From contig CANQTD010000002.1 of assembly GCA_947626685.1 (NCBI GenBank), forward strand, positions 1-64,000: DNA of 64,000 bases, in the 5' to 3' direction. The position numbers and the translations under genes were made by a program. Shown here piece by piece: positions 1 to 64,000 of this stretch (its first letter is position 1; each line of letters begins with the position of its first letter). Below the pieces are notes generated by a model. The model was not told the origin of the DNA and ran no database searches. It worked only from the letters and a program-made list of their open reading frames with translations. The stretch is from an uncultured Clostridia bacterium. GTDB taxonomy: Bacteria; Bacillota; Clostridia; Christensenellales; Borkfalkiaceae.

Positions 1-16
1 AGCCTCTTTTTTCCGT

Positions 17-22
17 TATAAT
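17..22 (+). promoter_or_regulatory. -10 element upstream of mscS-family gene
   Basis: TATAAT lies 22 nt before the first gene and is followed by a purine-rich Shine-Dalgarno (GAGAGGAG). The matching -35 would fall outside the window, so only half of the promoter can be seen. Confidence 0.4.
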
Positions 23-44
23 TCCCACGAGAGGAGAAAGCGTC

Positions 45-1055
45 ATGTTAAAACAAAAGATCAAAGAAGTAAACGAAAAAATCGAAGAAGTAAACGATAA
101 AATCGAACAGGTAAACCAAAAAGTGAAAAAGTCGTCCGTCGCAAAAACCGTGATCGGGATCGTCTTTCTCGTGATCTTCGCCACCGTCACCGTTCTCGGG
201 CTCGTGTTCCACAACGAGATTTTCGGAAAGGACGCATGGCTGAACAACCCGAATACGGGGTTCGGCGTGCTCGACGCCGTGCTCAAAGCCGTTCCCATCG
301 GGATCGAGAGCGTCTACGTTCTGTTCGCGACGATGCTCGCGCTCTATGCCTCGGGCTTCATCGTCAAGCTCATCTTTAAGGGGACCCCGCGCAAAGTGAC
401 GATCGGCAAGCTCGTGGACGGCATCATGAAAGTCGTCATCTGGGCGGTCGGTATCATCGCGGTGCTCGCGATCTGCGGGGTCGACGTCGCCGCGCTCATC
501 ACAGGCGCGGGCGTGCTCACCCTCGTCATAGGTCTCGGAATGCAGAGCCTCATCGCCGACGTCGTTGCGGGAGTGTTCCTCGTGTGCGACGGAACGCTTC
601 AGGTGGGCGATATCGTCACGATCGACGGCTGGCGAGGCACCGTGCAGGAGATCGGCATCCGCAACACGAAACTCATCAATTACAGCGGCGATATCCGCGT
701 GGCGAACAACAGCACCATCAAGGTTTTCGTCAACCAGAGCAGGGAGGATTCCTATCCCACCGTCATCGTGGGAGTTCCCTACGAACAGAACCTGCAACGC
801 GTCAGAGAAGTGTTCGAGGCCAACAAGGGCAAGATCAGGGGGATGTGCAGCTGCCTTCTCAGCGACATTGACTTCAACGGCGTAGAGGAGCTCGCCGAGT
901 CGAGCGTGAACCTGCACTTCGGCGCGAAATGCAAGGAGGGGGATTTCTTCCTCGCCCAGCGTGAGATGCGCGGCGCGATCAAGACGGTATTCGAAGAGAA
1001 CGGCATCCTCGTTCCCTTCCCGCAGGTGGACGTGCACTTCGACAAGCAATCCTGA
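45..1055 (+). CDS. MscS-family mechanosensitive ion channel
   Basis: Small-conductance mechanosensitive channel of the cytoplasmic membrane, expected to release osmolytes on hypo-osmotic shock. The 336-residue protein starts with a short heptad-like coiled coil (residues 1-28, three near-copies of KIxEVNxKI), then about three membrane segments (near 33-55, 88-112, 120-142). The pore helix is recognisable near 147-180 (GAGVLTLVIGLGMQSLIAD), followed by the beta domain (GDIVTIDGWRGTVQEIGIRNT) and the C-terminal alpha/beta domain. Length matches the YkuT/MscS type. The Shine-Dalgarno GAGGAG is well placed before ATG 45. The N-terminal coiled coil is not typical of E. coli MscS and may aid assembly (inference). 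Confidence 0.9.
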   Translation: MLKQKIKEVNEKIEEVNDKIEQVNQKVKKSSVAKTVIGIVFLVIFATVTVLGLVFHNEIFGKDAWLNNPNTGFGVLDAVLKAVPIGIESVYVLFATMLALYASGFIVKLIFKGTPRKVTIGKLVDGIMKVVIWAVGIIAVLAICGVDVAALITGAGVLTLVIGLGMQSLIADVVAGVFLVCDGTLQVGDIVTIDGWRGTVQEIGIRNTKLINYSGDIRVANNSTIKVFVNQSREDSYPTVIVGVPYEQNLQRVREVFEANKGKIRGMCSCLLSDIDFNGVEELAESSVNLHFGAKCKEGDFFLAQREMRGAIKTVFEENGILVPFPQVDVHFDKQS

Positions 1056-1131
1056 CCCCGCCGTCTTTGCGGCCGTATTTCGGCGATCATACAGAAAGCG
1101 ATCATCATACAAAAAATATCGGAGGCGGGAA

Positions 1132-2340
1132 ATGGACATTGCGGACATTCTGAAACAACACGGACAGGAGCACCTTCTCGATTTCGGGGGTCTCTCGCCC
1201 GAGGAGCGGGCGGCCTACGCCGCGCAACTCGAAAACATTGATTGGGAGACAGTGGAGCTCTGGAAAGACCCCGAAGATCTGAGCGGAAAGGGTAGGATCG
1301 AACCCATTGAGGGATTGCGCATTCCCGAGATCGAAAAAAACCGCGACTTTTTCTTCGGGATCGGGAAGGAAGCGATCGCAAAGGGCAAAGTCGCCGCCGT
1401 TCTGCTCGCGGGAGGGCAGGGGACCCGCCTCGGCTCGGACGCTCCGAAGGGCGCGTACGACATCGGGCTCACCAAACCGCTCTACATCTTCGAACAGCAG
1501 ATCAAGAACCTCCTCTCCGTCGTCGGGGTCTGCGGCGCGGCCGTTCCTCTCTTCATCATGACGAGCGGGAAGAACGACGCCGATACCCGCGCCTTTTTCG
1601 AGGCGCACCGCTACTTCGGCTATCCCGAAAAATACGTCCGCTTCTTCGTGCAGGACATGGCGCCGAGCGTCGATTTCAACGGAAAGATCCTTCTCGAGGG
1701 GAAGGGCAGGCTCGCCCTTTCGCCGAACGGCAACGGCGGCTGGTATTCCTCTTTGAAGCGCGCGGACGCGGACCGCGATTTCCCCGCGATCGAGTGGTAC
1801 AACGTCTATTCCGTCGACAACGTGCTCCAACGCATGGCGGATCCCGTATTCGTCGGCGCGACGATCGCAAGCGGAAAAATGTGCGGAGCGAAAGTCGTAT
1901 GCAAGAACGCTCCCGGAGAAAAGGTGGGCGTGCTCTGCTTGGAGGACGGCGCCCCCTCCGTCATCGAATACTACGAGCTCACGCCGGAGATGGCGGAAAT
2001 GCGGGACGAAAAGGGAGATCTTCGCTACATATACGGCGTGATCCTCAACTATCTTTTCAGCGCGAAGCGGCTCTCGGAGATCGCGCAGGCGCGCATTCCC
2101 GTGCACGTCGTCAAAAAGAAGATCCCTTACCTCGGCGAAAACGGCATGCTCGTCAAGCCCGAAAAGGAGAACGGATACAAGTTCGAAACGCTCATTCTCG
2201 ACATGGTAAAACTCGCGGGGAGCTGCCTTCCCTTCGAGGTGGAGCGGGAAAAGGAATTTGCGCCCATCAAGAACAAGACGGGCACGGACAGCGTGGAATC
2301 CGCGCGCGAACTCTTAAAAAAGAACGGGGTACAACTGTAA
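1132..2340 (+). CDS. UDP-sugar pyrophosphorylase, UAP1/UDPGP-like
   Basis: A 402-residue nucleotidyltransferase of the UDPGP family, which joins UTP to a sugar 1-phosphate. The nucleotide loop LAGGQGTRLG followed by PKG lies near residues 88-102. Further family marks are SPNGNGG, YNVYSVDNVL and a C-terminal FAPIKN...GTDS motif, which match eukaryote-type UDP-N-acetylglucosamine pyrophosphorylases more than bacterial GlmU or GalU. The start at ATG 1132 is chosen because GGAGG lies 6 nt upstream; the frame is open further upstream but that part overlaps mscS. The substrate (GlcNAc-1-P or hexose-1-P) cannot be settled from sequence. Its stop overlaps the next start (TAATG), so it probably heads an operon through nnr. 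Confidence 0.85.
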   Translation: MDIADILKQHGQEHLLDFGGLSPEERAAYAAQLENIDWETVELWKDPEDLSGKGRIEPIEGLRIPEIEKNRDFFFGIGKEAIAKGKVAAVLLAGGQGTRLGSDAPKGAYDIGLTKPLYIFEQQIKNLLSVVGVCGAAVPLFIMTSGKNDADTRAFFEAHRYFGYPEKYVRFFVQDMAPSVDFNGKILLEGKGRLALSPNGNGGWYSSLKRADADRDFPAIEWYNVYSVDNVLQRMADPVFVGATIASGKMCGAKVVCKNAPGEKVGVLCLEDGAPSVIEYYELTPEMAEMRDEKGDLRYIYGVILNYLFSAKRLSEIAQARIPVHVVKKKIPYLGENGMLVKPEKENGYKFETLILDMVKLAGSCLPFEVEREKEFAPIKNKTGTDSVESARELLKKNGVQL

Positions 2341-2687
2341 TGGAAGAACAGGCAAACGAAAAACACGTCGCGTTCGCCGTTCAGCTCGCCCGTCTCAACG
2401 GCGCGATGGCGGAACTCGCCAAGACGGGGGACGGAGGGCTCCTTTTGGAGATGCACGCCGCCATACAAGAGCTCTATAAGCTCCAAAAGGGGTCGGACGA
2501 CGATGTGTTCCGCACGATCGCTCCCGATTGTGAGGTGATCTACGAAAATTTCGACATGATCATCGCCCTCTGCCGCACGGTCGAGGGGGAGACCCTCGAT
2601 CCCGCCGCACAGAAGGCGATCGACAAATTTTTGCACAACATCGACGACGCCGTCGTCAATATCGCCTCCCTTTTGGGGGTCGTATAA
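2340..2687 (+). CDS. small conserved-looking hypothetical protein
   Basis: A 115-residue acidic protein, not recognised. It begins MEEQANEKHVAF and its ATG shares the last base of the upstream stop (TAATG), so translation is probably coupled to the nucleotidyltransferase gene. It is predicted to be almost all helical, without membrane segments or signal peptide, and without clear catalytic motifs; the spacing of hydrophobic residues suggests a small helical bundle. It sits between the UAP-like gene and recX, 24 nt before the latter. No function is proposed. Confidence 0.7.
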   Translation: MEEQANEKHVAFAVQLARLNGAMAELAKTGDGGLLLEMHAAIQELYKLQKGSDDDVFRTIAPDCEVIYENFDMIIALCRTVEGETLDPAAQKAIDKFLHNIDDAVVNIASLLGVV

Positions 2688-2711
2688 CCTTGTCCGCCCG
2701 AAGGAGGTCGC

Positions 2712-3326
2712 ATGGCGAAGATCACAGGCGTCACGCCGCAGGTAAAGGATAAGACCCGCTGCAACATCGAGGTGGACGGGAGATTTTTCTGCGGCATGGA
2801 TCTCGAGACGGTCGTGCGGAACCGTTTGAAGTCGGGAGACGAGGTCACCGAAGAAGCGCTCGCCCGCATGCAGCTTGAGAGCGAAAAACAGACTGCCCTC
2901 GACAAGGCGCTCACGCACATTTCGGCGAGCATGAAAACGGAGCGGGAGATCCGCGCCTATCTCGCGCGGAAAGGGTACCTCGAAGAGGTCGCGGACCATG
3001 TCGTGGAAAAGATGAAAGCCTACGGCTATCTCGACGACGAAGCGTATGCCAAGAGTTACGCGGAGAGCGCGGCCAAGCGCAAGGGGAGCCGCCTCATCGC
3101 GCAGGAGCTCCGCCGCAGAGGAGTGGGGGAAGAGGCGATCGGAGCCGCGATGGAAGAACTCTCCGACGAGACGGAGAGCGCGAAGAAAGTGCTCGGAAAA
3201 TATCTGCGCGGAAAGGACGTCTCCGACGTCAAGACGGTGCAGAGAGCGTATGCCTATCTCGTCTCGAAAGGGTTCGGCTACGAGACGGCCCGCGCCGCCC
3301 TGCAAGAATTATCGGATGGGGAGTGA
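2712..3326 (+). CDS. recX: regulatory protein RecX
   Basis: A 204-residue RecX-type protein, a modulator of RecA filaments in homologous recombination and the SOS response. It shows the family's repeated three-helix pattern: KTEREIRAYLARKGY, then YGYLDDEAYAKSYAES with KGSRLIAQELRRRGV, then a C-terminal copy near 170-200. An N-terminal extension of about 60 residues (KITGVTPQVKDKTRCNI) is typical of Bacillota RecX. GGAGG stands before ATG 2712. The gene stops 1 nt before the birA start. No recA is present in the window. Confidence 0.9.
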   Translation: MAKITGVTPQVKDKTRCNIEVDGRFFCGMDLETVVRNRLKSGDEVTEEALARMQLESEKQTALDKALTHISASMKTEREIRAYLARKGYLEEVADHVVEKMKAYGYLDDEAYAKSYAESAAKRKGSRLIAQELRRRGVGEEAIGAAMEELSDETESAKKVLGKYLRGKDVSDVKTVQRAYAYLVSKGFGYETARAALQELSDGE

Positions 3327-3327
3327 G

Positions 3328-4008
3328 ATGAAAGTCATCCATCTGGAAACGGTCGCCTCTACGAACGACTATATCGGGCGATTTCTCCCCGCAAGGGAAA
3401 ACGTCATCGTCTGCGCGGACCGCCAGACGCACGGGCGCGGCACGAAGGGTCGCGCTTTTCTGTCGCAGACGGGCGGAGTCTATCTCTCCGCTCTGATCTT
3501 TTACGAAGAATTTCCCGCAAGCCGCGCGTTCGAGGTGATGGCGCACGCCGCCGTCGCCGTTTGCAGGGCGGCGGAGAGATTCGGCGTGGACGCGGAGATC
3601 AAATGGCCGAACGACGTCTTTGCGGGCGGAAAAAAGCTGAGCGGGATCCTCATCGAAAACGCGGTCTCGGACGGAAAGCTCGACCACAGCGTCGTGGGGA
3701 TCGGGCTGAATGTGGAGAACGACGTCTCCGCCCTCGGCGGCATTGCGACGTCGCTTTCCCTCGAAGCAAAGAAACCTGTCGCGGCGGCCGCGGCGCGCGA
3801 AGAACTCATCGCGCAGTTCTGTGCGCCGAGCAATTTCGGAGAGTATCTCTCCCGCATACGCTTTCTCTCCCGCATTGTCCGCGTGACGGAGAACGGGAGG
3901 GAATACGACGCCTTAGCGAGGCGCGTCCTTCCCGACGGAAGGCTCGAGATCGAAGAGAACGGCTCCGTCCGCGCGCTGTCGTCCGCGGAGATCCGCATCA
4001 AGCTATGA
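3328..4008 (+). CDS. birA: biotin--[acetyl-CoA-carboxylase] ligase (no HTH domain)
   Basis: Biotin protein ligase, which makes biotinyl-AMP and transfers biotin to the carrier lysine of carboxylases. The 226 residues cover only the catalytic and C-terminal domains: STNDYIGRF at the start, biotin loop GRGTKGRAF, KWPNDVFAGGKKLSGILIE with the active-site lysine, and VVGIGLNV. The N-terminal winged helix of bifunctional BirA is absent, so it should not act as a repressor. ATG 3328 follows the recX TGA by 1 nt; an in-frame ATG at 3316 would overlap recX and is less likely, since GGGGAG sits between the two. Confidence 0.88.
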   Translation: MKVIHLETVASTNDYIGRFLPARENVIVCADRQTHGRGTKGRAFLSQTGGVYLSALIFYEEFPASRAFEVMAHAAVAVCRAAERFGVDAEIKWPNDVFAGGKKLSGILIENAVSDGKLDHSVVGIGLNVENDVSALGGIATSLSLEAKKPVAAAAAREELIAQFCAPSNFGEYLSRIRFLSRIVRVTENGREYDALARRVLPDGRLEIEENGSVRALSSAEIRIKL

Positions 4009-4018
4009 GGAGGAAAGT

Positions 4019-5491
4019 ATGAAACGGGCATTCACCTATGCCGAGACGCGCGCCGGTGAGGGAAAAGCCGTTCTCGGGGGCACAAGCGTCTCCGCGCTCA
4101 TGGAACGGGCGGGCGGCGCGCTTGCAGACGCCGTCGAACGGGCGATGAAACGTCTTGGCGTGACGGACGCGCTCTTCGTGTGCGGCGGCGGCAACAACGG
4201 CGGCGACGGATACGTTGCGGCGAAAATTCTCCGCGGGCGCGGCTATGACGCCGCGATCCTGCGCGCTCCCGGGGGTGCGCAGATCTCCTCTCCGTGCGAA
4301 GTGTTCGAACGCATTCCGCGCAGACGGTACGCGGTCATCGCCGACTGTCTCTTCGGAACGGGGCTCTCCCGTCCCATCGGCGGGACGGAAGCGGAGCTCG
4401 TCGATTTCATCGGCCGCAGCGGTGCGTATGTGATCGCCTGCGACGTGCCGAGCGGGCTCTCCCGCGGCGGGATCGCGGAGGGGAAAGCCGTGCGCGCCGA
4501 CGAGACGCTCGCGATAGGCTGTCTGAAAGCGGAACTTCTCCTTTCGGACGGCGCCGACCTCTTGGGCAAGATTTCCGTCGCCGATATCGGGCTCTCTTTC
4601 GAAGGGGGAGCGGAGATCTGGGAGGACGGGGACGTCCGCGCGCTCTTCCCCAAAAAGAGATCGCACTCCAACAAGGGCGACTACGGAAGCGTTGCCGTTC
4701 TTTCGACGGCGAACATCCTCGGCGCGCCCCTTCTCGCTGCGGGCGCGGCGTTGCGGTCGGGCGCGGGCTATACCGATATCTGTATGACTTCCATGTCCGT
4801 TCCCTGCGGGGACGCGGCAAAGATCGCGGCTCTTCAGACGGCGGACGAACTGCACCGCGTCCTGTGCGCGGCGAAATATCCCGACTGCCGTTTTTCTTTC
4901 TACGACGGCGAACCCATCTTCGAAAGCGCGGTCGCCTTCGGCATGGGCGCGGGCGTGTCTCCCGCCGTAAAGAGCATTCTCGAAGAATTGTTCTCGACGT
5001 ATGAAAGCGGCACGCTCGTGTTGGACGCCGATGCCCTGAACACGCTTGCGGCGTGCGGCACAGACATGCTCCGCTCGAAGAAGTGCCCCGTGATCGTCAC
5101 CCCGCACATCAAGGAATTTTCCCGTCTCACGGGCAAGACTCCGGAGGAGATCCTGCGCGATCCCATCGGCTGCGCAAAGGAATTTTCGAAGGCGTACGGC
5201 GTCACCGTCGTTCTCAAAAACAACCGCACCGTCATTGCGGAGGGGGACCGCGTCGCCATCAATACCGCAGGCTCTCCCGCCCTCGCCAAAGGGGGCAGCG
5301 GAGACGTGCTCGCGGGTTTCCTCGCGGGAACGTGCGCGCGGGGGATCCCGCCCTTTGAGGCGGCCGTCTGCGCGACATACGTCTTGGGAAGGGCGGGCGA
5401 ACTTGCCGCGGACAAAATGGGAGAGTATGCGGCGGCTCCCTCCGACGTCATTCTCGCGATCCCCGCGGCGATCAAGAGCATCACGTTGTAA
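4019..5491 (+). CDS. nnr: bifunctional NAD(P)H-hydrate epimerase/dehydratase
   Basis: Repairs hydrated NAD(P)H: the N-terminal YjeF domain (about 1-205) epimerises S/R-NADHX and the C-terminal ribokinase-like domain (about 210-490) dehydrates it using ADP. Visible marks are GGGNNGGDGYVAA and CDVPSG in the first domain, and TPHIKEFSRL and AKGGSGDVLAG in the second. Length 490 is normal for the fused form. The Shine-Dalgarno GAGGAGG lies just before ATG 4019. It is the last gene of the operon and is followed at once by an intrinsic terminator. Confidence 0.93.
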   Translation: MKRAFTYAETRAGEGKAVLGGTSVSALMERAGGALADAVERAMKRLGVTDALFVCGGGNNGGDGYVAAKILRGRGYDAAILRAPGGAQISSPCEVFERIPRRRYAVIADCLFGTGLSRPIGGTEAELVDFIGRSGAYVIACDVPSGLSRGGIAEGKAVRADETLAIGCLKAELLLSDGADLLGKISVADIGLSFEGGAEIWEDGDVRALFPKKRSHSNKGDYGSVAVLSTANILGAPLLAAGAALRSGAGYTDICMTSMSVPCGDAAKIAALQTADELHRVLCAAKYPDCRFSFYDGEPIFESAVAFGMGAGVSPAVKSILEELFSTYESGTLVLDADALNTLAACGTDMLRSKKCPVIVTPHIKEFSRLTGKTPEEILRDPIGCAKEFSKAYGVTVVLKNNRTVIAEGDRVAINTAGSPALAKGGSGDVLAGFLAGTCARGIPPFEAAVCATYVLGRAGELAADKMGEYAAAPSDVILAIPAAIKSITL

Positions 5492-5493
5492 CG

Positions 5494-5522
5494 AAAAAGG
5501 ACCCGAGGGCGGGTCCTTTTTT
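5494..5522. terminator. bidirectional intrinsic terminator after nnr
   Basis: AAAAAGGACCC and GGGTCCTTTTTT form a perfect stem with a short loop, flanked by an A-tract and a T-tract. It lies between two convergent genes and can serve both. Confidence 0.9.
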
Positions 5523-5525
5523 CGG

Positions 5526-6281
5526 TCAGGCGAATCCGAGCAGGCGGACGGCGACCGCCGTGAAGAGCAAGACGCTCCCCGAGATGAGATAGTAGAGCGG
5601 GAAGAACGTAAACAGGCTCATGACGATGAGGAGGATCCCGCTCACGAAGAAGGGGCGCGCGTTGCGCTTGGAGAACGCCCGCACGAATTTCGCCTTCAAC
5701 TTGGGGCGGGGAAGATCGCCGCAGATGAGGGGGGACGGGGTCGTGCCCGTCCGTTCGAAGAGGGCGAAAACCTCGTCGCCCGTCACGGCCTTCTTCCCGA
5801 ACGAGAGGAGAAGTTTTTCCGCCTCGGGGGTGAGCGCGTTGCAGAGCAGACGGAAATTCTTCCCCCCGTATTCGCGGAGAATATGCGCCGCCGCGTCCGC
5901 CGAAAGCGGTTGCATGGTAAATTGCGCGATCAGCCATTCGTCCCCCGCGACGAGGCAGCCCTCCTCCGTCCGCGCCTCCTTTCCCTCCGCGGCATACGCC
6001 CGCCGCAACGCTTCGAGGACGTTTTCCTTCCTGTCGAGCGCGAGGTGCAGCATGAGAGCTTCCCTGCGGGCGCGCTCCTGTTTCGTGAGGGCATGCTTTT
6101 TCCGCCGGGAATAGATGATGAGAAAGCTGAGACCGCCCGCCGCGAGCGCGAAGAAGGTGGCGCAGAGGAGGGAGATCTCCATGCGGACGCGGTAGAAGCG
6201 CAAGATCCCCACGGAGAGGAACCATGCGCACACGCTGTAAAAGAGCACGTCGCAGACGAGAGGAAGATCGATTTTTCGCAT
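5526..6281 (-). CDS. membrane protein of unknown function
   Basis: A 251-residue protein, not recognised. Two membrane segments lie near the N-terminus (about 8-28 and 36-56), a basic stretch follows (SRRKKHALTKQERARRE), then a soluble alpha/beta domain of about 120 residues (KENVLEALRRAY through ALFERTG), then two more membrane segments at the C-terminus (about 205-250). The alternating beta/alpha pattern with GDEWLIAQF and FRLLCNALT recalls restriction-endonuclease-like folds, but I see no convincing catalytic triad, so this is only a hint. Start ATG at 6281 is preferred; the frame is open to a TTG at 6323 that would overlap the nadD promoter. It converges on nnr. Confidence 0.65.
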   Translation of the reverse strand: MRKIDLPLVCDVLFYSVCAWFLSVGILRFYRVRMEISLLCATFFALAAGGLSFLIIYSRRKKHALTKQERARREALMLHLALDRKENVLEALRRAYAAEGKEARTEEGCLVAGDEWLIAQFTMQPLSADAAAHILREYGGKNFRLLCNALTPEAEKLLLSFGKKAVTGDEVFALFERTGTTPSPLICGDLPRPKLKAKFVRAFSKRNARPFFVSGILLIVMSLFTFFPLYYLISGSVLLFTAVAVRLLGFA

Positions 6282-6316
6282 GATATGATTTTTGACGGAG
6301 ATTTCACATTTGATAC

Positions 6317-6345
6317 TTGTCAAAGCGCGAAAAGTGTGGTAAAAT
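6317..6345 (+). promoter_or_regulatory. sigma-A type promoter of nadD-yqeK
   Basis: TTGTCA, a 17-nt spacer and TAAAAT. Only 6 nt separate the -10 hexamer from the ATG at 6352, so the expected transcription start falls on or next to the start codon and the mRNA would be leaderless. No Shine-Dalgarno is present. Confidence 0.75.
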
Positions 6346-6351
6346 AAAAAT

Positions 6352-7464
6352 ATGAGAATGGGTATTTTCGGCGGATCGTTCGACCCCGTCCACTCCGAGC
6401 ACGTCGGCCTCGCGCTTGCCGCAAAGCGCGCCCTCGGGCTGGACCGCGTCGTCGTCGTTCCCTCTTACGTCGCGCCCCACAAGCGCGGCGGGGCCGCCGC
6501 GGACGGGAAACACCGCTTGGAGATGTGCAGGATCGCCTTCGGGGACCTTGCGGAAGTGTCCGATCTCGAGATCGCGGGAGAGGGAACGAGCTACACCTAT
6601 CTCACTTGCCGCCGTTTCCGCGAACGCTATCCCGAAGCCGGCCTCTTCTTCCTCGTCGGAGCCGACATGCTCGAAAACTTTTTCACATGGAAGCGCCCCG
6701 AAGAGATCGTTCGCTGCGTCACGCTCGCCGCATGCGGCAGGGGGGAGCGTTCGCCCTCGCACCTTCACCGCAAATTCGTCTCCCGTTTCGGCACGGACTT
6801 TGCGGAAGTGCCGTTTACGGGCGAAGCCGTCTCCTCCACGGAGATCCGCGTCATGCTCGCATTCGGCAAGACGCCGGAACACGTCGATCCCGCCGTTCTC
6901 GGCTATATCCGCGCCAACGGGCTTTACGAGGAGCCCGCCATCTCGCCCGCCCTCGCCTTAGAGAAGCCCGAGCGGAGGGAACACAGCTTCCGCGTCGCGC
7001 TCATGGCATGCAAACGGGCGCGCAGTTTGAACCTTCCCGAAGAAAAAGCGTTGCTGGCGGCGGCCTTGCACGACTGCGCCAAGTACGTCCCCGCGGACAG
7101 CCCGCTGCTCGCAGGGTGCGCCCTTCCGCAAGACGTCCCCGAGCCCGTGGTGCATCAATATACGGGGGCATATCTTGCGGAACATCTCTTTGGCGTCGCC
7201 GACGAAGAGGTCCTCGACGCCATCCGCTACCACGCGAGCGGGCGGGAGGACATGACGCCCCTCGGGAAACTCATCTACCTCGCCGACCTGTTGGAAGAGG
7301 GGAGAGCGTTCAGCGGGATCGAAGAGCTTCGCGCGCTCTTTTGGAAGGACCTCGACGCATGTTTTGCCGCCTCGCTCGAACGCCAGCTCGCCTATCTCGA
7401 AGAGAGCGGGAAAGAGGTCTATCCGCTCACAAAAAGGGCATTTTTATGGCTAAAACACGCATGA
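6352..7464 (+). CDS. nadD: NadD-YqeK fusion: nicotinate-nucleotide adenylyltransferase / HD hydrolase
   Basis: The first ~190 residues are NadD, which makes deamido-NAD from nicotinate mononucleotide and ATP: GIFGGSFDPVHSEHVGLA at the N-terminus and SSTEIRVML near the end of the domain. Note that the usual HxGH signature reads HSEH. From about residue 200 follows a YqeK HD domain (EHSFRVALMACKRA, then LHDCAKY and YHASGREDMTP), a family reported to hydrolyse Ap4A symmetrically. The two are separate neighbouring genes in Bacillus and fused in various Clostridia. rsfS follows 67 nt downstream, the usual context. Start at 6352, or at the second ATG 6358. Confidence 0.9.
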   Translation: MRMGIFGGSFDPVHSEHVGLALAAKRALGLDRVVVVPSYVAPHKRGGAAADGKHRLEMCRIAFGDLAEVSDLEIAGEGTSYTYLTCRRFRERYPEAGLFFLVGADMLENFFTWKRPEEIVRCVTLAACGRGERSPSHLHRKFVSRFGTDFAEVPFTGEAVSSTEIRVMLAFGKTPEHVDPAVLGYIRANGLYEEPAISPALALEKPERREHSFRVALMACKRARSLNLPEEKALLAAALHDCAKYVPADSPLLAGCALPQDVPEPVVHQYTGAYLAEHLFGVADEEVLDAIRYHASGREDMTPLGKLIYLADLLEEGRAFSGIEELRALFWKDLDACFAASLERQLAYLEESGKEVYPLTKRAFLWLKHA

Positions 7465-7531
7465 GCATAGTATTATGCGTGACATAATAGCAGAAAATTT
7501 CAAAAAATAATTAAAAATCAGGGGGTATCCT

Positions 7532-7882
7532 ATGGAAAATTATGAACTTGCAAGGGCATGTGCAAAGGCACTCTCGGAGAAGAAGGCGGAGGACATCGTC
7601 ATCCTCAACGTCTCGGAACAGACCGTCGTTTGCAGTTATTTCGTGATCGCGAGCGGCAAATCGACGACGCAGGTGCGCGCCCTCGCCGACAACGTGGAGG
7701 AACAGATGAAGAAGAACTTCTCCCTCGCTCCCGTCCGCAGCGAAGGGCTCCGCGAGGGGCGTTGGGGCGTCATCGACTACGGCGACGTCGTCGTCCATGT
7801 GTTCAACGAGGAATCCCGTCTCTTCTACTACCTCGAACGGCTGTGGGACAGCGGCAAGAACGTGGAGAGATATACCGACTGA
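7532..7882 (+). CDS. rsfS: ribosomal silencing factor RsfS
   Basis: Binds the large ribosomal subunit (L14) and blocks subunit joining when nutrients are scarce. The 116 residues carry the family pattern: AEDIVILNVSEQTVVCSYFVIASG, then STTQVRALADNVEE, then GLREGRWGVIDYGDVVVHVF and the C-terminal FYYLERLW. Length is typical. A strong GGGGG Shine-Dalgarno precedes ATG 7532. It lies directly after nadD-yqeK as in many Bacillota. Confidence 0.93.
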   Translation: MENYELARACAKALSEKKAEDIVILNVSEQTVVCSYFVIASGKSTTQVRALADNVEEQMKKNFSLAPVRSEGLREGRWGVIDYGDVVVHVFNEESRLFYYLERLWDSGKNVERYTD

Positions 7883-7891
7883 ATGCGAAAA

Positions 7892-7918
7892 GGCGGCGCG
7901 CCCGTTGGGTGCGCCGCC
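7892..7918. terminator. GC-rich hairpin between convergent genes
   Basis: GGCGGCGC pairs with GCGCCGCC around an 11-nt loop. There is no T-tract on the plus side, so termination strength is uncertain. Confidence 0.45.
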
Positions 7919-7935
7919 GCTCCTTCCGCGAAGAT

Positions 7936-8193
7936 CTATTTGAAAGAAATGCGCTTGGGCTCGGAGTATTCCGCTTTGGCGCGTTTTTTCTTTTTTTCGA
8001 CGATGTAGTAGACGGGCTCGGCGGGCTCTTTCTCCTCCTCCTTTTTTTCGGGCTCTTCTTTCTTTTCGTGCGGAAGGTTTTTCCGCGCACGGTAACCGAT
8101 GACGGCGAGCTTGATCACATGGACGGAGAGGAAACAGAATACGAAGATCGCGGCGGTGTACAGCGCGCCCGCCCATTGGGAGGAAAAGAACAT
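7936..8193 (-). CDS. small single-pass membrane protein, charged tail
   Basis: An 85-residue protein, not recognised. One membrane segment (about residues 10-32, ALYTAAIFVFCFLSVHVIKL) is followed by a highly charged tail with KKEEPEKKEEEKEPAEP and a lysine-rich end. No catalytic domain. ATG at 8193 is chosen because a -10 hexamer (TACAAT, 8200-8205 on the minus strand) ends 6 nt upstream, so the transcript would be leaderless; the reading frame remains open further upstream but that part overlaps the divergent gene. Function unknown. Confidence 0.6.
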   Translation of the reverse strand: MFFSSQWAGALYTAAIFVFCFLSVHVIKLAVIGYRARKNLPHEKKEEPEKKEEEKEPAEPVYYIVEKKKKRAKAEYSEPKRISFK

Positions 8194-8199
8194 GCCCCC

Positions 8200-8228
8200 A
8201 TTGTAGTGCAAACCGTCTGTCACAATTT
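8200..8228 (-). promoter_or_regulatory. candidate promoter of the small membrane protein gene
   Basis: On the minus strand TACAAT lies 6 nt before ATG 8193. The -35 region at 17 nt spacing is poor (AAATTG), so this rests mainly on the -10 element and its position. Confidence 0.35.
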
Positions 8229-8275
8229 GGAAAGAAACTGCATATTTTTTCGCTTTTTCGGGAAAGATAGCGCGT

Positions 8276-9052
8276 ATGGAAAATACGGTTTTGTCCGCGG
8301 CGGAGGCTGTGGAATACGGAGAATTCAAGAGAGCAAAGCGGGAGGCGGAGATCGCCGCTTCCCTCAAGAAACTCATCGTCGACGCGTCGCGCAGGGAGAC
8401 GGACAGGTTCGCGCTGCGGTCCGCGTGCGAAGGGGCGCGCAAGCTCGACGTCCACGGCGTCCTCGTCTCGCCCGTCAACGTCGCGCCCGCGAAACGGCTG
8501 CTCGAAGGCAGTAAAACGTATGTCATCGGGCTGATCGGGGGGACGGGAGAGACGCTCATCCCCGTGAAAAAGTTGGAGGCGAAGAGCGCGATCAGGCAGG
8601 GAGCGAGGGAACTCCGTCTCGTGTTGTGTTATTCCGCCCTGCGCGCGGGCAACGCTTCCTATCTCAAAAAAGAGGTCAAAAAGATCCGCCGTGCGGCGAA
8701 GAAACTTCCGCTCGTCGTCTCGCTCGAGGACCATTCGCTCGGCGAGGAGGAGATCGCGCGCGGCACAAGGGCGGCGTGCGAGGGCGGCGCCGAGGCGGTC
8801 TGCGTGCGCGGCGAGGTCCAACTCGTCCTGCGCGCCCTGCGGGCGGGGAACGGCAAGGTGCGCGTGGACGCCGCCGACGTCGAAAACGCGGAACAGTACC
8901 GCAGCCTCGTGAGGGCGGGCGCTTCCCTCTCCCAGACCAAGCTCCCCGAGCGCATCGCAAAGGAGATGTACGACGCGGCGAGCGAGGAGGCGGGGAAGGT
9001 CTCCGCCGTCCGCATTTCGAACGAACTGCTCACCGAAAAGGACCCCGTGTGA
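8276..9052 (+). CDS. DeoC-like TIM-barrel protein lacking catalytic lysines
   Basis: A 258-residue protein that follows deoxyribose-phosphate aldolase over its length: HGVLVSPVNVAPAKRLL corresponds to the VCVNPxxV strand, VIGLIGG to VIGFPLG, EAKSAIRQGARELRLVL to the EAxxAIxxGAxEIDMVI strand, and GGAEAVCVRGE to GADFVKTSTG. At the Schiff-base lysine position the sequence has no lysine, the proton-relay Asp of EIDMVI is replaced, and the second lysine strand reads VRVDAADV. It is therefore probably not an active aldolase and may bind a ligand or have another role (inference). No Shine-Dalgarno is evident before ATG 8276. It is followed by a strong terminator and is probably monocistronic. Confidence 0.65.
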   Translation: MENTVLSAAEAVEYGEFKRAKREAEIAASLKKLIVDASRRETDRFALRSACEGARKLDVHGVLVSPVNVAPAKRLLEGSKTYVIGLIGGTGETLIPVKKLEAKSAIRQGARELRLVLCYSALRAGNASYLKKEVKKIRRAAKKLPLVVSLEDHSLGEEEIARGTRAACEGGAEAVCVRGEVQLVLRALRAGNGKVRVDAADVENAEQYRSLVRAGASLSQTKLPERIAKEMYDAASEEAGKVSAVRISNELLTEKDPV

Positions 9053-9062
9053 CGGGGAAAGA

Positions 9063-9102
9063 GGCGCGCACGGCGGGATCCCGCCTGCGCGCCGTTTTTT
9101 TT
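9063..9102 (+). terminator. intrinsic terminator after DeoC-like gene
   Basis: GGCGCGC pairs with GCGCGCC, and CGGCGGG with CCCGCC in the inner part, followed by eight T residues. Confidence 0.9.
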
Positions 9103-9184
9103 CGCAGCGGGAGAGAAATCGGCAAATTTTTTCCAAAATTGGGTGAGCGTCGCATGAAAATCTCGAAAAGCGTCCGAAATCCCT

Positions 9185-9213
9185 TTGACTTTACGGGTAA
9201 AATATAGTAAAAT
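9185..9213 (+). promoter_or_regulatory. promoter of secA
   Basis: TTGACT, 17-nt spacer, TAAAAT. The expected start lies near 9220, giving a leader of about 45 nt before secA. Confidence 0.8.
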
Positions 9214-9264
9214 AACCAAGTGAATATTCCGCGTGCGAAGCGCGCGAAGAATGGAGTAGAACGC

Positions 9265-12200
9265 ATGGGACTGATTTCTTATTTGAAAAACACCGACGGC
9301 AGAAGAAGCCTCAAAAAGCTCGACAAGCAGGCAAGAGCCGTCGAGGCGCTCGAGCCGAAGTATGCGGCGATGTCCGATGAAGAGCTCAGGCATCAGACGG
9401 CCGTCTTAAAAGAGCGTCTCGCAAAGGGAGAAACGCTGGAGGATATCCTCTGCGACGCATTCGCCGCCCTGCGCGAGGCAAGCTGGCGCGTGCTCGGCAT
9501 GAAGCATTTCCACGTCCAGATCGTCGGCGGCATATGCCTCTTTCAGGGGCGCATCGCCGAGATGAAAACGGGCGAAGGGAAAACGCTCGTCGCGACGCTT
9601 CCCGCCTACCTCGAAGCGTTGAGCGGCAGGGGCGTGCACATCGTCACCGTCAACGACTATCTCGCCAAGCGCGACGCCGCATGGATGGGCAGAGTGCATA
9701 AATTCATGGGGCTTACGGTGGGCGTCGTCGTCCCGGGCATGGAGGAGGCGGACAAGCGCGCCGCATATCAGGCGGATATCACCTACGGGACGAACAACGA
9801 GTTCGGCTTCGACTACCTCCGCGACAATCTCGCCTATTCGATGAAAGACATGGTCCAGCGCGATCTCAACTTCGCCATCGTCGACGAGGTCGACTCCATT
9901 CTCATCGACGAGGCGAGGACCCCGCTCATCATCTCGCACAGGGCCGAGCAGTCGTCCGACCTCTACCAGCGCGCGAATACGTTCGTGCTCTCCCTCAAGG
10001 GCGGCTACGACGACGAGCTCGACAAGGCGTACGAGGAGTATCTGCGCGGGATGGCCACTTCGGACGAAGAGCTCGAGGAGCTCGAAAAAGCCGAGAAGAA
10101 GGGGCGTAAGAAGCAGCAGAGCAAAGACAACAAGCTCGACAAGTCGGAGGCGCTCGGGTGGGACTATCTCATCGAACGCAAGGAGCGCGACGTGCACCTT
10201 CTCGCACACGGCGCGGAAAAGGCGGAGCGGTTCTTCGGCATCACCGATTGGGACGGCGTCGAAGAGGCGAAGATCAACCACCATATCCAGCAGGCCCTCA
10301 AAGCGCACCACCTCTTCAACAAGGGCGAGCAATACATCATCGCAAAGGAAAAGGGGAGCGACGGCAACGAGCGCGACGGCATCATCATCGTCGACGAATT
10401 TACGGGCCGTCTCATGATCGGCCGCCGCTATTCCGAAGGGCTCCATCAGGCGATCGAGGCGAAGGAGGGCATCTCCGTCCGCGAAGAGAACAAGACGGTC
10501 GCGACCATCACGTTCCAGAACTATTTCCGCCTTTACAGAAAGCTCTCGGGCATGACGGGTACCGCCAAGACGGAAGAGGGCGAATTCAGAACGATCTATT
10601 CCCTCGACGTCATCGAGATCCCGACCAACCGCCCCGTGCGCAGAGACGATCTGCACGACCGCGTGTTCTCCACCGCGACGGGCAAGAAAAAGGCGATCGT
10701 CCGCGAGATCGTGGAACGCCACGAGAAGGGGCAGCCCGTGCTCGTGGGTACCGTCTCCGTCGAGAAGTCGGAGGAGATCTCCCGCCTTCTCCGCATGAAC
10801 GGGATCAAGCACAATATCCTCAACGCAAAGAACCATGAGCGCGAGGCGGAGATCGTCGCGCAGGCGGGGCGTTACGGCGCGGTCACGATCGCGACGAACA
10901 TGGCGGGCCGCGGCACCGATATCCTGCTCGGCGGCAACCCCGAATACCTTGCTAAGAAGCGTCTCCGCGAGGAGGGCGTGGACAACAACGTCATCGAACT
11001 CGCGACGAGCTACGCGGAGATCGACGAGGAGACCATGCGCGTCCGCGAACGGTACAACGCGCTCTTCGCGCAGTACAAGGCGCAGACGGACGAGGAAAAA
11101 CAGAAGGTCATCGCGGCGGGCGGTCTGTGCATCATCGGTACGGAACGCCATGAATCCCGCCGTATCGACAACCAGCTCCGCGGCCGTTCGGGCCGTCAGG
11201 GCGACGTCGGCGCGTCCGTATTCTTCCTCTCCCTCGAGGATGACCTCATGAAGAGGTTCGGCGGGGAGCGCATGCAGCGCATCTACGAGCGCAGCAAGAT
11301 GCAGGAAGAGGAGAGCCTCGAGAGCAAGATGCTCACCCGTCTCATCGAATATGCGCAGAAGCAGATCGAGGGCCGCAATTTCAGCATCCGCAAGAACGTC
11401 CTCCAATACGACGACGTCATGAACAAACAGCGCATGCTCATCTATGCGGAGCGCATGAAAGTGCTCAAAGGGGAGGACGTCCACGGCCAGATCCTCAAAT
11501 ACATTCCCGACTTTGTGGAAGATCTGATCCGACACACCGTCATGAGCGACGACATCCCCGCAAAGTGGAACGAGGACGACATCAACGACGCGCTCGAAAA
11601 GGGCTTCCTGCCCGCGGGCACCCGCTTCGTCACCCGCGAAAAGCTCGAGAAGTGGGACTTCGACATTGCGATCAAAAAGATCTCCAAGCGCGTAGAGGAG
11701 GCCTATGAGGAGAAGATACGGGAGACGAACGAACTGCTCGAGAGTGCGCCGCCTTCCCTCAACCGCCCCGCGGATTTCGGGGAATACGAGCGCGTGATCC
11801 TTCTCCGCTTCGTCACCAACGAGTGGATCGACCACATCGACTCGATGGACCAGCTCCGCAAGGGCATCGGGCTGCGTTCCTACGGTCAGGTAGACCCCGT
11901 CATCGCTTACAAACAGGAGGGCTCCGCCATGTTCGGCGAGATGATCGAGCGCATCCAGCGCAACACCATCGAACACCTCCTGCGCATCCGCTTCCGCATC
12001 GTACAACAGCCGCAGCAGAGGGAACAGCCGCCCGCTGCGGCGCGCGTATTCCCGACCCCCGCGCAGACGGAGAACGCCCCGCAGTCCGCGCCCGTCCCCC
12101 GCGTATTCCCGAGCGCGCCCGCACGTCCCGCAGAGACGCCTTCCGCGCCCCTTGCGAACGGTGGGAACGTCGCTCCCGGAGCAGGCGTGCCGAAGCAGAT

Positions 12201-12342
12201 CGACCTGCGCGAACTCAGGACGAACGGCACCGAGAAATTCAACCCCGCCACGATGAAGAAGGAGAAGAAACCGGGGCCCAACGATCCCTGTCCCTGCGGC
12301 AGCGGGCTCAAATACAAGAAGTGCCACGGCAAACCGTTCTAA
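9265..12342 (+). CDS. secA: preprotein translocase ATPase SecA
   Basis: Motor ATPase that drives unfolded proteins through SecYEG. The 1025 residues include Walker A MKTGEGKT (about 100-107), the Walker B region VDEVDSILIDEAR, the preprotein crosslinking domain, the helicase motif ATNMAGRGTDI and QLRGRSGRQGD. The C-terminal SEC-C zinc motif CPCGSGLKYKKCH binds SecB or ribosomes in other species. Length exceeds the usual 850-900 because of a Lys/Glu-rich insertion near 265-300 and a Pro/Ala-rich linker before the zinc motif. GGAG precedes ATG 9265; an upstream in-frame GTG at 9220 is not favoured. prfB follows, the classical neighbour. Confidence 0.97.
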   Translation: MGLISYLKNTDGRRSLKKLDKQARAVEALEPKYAAMSDEELRHQTAVLKERLAKGETLEDILCDAFAALREASWRVLGMKHFHVQIVGGICLFQGRIAEMKTGEGKTLVATLPAYLEALSGRGVHIVTVNDYLAKRDAAWMGRVHKFMGLTVGVVVPGMEEADKRAAYQADITYGTNNEFGFDYLRDNLAYSMKDMVQRDLNFAIVDEVDSILIDEARTPLIISHRAEQSSDLYQRANTFVLSLKGGYDDELDKAYEEYLRGMATSDEELEELEKAEKKGRKKQQSKDNKLDKSEALGWDYLIERKERDVHLLAHGAEKAERFFGITDWDGVEEAKINHHIQQALKAHHLFNKGEQYIIAKEKGSDGNERDGIIIVDEFTGRLMIGRRYSEGLHQAIEAKEGISVREENKTVATITFQNYFRLYRKLSGMTGTAKTEEGEFRTIYSLDVIEIPTNRPVRRDDLHDRVFSTATGKKKAIVREIVERHEKGQPVLVGTVSVEKSEEISRLLRMNGIKHNILNAKNHEREAEIVAQAGRYGAVTIATNMAGRGTDILLGGNPEYLAKKRLREEGVDNNVIELATSYAEIDEETMRVRERYNALFAQYKAQTDEEKQKVIAAGGLCIIGTERHESRRIDNQLRGRSGRQGDVGASVFFLSLEDDLMKRFGGERMQRIYERSKMQEEESLESKMLTRLIEYAQKQIEGRNFSIRKNVLQYDDVMNKQRMLIYAERMKVLKGEDVHGQILKYIPDFVEDLIRHTVMSDDIPAKWNEDDINDALEKGFLPAGTRFVTREKLEKWDFDIAIKKISKRVEEAYEEKIRETNELLESAPPSLNRPADFGEYERVILLRFVTNEWIDHIDSMDQLRKGIGLRSYGQVDPVIAYKQEGSAMFGEMIERIQRNTIEHLLRIRFRIVQQPQQREQPPAAARVFPTPAQTENAPQSAPVPRVFPSAPARPAETPSAPLANGGNVAPGAGVPKQIDLRELRTNGTEKFNPATMKKEKKPGPNDPCPCGSGLKYKKCHGKPF

Positions 12343-12399
12343 GCGCACAGGACGGCTCTCTGCTCCCCCGCGCGACGAAAAACGACCACAGGAAACATT

Positions 12400-13497
<1,098 letters not shown>

Positions 13498-13504
13498 TAC
13501 GAAA

Positions 13505-13525
13505 TTCCCCCGCAAAGCGGGGGAA
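13505..13525. terminator. hairpin between prfB and tsaD
   Basis: TTCCCCCGC and GCGGGGGAA form a perfect 9-bp stem with a 3-nt loop. A weak T-rich run follows further on, so it may attenuate rather than fully terminate. Confidence 0.5.
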
Positions 13526-13548
13526 CATTTGCATTTCTTTTCTGTTTT

Positions 13549-14559
13549 ATGAAAGACGACCCTTTGATCCTCGGAATCGAATCCTCGTGCGACGAGACGG
13601 CTGCGGCGGTCATCCGCGGCCGCGTTCTCCTCTCGGACGAGATCATCTCTTCCGCCTCCATACAGGCGAAATACGGCGGCGTCGTTCCCGAACTCGCCTC
13701 CCGCGCGCATACGGACGCGGTGGATGAAGTCGTTGCGCGCGCCCTCGCGCGCGCGGATGTCAAAAAGAAAGAGCTCGACGCCGTCGCCGTCACCTATGGG
13801 GCGGGGCTCTTGGGCGCGCTCCTCGTGGGGCTCTCCTTTGCGAAAGGGCTCTCCTACGCGCTCGGGATCCCGCTCATCGGCGTGAGCCACATCCGCGGCC
13901 ATCTCGCGGCGGCCTATCTCGAGGACAGTTCGCTCGAACCGCCCTTTGTCACCCTGCTCGCGAGCGGAGGGCACACCGCCGTCCTCTACACCGAGTCGCT
14001 CACACGGTTCGAGGTGCTCGGCGGCACGCTCGACGACGCGGCGGGGGAGGCGTTCGACAAAGTTGCCCGCGTGCTCTCCCTTCCCTATCCCGGGGGGCCG
14101 CACGTCGAAGCCCTCGCAAGGGAGGGGACAAATTCGGTCCCCATGCCGAAGATGCTCAAAGGGCAGGGCGGGTACGATTTTTCGTACAGCGGGCTCAAAA
14201 CGTATATCATCAACTACGTCCACACGAAGGAGCAGAGGGGAGAGGCTTGGTCAAGAGCAAATCTCGCCTGTTCCTTCCAGCACGCCGCGCTCGACATTCT
14301 CGTGGAAAAGACGGTGGAGGCCGCGCGCGAAAAGGGCTGCGGGACGGTCACGGCGGGCGGCGGCGTCGTGGCGAACGGCTATCTGCGCGAAGCGTTGCAG
14401 ACGGCATGCGCGCATGCGGGGCTGCGGCTCGTTCTCCCCGCCAAGAAGCGGTGCACCGACAACGCCGCCATGATCGCCGCGGAGGGGCTCATCCGCTACC
14501 GTGCGGGCGAGTTCTCCCCGCTCACCCTGAACGCCTGCGCCAGCGTTCCCCTCAGGTGA
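13549..14559 (+). CDS. tsaD: tRNA N6-adenosine threonylcarbamoyltransferase
   Basis: Transfers threonylcarbamoyl to A37 of ANN-decoding tRNAs, together with TsaB and TsaE. It shows LGIESSCDETAAAVI at the N-terminus, the metal-binding HIRGH pair (H114 and H118), LASGGHTA and the late TDNAAMIAAEG. Length 336 is normal. No Shine-Dalgarno is seen before ATG 13549; the frame has no better start. tsaB and tsaE are not in the window. Confidence 0.95.
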   Translation: MKDDPLILGIESSCDETAAAVIRGRVLLSDEIISSASIQAKYGGVVPELASRAHTDAVDEVVARALARADVKKKELDAVAVTYGAGLLGALLVGLSFAKGLSYALGIPLIGVSHIRGHLAAAYLEDSSLEPPFVTLLASGGHTAVLYTESLTRFEVLGGTLDDAAGEAFDKVARVLSLPYPGGPHVEALAREGTNSVPMPKMLKGQGGYDFSYSGLKTYIINYVHTKEQRGEAWSRANLACSFQHAALDILVEKTVEAAREKGCGTVTAGGGVVANGYLREALQTACAHAGLRLVLPAKKRCTDNAAMIAAEGLIRYRAGEFSPLTLNACASVPLR

Positions 14560-14592
14560 CCGCCGTCTTAAAAAGAAGAAAAATCACAAGAT

Positions 14593-14627
14593 CCGTCCGT
14601 TTGCAAAAAAGCAGCGGACGTATTTTT
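14593..14627 (+). terminator. probable terminator after tsaD
   Basis: GTCCG pairs with CGGAC and TGC with GCA around an A-rich loop, followed by TATTTTTG runs. Imperfect stem, so moderate confidence. Confidence 0.5.
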
Positions 14628-14681
14628 GCGTATTTTTGCGCTTTTTTGTCATAAATTGCAAATTTTTCTTTTCCAAGCCCC

Positions 14682-14710
14682 TTGAAATCCCAAGCCAAAT
14701 GTGCTATAAT
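14682..14710 (+). promoter_or_regulatory. promoter of the GH3 gene
   Basis: TTGAAA, 17-nt spacer, TATAAT. It leaves a leader of about 65 nt with AAGGAGA before ATG 14782. Confidence 0.85.
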
Positions 14711-14781
14711 CCTGTTTAGAGCTTCATAGGGATGAGGCCTTCCTTTTCTGCGAAAAGAATCTGATAAGGAGACGAAAATAA

Positions 14782-17178
14782 ATGGACAAGAAAGCAGTTA
14801 TTGCAAAGATGTCGCTCCGTGAGAAAGCATACTTTCTGACAGGCGGCGCATCCTTCAAAACGCGCCGGTACCCGGAATACGGGATCCGCGAAATGTACCT
14901 TTCCGACGGCCCCCACGGCCTCCGCAAACAGGCTGACGCGGCGGATCATCTCGGATTGCACAAGAGCATTCCCGCGACCTGTTTCCCCACGGCGTCCATC
15001 ATGGCGTGCAGCTGGGATGAGGAACTCGGCGAACTCGTCGGCAAGGCTCTTGCGGAAGAAGCTGCGTCGATGGAAGTCGACATGGTGCTCGGCCCCGGGC
15101 TGAACATCAAGCGCAGCCCGCTCTGCGGACGCGACTTCGAGTATTTCTCCGAAGATCCGTACCTCGCGGGCAAGATGGCGGCGGCGTATGTCCGCGGCAT
15201 CCAGTCCGAGAACGTGAACGCCTGCATCAAGCACTTCGCCGTCAACAACCGCGAATACCGCAGAATGACGTCCGATTCCGTCGTGGACGAGAGAACGCTC
15301 CGCGAGATCTACCTTACGGGATTCGAGATCGCGCTCAAAGAGGGAAAGACGAATACCGTCATGACCTCCTACAATAAACTCAACGGCACCTTCACCAACG
15401 AGAACGAACACCTCATGAAAGACATTCTCCGCGGCGAATGGGGGTTCGAAGGCGTCGTCGTGACCGACTGGGCGGGCAGCAACAGCCGCGTCGAAGGGCT
15501 CAAATGCGGAAACGAGCTCGAAATGCCCATCTGCACCTACGGCGCAGACGATCTCATCGCCGCCGTGGAAGCGGGCGAGATCCCCGAGTCCCTCCTCGAC
15601 GAGAGCGTGGAGAACATCCTCGGGCTCATGGAATTCAGCGACAACAAGGAGATCAAGCCTTTCGACGTCGACGCGCACCACGAGCTCGCACGCAAGTGCG
15701 CGCAAAAGGCGCTCGTCCTCCTCGAAAACGACGGAACGCTCCCGCTCTCGAAGGACGCGAAGATCGCGCTCATCGGCGATTTCGCATTCCGTCCCCGCTA
15801 TCAGGGCGCGGGTTCTTCCATCGTCAATCCGACCAAACTTACGACCGCGCAGGAAGCTCTCAAAGCTGCCGGCGCGAACGTCGCCTTCGAGGAAGTCGGG
15901 TTCGACCGCTTCGGCAAAAACAAGAAGAAGCTGTTCATGCGCGCGGTTGAGGCTGCGCTCCAAAGCGACGTCGTCCTCTACTTCGCGGGTCTCGACGAAT
16001 TCTCCGAGGCGGAGGGTCTCGACCGCGAACATATCGGCATTCCCCAAAACCAAAAAGATCTCTTCCGCGCGCTCGTCGCGACGGGGAAGAAGGTCGTCGT
16101 CGTGCTTTCCTGCGGTTCTGTCGTGGAAATGGGCTGGACGGAAGGCGCGGCTGCGGTCCTCTACGCAGGCCTTTCGGGGCAGGCGGGCGCGCTTGCGGTC
16201 ACCGACGTGCTGTTCGGCGACGTCAACCCGTCTGGCAAACTTGCGGAGAGCTGGCCCGAAACATATAAGGATGTCTCCACGTCCGACCCGAAACTCTTCC
16301 CCGGCGGAAAGGATACCGTGGAATACCGCGAGGGTCTGTTCGTCGGCTACCGCTATTTTGCGACGGCGGGCGTGAAAGCGCGCTATCCGTTCGGCTACGG
16401 CCTCAGCTACACCCAGTTCGCATACTCCGATATCCGCGCGACGGCAGAGGGCGTTTCCTTTACGGTGACGAACACGGGCAAGACCGCGGGAGAAGAGATC
16501 GCGCAGGTGTATGTGACGAAGAAGAACAGCAAGATCGTCCGTCCCGCGATCGAACTCAAAGGGTTCGCGCGCGTTCACCTCGAAGCGGGAGAGAGCAAGG
16601 AAGTCAGCGTTTCCTTCAACGACCGCACCTTCGCGTTCTTCGACGTCGCGTCCAACGGTTGGCAGGTGGAGGACGGCGAATACGAGATCAAGGTCGGCGC
16701 AAGCTCTGAGGACATCCGCCTCGCCGCGAGCGTGTCGGTCGCGGGCATGGTACCCGCCGATGAGCTCGAAAAATATCCTTCTTACGCAAAGGGCGACGTG
16801 AAAAACGTCACCGACGAGGAGTTCTATTCCCTGCTCGGCTATGTCCCCGAAAAGGAGACCGTGGGCGCGAAACGCCTTCCCGTGCACGAGAACACGACCG
16901 TCGGCGACCTGCAATATGCGCCCGGTTGGGTGGGCAGGCTCTTCTCGTGGCTCGTCCGCACGGGCATCGGCATGTTCCGCACGTTCGGCAACCGCGAAAT
17001 GGTCAACACGCTCATCATGGGCGTCCTGCACCAGCCCATGCGCGGCATCGCGAAGTTCGGCGGCTTCTCCCGCAATCAGATGGAGGGCATGATCACGGTG
17101 TTCAACGGCAAGGTGTTCAAGGGGATCGGAATGTTCCTCAAAAACGATAAAAAAGGAAAGGAGGAGGAAAAAGCATGA
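14782..17178 (+). CDS. glycoside hydrolase family 3, beta-glucosidase-like
   Basis: A 798-residue cytoplasmic (no signal peptide) retaining glycosidase of classical domain order: TIM-like barrel (1-about 270), alpha/beta sandwich (about 290-520) and fibronectin III-like domain (about 545-625). The nucleophile is Asp229 in GVVVTDWAG; IKHF (149-152) and SDGPHGLR are substrate-site motifs. A ~100-residue C-terminal tail with weakly hydrophobic helices (GRLFSWLVRTGIGMFR) extends beyond the FnIII domain and could contact the membrane (inference). Substrate could be a beta-glucoside or beta-xyloside. Its stop overlaps the next start (ATGA), implying translational coupling with the membrane protein. 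Confidence 0.9.
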   Translation: MDKKAVIAKMSLREKAYFLTGGASFKTRRYPEYGIREMYLSDGPHGLRKQADAADHLGLHKSIPATCFPTASIMACSWDEELGELVGKALAEEAASMEVDMVLGPGLNIKRSPLCGRDFEYFSEDPYLAGKMAAAYVRGIQSENVNACIKHFAVNNREYRRMTSDSVVDERTLREIYLTGFEIALKEGKTNTVMTSYNKLNGTFTNENEHLMKDILRGEWGFEGVVVTDWAGSNSRVEGLKCGNELEMPICTYGADDLIAAVEAGEIPESLLDESVENILGLMEFSDNKEIKPFDVDAHHELARKCAQKALVLLENDGTLPLSKDAKIALIGDFAFRPRYQGAGSSIVNPTKLTTAQEALKAAGANVAFEEVGFDRFGKNKKKLFMRAVEAALQSDVVLYFAGLDEFSEAEGLDREHIGIPQNQKDLFRALVATGKKVVVVLSCGSVVEMGWTEGAAAVLYAGLSGQAGALAVTDVLFGDVNPSGKLAESWPETYKDVSTSDPKLFPGGKDTVEYREGLFVGYRYFATAGVKARYPFGYGLSYTQFAYSDIRATAEGVSFTVTNTGKTAGEEIAQVYVTKKNSKIVRPAIELKGFARVHLEAGESKEVSVSFNDRTFAFFDVASNGWQVEDGEYEIKVGASSEDIRLAASVSVAGMVPADELEKYPSYAKGDVKNVTDEEFYSLLGYVPEKETVGAKRLPVHENTTVGDLQYAPGWVGRLFSWLVRTGIGMFRTFGNREMVNTLIMGVLHQPMRGIAKFGGFSRNQMEGMITVFNGKVFKGIGMFLKNDKKGKEEEKA

Positions 17179-18356
17179 ATAAATACACCGAACAAGACTT
17201 TCAGAACCAACTGAAACCCTATTCGAAAAACGGTTTTGTCGCCTTTTTCCAAAAGATCTGGCGCGGTTGGCTCTCGACATGGTACGGGTTCTCCGATAAG
17301 CACCCCGGCCTTGCGAACCTCATCTACATGGTATTCTTCTTTATCGTGTTCTCGCAGGGCGTCACGATCTGGCAGTACATCGTCATGACCTTCCTGCCGT
17401 ACGCCTTCCAGAGCCTGTGGACGCAGCCCTTCGTTTGGCCTGCGCTCGCGCTCCCGTGGAAAGACGGTGCGGGCAACACGCTCTTCTATGCGATCTTCAA
17501 CGAGCCTGTTAAGTTCTTGAACGCGGAAGGAACAGTCCTTCTCGCGAACACAGCCCAGCAAGTTACCGAGTTCATGGCGGACGCAAGCAATAAATTGCAA
17601 GTCGCGGGTCTCGGCAACTTCATCGCGTTCGAGATCGCCGTATTCACGGCACAGTGCATCAACTTCCCGCTCCAGCGCAACATTACCTACCGCTCCCACG
17701 GCAATCCGTGGTATCAGGCAATGTGGTACTTCATCGGCTGGGTGCTCGTCTCCATCTTCACGAATGCCGTCTGGGGGATCATCAACCCGCTTCTCATGAC
17801 GTGGAATTGGTGGGAGTGGGTGATCGGACTCGTCAAGACCTTTATCACGGGCGGCGTCTCGATGGTGATCTTCTTCTTCATCTTCATGGTCATCTTCCCC
17901 GACAACAACAAAGCGGCGGCGAAGGCAAAGGCGAAGTACGAGCGTCTGCTTGCGGCAAACGCTCCCGAGAAAAAACTCGCGAAGGCCGAAAAGGCGTACA
18001 AGTTCGCGCAGGACCGCGCCGACCGCTCGAATGCGGAGAAAGATTACACGCAGGCGTCTACCCAGACGAACGGCAAGGTGCTCAAATACTTCGCGTCCGT
18101 CAAGAAGCTCCCGCAGGTCGAGAGCGCGACGCAGAACGCCAAAGCTGCCCTCGACGCGGCTATGGCTTCGGGCATGGGTACCTCCGGCATCGCCAAGAAG
18201 GTCCACGCATACGCAATGGCGCAGAAAGAGGAAGAGCTTTTGAAGGCGCATATCGCAGAGAATTACGACGCAGTGTGCGAGGCGATCGCGTTGAAAGAGG
18301 AAAAGACCGCCGTGTATCATTCGGTCATGGACCGTCTCGGACTGCAAGTCAAATAA
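17175..18356 (+). CDS. multi-pass membrane protein with Ala/Lys-rich cytoplasmic tail
   Basis: A 393-residue protein, not firmly recognised. Membrane segments lie near 46-66, 70-95, 150-170, 180-205 and 210-240; one of them ends in NFPLQRNITYRSHGNP, which faintly recalls GtrA-type lipid-sugar flippase proteins. The last 150 residues form a charged Ala/Lys/Glu helical tail, probably coiled coil. ATG 17175 overlaps the GH3 stop as ATGA, with GGAGGAGG upstream, so the two are made together. A role in transport or membrane attachment of the glycosidase is possible but not shown. Confidence 0.7.
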   Translation: MNKYTEQDFQNQLKPYSKNGFVAFFQKIWRGWLSTWYGFSDKHPGLANLIYMVFFFIVFSQGVTIWQYIVMTFLPYAFQSLWTQPFVWPALALPWKDGAGNTLFYAIFNEPVKFLNAEGTVLLANTAQQVTEFMADASNKLQVAGLGNFIAFEIAVFTAQCINFPLQRNITYRSHGNPWYQAMWYFIGWVLVSIFTNAVWGIINPLLMTWNWWEWVIGLVKTFITGGVSMVIFFFIFMVIFPDNNKAAAKAKAKYERLLAANAPEKKLAKAEKAYKFAQDRADRSNAEKDYTQASTQTNGKVLKYFASVKKLPQVESATQNAKAALDAAMASGMGTSGIAKKVHAYAMAQKEEELLKAHIAENYDAVCEAIALKEEKTAVYHSVMDRLGLQVK

Positions 18357-18366
18357 ACTGCATGCA

Positions 18367-18430
18367 ACGGAATGGAACAGGGGACTTTTCGGTCGCCTGT
18401 TTCGTTCCGTTATACGGTCCTTCCGGACCG
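18367..18430 (+). promoter_or_regulatory. two stem-loops in the leader of the GT2-glf operon
   Basis: A long imperfect hairpin (ACGGAA...GAACAGG against CCTGTTT...TTCCGT, 18367-18410) is followed by a perfect small one (CGGTCC/GGACCG, 18415-18430). Neither has a T-tract. They lie between the membrane-protein gene and the GT2 gene and could process or attenuate the transcript. Confidence 0.5.
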
Positions 18431-18465
18431 CATCTCAGATCAGCGACCTCGGGGGGGGACGAAAG

Positions 18466-19491
18466 ATGAAATACATTACTTTTGCCGTGCCGTGTTACAA
18501 TTCGGAGGCCTACATGCGCAAGTGCGTAGAGAGCCTTCTTGCGGGCGGCGACGACGTGCAGATCGTCATCGTGAACGACGGCTCGAAGGACGGAACGCTT
18601 GCCATCGCGCGCGAATATGAGGAGAGGTATCCCACGATCGTGCGCGTTGTCGACAAGGAGAACGGCGGGCACGGCTCGGGCGTGAATGCGGGCCTCCGTC
18701 TCGCAAGCGGTCTCTATTACAAAGTCGTCGATTCGGACGATTGGGTAGACGGGGACGCGCTCCGCGATCTGCTTTCCGTCATCAAGGAGCATGCGGCGCA
18801 GGGCTGTTTGCCCGATCTGTATGTTGTCAACTACGTCTATGAGCACAGCGCAGACGGCACGCAGTTCGTCTGCCGCTACACGGAGAATTTTCCCGTCGGA
18901 AAGCTCTTCGGATGGGGGGAAGTCAAGCGGTTCAAGCTCAGCAACATGCTCCTGATGCACTCCCTCGTCTATAAGACGGACGTACTGCGCAGAAGCGGGC
19001 TCGTGCTTCCCGAGCACACATTTTATGTGGACGACATTTATTCCTATAACCCGCTTCCCTATGTCGAAAGCATCTATTATCTCGACGCCGACTTTTACAG
19101 ATATTTCATCGGCAGGGCGGACCAATCCGTCAATTTCACGAATTTCACCAAACGGTACGAGCAAATGATCCGCGTCATGCTCGCCATGACCGACCGTTGG
19201 ACGTACGACGAGATCGTATCCCAGCCGAAGAACAGAAAGCGGTACATGTTCCACGCGCTCGAGAATTACATGCTCACGGCGCAGCTCTTCATCGGGGCGG
19301 AGGACACGCCCGAACGCAGGGCGGCGTTCAAACAGATGTGGCGGCATATCAAGGAAAAAGACGGAAAGCTCTACCGAAAGCTCCGTTACCGCACCTATGT
19401 GCTCGCCTCGACCGTTCTGACGTGGAGACTGCGCGGCAGGGTCATGGTATGGTCGTACAAAAAGCTCTGCCAAAAGAAAAAGCTCGGATGA
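18466..19491 (+). CDS. glycosyltransferase family 2
   Basis: A 341-residue GT-A fold transferase. The N-terminal nucleotide-binding strand is TFAVPCYNSEAYMRKCVESLL, followed by IVIVNDGSKDGT and the DxD-type metal site DSDDWVDGD near residue 86. No membrane segment is present, but the C-terminus is basic (VWSYKKLCQKKKLG), which may aid membrane contact. A run of eight G residues acts as Shine-Dalgarno before ATG 18466. It lies 7 nt before the UDP-galactopyranose mutase gene, so a role in making a galactofuranose-containing surface glycan is likely (inference). Confidence 0.88.
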   Translation: MKYITFAVPCYNSEAYMRKCVESLLAGGDDVQIVIVNDGSKDGTLAIAREYEERYPTIVRVVDKENGGHGSGVNAGLRLASGLYYKVVDSDDWVDGDALRDLLSVIKEHAAQGCLPDLYVVNYVYEHSADGTQFVCRYTENFPVGKLFGWGEVKRFKLSNMLLMHSLVYKTDVLRRSGLVLPEHTFYVDDIYSYNPLPYVESIYYLDADFYRYFIGRADQSVNFTNFTKRYEQMIRVMLAMTDRWTYDEIVSQPKNRKRYMFHALENYMLTAQLFIGAEDTPERRAAFKQMWRHIKEKDGKLYRKLRYRTYVLASTVLTWRLRGRVMVWSYKKLCQKKKLG

Positions 19492-19498
19492 GGGTACC

Positions 19499-20611
19499 AT
19501 GTCCAAGAAACAATACGATTATTTGATCGTCGGGAGCGGTCTGTACGGCGCGGTGTGCGCGCATGAACTGACCGCCCGCGGAAAGAAATGCCTCGTGCTC
19601 GAAAAGCGCGCCCATATCGGCGGGAGCGTATACACCGAGGAGATCGAGGGGATCCGCGTCCACAAATACGGGGCGCACATTTTCCATACGTCCGATCCGT
19701 CCGTTTGGGAATACGTCAACCGTTTTGCAAAGTTCAACGGGTTCGTCAACATGCCGCTCGCGCGCTATCACGACGAGCAATACCACCTTCCCTTCAATAT
19801 GCACACCTTCACCGCGCTCTGGAAGGACGTGAAAACGCCCGCCGAAGCCGAGGCGCGCATCGCGGAGGAGAGGGGGAAATACGCCTTCGCCGAGCCCAAG
19901 AACCTCGAGGAACAGGCCATCCGCCTCGTCGGAAAGACGGTCTATGAAAAACTCGTGAAGGGGTACACCGAGAAGCAGTGGGGGCGGCCGTGCAGCGAGC
20001 TCCCCGCCTTCATCATTCGGCGTCTGCCCGTCCGCTTCACATTCGACAACAACTACTTCAACGACGTCTATCAGGGCATTCCGGAAGGCGGCTATACGCC
20101 GATCGTCGAAAAGATGCTCGCCGGTGCAGACGTCCGCCTCAACTGCGATTTTCTGCGCGACAAAGAGGGCTATCTCGCGCTCGCCGACCGCACGATTTAC
20201 ACGGGGCCCGTCGACGCCTACTTCGGCTATGCGTTCGGGGCGCTGCAATACCGCTCTCTCCGCTTTGAGACAGAGGTGCTCGACACGCTCGATTTTCAGG
20301 GCAACGCCGTGGTGAACTATACGGCGGCGGAAGTTCCCTATACGCGCATCATCGAGCACAAGCACTTCGAGTTCGGCACGCAGCCCAAGACGGTGATCTC
20401 CCGCGAGTATCCCTCCGAATGGAAGGTGGGCGACGATCCCTACTACCCCGTCAACGACGAGAAAAATACCGCGCTCTACGAAAAGTACAGAGAACTTGCA
20501 GAGCGGGAAAAGGGCGTGCACTTCGGCGGCCGTCTCGGAATGTACAGGTACTTTGACATGGACGACGTGATCGCGAGCGCGCTCGCATTCATCGAAAAAG
20601 AGATCGGATAA
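19499..20611 (+). CDS. glf: UDP-galactopyranose mutase
   Basis: Flavoenzyme that interconverts UDP-galactopyranose and UDP-galactofuranose. The 370-residue protein has the FAD-binding YLIVGSGLYGAVCAHEL start, VHKYGAHIFHTS, and KGYTEKQWGRPCSELP, all typical of bacterial Glf. Length is normal. UDP-galactose would be supplied by galE at 41.5 kb. It shares a transcript with the GT2 gene and is followed by a strong terminator. Confidence 0.95.
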   Translation: MSKKQYDYLIVGSGLYGAVCAHELTARGKKCLVLEKRAHIGGSVYTEEIEGIRVHKYGAHIFHTSDPSVWEYVNRFAKFNGFVNMPLARYHDEQYHLPFNMHTFTALWKDVKTPAEAEARIAEERGKYAFAEPKNLEEQAIRLVGKTVYEKLVKGYTEKQWGRPCSELPAFIIRRLPVRFTFDNNYFNDVYQGIPEGGYTPIVEKMLAGADVRLNCDFLRDKEGYLALADRTIYTGPVDAYFGYAFGALQYRSLRFETEVLDTLDFQGNAVVNYTAAEVPYTRIIEHKHFEFGTQPKTVISREYPSEWKVGDDPYYPVNDEKNTALYEKYRELAEREKGVHFGGRLGMYRYFDMDDVIASALAFIEKEIG

Positions 20612-20618
20612 ACGTTGG

Positions 20619-20648
20619 GGGACCCGAAACGGCGCCGTTTCGGGTCCC
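20619..20648. terminator. strong hairpin terminator after glf
   Basis: GGGACCCGAAACGGC is a perfect 15-bp inverted repeat of the following bases with no separate loop, then TCTTTCC. Confidence 0.8.
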
Positions 20649-20840
20649 TCTTTCCGTATTGCCCTCTATTTTCTTTCTTCGCGCCCAAAAGGGAAAAATA
20701 GGGGTGTATGACGCGTTTTGCCCATACCATGTCCGAGGTCTCCCCTCACAAGCGGCAAAAACTGCGCATTTCCGATGGCGGGGAAAATGTTCGTAATTCA
20801 CATTTTTTATAAAATAAGGAAAAATTTCTTTGTTTTGTAT
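20649..20840. other. intergenic stretch, no gene seen
   Basis: About 190 nt between the glf terminator and the next promoter. AT-rich towards the 3' end. I see no open frame with a ribosome binding site and no clear hairpin. Confidence 0.5.
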
Positions 20841-20869
20841 TGACATTCCCGCGCGCTTGTGATAAAATT
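20841..20869 (+). promoter_or_regulatory. near-consensus promoter of the GH55-like lipoprotein gene
   Basis: TTGACA, 17-nt spacer, extended -10 TGATAAAAT. Only 10 nt separate the -10 from ATG 20880, giving a leader of a few nt and no Shine-Dalgarno. Confidence 0.85.
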
Positions 20870-20879
20870 CTTAACAGAA

Positions 20880-22979
20880 ATGAAGTCGCGCAGAACAATA
20901 CAATTCCGCAGCCGTCTGATGGCGGCCGCGCTCGTTGCATGCACGGTGCTCCCCATTGCCGCCTGCAACTTCCCTTCTCACGAGGTCGCCCCTCCCGATA
21001 CGGATCCCTTCGCAGGGGAGACGCTCGCTCCCTCCGAGGTGCGCTACGACGTTCGCGACGGCAAGGGCTATCTGCGCTGGGATGCGACGGAGGGCGCGGA
21101 AGGCTACCGCATTTTTCGTTCTGTCGGCAGGTTCGGGGATTTCGAGCCTGTGAATTCGGACGCGCTTCTCGAAGAGACGTCCTATGTTGCGGAGTCCGAT
21201 CTCTATTGCTACTATCGCGTGACGGCGGTCACGGCGGAGGGGGAGAAGGAGGTCGGCGGACCCGTCTGCGCGTTTTCGGATGAAACGCTCATCGTTTCCC
21301 CGGGCGACGACATGGCGGCCGTACAGGCGACGATCGACGAGACCCACTCCGCGCTTGAAAAGGCCTCGGACGGGCAATTTTCACCGCGGCGGTCCGCCGT
21401 AATCCTGCTCCCGGGCGATTATCCTTCCCTCGACCTCAAAGTGGGCTATTACACCACGGTGAGCGGCGCGGGGGAGACCCCGAACGACGTCCGCGTCGGC
21501 AGCCTCTACGTCTCCACCAACGTGCTGTCCAACAACAATTCGACCTGCACTTTCTGGCGGGGCGCGGAGAACTTCACCGTTTCGGGCAGTACGCGCTGGG
21601 CCGTTTCGCAGGGAACGAGCCTGCGCCGCATGCAATTTGTCGGCGACCTTTCGCTCTCCCATCCCTCGGGTTGGTCCTCGGGCGGCTTTCTCGCCAACAG
21701 CTACATCACGGGAAGGGTCGATCCCGGCACCCAGCAGCAGTGGTTCTCCCGCAACGACGAATGGAACTCGTGGAGCAGCATCGGCTCGCACAATTATGTG
21801 TTCAGCGGGTGTAAGGGCGGCGTGCCCGCGCATGTATGGTCGGAATCGGGCGGGAGATCGACCGTTCTTCCGACGACGGAGTGCATGGCGGAAAAGCCCT
21901 TCCTCGTGTACAGCGAACAAGAGGGCTACCGCGTCTTTGTCCCGCTTGCGGAGCATGCGACCTGCGGCGTCACATGGGGGAACGGCATTTCGCAGGAATT
22001 CGGCTATTTCCTGCCCATGAGAGACTTCTATATCGCCAACGAACGGGACAATGCGGAGACTTTGAACGCCGCGCTTCGGGCGGGGTATCATCTGTTCTTT
22101 CCCCCGGGGCACTATTCTTTGGAAAAGCCCCTCGAGATCGAGCGGGAGAACACCGTCGTCATGGGGCTCGGTTACGCCACGCTCGAGATCGCGGACGAAA
22201 ATTCCGATTGCGCGATCCGCGTGGACGACGTCGGCGGCGTGCGCCTTGCGGACCTCTTGATAGAGGCGGGCGCATACAGTGAGAATATGGTCGTCGTGGG
22301 CGAAAGGGGAGCGGAGACTTCGCACGCCTCCAATCCCATCGTCGTGAGCGATCTCTATCTCCGCATCGGCGGGGTCGCGAACGTGCATACCGAGACGGAC
22401 ACAGCCCTTGCGATCTATGCAAACGACGTATTGGGCGACAATTTCTGGATCTGGCGGGGCGACCATTCACAGGGCGTCGCATGGGAGGACACCTCGTACG
22501 ACGCAGGAGGCCATACCGTCACCGAATACGGCAATCCCGTACAGACGGGCATTCTCGTCGAAGGGGACCGCGTCAGCTGCTACGCGCTCATGGTGGAACA
22601 CTGCCGCGGATACCAGACGCTTTGGAAGGGGGAGGACGGCCTCACCGTCATGTACCAATCCGAGACGCCTTACCGTGTTCCCTCGCAGGAGAAGTGGATG
22701 TCGGGCAGCAAGAACGGCTGCGCGAGCTATAAGGTCGCCGACGAAGTCGAACGCCACCGCGCCTACGGCATCGGCGTCTATCTCGTCAACTACGACCGCG
22801 TCAATCTCGCCTCTGCCATCGAAGCGCCCGAAAAGGCGGGGATCTGCATGGAGCATCTCGTCATCTGCGATTTTACGCAGGGCTATCCCGCCACGATCTC
22901 CAACGTGATCAACGATCTCGGCGGCGGTGTGGGGCCCGATCGCTTCCGCAGCCTCGTCGTGCGTTTTCCGTCCGCCTGA
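20880..22979 (+). CDS. lipoprotein with FnIII and GH55/pectate-lyase-like beta-helix
   Basis: A 699-residue secreted lipoprotein. The signal ends in a lipobox (LPIAAC, Cys near 29). A fibronectin III-like domain (about 50-115, VRYDVRDGKGYLRW...YYRVTAV) is followed by a long right-handed beta-helix with YTTVSGAGETPNDVRVG, FFPPGHYSLEKPLEI, TVVMGLGYATLEI and NFWIWRGDHSQGV. That combination resembles GH55-like (exo-beta-1,3-glucanase type) proteins of actinobacteria and gut Bacillota, but substrate cannot be read off. ATG 20880 is preferred because the upstream in-frame GTG lies inside the -10 region. It stands alone on its transcript as far as I can tell. Confidence 0.75.
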   Translation: MKSRRTIQFRSRLMAAALVACTVLPIAACNFPSHEVAPPDTDPFAGETLAPSEVRYDVRDGKGYLRWDATEGAEGYRIFRSVGRFGDFEPVNSDALLEETSYVAESDLYCYYRVTAVTAEGEKEVGGPVCAFSDETLIVSPGDDMAAVQATIDETHSALEKASDGQFSPRRSAVILLPGDYPSLDLKVGYYTTVSGAGETPNDVRVGSLYVSTNVLSNNNSTCTFWRGAENFTVSGSTRWAVSQGTSLRRMQFVGDLSLSHPSGWSSGGFLANSYITGRVDPGTQQQWFSRNDEWNSWSSIGSHNYVFSGCKGGVPAHVWSESGGRSTVLPTTECMAEKPFLVYSEQEGYRVFVPLAEHATCGVTWGNGISQEFGYFLPMRDFYIANERDNAETLNAALRAGYHLFFPPGHYSLEKPLEIERENTVVMGLGYATLEIADENSDCAIRVDDVGGVRLADLLIEAGAYSENMVVVGERGAETSHASNPIVVSDLYLRIGGVANVHTETDTALAIYANDVLGDNFWIWRGDHSQGVAWEDTSYDAGGHTVTEYGNPVQTGILVEGDRVSCYALMVEHCRGYQTLWKGEDGLTVMYQSETPYRVPSQEKWMSGSKNGCASYKVADEVERHRAYGIGVYLVNYDRVNLASAIEAPEKAGICMEHLVICDFTQGYPATISNVINDLGGGVGPDRFRSLVVRFPSA

Positions 22980-23068
22980 ACCCGTCCGCCCGAACTTTCG
23001 GCCGGGAAAATAAAAACGGAAAAAACAAACAAACTATAAATTAGGTTCGCGATACAAAAAAGAAAGCG

Positions 23069-23106
23069 AAAGGGGCATGCCCCTTTGTTGCTTGCACGCA
23101 AGCAAC
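23069..23106 (+). promoter_or_regulatory. two adjacent hairpins in leader of large lipoprotein gene
   Basis: AAAGGGGCATGCCCCTTT is a perfect palindrome (23069-23086), directly followed by GTTGCTTG/CAAGCAAC with a 4-nt loop (23087-23106). They end about 63 nt before ATG 23170. No T-tract, so processing or mRNA-stability elements are more likely than terminators. Confidence 0.5.
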
Positions 23107-23169
23107 AGAAACCTTTATCGGATCCTGCGGCAAGGGCCGTCGGAATAGAAATTTTTCAAGGAGGAAAGC

Positions 23170-26100
23170 ATGAAAAGACAAAAATCGTTTTTGCGGTATT
23201 TTGTCGTAGCGGTGCTGGCCATCGTGAGCATGGCGCTCGTTCTCACTGCCTGTAACAAAGACAAAGAGACGACGCATGCCGTCACATGGGAAGTTGCCGA
23301 GCACGCCACGGTCGTCGTGGACGGCTACGACACATTACCCGAAAAGGCTAAGGACAAGGAGGTCCTCACGTTCACGGTCACGCCGGAAGAGGGCTACGCT
23401 GTCGACGAGGTGCTCTGGGAGGGGCATACCGCCAATCCCAACAGCGCGGGCAAATACAGCGTGACCATCTCTGCCGACACGAAGATCCAGATCACCGTGA
23501 AAATGAAGGTGACGGGCATCTCTGTCCGGACGAAGCCCAACAAGCTCAGCTATGAGGCGGGCGAAGCGCTCGACAAGGCGGGCATGGTCGTCGTCCTCGA
23601 GTATGCCGCGGGCGATCCTCAGCCCACGACGGAATACCGTATCCGCTATCAGGGCGGTCTTGCCGCTTCCCGTTTCGGCCTCGGCGACACCTATTTCACC
23701 GTCTACTATGAGGACGTTGAAACGAAAGTCGATCTCGACGGTCCGGCAGCTGCGGTGATCACCCTCGACCCGATGGGCGGCACGATCTCCGAAGAGTATG
23801 TGACCGCGCTCAAAGCGAACACGGAGCTCACGGGCGTAGAGACGTCCGACGGCGTGCTCACGTTCCGCTACACGGCTGCACTCACTGCCGACGTTGCGCT
23901 TCCCGCAGCCACCGACCTCAGCAAGGGCGAGGAAGGGGACTATGCCTTCAATTCGTGGAAAGTCAACGGCGAAGGCGACGGATTTGCCAAGCTCTCCAAA
24001 GAGACCGCCGTCAGCATTTCCTATCAGGCGGATTGGACGGCGCACCTCTTCAACTTCACGAGCATCGAGCTCACGCAAGAGGACGGCGACCCGTATCTCA
24101 TTGTAAAGGGCACCTATCAGGCCGCTACGAGCCTCTACATGTTCTTCACCGAGGGCAACCGCAACATCATCTACAAGGCAAACAAGGCAGAGGAGACCGT
24201 TACGGGCAATCGCGGAGAGGAATTTACTCTCAAAGTCAACCTGATGCAACTCACCGAGGCGGAAGCGCAGGACGGCGGCAGCTTTGTCGGCCCGTGGCTC
24301 GACCTCAGATTCGGCTATGACGTAGACGGCAGAACGGAATCGATGGAGATCCCCTACAACGATGCTCTCGAGACCGTCAGCGTGACCGACAGCGAGGAGA
24401 TCTACAGATTCGGCTTTGCCAAGTATGGTGAAAAGGGTCATGAAATGCTGAAAGTGGTCATCACCATGCTCACGCCCTACACCTATGAGATGCATGTCGA
24501 CAATACGGACGATGTGCTCACCCTCACGATCGACGGACAGATCCGCGAGAAGCTCATCTCCAAATTCGCGGGCATGACCGCAAAGATGGATTGGTATATC
24601 AACGGCAACGGTACGGTCAACGCACCCGACGCCACGATCGCGGCAGACGGCAAATTCCAGTTCAAATTTGTGCTCTCGCCCGAAAACGGCTTCGCCCTCG
24701 ACGCCCTCGGCTATGCGCATTTCAGCATTGTCGACGAGGAAGGCGGGCTCCTCTATAAGGACGGCACAGACGGCAACCTTCTTTCCAACGCTCTTACCAA
24801 TCGCGATGACTTCACCAAGCACGAGGAGATCCCGAACAGCGATTTCGGCGGTGTCAGCCTCATGATCTCCAATGAGGACGGCACCCTCGTGTACTACGTC
24901 GGTATTCCGAATTGGGACGCGATCGTCATCTACGGTATGAACCCGAAGGCTCCCCGCTTCACTTCGAGCGGCGACGTCGAACTCAAAGTCGACGATTACG
25001 AAAATCCCACGAAGGTCTACTTCGTCATCAAGCTCACCGTCGAGAACCTCACCGACGATGGGGTCAACGCTATCCTTCTCGGCAACACAGACGGCGATAT
25101 CAACGTCTATGAGAGCGACAGCACGCGCATGAGCAAGCTCGGCAACGTCTACACCCTTTGGTTCGACGTGACGGCGTACACCGGCACCCAGCTCTGGCCC
25201 AACCTCTACACCGTTTCCGATGGTGAAGACGGCAATCCCGTTTACACGAAGGTCGGCGAGTTCGGCGGCGACAGCGATTACAGCACGAACGGTCTCTATG
25301 CGATCGTGAACAACGTGAAGTATTCCATTATCTGCAGCGAAAGCACATGGTCGCGTCCCTGCCTCGTCGTAGGGGCTCCCGGGGATGGCGAGACCAATCC
25401 TCCCGAAACAGATCCGAACGCGGTCAAGAAAGAGATCGTGATCGACGCTGCCACCTTCACGCTCGTTGATGACAGCGGTAAGCCTTACGTCAAGTTCACC
25501 GTCAACGCAAACGGCTTTGCGAAAGCGGATGAGCTCAAGAACGCCGTGCAATACGGGAACTTCGACGCCCACGATGAGGGCGAAGAGGACGACTTCGAGT
25601 GGAAGACCCCTTGCGTCAAGGTCGATGACCTCGGGAACGACAAGTTCACCCTTTGGTTCGACATCAGCGCGATCGAGGTCGATACCGACGGCAGACTTTG
25701 GTCCAACCTGTTCTTCAACGGCACCAAGATGGAGATCAAGGATACGACGCATGCCTCCCACAACGTCAGCATCACCATCGGAGATACCATCTACACCGTC
25801 GAGTGCACGGGCGCAAACGGAACTTGGGACATTCCTTGCATCACGCTTAAAGAAGTTGGCGCTCCCGAGTACACCGCAACGGGCGCAGACCTCGTTTTGG
25901 AAGGCGAAAAAGTCTACTTCGTCGTCAGCGGTACCTCCGCAAACTACGAGGACAACGCTCTGAAAACCGTGCTTGAAAGCGTTTACTTTGACTTGCAGGA
26001 GCGCGGCGATGATTGGACGAGATGCGCAGATCTTGCAAGAACAGTCTCCGTTGAAAAGGGCGTTTGGTCGATCAAATTCGACGTTACGTCGATGGCATTG

Positions 26101-26721
26101 CACGGCAATCCCTACACTTCGCACTTTGGCGGCGAGAGCACCGATCTGAAACTCTCCGCAGAACAGGCGCAGAACCTCAAATCTGTTTCTTCCGGGAATA
26201 AGACCTACGTCCTCGTCAACAGACCGGGTAGCGTCGTAGAAGGCGATAATTGGGGCAATGTCAGTCTCAGAGTTTACGATTCTTCGATCAAATTTGTGAG
26301 CCTCGATAATACCAAGACCACTTTGGAAGTGAAGGACGGTCATGTGTATCTCGTTCTCAAAGGAGAACTCAACGGCTATACAAAAGATGACCTCACGGCG
26401 GACATTCAGAGCTGCGGAGAGGGCAATCTGGGCGGCGATTGGACGTACCCTCAAGTTGATGTAACTGCCGAGGTCGAAGGCAATCAGTTCACTGTGAAGA
26501 TCGACGTGACGAACGTGAGCGGTACGGCACCCTTTGTGATCCATCTGAAAGTGACGGGTCAAGACAGTGCGATCGACGTTTTCGCCGTCGGCGACAATCT
26601 GGCCAATGAACAAGTGATCCTCTCCGAGACCAACGGCAACAAGACTTACTCCCTCACGGTTTATAAGCTTTGGAATTCCGACAGACTCTTGCTCAAGATC
26701 ACGGAAGGCGCAGCCGAGTAA
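23170..26721 (+). CDS. giant surface lipoprotein with tandem beta-sandwich-like repeats
   Basis: A 1183-residue lipoprotein of unknown function (lipobox LVLTAC, Cys28). A first module (about 35-115) is of the bacterial repeat/InlB type (FTVTPEEGYAVDEVLW), also found in the protein at 55.9 kb. A second (about 195-290) resembles Listeria-Bacteroides repeats (ITLDPMGG...FNSWKVNG). From about 295 on, at least five diverged units of 130-160 residues follow, each with a pattern like KPYVKFTVNANGF...NKFTLWFDISAI. Two strong units lie near 758-895 and 1045-1183. Such proteins usually bind glycans at the surface; no catalytic site is visible. GGAGG precedes ATG 23170. Confidence 0.75.
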   Translation: MKRQKSFLRYFVVAVLAIVSMALVLTACNKDKETTHAVTWEVAEHATVVVDGYDTLPEKAKDKEVLTFTVTPEEGYAVDEVLWEGHTANPNSAGKYSVTISADTKIQITVKMKVTGISVRTKPNKLSYEAGEALDKAGMVVVLEYAAGDPQPTTEYRIRYQGGLAASRFGLGDTYFTVYYEDVETKVDLDGPAAAVITLDPMGGTISEEYVTALKANTELTGVETSDGVLTFRYTAALTADVALPAATDLSKGEEGDYAFNSWKVNGEGDGFAKLSKETAVSISYQADWTAHLFNFTSIELTQEDGDPYLIVKGTYQAATSLYMFFTEGNRNIIYKANKAEETVTGNRGEEFTLKVNLMQLTEAEAQDGGSFVGPWLDLRFGYDVDGRTESMEIPYNDALETVSVTDSEEIYRFGFAKYGEKGHEMLKVVITMLTPYTYEMHVDNTDDVLTLTIDGQIREKLISKFAGMTAKMDWYINGNGTVNAPDATIAADGKFQFKFVLSPENGFALDALGYAHFSIVDEEGGLLYKDGTDGNLLSNALTNRDDFTKHEEIPNSDFGGVSLMISNEDGTLVYYVGIPNWDAIVIYGMNPKAPRFTSSGDVELKVDDYENPTKVYFVIKLTVENLTDDGVNAILLGNTDGDINVYESDSTRMSKLGNVYTLWFDVTAYTGTQLWPNLYTVSDGEDGNPVYTKVGEFGGDSDYSTNGLYAIVNNVKYSIICSESTWSRPCLVVGAPGDGETNPPETDPNAVKKEIVIDAATFTLVDDSGKPYVKFTVNANGFAKADELKNAVQYGNFDAHDEGEEDDFEWKTPCVKVDDLGNDKFTLWFDISAIEVDTDGRLWSNLFFNGTKMEIKDTTHASHNVSITIGDTIYTVECTGANGTWDIPCITLKEVGAPEYTATGADLVLEGEKVYFVVSGTSANYEDNALKTVLESVYFDLQERGDDWTRCADLARTVSVEKGVWSIKFDVTSMALHGNPYTSHFGGESTDLKLSAEQAQNLKSVSSGNKTYVLVNRPGSVVEGDNWGNVSLRVYDSSIKFVSLDNTKTTLEVKDGHVYLVLKGELNGYTKDDLTADIQSCGEGNLGGDWTYPQVDVTAEVEGNQFTVKIDVTNVSGTAPFVIHLKVTGQDSAIDVFAVGDNLANEQVILSETNGNKTYSLTVYKLWNSDRLLLKITEGAAE

Positions 26722-26754
26722 ACCCGAACGCTCCTGACTTCGGTCATTGGATGA

Positions 26755-26795
26755 AACAAAAAAATCTCACGGGAAACCGTGAGATTTTTTTGTTT
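26755..26795. terminator. strong bidirectional intrinsic terminator
   Basis: AAAAAAATCTCACGG and CCGTGAGATTTTTTT form a perfect stem with a GAAA tetraloop, flanked by A and T tracts. Confidence 0.95.
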
Positions 26796-27322
26796 CCGCG
26801 CGCAAGCCTTCCCCTCATCGTGGGGTCTTCTCATTCCGTCCCGACCGAGGCTTCTATTGTAATAAACTAAGGTCGGCGCGAGCGCGGAGCCCTCATTCCG
26901 AACGGAGCGAAAGCGGAGTGAGTGAATCTTAAAGATACACTCGGCTACGCCTCGGGTTCGGTATGAGGAATGGAAGACGCGGGGGAGGCAAGGACAGCGC
27001 AAGCCTTCCCCCTTCGGGGGGAAGGTGGCACGGCGTAGCCGTGACGGATGAGGGGCACTATAAGGCGCACCCTCACCCCTGCCCCTCCCCCTGAACGTAA
27101 AAGGAGGGCTTTTTTCTCTTGGCGTCCCCTTGAGGAGGAGCTGTCACAAAGTGACTGCCCCGCGCGCACTATTTGCGACTAAGCGCGGCACGAGGAGCGG
27201 AGCGCGAAGTAGGGGGGTGTCATTTTGATTACGCCCCCTTCCGTCTCGCCGCAAAGCGGCGAGCCACCCACCCCTCGAGGGGTGGGCAAGAGTTCTTTGG
27301 GTAAGGGGGGCAAGGCAACAAA
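26796..27322. repeat. non-coding mosaic of short inverted repeats
   Basis: About 530 nt without a supportable gene. It is packed with perfect small palindromes: CACGGCGTAGCCGTG, CCTTCCCCC/GGGGGGAAGG, CTCGCCGC/GCGGCGAG and CCACCCCTC/GAGGGGTGG, together with GAACGGAGCGAAAGCGGAG and CTCGGCTACGCCTCGG. Blocks of this kind (a C/G-rich hairpin, then GGCACGGCGTAGCC, then GACGGATGAGGG) recur as dispersed repeats in gut clostridial genomes, as I recall it, so this is probably several mobile or repetitive intergenic elements side by side. Confidence 0.65.
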
Positions 27323-27359
27323 GAAAACCGCCGCGCGGCAATGCCGCGCGGCGGTTTTC
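27323..27359. terminator. strong hairpin terminator of the permuted GH3 gene
   Basis: GAAAACCGCCGCGCGGC and GCCGCGCGGCGGTTTTC form a perfect stem with a 3-nt loop. On the minus strand it lies directly downstream of the stop codon at 27367. Confidence 0.9.
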
Positions 27360-27366
27360 ATGCAAT

Positions 27367-30300
27367 TCAGTTGTCGTTCGGGCTATCATTCGGTCCGTTC
27401 GGTTCTTCGCTCGGGTTCATGGGCTCGGCAGGGGCTGCGAGCGCCTTCTTCTTACGGGGCAGTACGAGGGTGAGCACGATCCATGCCGCGCAGCCTCCGA
27501 CTGCGATCACGTCGATCCCGACGAGGAGCGGAATGTACCAGCGGAAATTGAGTTCGCGCGTCGCCGTATGGATCGCAACGCCGTCGATCTCGCCGTTTTC
27601 GAGCTTCTCATTGTATTCTTCCTGTGTGGTAAGCGCGTTCGCCCACATGTAGATGATGTCTTTGCTCGCGCGCCTGATCGACGCTTTGAATGCGTTGCTG
27701 GAAGTTCCGTATGCAAAGGAGCCGTTCGAATTCCAACCGTCCATCCAGATATCGCCGCCCGCGCGCACCATCTGGTCGCCGTTCATGAAATCGTGATAGT
27801 CGGCATAGTCGGTGATGATCGCGCCCTTGAATCCCCATTCGCCGCGCACGACTTCGGTGAGGAGGGCCTCGCTTCCGCCCGTCCACACGGCGCCGATGCG
27901 GCCGTAAGAGGTCATGATACCGGACGCGCCGCCCTCTTTGATGCAGATCTCGAAGGGCTTGATATACGTCTCGCGGAGAGCCTGTTCGGTGATCCAGTTA
28001 TACATACCGTCGCGGTTGCTCTCGCTCTCATAGAGGCAGAGGTGTTTGAGATAGCTGAACACGCCGCCGTTCTTTGCGGCCTGCACGACTTTCGCACTCA
28101 TGAGACCGGAGATAAGCGCGTCCTCGGAGTAGTACTCATAGTTTCTTCCGCCGAAGGGGGAGCGGTGCAGGTTGATGGCGGGGCCGTACCAGCCGTTGAT
28201 GCCGTGTTCGGCGCACTCGGTCGCGACCGTGAGCCCCATGCTGTATGCAAGTTCGACGTTCCAGCTCTGCGCGAGCACGATGGAGCTGAAGCCCGTCGTC
28301 CCGTCAAACTTATCATAGAAGCTGCTGACCTGATTCGGACCGTCCACGTCGAGCGTTTGCGGCTTTCCGATCGAGGAGAGGGCAGAGGTCTTAAGATAGC
28401 CGTGCAACACGAGGTTTTGCATCTCGGAGATCGTGAGCTGGTCGAGGACGGTATCCCAGAGTTCGTCGTTATCGAAGTTCTCCGCATCCCCGATCAGTTT
28501 TCCGAGATCCGTGAGCGCGCCGCCGGTCACGCCGCCCTGCGGGTCGTAGATTTTCTCTCCGTCCTTGCCCGTTTCGATCGCTGCCGTGTCGTGTTTGGCG
28601 TCCCAATCTTCCGCCATCTCTTTCGTGTAGAGGTTGAGCGCCCTGATGCGTTCGTCCATCGTGCGGTTTTCTTCCTGCTCATAGGGGAAGGTCCCGACAA
28701 AATCGGCGCGCGAGAGATAGGTAATGTCCGCGGTATTGTCGCTGTTGCCGTCGATCGCAACGCCGTCCGTCGCGTCCGAACCCGTGAAGCGGTTCTTTAC
28801 CTCGTTGCCTGTGACGTCATCGTCAAAGATTTGGATCCCCGTTGTGACGCGATAGGTGATCTCCGTGGTGCCTTCGATGCGGTCGCTTGCAGGTGTGTGC
28901 GCGTCGGTGCGGAGGGAGAGGATATAATTGCCGCCTTCGAGTTCATATCCCTTGAAGCCGTTGTTGTTCTTGTCCTCGAAGTCGTACGACTTCATGTCTC
29001 CCGCCTTGAATTTGAGGGTGACGGTCTCGCTGCTCGGGTGTTCCGCATCGTCTGCGGGGTACTTGCCCTCGGGATAGAGCACCTGCTGCGTCTTGGCGAA
29101 CGCAACGAGGTTGACCGCCGATTTTTCGATCTGATCCGCGTGATAGGGAGGGGTGTAATAGAGCTCGACCACGTCCTGCCCGGGGTGCTCGCCGACGTTG
29201 GTGACCATGACGTCGATCTCGATCTCGGTGTCCTCTTCGATCTCCGCATTGTTGGAGGGCGTGATCTTCGTGACCACCCATTCGAATTCCGTGTACGAAA
29301 GGCCGAAACCGAAGGGGAACTGCACGACTTGGTCATATCCCTCCACGCCCCACACTTCTTTGGCGCGCAGACTGTTCCAGAAGCCCGCGGCGTCCGCCGT
29401 CTCATACCATTTATATCCGACATAGATGCCCTCCGCATAGTCGGTATAGGCCACGCCGGTGTATTTGATATTGCTGCTGCCGTTGGTATGATCGTGGTTG
29501 GTGGGATAGAGCTTATTGCCATTGATCGTATCCGAATAAAAGTTCGTGGTATCGTCGCCGTTGTTTCCGTTCTTGATCCCCGAGCCCACGTTCACATACG
29601 TCGAAGAAGTGGAGAGATCGTAGGCAAAGGTGTCTGCCGTTTTCCCGGAAGGGGTGTATTCGCCGTAGAGGAGCTTGGGAATGGCGCGCGCACCCGCGGA
29701 ACCCGTCGTCGCCACGAGGAAGCACGCGTCGAGACCTTCGATCTTGTCGAGGAAGCCGAGCTCGATCACGTTGGTGGAGTTGATGAGCACGACCACGTTC
29801 TCATAATTCTTGCCGACGTATTTGAGGAGCGCTTCTTCTTCGGTAGAGATCTCAAGATACGTTCTCTCGGTGTCCGTCGTGTCGATCGAGGCCGCACCCG
29901 TGGACTTCAACGTTTTCTTGTACTGCTTTTTCGGAGAGTCGTTGCTCTCGCCCGAGTTTCTCCCGATCACTACGAGGGCCGTGTTGGAAAACGCCTTCGC
30001 GTTTGCGAGAAGTTCGGCGGAGTAATCATCGATCTTCGGCTCGTACAGACGCGAGAACTCATAGTTGAAGCTGTGCAGCGTACCGCTCGAGTTGGCGGCA
30101 TTATAGGGGGAAGCCATGTTGCGCCTGTTTTGGAACGCCTTATACATATCCGTGAGTTCGGTGTTGTATTCGACGCCGTAGTCCTCTAAGGAGCTCAACA
30201 GATCCCACATCTTGGTCGCGCCGCCCGAACCGTCAAGATTGCCGCGCGCCTGCCCCGAACCCGAGCCGCTGAATACCCAATCCACAGAGGCCCAGCCGAA

Positions 30301-30606
30301 CACATTCACTTTCGGCGCTACGCCTTCCTGTTTGGCGAGGGGGAGCAGCCCGTCGTTCTTGAGGAGCACGGTGCCCTCTTTCTGGATCTGTTCCACAAGG
30401 TCTGCGCCCGCCGCACGGCTCACGCTGGTGTCGGCCCCCGTTTTGTAGCCGATGACAAACATGTCGATGGTGGGGGCGAAAATGCCGACCGCGATGTTGA
30501 GCGCGAGTACGACGGCGAGAATGATCGGCGTCAGCGTAAAGCAGATGATGCGGGAAACGAGCTTCCCGACGGAGAGCTTTGCGCCTTTCGGTTTCTTCTC
30601 TGACAT
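27367..30606 (-). CDS. membrane-anchored GH3 glycosidase with permuted domain order
   Basis: A 1079-residue protein. It starts with a membrane anchor (about 20-45, IICFTLTPIILAVVLALNIA), then the GH3 alpha/beta sandwich (EGTVLLKNDGLLPL...), then the fibronectin III-like domain (FPFGFGLSYTEFEW...), and only afterwards the catalytic barrel (NVELAYSMGLTVATE, GPAINLHRSPFGGRNYEY, then GAIITDYADYHDF with the nucleophile Asp). A second membrane segment lies near the C-terminus (YIPLLVGIDVIAVGGCAAWIVLTLVL). This swapped order is known from some rumen GH3 enzymes. The usual KHF motif reads KHL. ATG 30606 is chosen for GGAGG upstream; the frame runs on without a better start. Confidence 0.88.
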   Translation of the reverse strand: MSEKKPKGAKLSVGKLVSRIICFTLTPIILAVVLALNIAVGIFAPTIDMFVIGYKTGADTSVSRAAGADLVEQIQKEGTVLLKNDGLLPLAKQEGVAPKVNVFGWASVDWVFSGSGSGQARGNLDGSGGATKMWDLLSSLEDYGVEYNTELTDMYKAFQNRRNMASPYNAANSSGTLHSFNYEFSRLYEPKIDDYSAELLANAKAFSNTALVVIGRNSGESNDSPKKQYKKTLKSTGAASIDTTDTERTYLEISTEEEALLKYVGKNYENVVVLINSTNVIELGFLDKIEGLDACFLVATTGSAGARAIPKLLYGEYTPSGKTADTFAYDLSTSSTYVNVGSGIKNGNNGDDTTNFYSDTINGNKLYPTNHDHTNGSSNIKYTGVAYTDYAEGIYVGYKWYETADAAGFWNSLRAKEVWGVEGYDQVVQFPFGFGLSYTEFEWVVTKITPSNNAEIEEDTEIEIDVMVTNVGEHPGQDVVELYYTPPYHADQIEKSAVNLVAFAKTQQVLYPEGKYPADDAEHPSSETVTLKFKAGDMKSYDFEDKNNNGFKGYELEGGNYILSLRTDAHTPASDRIEGTTEITYRVTTGIQIFDDDVTGNEVKNRFTGSDATDGVAIDGNSDNTADITYLSRADFVGTFPYEQEENRTMDERIRALNLYTKEMAEDWDAKHDTAAIETGKDGEKIYDPQGGVTGGALTDLGKLIGDAENFDNDELWDTVLDQLTISEMQNLVLHGYLKTSALSSIGKPQTLDVDGPNQVSSFYDKFDGTTGFSSIVLAQSWNVELAYSMGLTVATECAEHGINGWYGPAINLHRSPFGGRNYEYYSEDALISGLMSAKVVQAAKNGGVFSYLKHLCLYESESNRDGMYNWITEQALRETYIKPFEICIKEGGASGIMTSYGRIGAVWTGGSEALLTEVVRGEWGFKGAIITDYADYHDFMNGDQMVRAGGDIWMDGWNSNGSFAYGTSSNAFKASIRRASKDIIYMWANALTTQEEYNEKLENGEIDGVAIHTATRELNFRWYIPLLVGIDVIAVGGCAAWIVLTLVLPRKKKALAAPAEPMNPSEEPNGPNDSPNDN

Positions 30607-30685
30607 TGTTAAGTGATACCTCCGTTTTTTATTGTTTTGCCCGTCGCGCGCCCGCGCGACAAATAGCAAAAACTTACTTACCTAT

Positions 30686-30714
30686 ATAGTATATTATACC
30701 GATATGCCATGCAA
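30686..30714 (-). promoter_or_regulatory. candidate promoter of the permuted GH3 gene
   Basis: On the minus strand TTGCAT, 17-nt spacer, TACTAT. A TATAAT lies 2 nt upstream of this -10 and could be an alternative, but without a good -35. Confidence 0.5.
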
Positions 30715-30779
30715 TATGCGAATTTGGTTTCCATATCAAAAATAGACGAAAAAAACAAACAGTATTTTTGTCGAACCTC

Positions 30780-30808
30780 TTGACATGGGGCGAAAAAGGG
30801 TGTACAAT
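30780..30808 (+). promoter_or_regulatory. promoter of the GH5 operon
   Basis: TTGACA, 17-nt spacer, TACAAT. It is back to back with the promoter of the divergent GH3 gene. Confidence 0.85.
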
Positions 30809-30869
30809 AACAAAAAAAGTTGAATTCTTTCACTTCGCGGCGATCCGCGGAGAGAAAAGCGGAGGGAAA

Positions 30870-32171
30870 ATGAAAAAATTCCGCATTTTGTCGGCGGCGC
30901 TCATAGGACTGATCGCATTGCAGGCGGCCGGTTGTTCGCTTCCGCTCGGCGGGCGGGAGAAGCAGCACAAACTCTCCTTCCTCAAAGCGGAGGGGGAGCA
31001 GGTCTTGGATGCGAACGGGAACGAGGTCTCTCTGCGCGGCGTGAATGCGGGCGGGCTCGGCGTCATCGAACAGTGGATGACGGGTTTTGCGCGCAGCTCC
31101 TCGGAGGACAGCTCTTACGTCGCCCGCGACCACTACACCACGACCAAAGTCTGGCTCGACCGCTTCGGCGAAAAGGATACGCTCACCCTTTGGGAGAACT
31201 ATCAGGCGGCATGGTGGACGGAAGCCGATTTCAAGAACTGCGCCGAGATGGGGATCAACGTGATCCGCCTTCCCTTCACCTATATGAACATTGACTTCGA
31301 CGCCGTCGTAAGTTACGAAAACGCGGGCGGTTTCGACTTCACTTTTTTGGATAACTTCGTCGACACGGCGGAGGAATACGGCATCTACACGATCCTCGAT
31401 CTGCACGGGGCGTACGGTTCGCAGAACGGGCAGGACCACAGCGGACAGATCATCGATTCTGCCGCCGGGGTCACCTTCTACGAAAATGAGGAGTACCTTT
31501 CGCTCACGGAGGAACTCTGGCGCGCCGTCGCGGAGCATTTCAAGGATCACCCGGGCGTCGCGGGGTACGATCTTCTGAACGAGCCCGTGGAGAAAGGACA
31601 GGGCGAAACGGGGGAGAAACACTGGAACGCGCTCGACCGTTTCTACCGCGCCATCCGCGAGACGGGAGACGAGCATATCGCGATCTTCGAATCGTGCTGG
31701 GGCGCAAACGGGCTACCCATGCCCGAGACATACGGTTGGGAAAACTGTATGTACTCCTTCCACCACTACACGGGCTGCGCAGACGACGAGCACGTCGAGG
31801 AGCACTGCAAGAGTTTTGCGGACCGCCTCGACGAGGTGGAAGAACGCGGCTTCGGCGTGCCTCTCTACATGGGGGAATTTACCTGCTACACAAACGAAAC
31901 GCAGTGGACGGTCACCCTCGATCTCATGAATGTCCGCGGCTGGCATTGGACGAGCTGGACGTATAAAATTTGGGGCTCGAGCGGGTGGGGGATCTACAAC
32001 ATCGCCACGCTCAACGAGACGAAGATCGACGCGCACCGCCTCGACTATGTCGCCACGCGAAAGAGTTTCCGCGCCGTCCTCACCGAGACGAATGCGACGC
32101 CCTTTACGTTCCCTTCCGGAAAGACGCTCTTCTCGGTGATACAGGACGCCTGCAAGGGGGAAGAGGCATGA
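30870..32171 (+). CDS. glycoside hydrolase family 5 lipoprotein (exo-glucanase/mannanase type)
   Basis: A 433-residue secreted lipoprotein (lipobox LQAAGC, Cys22). The GH5 barrel has the acid/base Glu238 in GYDLLNEPVE and the nucleophile Glu336 in PLYMGEFTCY; GVNAGGLG and INVIRLPFTYMNID are early-strand motifs and HHYTGC carries the substrate-site histidines. It resembles the fungal exo-beta-1,3-glucanase and related bacterial GH5 branch, but the subfamily and substrate are not fixed. ATG 30870 follows GGAGGG; the frame extends upstream to 30768 but that part lacks a ribosome site. The stop overlaps the TetR gene start (ATGA). Confidence 0.88.
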   Translation: MKKFRILSAALIGLIALQAAGCSLPLGGREKQHKLSFLKAEGEQVLDANGNEVSLRGVNAGGLGVIEQWMTGFARSSSEDSSYVARDHYTTTKVWLDRFGEKDTLTLWENYQAAWWTEADFKNCAEMGINVIRLPFTYMNIDFDAVVSYENAGGFDFTFLDNFVDTAEEYGIYTILDLHGAYGSQNGQDHSGQIIDSAAGVTFYENEEYLSLTEELWRAVAEHFKDHPGVAGYDLLNEPVEKGQGETGEKHWNALDRFYRAIRETGDEHIAIFESCWGANGLPMPETYGWENCMYSFHHYTGCADDEHVEEHCKSFADRLDEVEERGFGVPLYMGEFTCYTNETQWTVTLDLMNVRGWHWTSWTYKIWGSSGWGIYNIATLNETKIDAHRLDYVATRKSFRAVLTETNATPFTFPSGKTLFSVIQDACKGEEA

Positions 32172-32686
32172 GAGTCTGCTTTTTTGTGGAGTCGGCGTTT
32201 TTGGAGATGCTCAAAGAGAAACCCGTCGGGCAGATCCACGTTGCCGATATCCTCGGCGCGGTCGGTATCTGCAAGGGGACGTTTTACAAATATTATTGCG
32301 ATAAATACGATCTTCTGCAAAAGTGCTTTACCAACGAGTACTACGGGGAGATCCTCGGCAGTTCGCATACCTTTGACCAATTTACGGAAAATTCGCTGAA
32401 CGCCTTTCGGAAATCGCCCAAGACCGTGCTGCACGCCATGTCGCCCGACGACAGCGATTCTCTCTTTGCGTACCATACCCGCCTCACCGCACAATTTCTC
32501 AGGCGGGACAGGGAACGGGCGGGCATGACGGAGAACGCCGTCTCGGAGAGGCTGATCGCGCTCTATGCGGAGAACGTCACGCGGCTCACCGCCGAATGGT
32601 TGGGCGCGCCCCGCCACGGACAGACGGAGGACGCGCTCGGGCTCATCCGCGCCGCGCGTCCCGCTTTGCTTCTCGAACAGGAATGA
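32168..32686 (+). CDS. TetR-family transcriptional regulator
   Basis: A 172-residue protein whose N-terminus has the TetR helix-turn-helix: ESAFLEMLKEKPVGQIHVADILGAVGICKGTFYKYYCDKYDLL (quoted in part by motif: KGTFYKYY at 36-43). The rest is a ligand-binding helical domain without recognisable specificity. The start overlaps the GH5 stop (ATGA), so it is cotranslated with the enzyme. It probably controls its own operon in response to a breakdown product (inference). The HTH begins almost at residue 1, so the usual short N-terminal arm is missing. Confidence 0.8.
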   Translation: MRVCFFVESAFLEMLKEKPVGQIHVADILGAVGICKGTFYKYYCDKYDLLQKCFTNEYYGEILGSSHTFDQFTENSLNAFRKSPKTVLHAMSPDDSDSLFAYHTRLTAQFLRRDRERAGMTENAVSERLIALYAENVTRLTAEWLGAPRHGQTEDALGLIRAARPALLLEQE

Positions 32687-32724
32687 TCGCGCTCCGTACG
32701 GAACGTGAAAATATGGAGGTCGCC

Positions 32725-33648
32725 ATGAAACAGCTTTTGTGCAAGATCGGCGTATTCGCCTTCTCTTCCGCGCTTGCCGTCGCGCTCTGCGCTTGCGGCG
32801 GGCCCGATACGCCTTCCACACCCTCAGAACCCGAACTTCCGCCCGCGATCGCATATACGATCGACGAGAGCGTCCTCGGGACGGATAAGACGGCAAACGA
32901 CGCCGATTTTTATGCCGAAAAGGTCGCGCGCGCGGAGAATAGCCCGCTCGCGGGGAAAACGATCTATTGGCTGGGTTCTTCCGTCACCTACGGGGCCTCA
33001 TCCGGCGGAGAGTCGATGGCGGAATTTCTCGCGGCGAAAACGGGCGCGAAGTGCGTCAAGGAAGCCGTCTCGGGAACGACGATCTTCGACGACGGCAAAA
33101 CTGCGGACACGGGGGAGAGATCATATACCCGCCGGCTTACCGAAAGTGCGGTCTTTGATACGGCGGAACATGTCGACGCCTTTATTTGCCAGATCTCCAC
33201 CAATGACGCAACAAAGGCGCGGCTCGGAAAGCGCGGCGCGCTCACGGCGGCGACCGAGACCGACAAAGTTTTTTTCGACCGCGCTACGACGCTCGGCGGC
33301 GTGGAGTACATCATCTCCTATGTAACGGAGGTCTGGGATTGCCCCGTGTATTTCTATTCGGGAAGCTATTTCGGCGACGAGGGAGAGGGCGTGCGCGTCA
33401 ACGGCGATCCGTCGGGTTCCAACTACGCGCAGCTCATCGAGGACGTGAAAGGGGCAGTCGCAAAATGGCAGTCCCTCGGCTATGAGGTGGACGTCATCGA
33501 TCTGTACAACGATGCGGATTTCAACGCACAGGTCTCCGACGAATACTACAAGTGGTGCACGAAAGACGCGATTCACCCGGAGCGCGCGGGCTATCTGAAT
33601 TGGTGGATGCCGTACTTCGAGCAATTCCTCATCACAAAATTAGGTTAA
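32725..33648 (+). CDS. SGNH/GDSL-type hydrolase lipoprotein
   Basis: A 307-residue secreted lipoprotein (lipobox ALCAC followed by GGPDTPSTPSEP, a Pro/Ser linker). The catalytic blocks are GSSVTYGASSGG (nucleophile Ser), SGTTIF with the Gly, STND with the Asn, and DAIHPERAGY with the Asp/His pair. Such enzymes usually remove acetyl or other acyl groups from polysaccharides, which suits the GH5 neighbour. GGAGG precedes ATG 32725; an alternative ATG at 32713 is possible. It is the last gene of the GH5 operon. Confidence 0.82.
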   Translation: MKQLLCKIGVFAFSSALAVALCACGGPDTPSTPSEPELPPAIAYTIDESVLGTDKTANDADFYAEKVARAENSPLAGKTIYWLGSSVTYGASSGGESMAEFLAAKTGAKCVKEAVSGTTIFDDGKTADTGERSYTRRLTESAVFDTAEHVDAFICQISTNDATKARLGKRGALTAATETDKVFFDRATTLGGVEYIISYVTEVWDCPVYFYSGSYFGDEGEGVRVNGDPSGSNYAQLIEDVKGAVAKWQSLGYEVDVIDLYNDADFNAQVSDEYYKWCTKDAIHPERAGYLNWWMPYFEQFLITKLG

Positions 33649-33911
33649 AAAACACAGCGTCCGCATCAAAGACGCAATGCATCGTTGTCCTCCAATATCT
33701 CCGCCTCCACAGTTCGGGTCTACGCCTTACTTCGGAGCAAAGCTCCTCGTACGCCTCGTACGCCCTTAGGCAGAATAAAGAATGTGCGGTCGGGCGACGT
33801 GCTTAATTCTGCCGAGGGATGCGGCATGCCCATAACCTTAGCGACAAAGAGGTCAAATCAATAGACATCCATGCAGCGGGCTTGAATTTGATTCACGCCC
33901 CCTTTGCATTT
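33649..33911. other. intergenic boundary region next to SIR2 gene
   Basis: About 260 nt with no gene that I can support. It holds an inverted repeat GGCAGAAT (33769-33776) / ATTCTGCC (33806-33813), a GGAGCAAAGCTCC hairpin and a direct repeat CCTCGTACG. Base composition falls sharply towards AT-rich at the gene beyond. This may mark the edge of an inserted segment, but no target-site duplication or integrase is seen. Confidence 0.4.
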
Positions 33912-36845
33912 TTATGTGTCCCAGATCTCATCATCTTGAAGGAAATAGCGGTATAACATTTTCTTTTCAAATTCACTCGCCGCTCTTGTTTCAAGTCGTT
34001 TTTTAATTTTGGGAACGATTTCAGATTTATGCTCAATAAGTTTTTGACGCAAATTGGCTCGCTTTGCAAAATTTCCCCACATATAATTTGATAAGTCAAC
34101 TTGCGTATAGTCAAAATGATCCGGATCTATAAGGAAATGTAAGATTGGATATTTTGGGGCTATACTGGCAAGCCTGCTCAAGTCAGTTATGACACCTGTT
34201 ATTTTCATGAAGCAAATAAATTGCAACTCCTGTTCGATAGGGTCTTGTTTTACGATGCGGGAATTAGATGATATTTGATCTAATTCAAGAAGCGACTCTA
34301 TTGCTTTCTCAGCGTCCTCTTTCCTATATGTAACAAGTTTGTTCCAAATGAACTCATAAAGCAGTTCGCGTGGAATACTTTTAAGATTCGCATTCAATAT
34401 TTCTTTTATTGTTGAAAGTTTTTTTGCCGTAGTGATTTTCTCCCAAAAGAAGTAGATGTCTTGAATTTTGTCTTTCACATTTTCGGATGAGATAATAATG
34501 GAAAACAGCTGGTGCTCCACTAATTGGGATTTATTGGGGAGAAGTGCGCGAAGGAGTTGTTTTACTGCATAGGCTCCACGATACTGATAGAGTTCGTCAA
34601 ATTTTCTACAACGTAAAATATTTTCTATCAGAGGAATGCCGTTTTTTATTTCAATATAGGAAATAAAATTTGTAAAAATTTGCATGCTATATGCGGCATC
34701 GGGAAGAATATGTGAGCAATAATGTTCAATGAATTTTTTACAACATAGTAATTTTTCCACACCGATTCTCAGTTTTCTACGATCGCTGATTGATATTTCG
34801 ATTAAGGGAATTATTTCGGCATAATTCATCAAAACCGATAAGATTTCGATATCTGTGATTGTAGTAGACAAGATTGTTTCCACTAAATTCTCAAATGATT
34901 TTACAACAAACTTAATCACCTTTTCGTTTGTTTTCAATTTGACAATATTGTACTTTTTAATTAATGAGTCTAAGGCCTTAGGTGTTATAAATTTAGTGAT
35001 AATACAAAAATCCAACGGCAAGAGCGCATACGGTGTTTTATATGACGGAAATCCCCATTGCGACCGCGTTATCTCGTGTGCTTCGTTGGTGCAAAGTATT
35101 GCTTCAATATAAAGATATAAATATTGATGCAGCGTTGAAATGCCATTAAAAACAAGGTGATTCCGAAAGTAAAACATGAATTCCTGTAGCGCAAGATTCT
35201 GTATTTTGTAGAATTCCGATAATGTATCTCCAAAGATAAAAGAATTATTGGAATAGTTGCTTTTTAATTTTTCAAGATATTTCCGCATAGCATTTAAGTC
35301 GGAGCAATTTCCATCAGTCCAATCTTTGTATGGTTTATAAATTATATCCAAGGATTTTGATTCAATGCTGGATAGAAAATTCTTTAAAGATTGTCCCACT
35401 CTAAAATTGAATTGAGCTAGCAAATCTTGATTGTAAAAATAAGATGCTTTTTCTGAAACAGAGAGGGACTCTTTATTGATCTTCGCAAAAAAGGCGCGCG
35501 CGGTATCAACTGTAAAGCGAGGGGAAAGAATAAGACTGTGATAGAAAAAATTGGCTAAGGTAAAGTTTCTTTCGGTTTGTTCTTGCAACTCAACATATCG
35601 GTTTTCAACATAGAAAACAAATAGCTGATTTTGGAACAGTTGATTGAATAATTTCTTTCCCAAAAAAATATATTCAGGTTCTTTTTGATTGGATCGATAA
35701 GTTATATAATGGATGCCGCAGTTGACAAAAAGTTGTTTCAGGTCTATTGCTCCTTTTTCTCGCAAAGTAAGAAATTTACTCAACTGTACATACTGACCTT
35801 TATCGTAGAGTGTCAAAGTCGAAGAAGCTTTATACCCTTGAATCAGCAATAATTTGAGCAAGATTCCAAGGTTTGAAATATTATGGATTTTAGCCAATTC
35901 GGTTATATATCTGAAATGAGAATTAGCCTCTACAATTGTATCCAGCGAGCTATTTTTAACGTAGGAAAGAAAACTGTATAGATGCTTTCCCTCATCAAAC
36001 TTAATAGATGACGGTATATTTTTTATCAAAGGCACCTGATTGATATTTACAATTTCAATGCCGTTTTTCTTAAAGTATTCAATTTCCAGATTGCTTATTA
36101 CCTTCTTATCCAAAACGAGATAACCAATGCTATTACTTTGCGCTTCTCCTTTTTGCGACCGCAAAAAGTTTATCCAACTAATAATAAGTTTTATATTATA
36201 GTCGGAAACCGAGTAACCCAAAAAAAGCAATATGTGATCCGTGAGCAAAGCTTTTACAAAAGTTTCAATCAAAATGTGATTTTGAGAATAATCCAAATAA
36301 TCCGATTCTTTTAAGACAATGGTAGACGGGGTTCCCAGATCTCCATGCATTTTAATTATATATTTTGATTTTTTTGCGCACAGTAAGTCTTCGTCTTTTA
36401 CAATAAGATCGTATTGATCGCGAAACATATTGCTGGAAGACTCAAGTAGGTTATCGTAGTTCGTTGTAATGATATGATCGGGACAAATGTCAAAGATCGC
36501 TTGGGATAAAGGTGCATCCTCATTCACGGGCGGGAAGGATTGATTAATAATTTGTGAATATTTATCAGGATCTCGATTATATGCGTATTGAGGAATTTTA
36601 AGATATTCATCAGGTGAATATTCTGTCTTTATTTTGCATTTTGTATTGCAGCCTTTTCGCTTCAATTTACAATCATCGCATTTTGAATAACCGGAAAAAT
36701 CTGCCATAGCTACAATTAAATCTTTCCAGCTCGGCATGTTTTCAACATTTCTTGATACGCCGGATCCAATAAAAAGAATCAATTTTTTGTTCTCATTTTT
36801 TTCACGCAAAAGTCGAATTGTCTTGTAGTAGTCAATCAATTCCAT
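33912..36845 (-). CDS. SIR2-domain anti-phage NADase, DSR2-like
   Basis: A 977-residue protein. The N-terminal ~290 residues form a SIR2 domain: FIGSGVSRN (26-33), THE TTNYDNLLE strand with Asn129, catalytic KMHGDLG with His167, and LLFLGYSVSDYNIK. These positions nearly equal those of the essential Asn and His of Bacillus DSR2. A Cys cluster (C56, C59, C66, C70) suggests a small zinc site inside the SIR2 domain. The remaining ~690 residues are helical, without known motifs, as in DSR2, where this region senses phage tail-tube protein. The expected activity is NAD+ hydrolysis causing abortive infection (inference from family). The gene is AT-rich compared with both sides, a sign of horizontal acquisition. 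It stands alone with its own promoter. Confidence 0.75.
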   Translation of the reverse strand: MELIDYYKTIRLLREKNENKKLILFIGSGVSRNVENMPSWKDLIVAMADFSGYSKCDDCKLKRKGCNTKCKIKTEYSPDEYLKIPQYAYNRDPDKYSQIINQSFPPVNEDAPLSQAIFDICPDHIITTNYDNLLESSSNMFRDQYDLIVKDEDLLCAKKSKYIIKMHGDLGTPSTIVLKESDYLDYSQNHILIETFVKALLTDHILLFLGYSVSDYNIKLIISWINFLRSQKGEAQSNSIGYLVLDKKVISNLEIEYFKKNGIEIVNINQVPLIKNIPSSIKFDEGKHLYSFLSYVKNSSLDTIVEANSHFRYITELAKIHNISNLGILLKLLLIQGYKASSTLTLYDKGQYVQLSKFLTLREKGAIDLKQLFVNCGIHYITYRSNQKEPEYIFLGKKLFNQLFQNQLFVFYVENRYVELQEQTERNFTLANFFYHSLILSPRFTVDTARAFFAKINKESLSVSEKASYFYNQDLLAQFNFRVGQSLKNFLSSIESKSLDIIYKPYKDWTDGNCSDLNAMRKYLEKLKSNYSNNSFIFGDTLSEFYKIQNLALQEFMFYFRNHLVFNGISTLHQYLYLYIEAILCTNEAHEITRSQWGFPSYKTPYALLPLDFCIITKFITPKALDSLIKKYNIVKLKTNEKVIKFVVKSFENLVETILSTTITDIEILSVLMNYAEIIPLIEISISDRRKLRIGVEKLLCCKKFIEHYCSHILPDAAYSMQIFTNFISYIEIKNGIPLIENILRCRKFDELYQYRGAYAVKQLLRALLPNKSQLVEHQLFSIIISSENVKDKIQDIYFFWEKITTAKKLSTIKEILNANLKSIPRELLYEFIWNKLVTYRKEDAEKAIESLLELDQISSNSRIVKQDPIEQELQFICFMKITGVITDLSRLASIAPKYPILHFLIDPDHFDYTQVDLSNYMWGNFAKRANLRQKLIEHKSEIVPKIKKRLETRAASEFEKKMLYRYFLQDDEIWDT

Positions 36846-36879
36846 AGGTTTTTCCTCATCATAGCCTGTAGATAATTCT

Positions 36880-36908
36880 ATTTTAACTTATTTGCTTTTA
36901 AAAGTCAA
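36880..36908 (-). promoter_or_regulatory. promoter of the SIR2 gene
   Basis: On the minus strand TTGACT, 17-nt spacer, TAAAAT, followed by a leader of about 28 nt with GAGG before the ATG at 36845. Confidence 0.75.
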
Positions 36909-37090
36909 TTTATACGCCTTCTTTTGACGAATGATTAGACTTGTCTTTTACTCCGTTTGTATTTTGAAAGCGAAAACATTTTGCGAAATAAAAACGGAGA
37001 ATTAAAATGACGAACTTATCAAAAACAACGGATGCAAAGACGAATACAATCTTAAAAAATTGAGACAGACAAACGTCATGGCTGATAAAA

Positions 37091-37124
37091 AAACAGGCGG
37101 CGGGGTTAGTTGCGCTGCCTGTTT
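37091..37124 (-). terminator. intrinsic terminator of the AraC genes
   Basis: Read on the minus strand, AAACAGGC pairs with GCCTGTTT, with further inner pairs, and a run of seven T residues follows. It ends the transcript 10 nt after the AraC stop at 37134. Confidence 0.85.
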
Positions 37125-37133
37125 CACATATTC

Positions 37134-37892
37134 TTATTCCCGTTCGCGGTACTCTGTCGGGGTGCATCCGACATACTTTTTGAAAAATTTATCGAAGAGA
37201 GTATGGCCTCCGCAACCGACCTGCTTGGCGATTTCGCTAACCGGGCGGTCGGTTTGCCGCAATAATTTTTGGGCTTCCGCCAATCTTGCATTTCTGACGA
37301 AAGATTGAAAAGACTGATGCAGTTCGTCTTTGAAAATGCGGTTGATCTGACCGTGGGTAAGATTGAATTGGTCGCAAAGAACTTGCAGGGTCAGCTTATC
37401 GGCAAGGTGTTCCGCAATGTAGTTCTCAATGTCAGGACCGTACTTTTTGCGCTTTGGTTTGATATTGGTCTTCGTCTCCTGGGCAAACTGCAACATGCCG
37501 ATTTCCGTGAGGGTCATTACAGATCTTATCCGCGTGGCATTGCAAACGATGAGTCCGTCTTGAAATTTATCACAGTATGGATCGGCACGGTCGCTATGAC
37601 GGAAATGGTCAAGGAAAATAAAGCCCGCCAACTCGTTTTTCAGATATACGGCTTTAGCGGCTGCGGCCTCATGTTTCCGCCAAAGGCGCATATTAAACTT
37701 GTGCGATGATTTAGAATTTTTCAAAAATTCGATGATCCTATCGTGTTCTTCTTCCATTGCTTCTTTTGGGTCGGAATAGGCCGCCGCTATTAAACGATAT
37801 TGACTGTCATATACCGAAATGGATAGCTTTGCAAGCCCTTGAACGCAGTTCATATAGGATTCCAGTCGTTTGATATCATATATTCTTTTCAT
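37134..37892 (-). CDS. AraC-family regulator with degenerate PocR-like sensor
   Basis: A 252-residue protein. The C-terminal ~100 residues form the AraC double helix-turn-helix (IENYIAEHLADKLTLQVLCDQF, then VSEIAKQVGCGGHTLFDKFFKKYVGCTPTEYR). The N-terminal part lines up with the PocR sensor of the neighbouring regulator (LSISVYDSQYRLIAAAYSD against VTITLFNRNLEPVCSGN; LKNELAGFIFLDHFRHSD against IDGQLVAYLMMGKFRDRD), but the conserved Cys-rich block of PocR is missing. It was probably a duplicate that lost or changed its ligand (inference). The start at 37892 lies only 9 nt after a -10 element. Confidence 0.85.
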   Translation of the reverse strand: MKRIYDIKRLESYMNCVQGLAKLSISVYDSQYRLIAAAYSDPKEAMEEEHDRIIEFLKNSKSSHKFNMRLWRKHEAAAAKAVYLKNELAGFIFLDHFRHSDRADPYCDKFQDGLIVCNATRIRSVMTLTEIGMLQFAQETKTNIKPKRKKYGPDIENYIAEHLADKLTLQVLCDQFNLTHGQINRIFKDELHQSFQSFVRNARLAEAQKLLRQTDRPVSEIAKQVGCGGHTLFDKFFKKYVGCTPTEYRERE

Positions 37893-37901
37893 AACACATT
37901 A

Positions 37902-37930
37902 ATTATAACCGCTACGAAGAGGAAATGCAA
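37902..37930 (-). promoter_or_regulatory. promoter of the first AraC gene
   Basis: On the minus strand TTGCAT, 17-nt spacer, TATAAT, then 9 nt to the ATG. The transcript would be leaderless or nearly so. It lies in the 45-nt gap behind the other AraC gene. Confidence 0.7.
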
Positions 37931-37937
37931 GCGGTTT

Positions 37938-38777
37938 TTATTTTTTATTTTGTTTTCTGTATTGTTCCATAGACATGCCGTTCTTCTTCTTAAATATCTT
38001 GTAAAAGTATTGATAGCTTTGAATTCCTGTATCCGCAATGATCTCCTGCAACGACATCTCTGTGTTGAGGAGCAAATGCTCCGCATGCGCGATCCGTTTG
38101 GCATTGATGTAGCCGACCAATGTATCGTTTAAATTCTTTTTCAGGAGTTCGCAAAGGGAACTTCTGTTAATGCAAAATTCCCGGCAGAGGGTCTGTATCG
38201 TGATTTTTTCGCGGAAGTGCTCGTTTATGTATTTTTCAATGGCTTTTGACATGGGCGTTCCAATGCTGATGGCGCCCGAGTCGCGGATGTAACAAATGAT
38301 CGCGTTGAAAACGGCCTTCACATATTCTATGGATGTCGCGTCTAACATGGGCAACTCGGCGTATGCGGAAAGCATGTAGTCTATAGCAAGTTTATATTTA
38401 TCGGCCGTATCTTTGACCAATTCCTCCGAAGAATAGAATTTATCACGATCCCGGAATTTGCCCATCATCAAGTACGCGACAAGCTGCCCGTCGATCCGGA
38501 TAGGCGTCACGGCCTCCGCGATTCCCGCGTGACAAGTATAGATCCACGGTTCGGTGTACTTTTCCGATTTTTTGGCATTCTCACGGTTGCATGCTTCGCA
38601 CGCCTTGAGTCGGGACTCATCTTCACCGATGGCAAGGCAATAATCTGTATATTCACTTGCATTCCCGCTGCAAACGGGTTCGAGATTCCTGTTGAATAGC
38701 GTGATCGTCACATTCGTTAGGGAATAGAATGCGTTCAGGATGAGTCCGAGCTTTTCAGTGTCAAATTCGATATTCAT
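37938..38777 (-). CDS. AraC-family regulator with PocR sensor domain
   Basis: A 279-residue protein. Residues 1-160 are a PocR domain, a PAS-like small-molecule sensor: FYSLTNVTITLFNRN, then KACEACNRENAKKS and IYTCHAGIAEAVTPIRIDGQLVAYLMMGKF, where the three cysteines are conserved. The C-terminal AraC domain (IEKYINEHFREKITIQTLCREF ... SLQEIIADTGIQSYQYFYKIFKKKNGMSMEQYR) binds DNA. It is divergent from galT, so it probably activates the galactan locus in response to a sugar. The candidate operator is the ACGATTG pair seen at 38853 and 43980. Confidence 0.9.
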   Translation of the reverse strand: MNIEFDTEKLGLILNAFYSLTNVTITLFNRNLEPVCSGNASEYTDYCLAIGEDESRLKACEACNRENAKKSEKYTEPWIYTCHAGIAEAVTPIRIDGQLVAYLMMGKFRDRDKFYSSEELVKDTADKYKLAIDYMLSAYAELPMLDATSIEYVKAVFNAIICYIRDSGAISIGTPMSKAIEKYINEHFREKITIQTLCREFCINRSSLCELLKKNLNDTLVGYINAKRIAHAEHLLLNTEMSLQEIIADTGIQSYQYFYKIFKKKNGMSMEQYRKQNKK

Positions 38778-38783
38778 GCTTTC

Positions 38784-38811
38784 ATTATAGCAAATTTCGA
38801 CTCAAAAGCAA
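38784..38811 (-). promoter_or_regulatory. promoter of the PocR/AraC gene
   Basis: On the minus strand TTGCTT, 16-nt spacer, TATAAT, then 6 nt to ATG 38777. No room for a Shine-Dalgarno, so a leaderless mRNA is predicted. Confidence 0.7.
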
Positions 38812-38852
38812 ATGGAATTTGTATATTTTATGTCAAAATCAGTAAAAAACTT

Positions 38853-38881
38853 ACGATTGATATATGTTTATCGGACGATTG
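38853..38881 (+). promoter_or_regulatory. candidate AraC operator upstream of galT
   Basis: Two direct repeats ACGATTG at 38853 and 38875, 22 bp apart (two helical turns), in the frame TTACGATTGATATA...GGACGATTG. The same arrangement recurs at 43980. The second repeat ends 27 nt before the -10 of galT, the position where class II AraC activators sit. Confidence 0.75.
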
Positions 38882-38908
38882 GACATATTCAAGAGGCAAA
38901 ATTTGTGA

Positions 38909-38914
38909 TATAAT
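38909..38914 (+). promoter_or_regulatory. extended -10 of galT promoter
   Basis: TGATATAAT (TGn plus TATAAT) without a recognisable -35, which fits an activator-dependent promoter. GGAG lies before ATG 38943. Confidence 0.75.
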
Positions 38915-38942
38915 AATACAGCAGAATGTCAGTGGTGGAGTT

Positions 38943-40415
38943 ATGATAGAAGTATATCGATCTCTCGAGGCGCTTGTACGCTATGCCGAGAAAGAATTGT
39001 ATCTGTCGAAAAAGAACATAGACTATGTTCGCAACAGCATATTTCGCTTGTTTGGACTGGATGCATATCCCGGATCGGTGCAAGATGCAGATGTAGAGGA
39101 CGAGACTCCGGAAAGGTTGCTTGATGCGTTGATTGAGGCAAGTATTTCTGCGGGGCTGTTCGAAGCGCAAGAAGCGGAATATTACCGTGACGCTATTATG
39201 GGCGAGCTAATGCTTTCGCCCAAGGATGTGCAGTACATTTTCGAGAAAAGACGCGAGGCAGAGGGGAGTGAGGCCGCGCTTGGGTGGTTTTACGATTACA
39301 GCGTCAAGGGCGACTATGTGAAGAAAGCCGTTCTCGACAAGAATCCGCGCTTCTCATCGCAGGGACTTATCATCACCATCAATAAGGCAAAGCCGGAGTT
39401 CCGCGATCCCAAGAAGGCGGTCAGCGGGAACTCCACCAAGACGGGCTATCCCAAGTGCAATATTTGCCACGAGAATGAGGGCTTTGCGGGAAGGAATAAG
39501 CGTACCCTTCGGACGATCGACATTACGCTTGGCGGGCAGCCGTGGTTTTGGCAATACTCGCCTTACGGATATTTCAAAGAGCACGGCATTGCCGTCAATT
39601 ACAAGCACACGCCAATGTATATCGACCGCGGCACTTTTACGCGGCTCATGGATTTTGTGGATATGTTTCCCGCCTATTTTATCGGTTGTAATGCGCCGCT
39701 TGAGCGTATCGGCGGGAGCGTCCTTGCCCATGACCATTATCAGGGCGGCGGTGAGATTCTTCCCATGCACAAGGCCGGTGCAGCCTATACCCTGCACAGC
39801 CCAAGCTATTCCGATGCAATCGTTGAAGTGGTGGATTGGGCAGGAACGGTCGTCAGAATCGTTTCGAAATCCCGTAGCGATATTGAAGAGATCGGCGAGA
39901 GCATCCGTGCGAAATGGGTCACTTACGAGGACCGCGCGCTCGGCATCATTCCCGAAGATGAGAAGGGTGTCCACAATGCGATCAGTCCGACGGTCGTCAG
40001 GACGAAGCGCGGCTATGAGATGAGTATCATTCTCCGCAGCAATATTACAAGCGAACAGTATCCCGATGGCGTGTTCCACGCCCATCCCGAATATCATATG
40101 ATCAAAAAGGAGTCTATCGGGCTCATCGAAGCGCAAGGACTCTTTATACTTCCCGGCAGACTTGAAGCACAACTCGGCGAGATCGAAACACTCATTTCAG
40201 ATGGGAAGCCGCTTCCCGAAACCCTTCAAGAGTTCAAACTTGTCTATGACGATGTGACGGAACGTGTGGGGTCAACCTCGGACATGGGTAGGGTGAAGGC
40301 CGCCATGCGCGAGGAATTGGGAGCGATTTGCAACGCGATACTTGACAATACTGCTGTATTTAAGGATAAACGGCAGACCATTGCATTCATGAATGATTTG
40401 GGGTTCTACGCATGA
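38943..40415 (+). CDS. galT: UDP-glucose--hexose-1-phosphate uridylyltransferase, class II GalT
   Basis: Exchanges UMP between UDP-glucose and galactose 1-phosphate in the Leloir pathway. The 490-residue length and motifs mark the Bacillota class II form: KNIDYVRNSIFRLFGL near the N-terminus, GYPKCNICHENEGFAGR and GGSVLAHDHYQGGGEILPMHKA with the catalytic His-rich site. The last 4 nt overlap galK (ATGA). The promoter with the AraC operator is directly upstream. Confidence 0.95.
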   Translation: MIEVYRSLEALVRYAEKELYLSKKNIDYVRNSIFRLFGLDAYPGSVQDADVEDETPERLLDALIEASISAGLFEAQEAEYYRDAIMGELMLSPKDVQYIFEKRREAEGSEAALGWFYDYSVKGDYVKKAVLDKNPRFSSQGLIITINKAKPEFRDPKKAVSGNSTKTGYPKCNICHENEGFAGRNKRTLRTIDITLGGQPWFWQYSPYGYFKEHGIAVNYKHTPMYIDRGTFTRLMDFVDMFPAYFIGCNAPLERIGGSVLAHDHYQGGGEILPMHKAGAAYTLHSPSYSDAIVEVVDWAGTVVRIVSKSRSDIEEIGESIRAKWVTYEDRALGIIPEDEKGVHNAISPTVVRTKRGYEMSIILRSNITSEQYPDGVFHAHPEYHMIKKESIGLIEAQGLFILPGRLEAQLGEIETLISDGKPLPETLQEFKLVYDDVTERVGSTSDMGRVKAAMREELGAICNAILDNTAVFKDKRQTIAFMNDLGFYA

Positions 40416-41536
40416 TGAATAAATCCGATTACCGTTTTGAAGTTTCAGCAGCAGGAAGAGTCAATCTCATCGGAGAGCACGTCGATTATTGCGGCGGGAA
40501 AGTTTTGCCTTGCGCGCTTTCCCTTAAATGTACTGTCTATGCCCGCCCCAACGGGTCGGATTTTATCAATCTTTGTTGGAGCGATCTGCTCGACAAAGTA
40601 TCGCTCGATATCCGGGAGTTAAATCAATACCGCGAGCTGAAACATGCAAAGTATCAGGCGGGCTGTGCCTATTTTTGGCGGGAGGCGGGGCATGAATTGA
40701 AGGGATGTGATCTTCTGATCGATTGCAAAGTTCCCTTCGGCAGCGGGCTTTCATCCTCTGCGGCGATCGAGGTCGCAACGCTCGGTGCTCTTGCCGTGAT
40801 TGCCGGTGAAATTCCCGATCCGGTGGAAATCGCGCTTCTCGCACAAAAGGCGGAGCGTGAGTTTGCGGGCGTGAACTGCGGAATCATGGATCAGTATGCC
40901 TCGGCTTGCGGGAAGAAAGATCATGCCATGCTCCTTGATTGCAAAACGCTGAAATGCGAACAAATTCCCGTTAAAACGGGCGAATATTCCCTCCTGATCA
41001 TCAATACCAATAAGCCGCATAGTCTCATCGAAAGCAAGTATAACGAACGGCGTGAAGAAACGGAGATGGCATTTTCCCTTTTGAAACGCAAAATGGATAT
41101 TGACTGCCTGGCAGATGTCAGACCTTTCCGTCTTGTGGAGTACCGAACAAGTTTACCCGGGATAATTTATCGCCGCGCAAAGCATGTCGTCGATGAATGC
41201 GAGCGCGTTCGGCTTGCGGTGGAAGCCATGCAGAACGGGGATATGAAACGACTTGGTCAACTACTAATGGAATCGCACATGTCCCTTGCCGACTTTTATG
41301 AAGTGACGGGAAAGGAACTCGATTGCCTCGCACATGCTGCATGGGATCACCCTGCTTGTGTTGGGGCGCGCATGACAGGGGCGGGTTTTGGCGGTTGTAC
41401 TATCAATCTTGTAAAATCGAATGCAATCACAGATTTTAAGCGTAAGGTCTGCTATCGGTATATGCAAGAAACGGGTTACGAGGCAATCTGCTACGATGCA
41501 GAGATCGCTGACGGCTTAACTTATAAAAAATTGTAG
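40412..41536 (+). CDS. galK: galactokinase
   Basis: Phosphorylates alpha-D-galactose at C1 with ATP. The 374-residue GHMP kinase shows the galactokinase signature AAGRVNLIGEHVDYCGG at the N-terminus, the ATP loop PFGSGLSSSAAIEVA near 105-120 and the late RMTGAGFGGCTINLV. ATG overlaps the galT stop, so the two are translationally coupled. Length is typical. Confidence 0.95.
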   Translation: MMNKSDYRFEVSAAGRVNLIGEHVDYCGGKVLPCALSLKCTVYARPNGSDFINLCWSDLLDKVSLDIRELNQYRELKHAKYQAGCAYFWREAGHELKGCDLLIDCKVPFGSGLSSSAAIEVATLGALAVIAGEIPDPVEIALLAQKAEREFAGVNCGIMDQYASACGKKDHAMLLDCKTLKCEQIPVKTGEYSLLIINTNKPHSLIESKYNERREETEMAFSLLKRKMDIDCLADVRPFRLVEYRTSLPGIIYRRAKHVVDECERVRLAVEAMQNGDMKRLGQLLMESHMSLADFYEVTGKELDCLAHAAWDHPACVGARMTGAGFGGCTINLVKSNAITDFKRKVCYRYMQETGYEAICYDAEIADGLTYKKL

Positions 41537-41551
41537 GGGGAAGGTAAGAGC

Positions 41552-42568
41552 ATGAAGATTTTGGTGACAGGTGGTGCGGGATATATCGGCTCCCATACTT
41601 GCGTGGAGCTTCTCGAAAGCGGGCATGAAGTTGTCGTCGTTGATAACTATTCCAACGCTTCTCCCGAAAGTCTCAGGCGTGTGGAACAAATCACGCAAAA
41701 GAAGATTTCCGTCCACGAAGGAGATGTGCGCGACAAGACATTGCTTTCGCGCATCTTCGAAGGACAAAAGATAGATTGGGTCATTCACTTCGCGGGGCTG
41801 AAAGCGGTGGGGGAATCCTGCCGAAAACCCATTGAATATTATGACAACAATATTGGCGGTACGCTTGCACTTTTGGACGTCATGCGCGGACATGGGTGCA
41901 GGAAAATCGTTTTTTCCTCGTCTGCGACCGTCTACGGCACGCCCGAAAAGTTGCCGCTCGACGAGAGCTGTAAGGTGGGCGGCACGACCAATCCATACGG
42001 CACAAGTAAGTACATGCAGGAGCTGATTCTGAAAGATGTTTATGCCGCCGATCCCGAGTGGACAGTGGTGTTGCTCCGTTACTTCAACCCTGTCGGCGCG
42101 CATGAGAGCGGGCTCATCGGCGAGGACCCGAAGGGCATTCCCAACAATCTTACGCCATATATCGCGAAGGTCGCGATTGGCAAGCTGAAAGAGGTCGGTG
42201 TTTTTGGAAACGATTACCCCACGCCCGACGGAACGGGGGTCAGAGACTATATCCATGTCGTGGACCTTGCAAAAGGGCATGTCGCTGCCATCGATAAAAT
42301 CGAGAAAGCGGGCGTTTACACCTATAATCTCGGCACGGGGAAGGGTTACAGTGTTCTTGACGTAATTCATGCGTTTGAGAAAGCATGTGGACATCCGCTT
42401 CCCTATGCCATCAAGCCGAGACGGGCGGGTGACATTGCCGAGTGCTTCTCGGATGCTTCGAAAGCGGAGCGCGAACTTAGCTGGAAGGCGCAGTTCGGCA
42501 TTGACGATATGTGCGCATCCCTTTGGAATTGGCAAAAGAAAAATCCAAACGGTTACGATCCGCGCTAA
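41552..42568 (+). CDS. galE: UDP-glucose 4-epimerase
   Basis: Interconverts UDP-galactose and UDP-glucose. The 338-residue short-chain dehydrogenase has the NAD loop VTGGAGYIGSHTCVELL, the catalytic SSSATVYG and YGTSKYMQE (Ser and Tyr-x-x-x-Lys), and LLRYFNPVGAHESG. It lies 15 nt after galK with GGGGGAAGG as ribosome site. It would also supply UDP-galactose to Glf. Its last codons are duplicated in the downstream gap. Confidence 0.96.
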   Translation: MKILVTGGAGYIGSHTCVELLESGHEVVVVDNYSNASPESLRRVEQITQKKISVHEGDVRDKTLLSRIFEGQKIDWVIHFAGLKAVGESCRKPIEYYDNNIGGTLALLDVMRGHGCRKIVFSSSATVYGTPEKLPLDESCKVGGTTNPYGTSKYMQELILKDVYAADPEWTVVLLRYFNPVGAHESGLIGEDPKGIPNNLTPYIAKVAIGKLKEVGVFGNDYPTPDGTGVRDYIHVVDLAKGHVAAIDKIEKAGVYTYNLGTGKGYSVLDVIHAFEKACGHPLPYAIKPRRAGDIAECFSDASKAERELSWKAQFGIDDMCASLWNWQKKNPNGYDPR

Positions 42569-42642
42569 TTTATTTCTGCGGGTTTCGTAATATATTGTCC
42601 CCCACCCCCTTTATCGTCTGCGGAGTTTTCCGCAGGCGATTG
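42550..42642 (+). repeat. copy 1 of a duplicated galE tail plus hairpin
   Basis: The segment from the last galE codons (GGTTACGATCCGCGC) through CTGCGGAG/CTCCGCAG-type hairpin to GCAGGCGATTG. It is repeated in diverged form at 42663-42753. Confidence 0.65.
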
Positions 42643-42662
42643 AGAGGGAGGGAAGACTATTC

Positions 42663-42753
42663 CGGTTACAATCCGCGCCCATTCCCGCGGCTTGTAATAA
42701 GGGTCACCCCCCCCTTATATAGCGTCGCCTGCGGAGACATCCGCAGGCGATTG
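42663..42753 (+). repeat. copy 2 of a duplicated galE tail plus hairpin
   Basis: Begins GGTTACAATCCGCGC, continues through a C-rich run and ends in a perfect hairpin CGCCTGCGGA/TCCGCAGGCG and GCAGGCGATTG. It matches copy 1 in order and spacing with many substitutions. Confidence 0.65.
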
Positions 42754-42878
42754 CTGATGGAATTTTCGTGCAATCTTTGAGGGTTTGGGGTGCTATCGGA
42801 TATCGTGATTGTTATGAGCATGGTATTTGGTCATGTCCGTATGACGTATGACTGATTTTCACTGGGGGAAAGCGCAAG

Positions 42879-43856
42879 ATGAGAGATGGGGCCAAATCGG
42901 AAGTGACGCATATCATCGGCAATGAGTTTTTGACTGTTGCGGTATCGAACCTCGGGGCTGCGATCCGGTCGCTGCGTTTGGGCGGGAAGGAACTTTGTTT
43001 AGGTTTTTTGTCCCAGAAGGAGCGGATCGAAAGCGGAACGTATTGCGGCGCAGTCATCGGGCGCGTTGCGAACAGGATCGCGGACGGGCAGTTTATCTTG
43101 AACGGCACAACTTATTTTTTGACGAAAAACGACAGGGGAAACACACTTCACGGCGGGATCAATGGTTTTGACCGCCGTTTTTTTGATGTCGCATATCCAA
43201 ACGGTATCCTTACAATGACGCTTTGCAGCCCGGACGGCGATCAGGGTTTCCCCGGGAAGCTTAACCTGCGCGTGGAGTTCGTTTTGGAAAGAATGTCGCT
43301 CACCGTTCGCTTGACTGCGGCCAGCGATGCGGAAACCGTTTGGGCGCCCACCATTCACCCGTATTTTTGCTTGGGAGACAAGCCAACGGTCGATGATACA
43401 TATCTTCAAATATTTGCGGATGCCTATACGCCGATGGACGGACGGCAGATCCCGACGGGGGAGTTGAGTTCCGTCGAAGGAACTTCCTTCGATTTCAGAG
43501 AACCGAAAAAGATCGGCAGAGATATTGGCGACAAGGTATTGTCGTCAACAAACGGTTATGATCATAACTTTGTCTTGCGTGACAGTCATGCCGCGACCGC
43601 ATATAACGAAAAGAGCGATATAAAAATGGATATCTATACCGATATGCCCGGCCTGCATTTTTATTCCGGAAATTACTTAAATGGGTTTGACGGCACGCAT
43701 GATCTTCATCCGCGAGAGGGGTTTGCGTTGGAGCCGCAGTTTTTCCCCAACGCCGTTAACACACCCGCTTTCAAGCAGCCGATTTTGGAACGGGGGAGAG
43801 AAAAAACATACTTTATTCGTTATGAATTCGGCATCGGAAGTCCAATTTTGAAATGA
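42879..43856 (+). CDS. galM: aldose 1-epimerase (galactose mutarotase)
   Basis: Interconverts alpha and beta anomers of galactose so that GalK can use it. The 325 residues show the mutarotase pattern: VAVSNLGAAIRSL, YCGAVIGRVANRIADGQF, NTLHGGINGFDRR with a catalytic His, and ATIHPYFCLGD-like TIHPYFCLGD with the second His; a late YSGNYLNGFDGTH holds substrate residues and the general base region. GGGGG precedes ATG 42879. It lies 310 nt after galE, probably in the same transcript. Confidence 0.93.
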   Translation: MRDGAKSEVTHIIGNEFLTVAVSNLGAAIRSLRLGGKELCLGFLSQKERIESGTYCGAVIGRVANRIADGQFILNGTTYFLTKNDRGNTLHGGINGFDRRFFDVAYPNGILTMTLCSPDGDQGFPGKLNLRVEFVLERMSLTVRLTAASDAETVWAPTIHPYFCLGDKPTVDDTYLQIFADAYTPMDGRQIPTGELSSVEGTSFDFREPKKIGRDIGDKVLSSTNGYDHNFVLRDSHAATAYNEKSDIKMDIYTDMPGLHFYSGNYLNGFDGTHDLHPREGFALEPQFFPNAVNTPAFKQPILERGREKTYFIRYEFGIGSPILK

Positions 43857-43979
43857 AGCGCATGGCGCACATTTGACCAAAAAGGAAGGGTTTTGTTAAA
43901 TTCCATCATTGCAGCGCGGGCAAAATTGATCGGAATGATTGTTTGAAGTTAAATTCGAAAAATATTGTACAAATTTCTT

Positions 43980-44008
43980 ACGATTGATATAATTTTTTCT
44001 GACGATTG
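43980..44008 (+). promoter_or_regulatory. candidate AraC operator upstream of the 625-residue gene
   Basis: Direct repeats ACGATTG at 43980 and 44002, 22 bp apart, within CTTACGATTGATATA...TGACGATTG. Sequence and spacing match the galT operator at 38853. The second copy ends 27 nt before the -10 below. Confidence 0.75.
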
Positions 44009-44035
44009 ATTATAGACGGATTTTCGATTCGGTGA

Positions 44036-44041
44036 TAAAAT
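44036..44041 (+). promoter_or_regulatory. extended -10 of the second galactan promoter
   Basis: TGATAAAAT without a convincing -35. The leader to ATG 44133 is about 85 nt and ends in GGAGG. Confidence 0.7.
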
Positions 44042-44132
44042 GTGTAATGTAAAAATATGTAAAATAAACGAAATTTGGAGATCCGTGCCGTAATTTTGTT
44101 TCTCATTCGGCGAGGATTTGGAGGACAGATCT

Positions 44133-46010
44133 ATGAGCAAATTGGCACTGAATATTATTCATCGTCCCGAGCTTTCGCCGGAGTATGCGGAGAGGGCGCT
44201 CGGCGGAAAGAGGGACGTGCAGGATGAATCGTTGGATATCTTTCTGTTTCAACAGGAATGCGCCCATGAATGCGGACTGAAAACAACGATCCAGATCACT
44301 TATGCGTCTCTTTTTTCAGATAAAATCGTGAAGATCGCAAAAGAACATCACACAAAGTACGGCGATGAAATCGGTTTATCTCTTCTCGGACTTCCCTGCA
44401 AGCAGTTTAAGGAGAAGTATAAGACCGAGGATTTCTGCATTTGGATGTTCGACGAAGAAACGAAGAAAGAGATCGTTGACGACTGTTTCGGGCTGTTCTA
44501 TGAGAAATTCGGTTTCTATCCCGAATCTACGGGCAGCTATTTCCTCGACGCATTCACAATCAACTACATGAAAGAAAAGTATCCGAACGTGAAATGCGCC
44601 GTTGCGACCTGTTGGGAGGAGGGTCCGAAAGCATATCATACTTGCAATAATAGTTGGTACACGTTTATGGACGGCGGCCCGTGGAACCCGTGGATCCCGT
44701 CGAAAGTCAACTCCCACTGTCCGGCGAGCGACAAGGAGGACGATAGCGGCATCGTTGCGATCCCGCACCTGTCTCGCGATCTCATGGCGTGTTTTGACGG
44801 GAACGGAAGCAATTTCGGCACGCACCCGCAGAACGTCTTGCGCGGCATGATCTACTACGAGGACGAGAAAGGGACGGAATATCCTTACCTCTACAATCTC
44901 ATTGACCAGTATCGGCATCTTGCCAAGTACAACGATGGATTCTGCTACAACATGATGTTCGTGGGACCCGGTTGGCTGAACAAGGCGGGGCGTTGGGAAT
45001 CGCCCTACGAACGCCTCGCCAAGTCGTACAAGGATGTCATGAAGTACTACGGTAAACTCAAGCGTGAGGGGAAATGCGTCGATATGACGATGAGCGAACT
45101 CGCCGACTATTACCGCAGTACCCATAATTATCACGACCCCGAAAGTGCTTTATGGAAAGACATCCTTTACGGGAGCGATAAAGAATATTTTTGGTATGCA
45201 GATTGGCGCATGCGTTGCTGCCTCGATTTCAATCAGGGCGGCGCGATAATCGATCTTCGTCCCTATATTGCCCGTATTCCCCAAAAAACGGGGATCGGGA
45301 CGGAAAATGTATATGACGCATCCTATCCCTATCTGATTCAGGCAAATTACCGAGCGGGGTATTTTACGCACTATGCGGGCGCGGGAACGATAGAATCCTG
45401 CAAAGTTCATTATAAGGGACAAACCGCCGACCTGTGCCTCTGCCGTACAATGGCATCCTTTGAAAGATTTCCGAACGGGATTCAGATCAAAACCAATCCC
45501 GTTACGGTTTCCCTTGCGGGATTGGATATAGTCATTCAATCCACCTTCTTTTTCCCGAATTGCTCATGCGGAATCATCAATATCAAGCGAGAGATCCTCA
45601 ATGATCTGCATGGGGAAGAAGTCGAACTTGAAGAGTATTTTACGGGAGGATTCGGGACAACGGAGTATCAACCGGACATGTCGAAGATCCGTTTCGAAAC
45701 ATATCGTTTTGTGCTCCGTGACGATATTCCCAATCCGCTATTTCCCGATTGCGGTGTATTGCGGGAAGAAAAAGAGGAAATGCAATTCGCCTATAAGGGC
45801 AGAAAAATCGGGCAAGGGCAGGGAAGAACAAATGGCGCTTTTGCCATAATTCCCGACATACAGACGAAAGTGGGATTGAATGGCGACGAGGCGGATGCCT
45901 GTTCCGCAGAAGAGGGAATTGCATTCTCGCCCGTTTACCATCTTCGCATCAGTAAGAAATTGAAAGGAGGCGAGTTCAGAACATGGCTCAGTCTGGAAAA
46001 GGCAAATTGA
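44133..46010 (+). CDS. unrecognised 625-residue cytoplasmic protein of galactan locus
   Basis: No family is recognised with confidence. There is no signal peptide or membrane segment. The N-terminal ~320 residues have an alternating beta/alpha pattern with HHTKYGDEIGLSLLG, FYEKFGFYPESTGSYFLDAF and AVATCWEEG, which recalls the seven-stranded barrels of polysaccharide deacetylases and GH57/GH38 enzymes. The C-terminal ~270 residues look beta-rich (YFTHYAGAGTIES, VSLAGLDIVIQ). It is rich in Trp, Tyr and Cys. The gene is first behind the second AraC-controlled promoter and precedes a GH53 and an ABC importer, so a role in processing galacto-oligosaccharides is likely (inference). ATG 44133 follows GGAGG; an in-frame TTG at 44118 overlaps that site. 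Confidence 0.7.
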   Translation: MSKLALNIIHRPELSPEYAERALGGKRDVQDESLDIFLFQQECAHECGLKTTIQITYASLFSDKIVKIAKEHHTKYGDEIGLSLLGLPCKQFKEKYKTEDFCIWMFDEETKKEIVDDCFGLFYEKFGFYPESTGSYFLDAFTINYMKEKYPNVKCAVATCWEEGPKAYHTCNNSWYTFMDGGPWNPWIPSKVNSHCPASDKEDDSGIVAIPHLSRDLMACFDGNGSNFGTHPQNVLRGMIYYEDEKGTEYPYLYNLIDQYRHLAKYNDGFCYNMMFVGPGWLNKAGRWESPYERLAKSYKDVMKYYGKLKREGKCVDMTMSELADYYRSTHNYHDPESALWKDILYGSDKEYFWYADWRMRCCLDFNQGGAIIDLRPYIARIPQKTGIGTENVYDASYPYLIQANYRAGYFTHYAGAGTIESCKVHYKGQTADLCLCRTMASFERFPNGIQIKTNPVTVSLAGLDIVIQSTFFFPNCSCGIINIKREILNDLHGEEVELEEYFTGGFGTTEYQPDMSKIRFETYRFVLRDDIPNPLFPDCGVLREEKEEMQFAYKGRKIGQGQGRTNGAFAIIPDIQTKVGLNGDEADACSAEEGIAFSPVYHLRISKKLKGGEFRTWLSLEKAN

Positions 46011-46243
46011 ATTATCGCTGCCCGCGTTGCTTTATGCGGGACATCGACATGGATATGTTTTTCGATGAAGAAAAAAAAGAGTATTACTGCTTGCGTTGTT
46101 GTTTCCGCGGCAGCGAAGAAGAGGTTTTGAAGCTCAATGACCAGTACAAAGAAAAATACGGCAGGCTCAAAGAGCGGGTCGTTGATTTCGGAACCGACAA
46201 CGAACCCCCTAAATTTATCCCGCATAGAGCGGGAGAACAATAA
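45983..46243 (+). CDS. small zinc-ribbon protein
   Basis: An 86-residue protein with two pairs of cysteines, YRCPRCFMRD (near 12-15) and YYCLRCCFRG (near 35-39), which form a classical zinc ribbon. The rest is a charged helix and a short tail. No enzymatic motif. Its start lies 28 nt inside the upstream gene, with AAAGGAGG as ribosome site, so the two are tightly coupled and may act together. Function unknown. Confidence 0.75.
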   Translation: MAQSGKGKLNYRCPRCFMRDIDMDMFFDEEKKEYYCLRCCFRGSEEEVLKLNDQYKEKYGRLKERVVDFGTDNEPPKFIPHRAGEQ

Positions 46244-46258
46244 GCGAGGCAAAAAATT

Positions 46259-47389
46259 ATGAGACTTGGAATTGACGTCTCCACATATTTGGAGGAACTT
46301 GAACATGGCGCCAAGTACTTTGACGGAGGTAGGGAGGTGGATCCGCTCGATCTTTTCCGTTTGAATGGCGTAGACGGTATGCGTATCCGACTTTGGGTGG
46401 ATCCGAAGTCGGAGGACGGCAAACCATATCTTGCGGGCAACTGCGATCTCGGCAACTTTCTTCGTCTTGCCAAACTCGCAACGGGCAAGGGATACAAAAT
46501 CATGCTCGACTTCCATTACTCCGACTTTTGGGCAGACCCCGGCAAACAGATCATCCCAAAGGCATGGCAGGGGCTCGGCCCGGAAGCTCTCGCCGAAAAG
46601 GTATATACCTATACGGCAGAAACGCTCAAAGCGATCAAAAAAGAGAGAATCGACCTTGAATACATTCAAGTCGGCAACGAAATCACGAACGGGATGCTTT
46701 GGCCCGTCGGAAAACTCATTGAACAGCCGGGCGGTTCCCGTACCAACTATGAGAACCTTATCACGCTCTATAAGGCAGGCGTTAAGGCGTGCAGGGAAGT
46801 ATATCCGAAAGCCGCGATTATCCTGCACCTTGAGAGGAGTTACGATCAAAAGGTTTACAGCGAATATTTGACGCAAATGCAGGAGGCGGGCGTCGATTAC
46901 GACATCATCGGCTACAGCTATTATCCTTACTGGCACGGAACATTCGACATGTTCTTCGCGAACGTCGATATGTGCAAGAAGTTCGGAAAAAGGCAGATGG
47001 TCGTGGAACTCGGCTATGCGTTCACTGCAGAGGATTATGTCAAAAACGAACACGGCGGGGCGCAGCTCATCGTCAGCGAGGAGAATATGGCGACGCTCGG
47101 TTTCACCCAAGAGTATCCCCTTTCGCGCGAAGGGCAGGTGCATTTTATCGAGGATTTCTTAAAACTTGCCAAGCAGCACGGCATCGAGGGTGTCTATTAT
47201 TGGGAGCCGCTCTGGATCCCCGGAGACGGGATCTGCTGGGCGTCGGAAGAGGCGATGGAATACACGGGCGACGCAAAGCGGTATGCCGAGGCGGGGAAGG
47301 AGAAGTCCACACGCAACGAATGGGCAAACCAATGTCTGTTCGATTACGAGGGACAGAAACTTCCCGCGTTCGACAAGTATAAAATTTGA
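46259..47389 (+). CDS. cytoplasmic GH53 endo-beta-1,4-galactanase
   Basis: A 376-residue GH53 enzyme without signal peptide. Family marks are GMRIRLWVDP, IMLDFHYSDFWADPGKQ, the acid/base Glu141 in IQVGNEITNG and the nucleophile Glu250 in MVVELGYAFT. It should cut imported beta-1,4-galacto-oligosaccharides, whereas the paralogue at 53.2 kb works outside. Lack of a signal peptide in a GH53 is uncommon; GH53 proteins are mostly secreted. The ribosome site is weak (GCGAGG). It belongs to the transcript starting near 44.05 kb. Confidence 0.9.
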   Translation: MRLGIDVSTYLEELEHGAKYFDGGREVDPLDLFRLNGVDGMRIRLWVDPKSEDGKPYLAGNCDLGNFLRLAKLATGKGYKIMLDFHYSDFWADPGKQIIPKAWQGLGPEALAEKVYTYTAETLKAIKKERIDLEYIQVGNEITNGMLWPVGKLIEQPGGSRTNYENLITLYKAGVKACREVYPKAAIILHLERSYDQKVYSEYLTQMQEAGVDYDIIGYSYYPYWHGTFDMFFANVDMCKKFGKRQMVVELGYAFTAEDYVKNEHGGAQLIVSEENMATLGFTQEYPLSREGQVHFIEDFLKLAKQHGIEGVYYWEPLWIPGDGICWASEEAMEYTGDAKRYAEAGKEKSTRNEWANQCLFDYEGQKLPAFDKYKI

Positions 47390-47398
47390 CAGATACGA

Positions 47399-47480
47399 GG
47401 CAGGGCGCGCCCTGCCGTTCTGTACTATGTCATATAGCACAGAAAAACTTGATCAGGGAGATGTCAAGATTTTTGTCTTG
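47399..47480 (+). promoter_or_regulatory. hairpins between GH53 and importer genes
   Basis: A perfect palindrome GGCAGGGCGCGCCCTGCC (47399-47416) and a second hairpin TCAAGA/TCTTGA (47464-47479). No T-tract follows either. Such elements in front of a binding-protein gene often act as mRNA stabilisers or processing sites; no clear new promoter is seen. Confidence 0.5.
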
Positions 47481-47518
47481 ATGTGAATAAGCAAATAAAC
47501 AAACAAGGAGGCAAAATT

Positions 47519-48772
47519 ATGAAAAAACGGTTACTGATGATCGTCATGAGCGCTTTGATGATCGTGCCGGTTGTTTGCGGTCTCGTGGGATGCAACAAAG
47601 GCGGCGATTACGACTATTCGATCACTGTTTGGGTCGGCGAGGGGACGGATACGCTCACCAAACAACAGATCGAACGCTTCAACGAGACGAATGAGGATGG
47701 CATCAAGTTCAAGGCAACGGTTGAAATCGTCAGCGAATCCAAAGCCGCGGGCAATGCCATTTCCACGCCTGCGTCCTGTGCGGATATTTTCTGTTTCGCG
47801 CAGGATCAGCTCGCGAGGGTTGTCCATTCCAATCTCCTGATGCCGCTCAATACGGGTTCGGTCAAGTCGATCACGGAAAATTGCGACGAGGCTTCCATTG
47901 AAGCCGCAAAGATCGGAGGGACGCTTCGGGCTTTTCCCTTCACGAAGGACAACGGATACTTCATGTACTACGATAAGCGTGTCGTAAAGGAAGAGCACGT
48001 CGGAAGTCTCGAAGATATTCTCGCCGATGTCGAATCCTATAAGGATAGCTCGGGGAAGGGCAGGAATTTCTCCATGAATCTTACCGAGGACGGCGGGAGT
48101 TGGTACTCCGCATCTTTCTTTTATGCGACCGGTTGCAAGTCTGAATGGACGACGGATGATAGCGGGAATTTTATCGATTATGATGATACTTTCCTTTCCG
48201 ATGAGGGAGTAATCGCACTGAAAGGATTGCAGAAAGTTCTCAAATTCTCAAAGTACATCTCTTCCGCAGAAGTTGCAGATCTGAGCGCGGCAACTCCCTC
48301 CGCAGTCGTCGTGTCGGGTATTTGGGGCTACAAGGCGGCACAGCAGGCTTTGGGCGATAATCTCGGCGTTGCGCCGCTTCCCTCATTTACGGTGGACGGA
48401 GAAAGCTATCAGCTCGTGTCCTACCTCGGCAGCAAGCTCATGGGCGTGAAACCGCAGAGCGATCCTTACCGTGCGGCATATCTGCAAAAGCTCGCGATTT
48501 TCCTGACAAGCGAAGAATGCCAGAAAGAACGCTTCGAGACGGTTGGTTGGGGTCCCTCAAATGCCGAGGCGGCGAAGGAGGCTTCCTCTCCCGCGCTTGA
48601 TGTGCTTTTGAAGCAAGCTAAGACGACGTTGCAGGGGCAGTATCCGACGAATTGGTGGGCAAAGCTCGACACAATGGTTGGGAACGCAATGACAAGCGAA
48701 GGCGACGATGCGTCGCTCAATGCACTTTTAACGACGTATAACAACGCGCTTAACGATTTGAAAAGATCGTAA
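47519..48772 (+). CDS. sugar ABC transporter substrate-binding lipoprotein
   Basis: A 417-residue solute-binding protein of the maltose/oligosaccharide class, lipid-anchored outside the membrane (signal MKKRLLMIVMSALMIVP, lipobox GLVGC). Family pattern: ITVWVGEGTDTLTKQQIERFNE, GTLRAFPFTKDNGYFMYYDKRVV and late LYLQKLAIFLTSEECQ-type helix. It should capture galacto-oligosaccharides for the two permeases downstream. ATG 47519 follows AAGGAGG; an upstream in-frame GTG at 47483 is not favoured. Confidence 0.92.
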   Translation: MKKRLLMIVMSALMIVPVVCGLVGCNKGGDYDYSITVWVGEGTDTLTKQQIERFNETNEDGIKFKATVEIVSESKAAGNAISTPASCADIFCFAQDQLARVVHSNLLMPLNTGSVKSITENCDEASIEAAKIGGTLRAFPFTKDNGYFMYYDKRVVKEEHVGSLEDILADVESYKDSSGKGRNFSMNLTEDGGSWYSASFFYATGCKSEWTTDDSGNFIDYDDTFLSDEGVIALKGLQKVLKFSKYISSAEVADLSAATPSAVVVSGIWGYKAAQQALGDNLGVAPLPSFTVDGESYQLVSYLGSKLMGVKPQSDPYRAAYLQKLAIFLTSEECQKERFETVGWGPSNAEAAKEASSPALDVLLKQAKTTLQGQYPTNWWAKLDTMVGNAMTSEGDDASLNALLTTYNNALNDLKRS

Positions 48773-48783
48773 GACGGAGAACT

Positions 48784-50814
48784 ATGATGAGTAAGAGGGG
48801 AAAAATAACGGAGCTGGAAATCGGCGGCGAAATGCTTCCGATGCGGCTCTTCATGAAGTTTACATACCGAGGCGAAAAATACGCAGCTTTTACGCCTGCT
48901 TACCGTGCGAGCTCTTCCGATGAGGGGGAGGTCGCACTTACGCATATTGTTTCGGTTAAAACCAAGAGCGAGAACTACACGGAACGTAAAGTGCTTTTCG
49001 CAATGTTCACATGCATCATTCATATTGTCATGATGCTTTGTGCACTGTGCGCGACGCTCGTCTTTGTCCTTTCTCCCGACCTTTGGTGGGTCGGAATGAT
49101 GATGATCATCGTTGGTGCGGCCGATTTCGTCATGCTCATTCCTTTTCACCGTGCGTATGCGCTTATCCAAAAAAATCAAAAACCGCGAACGAAATCCCGA
49201 ACGACTTATTACAAAGTGATTCCTTGCGAAGGAAGCGACGAGCTCTTTGCCGAATTTGAAATACATTTCCAAATTTTGGAGAAACTCTCAAAGAATCTGC
49301 CGCTTTCGATGCTGGAGTATCAACGCTTGAATTTTGGTCGGAAGATCCTTTATAAGACGAAAATGTTTTTCCTCGGGATCCCTAAGTGGGTCGCCGGCAA
49401 ATTCGTAAAACTCGGTCTTTTGATCAAGCATTTCGGGGTCTCGGTGTGGGATAATATCAAGGATGTCGTCATGACCTTCAAAAACGGCAGTTGGAAAACG
49501 AGAGTCAGCTATCTTGTAATGGGCTTCGGGAATCTGATGCACAAACAATGGTTGCGCGCGCTCGTGTTCTTCCTGTTTGAAGTGGCGTTTATCGGCTATA
49601 TGGCAATGTGGGGCGGCGCGTGGCTCGGAAAGTTCGGTTCGCTCGGCACAATCGCAACGATCGAACAATACGATCCCATTCTTGACGTTACAACAACCGT
49701 TCATGTCGACAACTCATTCAAGATCCTGCTGTACGGACTTATCACGATCTTCTTTATCGTTGCGTTCGTTTACACTTGGCGGTTGAACGTCAAGCAGTGC
49801 CGCATTCTCGATGAGCTTTCGGCTAAGGGTGAGAAGATAAAGACGAGCAAAGAGGATGTTCAGGATCTCGCGGATAACGAATTCCACAAGACTTTTCTTT
49901 CACTTCCCGTGGTCGGCTTTGTTATGTTTACCGTTTTACCGATCATATTCATGATCCTTGTCGGCTTCACGAGCTACGATTATGAAGCGGACGGATACAA
50001 CAACCTCTTTTCTTGGGTAGGGCTGGATAACTTCAATCAGATACTGACTTTCGGCTCAAAATTGTCCCTCGCTTTCGGCGAAATTCTTGCGTGGACGCTT
50101 ATATGGGCAGTCTTTGCGACGTTCTCCAACTACTTCCTCGGAATGTTCGTCGCGATGATGATCAACAAGAAGGGGATCAAGATCAAGAAGTTTTGGCGGA
50201 CGATCCTTGTTTTGACGATCGCTATCCCGCAATTCATCTCGCTTCTGTATGTGTCGAATTTGTTCGCGGATAACGGCATTGTTAACGCAACGCTCATGAG
50301 CTGGGGCTGGATCAATGCGCCGATTCCGTTTTGGGGAGACGGAACGCTTGCAAGAATCATGGTGCTTGTCATTAACCTCTGGGTGGGGATTCCATATCTC
50401 ATGCTCACTACGACAGGCATTTTGATGAACATTCCGCAGGATCTGTATGAATCTGCCCAAACCGACGGCGCAAATGCATTCCAACAATTCTGCAAGATCA
50501 CAATGCCCTATATGCTGTTTGTCACTGGGCCGTATCTTCTGAACAGCTTTGTATCAAATATCAACAACTTCAATGTCATTTATCTGCTGACGCAAGGCGG
50601 TCCCGCAAATTTTGCGTGGGGCGACGTCGGCGGGTATATCGCGGGCGACACAACCATTCTCATCACTTGGCTCTTCGGGATCACGACGGGGAGCGAAGCG
50701 AACTATAAGATGGCGTCTGTGATCGGTACGATGATCTTTATCGTTATTTCGGTGCTGTCGCTCATCGTTTTTACAATCATGCCTTCTACAAGGCGGGAGG
50801 AGGACTACTCATGA
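48784..50814 (+). CDS. sugar ABC permease (MalF type) with large N-terminal extension
   Basis: The C-terminal ~280 residues are a standard MalF-like permease with the EAA loop ESAQTDGANAFQQFCKITMPYM, which contacts the ATPase. The protein is 676 residues, far longer than usual Bacillota homologues (about 300). The extra N-terminal part has a small cytosolic beta-rich domain (about 5-65, LEIGGEMLPMRLFMKFTYRGEKYAAF) reminiscent of DUF1292, two membrane segments (about 70-120), a basic amphipathic region and two further membrane segments (about 255-335). It overlaps the next gene by 4 nt. Confidence 0.9.
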   Translation: MMSKRGKITELEIGGEMLPMRLFMKFTYRGEKYAAFTPAYRASSSDEGEVALTHIVSVKTKSENYTERKVLFAMFTCIIHIVMMLCALCATLVFVLSPDLWWVGMMMIIVGAADFVMLIPFHRAYALIQKNQKPRTKSRTTYYKVIPCEGSDELFAEFEIHFQILEKLSKNLPLSMLEYQRLNFGRKILYKTKMFFLGIPKWVAGKFVKLGLLIKHFGVSVWDNIKDVVMTFKNGSWKTRVSYLVMGFGNLMHKQWLRALVFFLFEVAFIGYMAMWGGAWLGKFGSLGTIATIEQYDPILDVTTTVHVDNSFKILLYGLITIFFIVAFVYTWRLNVKQCRILDELSAKGEKIKTSKEDVQDLADNEFHKTFLSLPVVGFVMFTVLPIIFMILVGFTSYDYEADGYNNLFSWVGLDNFNQILTFGSKLSLAFGEILAWTLIWAVFATFSNYFLGMFVAMMINKKGIKIKKFWRTILVLTIAIPQFISLLYVSNLFADNGIVNATLMSWGWINAPIPFWGDGTLARIMVLVINLWVGIPYLMLTTTGILMNIPQDLYESAQTDGANAFQQFCKITMPYMLFVTGPYLLNSFVSNINNFNVIYLLTQGGPANFAWGDVGGYIAGDTTILITWLFGITTGSEANYKMASVIGTMIFIVISVLSLIVFTIMPSTRREEDYS

Positions 50815-51851
50815 CGGACAAACAAGATGAAAGCGGCGAGGTGTTTGAGTTCTATGGCACCTCTCCCTCAAATGGGAAAAGCACGGAGATCGAAATCCTG
50901 CTTCCGGAAGGTAAGAACGCCGATGAATATAACGATTTGCCCGTACCTTCATTCGGCACGATCCCGAGATATGCGGAGGAAGCACCCAAAAAGGAGCGCA
51001 TTTCCCAAAAGACGAAAGACAGGATCGGAAAGATCGCGATATACATTGTGCTTTCTTTGATGAGTCTCATTTGGATCCTGCCGTTCGTCGGGATCCTTCT
51101 TGAATCATTCCGCTGTGAAAGCACGGGACTTGCCGGCTATCTTATTCCGAAGCAGTGGGGGTTTGATAATTATGTCCGTCTGTTTACGTTTCAGGATGGG
51201 ATCTTCCTGAAGTGGTACGGCAACACTCTGATGATAGGGTGCGTGACGGCAATCGTGCAGACGGCATTTCAGCTTGCGACAGCCTATGTTCTTTCTCGGT
51301 TCCGATTTAAGGGGAGAAAACTCCTGATGAATCTCATCCTTGTGTTCGGAATGTTCCCGGGATTTTTGACGCTCATTCTCTTATACACTTGGATGCACGA
51401 TTGGAACTTGACGGACGCGAATGCGCCGTATGGCCTCATGATCATCTACTGTGCGAGTTCGGGAATGGGCTATTATATTGCAAAGGGATTCTTCGACACA
51501 ATATCCAAATCCCTTGATGAGGCGGCGAGGGTGGACGGCGCGTCGCAAATGCAAGTCTTTTTCAAGATCATTTTGCCTCTCTCGAAGCCAATCGTGATTT
51601 ATTCGATTCTGATGGGCTTCATGGCTCCGTGGGGCGATTTCGTCATGGCGACGTTCATGGCAAACAATGCCTCGGCGGGATATAACGTCGCCGCGGGTCT
51701 GCAATGGCTGATTACAGATTCGATGAAAAACGAATATTATACGACATTCTGTGCCGGCGGCGTCGTCGTGGCGGTTCCCATTACGGTTTTGTTCCTGTTG
51801 TTGCAAAAATATTATGTCGCAGGTGTGACCGGCGGCGCAGTAAAAGGATAA
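50811..51851 (+). CDS. sugar ABC permease (MalG type)
   Basis: A 346-residue inner-membrane permease with six membrane segments and the EAA loop DEAARVDGASQMQVFFKIILPLSKP. It pairs with the MalF-like protein to form the channel. An unusual acidic cytosolic N-terminus of about 70 residues (EVFEFYGTSPSNGKSTEIEILLP) precedes the first membrane segment. ATG overlaps the stop of the upstream gene (ATGA), so the two permeases are coupled. Confidence 0.92.
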   Translation: MTDKQDESGEVFEFYGTSPSNGKSTEIEILLPEGKNADEYNDLPVPSFGTIPRYAEEAPKKERISQKTKDRIGKIAIYIVLSLMSLIWILPFVGILLESFRCESTGLAGYLIPKQWGFDNYVRLFTFQDGIFLKWYGNTLMIGCVTAIVQTAFQLATAYVLSRFRFKGRKLLMNLILVFGMFPGFLTLILLYTWMHDWNLTDANAPYGLMIIYCASSGMGYYIAKGFFDTISKSLDEAARVDGASQMQVFFKIILPLSKPIVIYSILMGFMAPWGDFVMATFMANNASAGYNVAAGLQWLITDSMKNEYYTTFCAGGVVVAVPITVLFLLLQKYYVAGVTGGAVKG

Positions 51852-51861
51852 GGTGAAAAAT

Positions 51862-53136
51862 ATGGCAGAAGTAGAGCTTATAGGCGTAAAAAAGGTTTAC
51901 GGCAAGAATGTGGTTGCCGTAAAAAACTTCAATCTCAAGATCAAAGATAAGGAGTTTGTCGTATTTGTCGGACCTTCGGGGTGCGGCAAGTCTACGACGC
52001 TCCGCATGATCGCGGGACTTGAGGACATCACGGACGGGGTAGTCAAGATCGGCGGCAGGGTCGTCAACAATCTGAAACCAAAGGACAGGGATGTTTCGAT
52101 GGTCTTTCAAAATTATGCCCTGTATCCGAACTATACGATTTTCAAGAATGTCTCTTTCCCATTGACGCTCAAAAAAATCCCTGTGGAAATACCCGTTAAG
52201 GATAAAGAGGGCAATGTGCAAAAGGTCAGGGTCAAAAAGCGCAAATTGACCGCGAAAGAAATTACCAAACAGGTGCAAGACGCTTCAGAGATCCTTAAAA
52301 TCACACAGTATTTGGGAAGAAAGCCGAGGGAACTTTCGGGAGGACAGAAACAGCGCGTTGCGATCGGCCGTGCGATGGTGAAGAACGCATCGGTGTTTCT
52401 GCTCGATGAGCCGCTTTCCAATCTCGATGCACAGCTCCGCGCAGAGATGCGCTCCGAGCTCATCAAGCTCCGCGAAAGAATCGATACGACTTTCATCTAT
52501 GTCACGCACGACCAGGTGGAGGCGATGACGCTTGCAGATAGGATCGTCATCATGAAAGACGGGGTGATCCAACAAGTCGGTACGCCTGCGGAACTGTTTG
52601 ACATGCCTGCCAACCTGTTTGTCGGAGGATTCATCGGATCGCCCAAGATGAACACTTTCAAAACGTACCTTGATCGGGACGAAAGGGGGTATTTTATCAA
52701 TCTCTGCGGCGTGGAAAAGAGGATCACGGGTGAGCGCGGCGAAGCGTTCAAAATGAAAGATGTGGCACCGCAAGATACGATCCTCGGTGTGCGCCCCGAC
52801 CATATCACGCTTTCCAATCATGAGGATCCGGAGGCGATTCCTTGCGTAATCAGCGTGAGAGAGTTTATGGGTTCCTCCTTGCATCTCCATGTAACGACTC
52901 CGACGGGAGAGGAATTGATCGTATGTGTTCCGACAATGCCGCTTGACCGTAACCAAATTGCGAAACTGGTATCGGGAACCCGCGTTTATATTTCGTTTGA
53001 AAGTAAGGTGATGCACTTTTTCTCGGCGGAAACGCAAGTCAATCTCCTTGTGGACGATGCTCCGGTCGTGGAAAACAAGGTAGAGACTGAGGAGTTAACG
53101 GACAAACCGCGTAAGAAATGGCGGCGTATTTCTTAA
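51862..53136 (+). CDS. sugar ABC transporter ATPase, MsmX/UgpC type
   Basis: A 424-residue ATPase that powers the MalFG-type importer. Walker A GPSGCGKSTTLR, Q-loop MVFQNYALYP, signature LSGGQKQRVAIGRA, Walker B VFLLDEPLSNLD and the switch His in YVTHDQ are all present; the C-terminal ~150 residues are the TOBE-type domain. Between Q-loop and signature there is an insertion of about 20 charged residues (VKDKEGNVQKVRVKKRKL) that typical MsmX lacks. Start ATG 51862 with AAGGTG upstream; an in-frame GTG at 51853 overlaps this site. Confidence 0.95.
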   Translation: MAEVELIGVKKVYGKNVVAVKNFNLKIKDKEFVVFVGPSGCGKSTTLRMIAGLEDITDGVVKIGGRVVNNLKPKDRDVSMVFQNYALYPNYTIFKNVSFPLTLKKIPVEIPVKDKEGNVQKVRVKKRKLTAKEITKQVQDASEILKITQYLGRKPRELSGGQKQRVAIGRAMVKNASVFLLDEPLSNLDAQLRAEMRSELIKLRERIDTTFIYVTHDQVEAMTLADRIVIMKDGVIQQVGTPAELFDMPANLFVGGFIGSPKMNTFKTYLDRDERGYFINLCGVEKRITGERGEAFKMKDVAPQDTILGVRPDHITLSNHEDPEAIPCVISVREFMGSSLHLHVTTPTGEELIVCVPTMPLDRNQIAKLVSGTRVYISFESKVMHFFSAETQVNLLVDDAPVVENKVETEELTDKPRKKWRRIS

Positions 53137-53163
53137 TTTTATAAAGCAAAGAAGGTGAATATT

Positions 53164-55731
53164 ATGAAGAAAAAAACTTTGTTATCCCTATTGTTGGTTT
53201 TATGTATGCTTGTACCGCTTGCGGCTTGCAATCAAGGCGGGGCGAAAGTGACGAGCGTAGAGTTCGACCAAGCGGAAATTTCTGTCAACGTCGGCGAAGA
53301 AATTACGCTTACATACACCGTGTTTCCGCAAGGGGCAAATACAGCGGGGACCAGATGGCTTTCATCTAATCCCGACATTGCGACGGTATCGGATGCCGGC
53401 GTCGTCAGAGGCATTGAGGGCGGAAGAGCGGCGATCCGTGTCAGTGTCGGCGGGAAATCATCGCAATGTACCGTCACGGTCATCGATCCGAGCAAATTGC
53501 CCGTTCCCGTTTCCGGCATCACGCTTGATCCGCAGTCGGTATCTCTAAATGCGGGTGAAACGAGACAGCTGACGGCAAAAATCGAACCCGAAAATGCTAC
53601 GGATAAGACCGTGAGTTGGTCGTCGTCCAACACTGCGATAGCAACGGTCAACGCGAACGGGCTTGTGACCGCCGTCGGCGGCGGGCAGGCCGTTATTACG
53701 GCAAGAACGTCTAACAATTACAGCGCAAACTGCGTTGTCTCGGTCGCAGGGGAAGCGGGCGCAAGCGAGCTTTACGTCGGCCAAGTGCAGAGCCTGAAAG
53801 ATCGTACGGACTTCATTATGGCAATGGATTCTTCCGAGCTTCTTTCCGTCGAGGCGGCCCGTGCAAAAAACGGGCTTACTTTTAAGGATTTCGACGGAAA
53901 GGAAGCCGACGTTCTGCAAGTTCTGAAAGATAACGGCATCACCGATATCCGTATCCGCGTATGGAACGATCCTTATGCCGATGAAGCAAAACAGCAGTCC
54001 TATGGCGGCGGGAATTGCGACGTAGACAATGCGGTCGCACTTTCTGAGCGCTGTGAAAAGGTGGGGCTTGGCGTCATCATCGACTTCCATTACAGCGATT
54101 TCTGGGCAGATCCCGGCAAGCAGAAAGCGCCTAAGGCTTGGGCGAATATGAACTTGCAGCAAAAAACGGATGCGCTGAAAGAGTTTACGGCGGAAGCTCT
54201 CACAAAAATAAAGCGGACGAACGTCAGGATCACGATGGTTCAGATCGGCAACGAAACGACGGGCGGGCTCGCGGGCGAGACCAACTGGGCGAATATCTGC
54301 AAGCTCATGAACGCGGGCGCGCAGGCGGTGCGTGATGTGACGGGCACGGTCGAAAATGGCGGTGCAAAAGTTGCCGTGCACTTCACCAATGCGGGAAACG
54401 GCGATTACCTCGGCCGAGCCATGACCCTCTTCAACAACAAGGTGGACTACGACGTTTTTGGAACCTCATGGTATCCGTATTACACATCTCACGGCTCGCT
54501 TTCGAATCTTTCCACGCAACTGAAAAGTGTCCACGAGCAATACGGCAAGGATGTTATGGTTCTGGAAACGGCGTATGCGTTTACCCGTGAAGATTTTGAC
54601 GGCTGTGGAAATACGGCGCTTGAAACGACCACCCAGCCCGTCACGGTGCAAGGCATGTCGAATGCCGTACGCGATGTTATCAAGACGGTCGCGGATCTCG
54701 GCGATTACGGTCTTGGCGTTGCTTATTGGGGCGGCACATGGGTCGCGGCGAGCGAAAGTACGGTAGGCGCGACGAATCGCGAACTTTGCAAGGAATACGG
54801 CTGCGGTTGGGCGACTTCCTACGCGAAAGACTATGACGGCGATGCGAACGACGGCGGCTCTATGGTGGATAATAACGCATTCTTCCTCTCAGACGGTTCG
54901 CCCATCGAAGCGCTCAAAGTATTCAAAGAGGTCTATGAGGGGCATACGACAGATATAGCGGCGGATTATCTCGAAGAGCAGGAAGTGTACTATACCGTGA
55001 ATGAAGGGAGCATCGAGCTTCCCGATACTGTAAGCGTGGTGTTGAATAACGGCTCACGGCTGGTTGTCGACGCAATATGGTCGGTGGCGCAGGGCGAACT
55101 CGACGAATATATCACAAAGGCCAATATGTACACCGTGGAAGGGACTACGATTTACGGCGGAACTTGCTACTGTAACGTTTGGGTCATGAACGTCAACCTG
55201 CTTACTGAGGGCAGCTTTGAGGGATTTGCGAGCTATGGCGACAACACGACCCACTTTATCCAACCGAGTATCGGAGATTGGCGCGTCAAATATACGAAGG
55301 CGACGGACGAATTACAGCTTTTCGTAAGCAACAACACGGGCAATGCCCGCATGGGGACGAACAGCTTCCACTTCTGGGATAACGGCACGGTTGATTTCGA
55401 GCTGAGCCAGACGCTCACCGCCGATAAACTGTCGGCTTTCGGAACCGGCAAATATGGATGTTCCTTCGATTTTCAAGGTAACGACGGTACGAATGTCGAT
55501 ATCCATGCTTATATCACGATCAAATTCAAGAACGGCGAAGAAAAGACCGTGACAGGATCGCAGGCGCAGATGAACGGTTGGCAGAAGTGGTCGCGCACGT
55601 CGATCACAGGTGTGGAGATCGATCCGGACGAGATCGAGAGCGTCACCGTCGGGATCCATGTCAAGGCGGATTTCGCGGGCGCAGGTCCGTGGGGCAACAT
55701 TGATAATTGTCAATTCTACTTTGAAGAGTAA
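53164..55731 (+). CDS. surface GH53 beta-1,4-galactanase with Ig-like and CBM61-like domains
   Basis: An 855-residue lipoprotein (lipobox PLAAC, Cys22). Two bacterial Ig-like (Big_2) domains (about 28-107 and 117-195) lead to the GH53 catalytic domain (about 205-585), with FHYSDFWADPGKQ, acid/base Glu364 in VQIGNETTGG and nucleophile Glu468 in MVLETAYAFT. A Big_4-like domain (about 595-670) and a C-terminal ~175-residue domain resembling CBM61, a galactan-binding module, follow. It should cut the beta-1,4-galactan side chains of pectin or arabinogalactan I at the cell surface. It lies 27 nt after the ATPase gene in the same operon. Confidence 0.92.
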   Translation: MKKKTLLSLLLVLCMLVPLAACNQGGAKVTSVEFDQAEISVNVGEEITLTYTVFPQGANTAGTRWLSSNPDIATVSDAGVVRGIEGGRAAIRVSVGGKSSQCTVTVIDPSKLPVPVSGITLDPQSVSLNAGETRQLTAKIEPENATDKTVSWSSSNTAIATVNANGLVTAVGGGQAVITARTSNNYSANCVVSVAGEAGASELYVGQVQSLKDRTDFIMAMDSSELLSVEAARAKNGLTFKDFDGKEADVLQVLKDNGITDIRIRVWNDPYADEAKQQSYGGGNCDVDNAVALSERCEKVGLGVIIDFHYSDFWADPGKQKAPKAWANMNLQQKTDALKEFTAEALTKIKRTNVRITMVQIGNETTGGLAGETNWANICKLMNAGAQAVRDVTGTVENGGAKVAVHFTNAGNGDYLGRAMTLFNNKVDYDVFGTSWYPYYTSHGSLSNLSTQLKSVHEQYGKDVMVLETAYAFTREDFDGCGNTALETTTQPVTVQGMSNAVRDVIKTVADLGDYGLGVAYWGGTWVAASESTVGATNRELCKEYGCGWATSYAKDYDGDANDGGSMVDNNAFFLSDGSPIEALKVFKEVYEGHTTDIAADYLEEQEVYYTVNEGSIELPDTVSVVLNNGSRLVVDAIWSVAQGELDEYITKANMYTVEGTTIYGGTCYCNVWVMNVNLLTEGSFEGFASYGDNTTHFIQPSIGDWRVKYTKATDELQLFVSNNTGNARMGTNSFHFWDNGTVDFELSQTLTADKLSAFGTGKYGCSFDFQGNDGTNVDIHAYITIKFKNGEEKTVTGSQAQMNGWQKWSRTSITGVEIDPDEIESVTVGIHVKADFAGAGPWGNIDNCQFYFEE

Positions 55732-55895
55732 AGGTTTCAAAGGAGCCTTTCTTAAAATAAAAGGAGCGTGATAATTATGGTATAAGAAATGAACGTGCAA
55801 AGCACAAGGTGTATCTATTGAACTGTTCGACGAAGCGTTCCGATGAGGAATGCGAACCAAAAAAAATCCAATTAAAATTTCAGGAGGAATCTATT
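55732..55895 (+). other. leader region before giant surface protein
   Basis: About 160 nt with small hairpins (GTGCAAAGCAC; GCGTTCC/GGAATGC) and AGGAGG before ATG 55896. No gene of useful length. The frame of the next gene is open through part of it but begins after the ribosome site. Confidence 0.4.
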
Positions 55896-58583
55896 ATGAA
55901 ACATGGTAAACAAAAACTGACAGCGCTTTTCAGCATTCTGTCGCTCATACTCCTTTGTCTCGGGCTTGCAGCTTGCGGGACGATAACCTATAAGGTGACG
56001 CTTGACTACAATGCCGATCAAGGCACCGTTGCGCTCTCGCCCCAAGCAGAGAATAACGAGTATGAATATGGGGACAAAGTCACCGTTACGGTTACAGCAA
56101 ACGACGGTTACGAAATCGAAACGTTCGCCGTCAGTACAGATGCAAACGCGAGCCTCACTGACGGGACGTATGAACTGACCGTTTCTGCGAATACGAACGT
56201 AAAAGTTACCTTCAAGGCGACGGAACCCGTTGTAGAGAAGTACTCGATCACGAAGAACGCGCCCGAGAACGGCGAGATCGAGATCACTCCTGCGGCTGGC
56301 GAAGATGGCAAATATGACGAAAACACCGAGATCACGGTGACGTTGAAACCCGCGCAGGGCTATGAGGTGGATACCTTCACGGTCGGCGGCGCGGACAAGA
56401 AGGGCGACCTCAATGAGAACGTCTATAAGTTCAACCTTTCGGCGGATACCGAGATCAACGCCACGTTCAAGGCGTCGGAGCCCGTTGTAGAGAAGTACTC
56501 GATCACGAAGAACGCGCCCGAGAACGGCGAGATCGAGATCTCTCCTGCGGCAGGCGAAGATGGCAAATATGACGAGAACACCGAGATCACGGTGACGTTG
56601 AAACCCGCGCAGGGCTATGAAGTGGATACCTTCACGGTCGGCGGCGCGGACAAGAAGGGCGACCTCAACGAAAACGTCTATAAGTTCAACCTTTCGGCGG
56701 ATACCGAGATCAACGCCACGTTCAAGGCGAAGCAGTTCTCCGTTACGACGACCTTCGAAGCCGGGCAGGGCTCGATCACGCTTTCTCCCGAACCCACAAA
56801 CGGCAAGTACGCGTATGGCACGACCGTAACCGTGACCGTCACGGCGGAAGAGAACTATGAAATCGAGACGTTTACCGTTTCGACGGATGCACAGGCGGCA
56901 CTCGACGGCGAGGGCAAGTACACTCTTACCGTTACGGCAGACGCGGCGATCTCCGCGACCTTCAAGGCGAAAGTGGTCGAAGTGCAAAGCATTTCGCTCG
57001 ATGCGCAAACGCTTCTACTTGAGGCGGGAAGGGAAGACAAAAAAGGCGCAACGTTGACGGCAACCGTCACGCCTGAAAACGCGACGACGAATGTTGTAAC
57101 ATGGAGCGTTTCTTCGGAGGGATACGTAGAGATCTCTGCCAATGAAAACGTCCTCACCATAACCCCCGTTTCTGCAGGGGCTTGCATCATCTATGCAAAG
57201 ATCGGTGAAAAGCAAGCGCAGTGCACTGTTTCTATAAGCGAGCATGAACACGCCTTCACCTCGACCGAGCAGAAGGACGACGAACAGCATTATAATGTCT
57301 GCGAGTGCACCTATAAAGAAGCGGTTGATCATACCAAAGAGTTGAAATCGCGTGATGAATCCGTTCACGGTTACGCTTGTGAAGCATGCGGTTGGGAGGC
57401 AACGGAAACGGAGCAACATTCTCTGACGCCTTATGCTGATAACAGTAATGTGTATCACTGGCAGAGATGCACCTGCGGTTACTCGATCCAAGAGGCGCAC
57501 ACCTATGATGAAAACGGTTCCAAAGACTACAAAGACGGTATAAAAACAGATGAACACAGTCACTGGGTCGAATGCTATGTATGCCACATGCATAAATTCG
57601 AGCAACCGCATACTTTGACGATAATAACCAAATTGGAAGACGGCAACGGGAAGCACAAGGTCACTTGTAGCGGAAGTTTTTCAGAATTTGTAGAAGGCAA
57701 CAAATGCCCCTACGATGAGGAAGTCGACTGCGAAGGCACGGAACTTGTCCCGGGAACGGACGAGGATTCCGGCTGCCACTACACAAAGTGCAAAGATTGC
57801 GAGGCGCTTTTCAACAAACAAGCCCATGATGGGAACAAAGGGCTTTTCTATGATGAGAACGACGCAGATAATCACTACACCATCTGCGATTGCGGCGCGC
57901 ATTACAACCCGCAGCCCCATAAAGCGGAGGAAAACGGAAAGTGTGCTTGTGGAAAAGAGATGGCGGCGCATACCCATCAGCCCGTCGCCGATGAAAACGG
58001 CTATTACGACGGCTCCTGCTCTTGCGGCGATAATATATTCTTTGAGGTTGACGCGAGCGGAAATTTGACGAAATTCAGTGCGGACGCGACTTACAAGAAA
58101 ATCAAAGTCCCTGAGAGCGTTAATGGTACGGCAGTTAACAATATCGTAAGTGTATTTAAGAACAATACGAGCATTGAAAGCATTATTATTCCTGAAAGCG
58201 TAAGCAAATGGAACCAAGCTTTCTATGGTTGTACAAATTTGAAGAATGCAATTATACTTGGGCAATTTACAAGTATCGCCGCAAACACATTTACCGCTTG
58301 CACCTCTTTGGAATGGATCGTTTTGCCTGCTTCCGTGACGGAAATTAACAAGAATGCTTTTGGTACTAGTAATACTTACAAAGAGATGCCGAACTTCAAG
58401 ACCGTATATTTCCTCGGGACAAAAGCCGACTGGGAGTCAAAAGTAACCGTCGCAATAGGTGGAAAAGCTACAGCCGTGATGGCACAAGTGACAGTATTGG
58501 GATTCAATGCGGACGGAGGGAATTCCGACGAATGGCATTGGGATGTGGACAAGGTAACCCCTAAATCTTGGAAGGAGGAGTGA
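55896..58583 (+). CDS. giant lipoprotein: InlB-type repeats, His/Cys modules, LRR tail
   Basis: An 895-residue lipoprotein (lipobox GLAAC). Residues about 25-350 contain four bacterial-repeat/InlB-like modules; two of them are almost identical 85-residue copies. A Big_2-like domain follows (about 365-445). The next ~270 residues are rich in His and Cys, with recurring H-x(3-4)-C-x-C-G type units (HYNVCECTY, HWQRCTCGY, HYTICDCGAHY, GKCACGKE), probably metal-binding or cross-linked. The C-terminal ~150 residues are BspA-type leucine-rich repeats (VPESVNGTAVNNI, AFYGCTNLKNAIILGQFTSI). No catalytic site. It belongs to the galactan locus and probably acts in adhesion or glycan binding. Confidence 0.75.
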   Translation: MKHGKQKLTALFSILSLILLCLGLAACGTITYKVTLDYNADQGTVALSPQAENNEYEYGDKVTVTVTANDGYEIETFAVSTDANASLTDGTYELTVSANTNVKVTFKATEPVVEKYSITKNAPENGEIEITPAAGEDGKYDENTEITVTLKPAQGYEVDTFTVGGADKKGDLNENVYKFNLSADTEINATFKASEPVVEKYSITKNAPENGEIEISPAAGEDGKYDENTEITVTLKPAQGYEVDTFTVGGADKKGDLNENVYKFNLSADTEINATFKAKQFSVTTTFEAGQGSITLSPEPTNGKYAYGTTVTVTVTAEENYEIETFTVSTDAQAALDGEGKYTLTVTADAAISATFKAKVVEVQSISLDAQTLLLEAGREDKKGATLTATVTPENATTNVVTWSVSSEGYVEISANENVLTITPVSAGACIIYAKIGEKQAQCTVSISEHEHAFTSTEQKDDEQHYNVCECTYKEAVDHTKELKSRDESVHGYACEACGWEATETEQHSLTPYADNSNVYHWQRCTCGYSIQEAHTYDENGSKDYKDGIKTDEHSHWVECYVCHMHKFEQPHTLTIITKLEDGNGKHKVTCSGSFSEFVEGNKCPYDEEVDCEGTELVPGTDEDSGCHYTKCKDCEALFNKQAHDGNKGLFYDENDADNHYTICDCGAHYNPQPHKAEENGKCACGKEMAAHTHQPVADENGYYDGSCSCGDNIFFEVDASGNLTKFSADATYKKIKVPESVNGTAVNNIVSVFKNNTSIESIIIPESVSKWNQAFYGCTNLKNAIILGQFTSIAANTFTACTSLEWIVLPASVTEINKNAFGTSNTYKEMPNFKTVYFLGTKADWESKVTVAIGGKATAVMAQVTVLGFNADGGNSDEWHWDVDKVTPKSWKEE
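56226..56729 (+). repeat. tandem 255-bp repeat inside coding region
   Basis: Two consecutive copies (starting 56226 and 56481), each encoding an 85-residue InlB-like module from PVVEKYSITKNAPENGEI to INATFKA. Only a few base changes separate them, so the duplication is recent. Confidence 0.9.
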
Positions 58584-58812
58584 TTCCGATGGAATAATGT
58601 GACGAAGGATGCAATGTAACTGGGTATGGAAAATCCATGCAAGAAAAGGGGGTGATTCCAATTGGCTACCGATTCCTGTAAAACGGCGATGATGAGAGCC
58701 GATCGATTCAATGTGGCTCGGCGCAAAAAACGCCAAAGCCCGGGGCGTAGCTCCGGGAGAAGGACAGTCCGGAACAGACGGACAAAAAATATTTTTCAAA
58801 GGAGCTCGTATT
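58584..58812 (+). other. structured leader between two surface-protein genes
   Basis: About 230 nt without a gene. A dense series of hairpins lies at 58696-58783: GAGCC/GGCTC, GGCG/CGCC around an A-run, CCCGG/CCGGG and GTCCG/CGGAC, ending 25 nt before AAAGGAG and ATG 58813. Two upstream segments share a GTGATTCC start. No known riboswitch could be matched with confidence. Confidence 0.5.
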
Positions 58813-61593
58813 ATGAGCAAGGTATTTAAGAAATCTTATGTAATGACCGCGCTTATTTGCATGCTCATCGCATGTCTTACGTGCGGAACCCTCGTTCTTG
58901 CCGCTAACGCGCAGGAAGAAGAACCGACCTCTACCGTGACATTCACTTCGTACACGACTGTTATGAACGTGGACGAGGAGTTCGAATTTGCGGCATTGGT
59001 CACGAACCAAGACGGTACCACAAGTACCGAAGTAACCTGGTCTTCGAGCGACGTAGACGTCATTTATTTTGAAGAAGCTGGGCTTGCATATGCCAATGCA
59101 GAGGGGACGGCAACTTTGACCGCTACCGCTCCGGATGGAGCTACGGCAGACATCGAAGTCCTCGTTTCCGACGAGGCGGCTCGCGTCGAGAGCATCGAGG
59201 TCGTTCCCGCGCATCTTGAGCTCGGCGTGGGTTGGAAAACGACGGTGACCGTGAACGTTCTTCCCCTCAATGCAACGAATCAGAGCTATACGCTTTCCTC
59301 GAGCGATACGGATATCGTTACCGTAACGGCTGACGGTTATGTGACCGCTGTGGCGGCAGGTGAAGCGGAACTCATTGCGACGGCAACCGGCAATACGACG
59401 GAGGCAGGAGAGAAGATTCAGGGGATCTGCACCGTACAGATTTTCGCTGACCTTGAGGAAGCGGAATTGAGCAATGCGAATCCCGATATGATTATCGGCA
59501 CGCAAACGGATCTCACCGTAACTCTTCCCGAAGGTGTGAATGCCGAAGGCGCTACATATCGTTGGTATACGGAGGAACCCGCAGTTGCGTCCTTTGATGA
59601 AAACGACGATGAAACCGGAACTCTTCGTGCATGGAGTTTTGGTTCTACCGAAATCTACGCGCTTGTCACCCTCGCTGACGGAACGCGCTATGGCGCTATC
59701 GGCAGAGCTACTGTCAATGCTGATTTCTTCTATCTCGTCGGAATGGACAATAGCGGTTGGGTAACTTATGAAACCGCTGCGGATGCCGAAGCTGCCGGCG
59801 TTCTTCTTGTGCAGGATACCGAGAATCCCGCTCTCTACAGCATCACGCGCAATATTTGGGCATATCAGGGCTTCCAGATTTGGCATGCAGGCATCAACGA
59901 AGATAGAACGACGCGGATCGATCCCTTCTGGTACAATGCTGCGGGCTCTTCCGACGACTACGTTGCAAACGGCAACGGTATGTTCCAGGTCAACGCCTAT
60001 GGCGTTTACACCGTGACGCTTGATCTCTCCGACGGCATGGCGAAGGTCGATATCAACATGGAGGATGTTTTCATCACCGAACTCAATCCCTCCATCGCTG
60101 CGGATTCTACCGCCGTCCTTCAAAATGTAGGCGATAAAGCAACGATTGTCGTCAATCTTTTCCCCACCAACGCCATATATGACGCCGAAACCGATAAGAT
60201 TTCGGTGAGCTTCGGGGTGGATGCAGATGCAGATCCCGAGAAGAATGGCGCGGATTATCTGTCCGTTGCGGCGATGACCGAACCGACGAAAGTCACCGAT
60301 CCCGAAACCGAAGAAGTGACCTTCAGCTTTACCGTAACCGTTGAACTCATCAAGGCATACGATGGCGTAGCAAACAGTGCGTATAATTTCCCTGTAACGA
60401 TCGCCATCAATGAAAATGAGAAACCCGAAGCGGCTTCCAACAGCATTACGCTTGCCGTTGCGCCCACCGACGCGGTGCTTCCTACGACGCTTGACTTTGA
60501 ATCTCCCGCATACTATCTCGACGTCAATAACGGCGGCAAGGCATGGCAGATGCCCGTAGTTGCCAACGTTGATGATGAAGCTACCATCACAGCAGTCGAA
60601 TACTACTCCGATGACATCGTAATTGATCCCGCAACAGGCGTTGTGACGGCAGGCGCTTTTGGCGTCTATCATCTCAGAGCAGTCGCTGTCGGCAATCCTC
60701 AGCTTGTCGCTACCGCCACGATCACGGTCTACTCCTCGCAGTTCTATCTTGCGGGCATTCTGCACAGCGCAAACCTTTGGGACGTGCTTCCTTACACGGC
60801 TACCACCATCGCGGGAACCGATTATGCGGATTGGGGTCTTACCGCAGTAGAGGGTTCCTACACCGAGTATGAAGGGACTTTCAGCTTCAACCAATATGAT
60901 ACGTTCTCCATCGTATTCCTCGGCATGTCCGATTCGTGGTACGGCGCGATCAACGCCAACAACATTGATTGGGACAACTCTTCGAGCGGCTATCTTTATG
61001 AGAGCGACGGTAACATTACCGTGAATGAGACGGGCATGTACACCATTCGTCTGAATCTTGCAGCCGAAGGCGGCCCTCGCTTCACGGTGAAATATGCGGG
61101 CGAAGCCTTCACGTCGCCTTTCGACATGGTGGTATATCTCATGAGAGCAGGCGGAGCATGGGATCCCGATAAGAGCAACGTCGAAAACTCGCTGGCGCAT
61201 GCCGATGCGGTTCGTGTTGACGGCGAAAATGCCTCGACTGTGACCATCACCTACGACTTTGCCGACCTGCTTCCCGTTTGGCCGACCTTCCAGTTCCTTA
61301 CCGCAACGGGCGATGATGCGGGCCTTGCAGAAGGGTTCTGGTATGGTTCCGGCATGCCCGGCGTCACGATCACGTCCGATACGGGTGCTTTCAAGTCTAC
61401 ATATACAGAGGAAGAAGCGGCTGAGGGCGGCTTCTTCACCAACGGCGGCAGCGGTTGTGAGTTCTGGTATGTCGGAGATCTGGATGTTGAGGAAGGTGAG
61501 ACGCTTCCCAACCTTAAGGTTGAGTTCACCATCTCCATCAACCAGTACGGCCTCATCACCGCGATTGCGATGAACTTCGTGACGGCCGAATAA
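58813..61593 (+). CDS. secreted multi-domain protein with Ig-like and SusE-like modules
   Basis: A 926-residue exported protein with a classical signal peptide ending LVLAANAQ. Two Big_2-type Ig-like domains follow (about 35-115 and 120-210), then another beta domain. A ~110-residue module beginning FFYLVGMDNSGWVTYE, with GFQIWHAG and YGVYTVTLDL, resembles SusE/SusF-type starch-binding modules. A similar unit begins FYLAGILHSANLWD further on, and a third beta domain lies near the C-terminus (VVYLMRAGGAWDP). No catalytic motif. The same module occurs in the next gene, so the two are related surface glycan-binding proteins (inference). Confidence 0.7.
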   Translation: MSKVFKKSYVMTALICMLIACLTCGTLVLAANAQEEEPTSTVTFTSYTTVMNVDEEFEFAALVTNQDGTTSTEVTWSSSDVDVIYFEEAGLAYANAEGTATLTATAPDGATADIEVLVSDEAARVESIEVVPAHLELGVGWKTTVTVNVLPLNATNQSYTLSSSDTDIVTVTADGYVTAVAAGEAELIATATGNTTEAGEKIQGICTVQIFADLEEAELSNANPDMIIGTQTDLTVTLPEGVNAEGATYRWYTEEPAVASFDENDDETGTLRAWSFGSTEIYALVTLADGTRYGAIGRATVNADFFYLVGMDNSGWVTYETAADAEAAGVLLVQDTENPALYSITRNIWAYQGFQIWHAGINEDRTTRIDPFWYNAAGSSDDYVANGNGMFQVNAYGVYTVTLDLSDGMAKVDINMEDVFITELNPSIAADSTAVLQNVGDKATIVVNLFPTNAIYDAETDKISVSFGVDADADPEKNGADYLSVAAMTEPTKVTDPETEEVTFSFTVTVELIKAYDGVANSAYNFPVTIAINENEKPEAASNSITLAVAPTDAVLPTTLDFESPAYYLDVNNGGKAWQMPVVANVDDEATITAVEYYSDDIVIDPATGVVTAGAFGVYHLRAVAVGNPQLVATATITVYSSQFYLAGILHSANLWDVLPYTATTIAGTDYADWGLTAVEGSYTEYEGTFSFNQYDTFSIVFLGMSDSWYGAINANNIDWDNSSSGYLYESDGNITVNETGMYTIRLNLAAEGGPRFTVKYAGEAFTSPFDMVVYLMRAGGAWDPDKSNVENSLAHADAVRVDGENASTVTITYDFADLLPVWPTFQFLTATGDDAGLAEGFWYGSGMPGVTITSDTGAFKSTYTEEEAAEGGFFTNGGSGCEFWYVGDLDVEEGETLPNLKVEFTISINQYGLITAIAMNFVTAE

Positions 61594-61632
61594 GGATTGC
61601 CGTCCTTGAACTTTCATCTTTATCGGTTGCCC

Positions 61633-61711
61633 CATCATGCCGATTTTATCGGCATGATGGCGGGCGACAGTAGTTGTCGACCCCCTGCGTCGGCAGAAAT
61701 GCCGACGCAGG
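61633..61711 (+). promoter_or_regulatory. three consecutive hairpins between surface-protein genes
   Basis: CATCATGCCGAT/ATCGGCATGATG (61633-61659), CGACA/TGTCG (61665-61679) and CCTGCGTCGGCA/TGCCGACGCAGG with a GAAA loop (61684-61711). All perfect, none followed by a T-tract. Likely processing or stability elements. Confidence 0.6.
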
Positions 61712-61796
61712 ACTTGGCGACTATTTCAAAATGGACAGTTGATAATTTCCCCATGTCCAATTTTGTCTGTAAAGCGGGAAGAGGAGGTGAAATTGA

Positions 61797-64000
61797 ATGA
61801 ATATCAGAAAAAGAATCAAACGTTTTTCCCTTGTCGCTTTGATTATCATGCTGACGATCGCATTTGCGGTTGCGATTGCGGCGTGTAATGGCAATAAGGA
61901 TGCCCCGCATACTTACTACTTGTCTCTGCAATCGAACGATTGGAAGACATATGACTCGGAAAAAGATATTCCCGAACAGTATTTGTTTACGCAAAGCAAT
62001 AGGGAAGACGGAATTTATGAGTTGAACATTGTCCTTGACGAAAACGAGCAATTTACAGTCAATTTGCTCGGTTCCTCCGAAAAGATAGGCTATGAGGCTC
62101 TTTTCTCGGCGGAAAATATCCTGACGGAAGGGGAAAACGGTAGCCTGAAAGTTTCCGCTAAGGCAGCCTTCACTCTCCGCTACGATGCGAACAATCATAA
62201 TTTGACCTATACTTACACGGCCGAGATCGTGTCCGTGTCTATCACTGCACCCACAAATGAATTGTACGTGGGCGATTCCTATACTTTTATCGGCAGCGTT
62301 CTATATTCGGACAAAACGGTTAAATCGGACGTATCGTGGTCCTCAAGCGACCCCGACGTCGCTACGATTACCGACGAGGGCGTTGTCACGGCAATTTCCG
62401 CCGGAACGACTACGATAAAAGCCGCAGCCGGTAATTTTTTCGACGAAATTGAAATTACAGTTCAACCGAATTTAGTTCCGGTAGAGAGCGTAGAGCTTGA
62501 TCATGAAGAATTAAAACTCGAGCTGAATGAGGAAGCGAAACTTACGCCCACCGTACTGCCCGAAAATGCGACCAACAAAGCGGTCTTGTTTACCTCCGAC
62601 GATGAGAGTATTGCCTCTGTCACGGAGGATGGGGTCGTCAAGGCTGTCGGCTATGGCGTCACGACGATCACTGTGACGACGGCCAACGGGGGCAAAGCCG
62701 CTGTTTGCGAGGTGACGGTCATCCGCCACGTTGTCGCAATTCGGCTCGATACCGAGGAAATTACCGTTGTCGCGCAAGGTTTACCCGGAACGATCGCTGT
62801 TTCTTTTGCGCCGTCAGATTCTACGAATAAGGATTTGACCGTTTCCATCGTATCCGGCAGCGACTTCGTTTCTGTTTCGTGCGTCGGAAATCAGATCAGC
62901 GTTCAAGGGTTGGCGGAGGGGACGGCAGAGATCTGCGTTACGTCTACAGACAATTCTGAGGCGGTAGCCTATTTCAACGTCACTGTGCTCGCCGAAAAAT
63001 CTGTTTTGCCGAGTCTCCCGAATTCCATTCGCCTTAAAATCAATGAAGAACAAGTCCTTACGCTGATGATCGAAAATGCTGAGATTCGCAGTGTGTCATG
63101 GGGTATTACTGACATGGGTGTCGCAAGAATCTCACAACACACCTCAGGCTCCGCATCCGTGACTGTGCAGGGAGTTGCGTTCGGGACAACGACGATTAGA
63201 GCTACGGTTTATGATACAAATAACAAGGTATATTCCATATTTAGCGAAATTCAAGTCACCGATGATTATTTCTTTGTCTATGGATACGGTTTTGGCGAAT
63301 ACGATTGGGATTATGAACACTATGTATCGGATAAAAATGCCGCCGAAAAGGCAGGCATCCTTTTCGAGGAAGAACAAAACGGCATCTATACGCTTACCCG
63401 TTATCTGACCCCTCAAAACGGATTCCAGATCATTTTCCCGACGGTTGGAAACTACTTGGACGAAGGAACTCAGCAGTGGAACAGAAATATTCCGTCCGAT
63501 AGCGTTCCTGCGTCGGAATACTATGACGCTTCGCGATCTGATTCCCAATATGTTTCGAACTCTTCGAGCTATTTCAAAGTAAACACTCCGGGCACCTATC
63601 GGATCACGCTTGACCTTACGGGAACAGCGGCGAAAGTCTACATCGAAGCCATCTCGGTCGATCTTTCCTCCATTGCGCTCGCATTGCAAAACGACGACAT
63701 GATCTTGCGAAGCGGCGAGAGTGCGATCATCAATTTCACGTTGGCTCCGGCGGCTGCACTCGTCGATGAGAAAGATCTAATCGTTGAACTGAGATCCTCG
63801 TTTGCAAATTATTCCGACTATGTGACCTTCGAGGTCGATTTTGCCGCTCGGACGATCATTGTGACCGTTACGGAAGCTCCCGAAGAAGAAATTCACTTGA
63901 ACGTTGTATGTTCTGTCGGCGAGGTAACTTCCGAGCTTGAATTGGTGGTTTTGCCTGCTAATGGCGAAGTGACGCCTGTTACAGAGATAGCCTTCGAAGA
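61797..64000 (+). CDS. surface lipoprotein with SusE-like and Ig-like domains (runs off the window)
   Basis: Open from ATG 61797 (after GAGGAGGTG) to the end of the window; 734 codons seen, 3' end missing. Lipobox AIAAC at about residue 30. A SusE-like module (HTYYLSLQSNDWKTY...FTVNLLG) is followed by at least three Big_2 Ig-like domains (SVSITAPTNELYVGDS, VESVELDHEELKLELNE, VVAIRLDTEEITVV). A second SusE-like module starts FFVYGYGFGEYDWDYEH and ends with GTYRITLDLTGTAAKVYI. It parallels the preceding protein and is likely a glycan-binding protein anchored at the surface. Not covered by a complete frame here, hence partial. Confidence 0.75.
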   Translation, partial: MNIRKRIKRFSLVALIIMLTIAFAVAIAACNGNKDAPHTYYLSLQSNDWKTYDSEKDIPEQYLFTQSNREDGIYELNIVLDENEQFTVNLLGSSEKIGYEALFSAENILTEGENGSLKVSAKAAFTLRYDANNHNLTYTYTAEIVSVSITAPTNELYVGDSYTFIGSVLYSDKTVKSDVSWSSSDPDVATITDEGVVTAISAGTTTIKAAAGNFFDEIEITVQPNLVPVESVELDHEELKLELNEEAKLTPTVLPENATNKAVLFTSDDESIASVTEDGVVKAVGYGVTTITVTTANGGKAAVCEVTVIRHVVAIRLDTEEITVVAQGLPGTIAVSFAPSDSTNKDLTVSIVSGSDFVSVSCVGNQISVQGLAEGTAEICVTSTDNSEAVAYFNVTVLAEKSVLPSLPNSIRLKINEEQVLTLMIENAEIRSVSWGITDMGVARISQHTSGSASVTVQGVAFGTTTIRATVYDTNNKVYSIFSEIQVTDDYFFVYGYGFGEYDWDYEHYVSDKNAAEKAGILFEEEQNGIYTLTRYLTPQNGFQIIFPTVGNYLDEGTQQWNRNIPSDSVPASEYYDASRSDSQYVSNSSSYFKVNTPGTYRITLDLTGTAAKVYIEAISVDLSSIALALQNDDMILRSGESAIINFTLAPAAALVDEKDLIVELRSSFANYSDYVTFEVDFAARTIIVTVTEAPEEEIHLNVVCSVGEVTSELELVVLPANGEVTPVTEIAFE

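Follow-up and report, generated by a model that had tools for sequence, protein, structure and literature searches.

The DNA stretch analysed in this work (the window, 64,000 nt) contained genes for an outer and an inner GH53 galactanase, an importer and the full Leloir pathway, all of them already claimed in a preliminary description of the locus (Table 1). The window contained exactly two copies of the 15-mer CTTACGATTGATATA (expected number 0.06), one upstream of galT and the other upstream of the gene called here P625, and both copies were embedded in a longer shared block. This repeat supports the second AraC-controlled promoter proposed earlier in front of P625, and suggests that the galT and P625 units are probably controlled by one AraC-type regulator.

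Table 1. Features of the locus. Positions are counted from the first nucleotide of the window.
Feature	Position	Strand	Remarks
Second AraC-family regulator	37134..37892	-	
PocR-type AraC-family regulator	37938..38777	-	
Candidate AraC site upstream of galT	38850..38864	+	CTTACGATTGATATA
Leloir genes galT, galK, galE	38943..42568	+	
galM, aldose 1-epimerase	42879..43856	+	
Candidate AraC site upstream of P625, identical	43977..43991	+	CTTACGATTGATATA
P625	44133..46010	+	625 aa; predicted GH57/deacetylase-type alpha/beta barrel (residues ~1-340) and mutarotase-like beta sandwich (~340-625)
p86	45983..46243	+	86 aa, CxxC...CxxC (zinc-ribbon-like); starts inside P625, overlap 28 nt
GH53 endo-beta-1,4-galactanase, cytoplasmic	46259..47389	+	PF07745, E 1e-93; no signal peptide
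Importer sugar-binding lipoprotein	47483..48772	+	SBP_bac_8
Two importer permeases	48784..51851 (48784-50814, 50811-51851)	+	BPD_transp_1
MsmX-type ABC ATPase	51853..53136	+	ABC_tran, TOBE_2
Secreted GH53 galactanase with bacterial Ig domains	53155..55731	+	

Other genes of the window included two for GH3 proteins. One GH3 gene (27367-30669, minus strand) showed the C-terminal domain profile before the N-terminal one, a domain-swapped order, and GH3 genes resembling it occur elsewhere in the host genome. A 977-aa protein with a SIR2_2 domain was encoded beside the regulators (33912-36845, minus strand) and might be a defence gene. The gene behind the outer GH53 (55809-58583, plus strand) has a 924-aa product that combines InlB-type B repeats with leucine-rich repeats of the BspA type; homologues of this protein are encoded at the same place in locus L069.

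The P625 open reading frame comprised 625 codons and a TGA, from an ATG at 44133 to the stop at 46010, with a GGAGG approximately 8 nt upstream of the ATG; an in-frame TTG exists at 44118, but the orthologues start at the ATG instead. The protein had been described as unrecognised, and the profile searches agreed: no Pfam or NCBIfam family, and no DUF, matched it above chance, the GH2, GH35 and GH42 profiles and the polysaccharide deacetylase profile of Pfam gave no match, and no close relative was present among PDB sequences. P625 was the only member of its family in the host genome. Neither P625 nor the inner GH53 had a hydrophobic N-terminus and both therefore look cytoplasmic, the location previously attributed to P625.

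An 86-codon open reading frame absent from the preliminary description, p86, overlapped the end of P625, by exactly 28 nt in all 35 complete loci, and usually had its own Shine-Dalgarno sequence placed inside P625. The two CxxC pairs of p86 (C13, C16, C36 and C39) were invariant in 18 sequences. Searched alone, the p86 profile matched 16 places in 15 of the 391 genomes of the class, every one of them (16/16) directly behind a P625 relative, including the intermediate relatives described below (32-37% identity). A programmed frameshift fusing both proteins is unlikely: there was no canonical slippery heptamer in the overlap, and p86 usually has the Shine-Dalgarno sequence mentioned above. The structural model of p86 was of low confidence and gave no fold match below E 0.8; the best structural matches were nucleic-acid binders, none of them significant. 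We infer that p86 is a bound, metal-carrying partner of P625, and propose that this partner is obligate, P625 being the candidate catalytic subunit.

The AlphaFold model of P625 was of medium confidence (pLDDT 71.5, pTM 0.77), with several poorly predicted segments, including residues 159-183, 213-259 and 276-290. Foldseek searches with this model gave the GH57 4-alpha-glucanotransferase of Thermococcus litoralis as the top three hits (1k1x, 1k1w), 1k1x being the first, over the whole length (E 2e-13). As P625 is predicted to do, this enzyme has an N-terminal deacetylase-type barrel followed by a beta sandwich; however, identity was 9-11%, the TM-score was 0.24-0.27 and the arrangement of the domains differs, so that, the TM-scores being low, domain order agrees better than domain arrangement. 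Further matches included galactose mutarotases, LacZ entries and deacetylases, two of which (3rxz and 3qbu) matched the barrel. Judging from how long the alignments are and how helices and strands succeed one another, the mutarotases would correspond to the C-terminal half of P625 and the deacetylases to the N-terminal half. The prediction of a GH57/deacetylase-type barrel with a mutarotase-like beta sandwich behind it is thus well supported, and it bears out the barrel and beta-rich second half proposed earlier; the model and the fold search support a fold class, not a chemistry. The GH57 profile (PF03065) did not match P625 or its relatives at E <= 1.

Seventeen residues were invariant in close and intermediate members of the family: N7, E79, C160, E162, E163, H212, R215, D216, H231, N234, R237, D258, E322, R361, D374, R376 and R407. 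Several of them belong to the loops that follow strands 5 and 6, and many conserved residues sit in loops modelled with pLDDT below 50. In GH57 the catalytic residues are a Glu closing strand 4 and an Asp of conserved region 4. In P625, strand 4 ends in D139, which was kept in 33 of 34 relatives. D222 resembles the Asp of GH57 region 4, yet was absent from the relatives with 32-37% identity, and was rejected as its counterpart. The C-x-E motif (160-162) was matched by C-K/R-E-Q in most distant members, as read by eye from the alignment.

Close orthologues of P625 (55-92% identity) were present in 36 clostridial genomes: the window, 25 contigs from a genome scan, two genomes of the same family and eight found via p86. 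Intermediate relatives of similar length (32-37% identity, loci L098-L103) were in other glycan loci, without GH53, one of which has GH42, GH31 and GH78 genes. L099 also has a gene for a glycyl radical enzyme resembling pyruvate formate-lyase (12862-14811), in the neighbourhood of a P625 relative and of a gene similar to raffinose synthase. Distant relatives (approximately 510-560 aa, 16-21% identity) had GH78, GH20, GH5 and GH3 genes among their neighbours, and comparison of the profiles showed them to be homologous (hhalign probability 99.8, E 5e-29, 326 columns).

A GH53 gene was present on the analysed stretch in 34 of the 36 close orthologues, the other two being on contigs of 5.2 and 3.4 kb. 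Within the host family, P625 was present in five of the seven genomes with GH53 and in none of the other 294 (301 genomes, Fisher p = 1e-9, uncorrected for the relatedness of the genomes). The five were precisely the genomes with the small inner GH53; the two GH53-containing genomes without P625 each had a single other GH53. The usual gene order in the relatives of the host was P625, p86, GH53, binding protein, two permeases, ATPase and outer GH53, and in another group the GH53 and importer genes preceded P625. Locus L002 additionally contained the arabinose genes as a complete set, with araA, an aldolase and a kinase. The tie of P625 to galactan use is strong. P625 represents a family that is new and unclassified, belongs to the GH57/deacetylase-barrel class and is linked both to galactan use and to p86.

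The window yielded no beta-galactosidase of family GH2, GH35 or GH42, as previously stated; the lone match to the GH42 profile was a weak cross-hit of a GH5 gene. The galactose-release families sought in the host genome (approximately 1.78 Mb, in stretches) were GH1, GH2, GH35, GH42 and GH112, the last without a working control: tblastn found no GH1, GH35 or GH42, and GH35 and GH42 were likewise absent from the profile searches. The single GH2 found in the genome was encoded away from the locus (contig C13, L068 241-2028), and was a 595-aa protein of unassigned specificity with 23% identity to LacZ and UidA. Regarding a beta-galactosidase elsewhere in the genome, a point raised in the preliminary description, GH1, GH35 and GH42 are therefore set aside and this GH2 is left.

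The 22 handles for genomes with P625 corresponded to 21 distinct genomes (one contig is common to G297 and G317). Strong GH42 matches were present in two of them, GH35 in one and GH2, from weak to LacZ-like, in 15, while four of the 21 genomes (G046, G297, G301 and G303) had no match to the GH2, GH35 and GH42 profiles; completeness was known for G046 (94%) and G297 (91%). The GH42 gene was within the P625 operon in G305 and G307, GH42-like genes adjoined P625 in L091 and L096, and GH2 and GH35 genes adjoined it in L092. The proposal that P625 stands in place of a beta-galactosidase thus fits the host, where GH1, GH35 and GH42 are absent and a single GH2 occurs, but not these five orthologous loci, and P625 as a general replacement of the canonical enzymes was rejected. 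Across the galactan loci of this type P625-p86 is therefore universal and the canonical enzyme optional, as would be expected if P625 were a galactosidase of overlapping activity, and equally if it served another step.

The following route is proposed for the locus. The secreted GH53 would cut pectic beta-1,4-galactan, the importer would take the oligosaccharides into the cell and the inner GH53 would shorten them; P625 and p86 would then remove galactose from the short galacto-oligosaccharides, and GalM, GalK, GalT and GalE would take on the released galactose. P625-p86 probably helps to cut imported galactose chains to single sugars in galactan-eating gut Clostridia. That P625 is an enzyme, and in particular a beta-1,4-exo-galactosidase, is the reading we infer from its context; an undescribed cytoplasmic family of exo-beta-1,4-galactosidases removing galactose from short galacto-oligosaccharides is put forward tentatively, at somewhat under an even chance. 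With the same reserve, exo-beta-galactosidase may be considered the likeliest single activity, ahead of action on decorations, phosphorolysis, deacetylation and a non-enzymatic role, some of the probability being left unassigned. It is more doubtful that P625 and p86 represent a new two-protein glycoside-cleaving family, a GH57/deacetylase-type barrel turned to beta-1,4-galactosides and needing a co-encoded zinc-ribbon partner, and that other glycan loci hold sister pairs which differ in specificity.

The substrates of GH57 enzymes are alpha-glucans or alpha-galactosides, and the GH57 and GH38 enzymes known to us are alpha-acting, which counts against a beta-galactosidase. The alpha-acting nature of the barrel class would suit an enzyme that attacks decorations of the imported galactan pieces, or another linkage in them (for example arabinose caps or another alpha-linked sugar), galactobiose being cut by the inner GH53 or by GH2, GH3 or GH42 enzymes encoded elsewhere. 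Such a role would also agree with the co-occurrence of GH42, GH35 or GH2 genes with P625 in five loci, the arabinose genes of L002, with same-sized open reading frames at the same place in L005 and a kinase of the same kind in L092, and the varied glycan loci of the P625 relatives. It is nevertheless rather unlikely: P625 also occurs where a galactan locus has no arabinose genes, and the four genomes lacking GH2, GH35 and GH42 matches have P625. A galacto-oligosaccharide phosphorylase giving galactose 1-phosphate is less probable still, since galK and galM point to the handling of free galactose (though both would be required for the reducing-end unit in any case) and we know of no phosphorylase with a barrel of this type; the points in its favour are the cytoplasmic location of P625, its proximity to galT, the ATP that anaerobes save by phosphorolysis, and the lack of GH112 (PF09508) matches in the 22 genomes with P625, a search that gave no signal in the control genomes either.

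A carbohydrate de-O-acetylase or deacetylase acting on the imported galactan pieces would agree with the barrel matches to 3rxz and 3qbu, but it is very unlikely, considering that the whole-length match of P625 was GH57, with the C-terminal sandwich, that no deacetylase profile of Pfam matched, and that acetylation is not a notable feature of beta-1,4-galactan side chains. Finally, P625 and p86 might form a sugar sensor or regulator and not an enzyme, p86 binding nucleic acid or polymerase, in line with its best, non-significant structural matches; small CxxC ribbons are often nucleic-acid binders. The many invariant polar and charged residues of the P625 barrel, its glycosidase-like two-domain fold and the existence of separate AraC-type regulators at the locus make this the least probable of all, and hardly credible.

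P625 points to an unannotated step in the use of pectic galactan by gut Clostridia, and to a putative enzyme family which is absent from Pfam and NCBIfam and whose members seem bound to a small protein of the CxxC type. Should the activity be confirmed, the family would be new among glycoside-active proteins and unusual in its obligate partner, and one could predict the use of galactan in genomes which now seem to be without the last enzyme.

Small zinc-ribbon subunits are known from other enzymes: acetone carboxylase gamma and the D subunits of UbiD-type decarboxylases. p86 would resemble them in being a small CxxC protein encoded beside its enzyme, but the enzyme classes differ; we know of no GH57 enzyme with a CxxC partner, and a literature search for zinc-ribbon partners of glycosidases found nothing useful.

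The DUF3863 structure 3lm3 ranked first among 177,635 PDB sequences for two disjoint profiles of the P625 family (E 0.09 and 0.025, both weak and short of the cut-off), the shared stretch being part of the barrel only. PF12979 (DUF3863) did not match P625 itself and matched one distant relative weakly (16.7 bits vs. a cut-off of 27); searches of the host genome and of genomes of the phylum with PF12979 were silent, as were their controls. No paper on function was found in literature searches for DUF3863 and 3LM3.

The GH53 loci of Roseburia and E. rectale, as listed, contain GH2 or GH42 (PMC5320581). Another comparison is the gan operon of B. subtilis (ganSPQAB), which likewise combines a GH53, an importer and one cytoplasmic galacto-oligosaccharide enzyme, the GH42 beta-galactosidase GanA, which cuts galactobiose to galactose (PMC5472308). 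The P625 locus differs from it in its extra inner GH53 and in the unrelated P625-p86 pair found in the GanA slot, a position which, by analogy and as an argument from position only, would assign P625 the place of GanA in the window.
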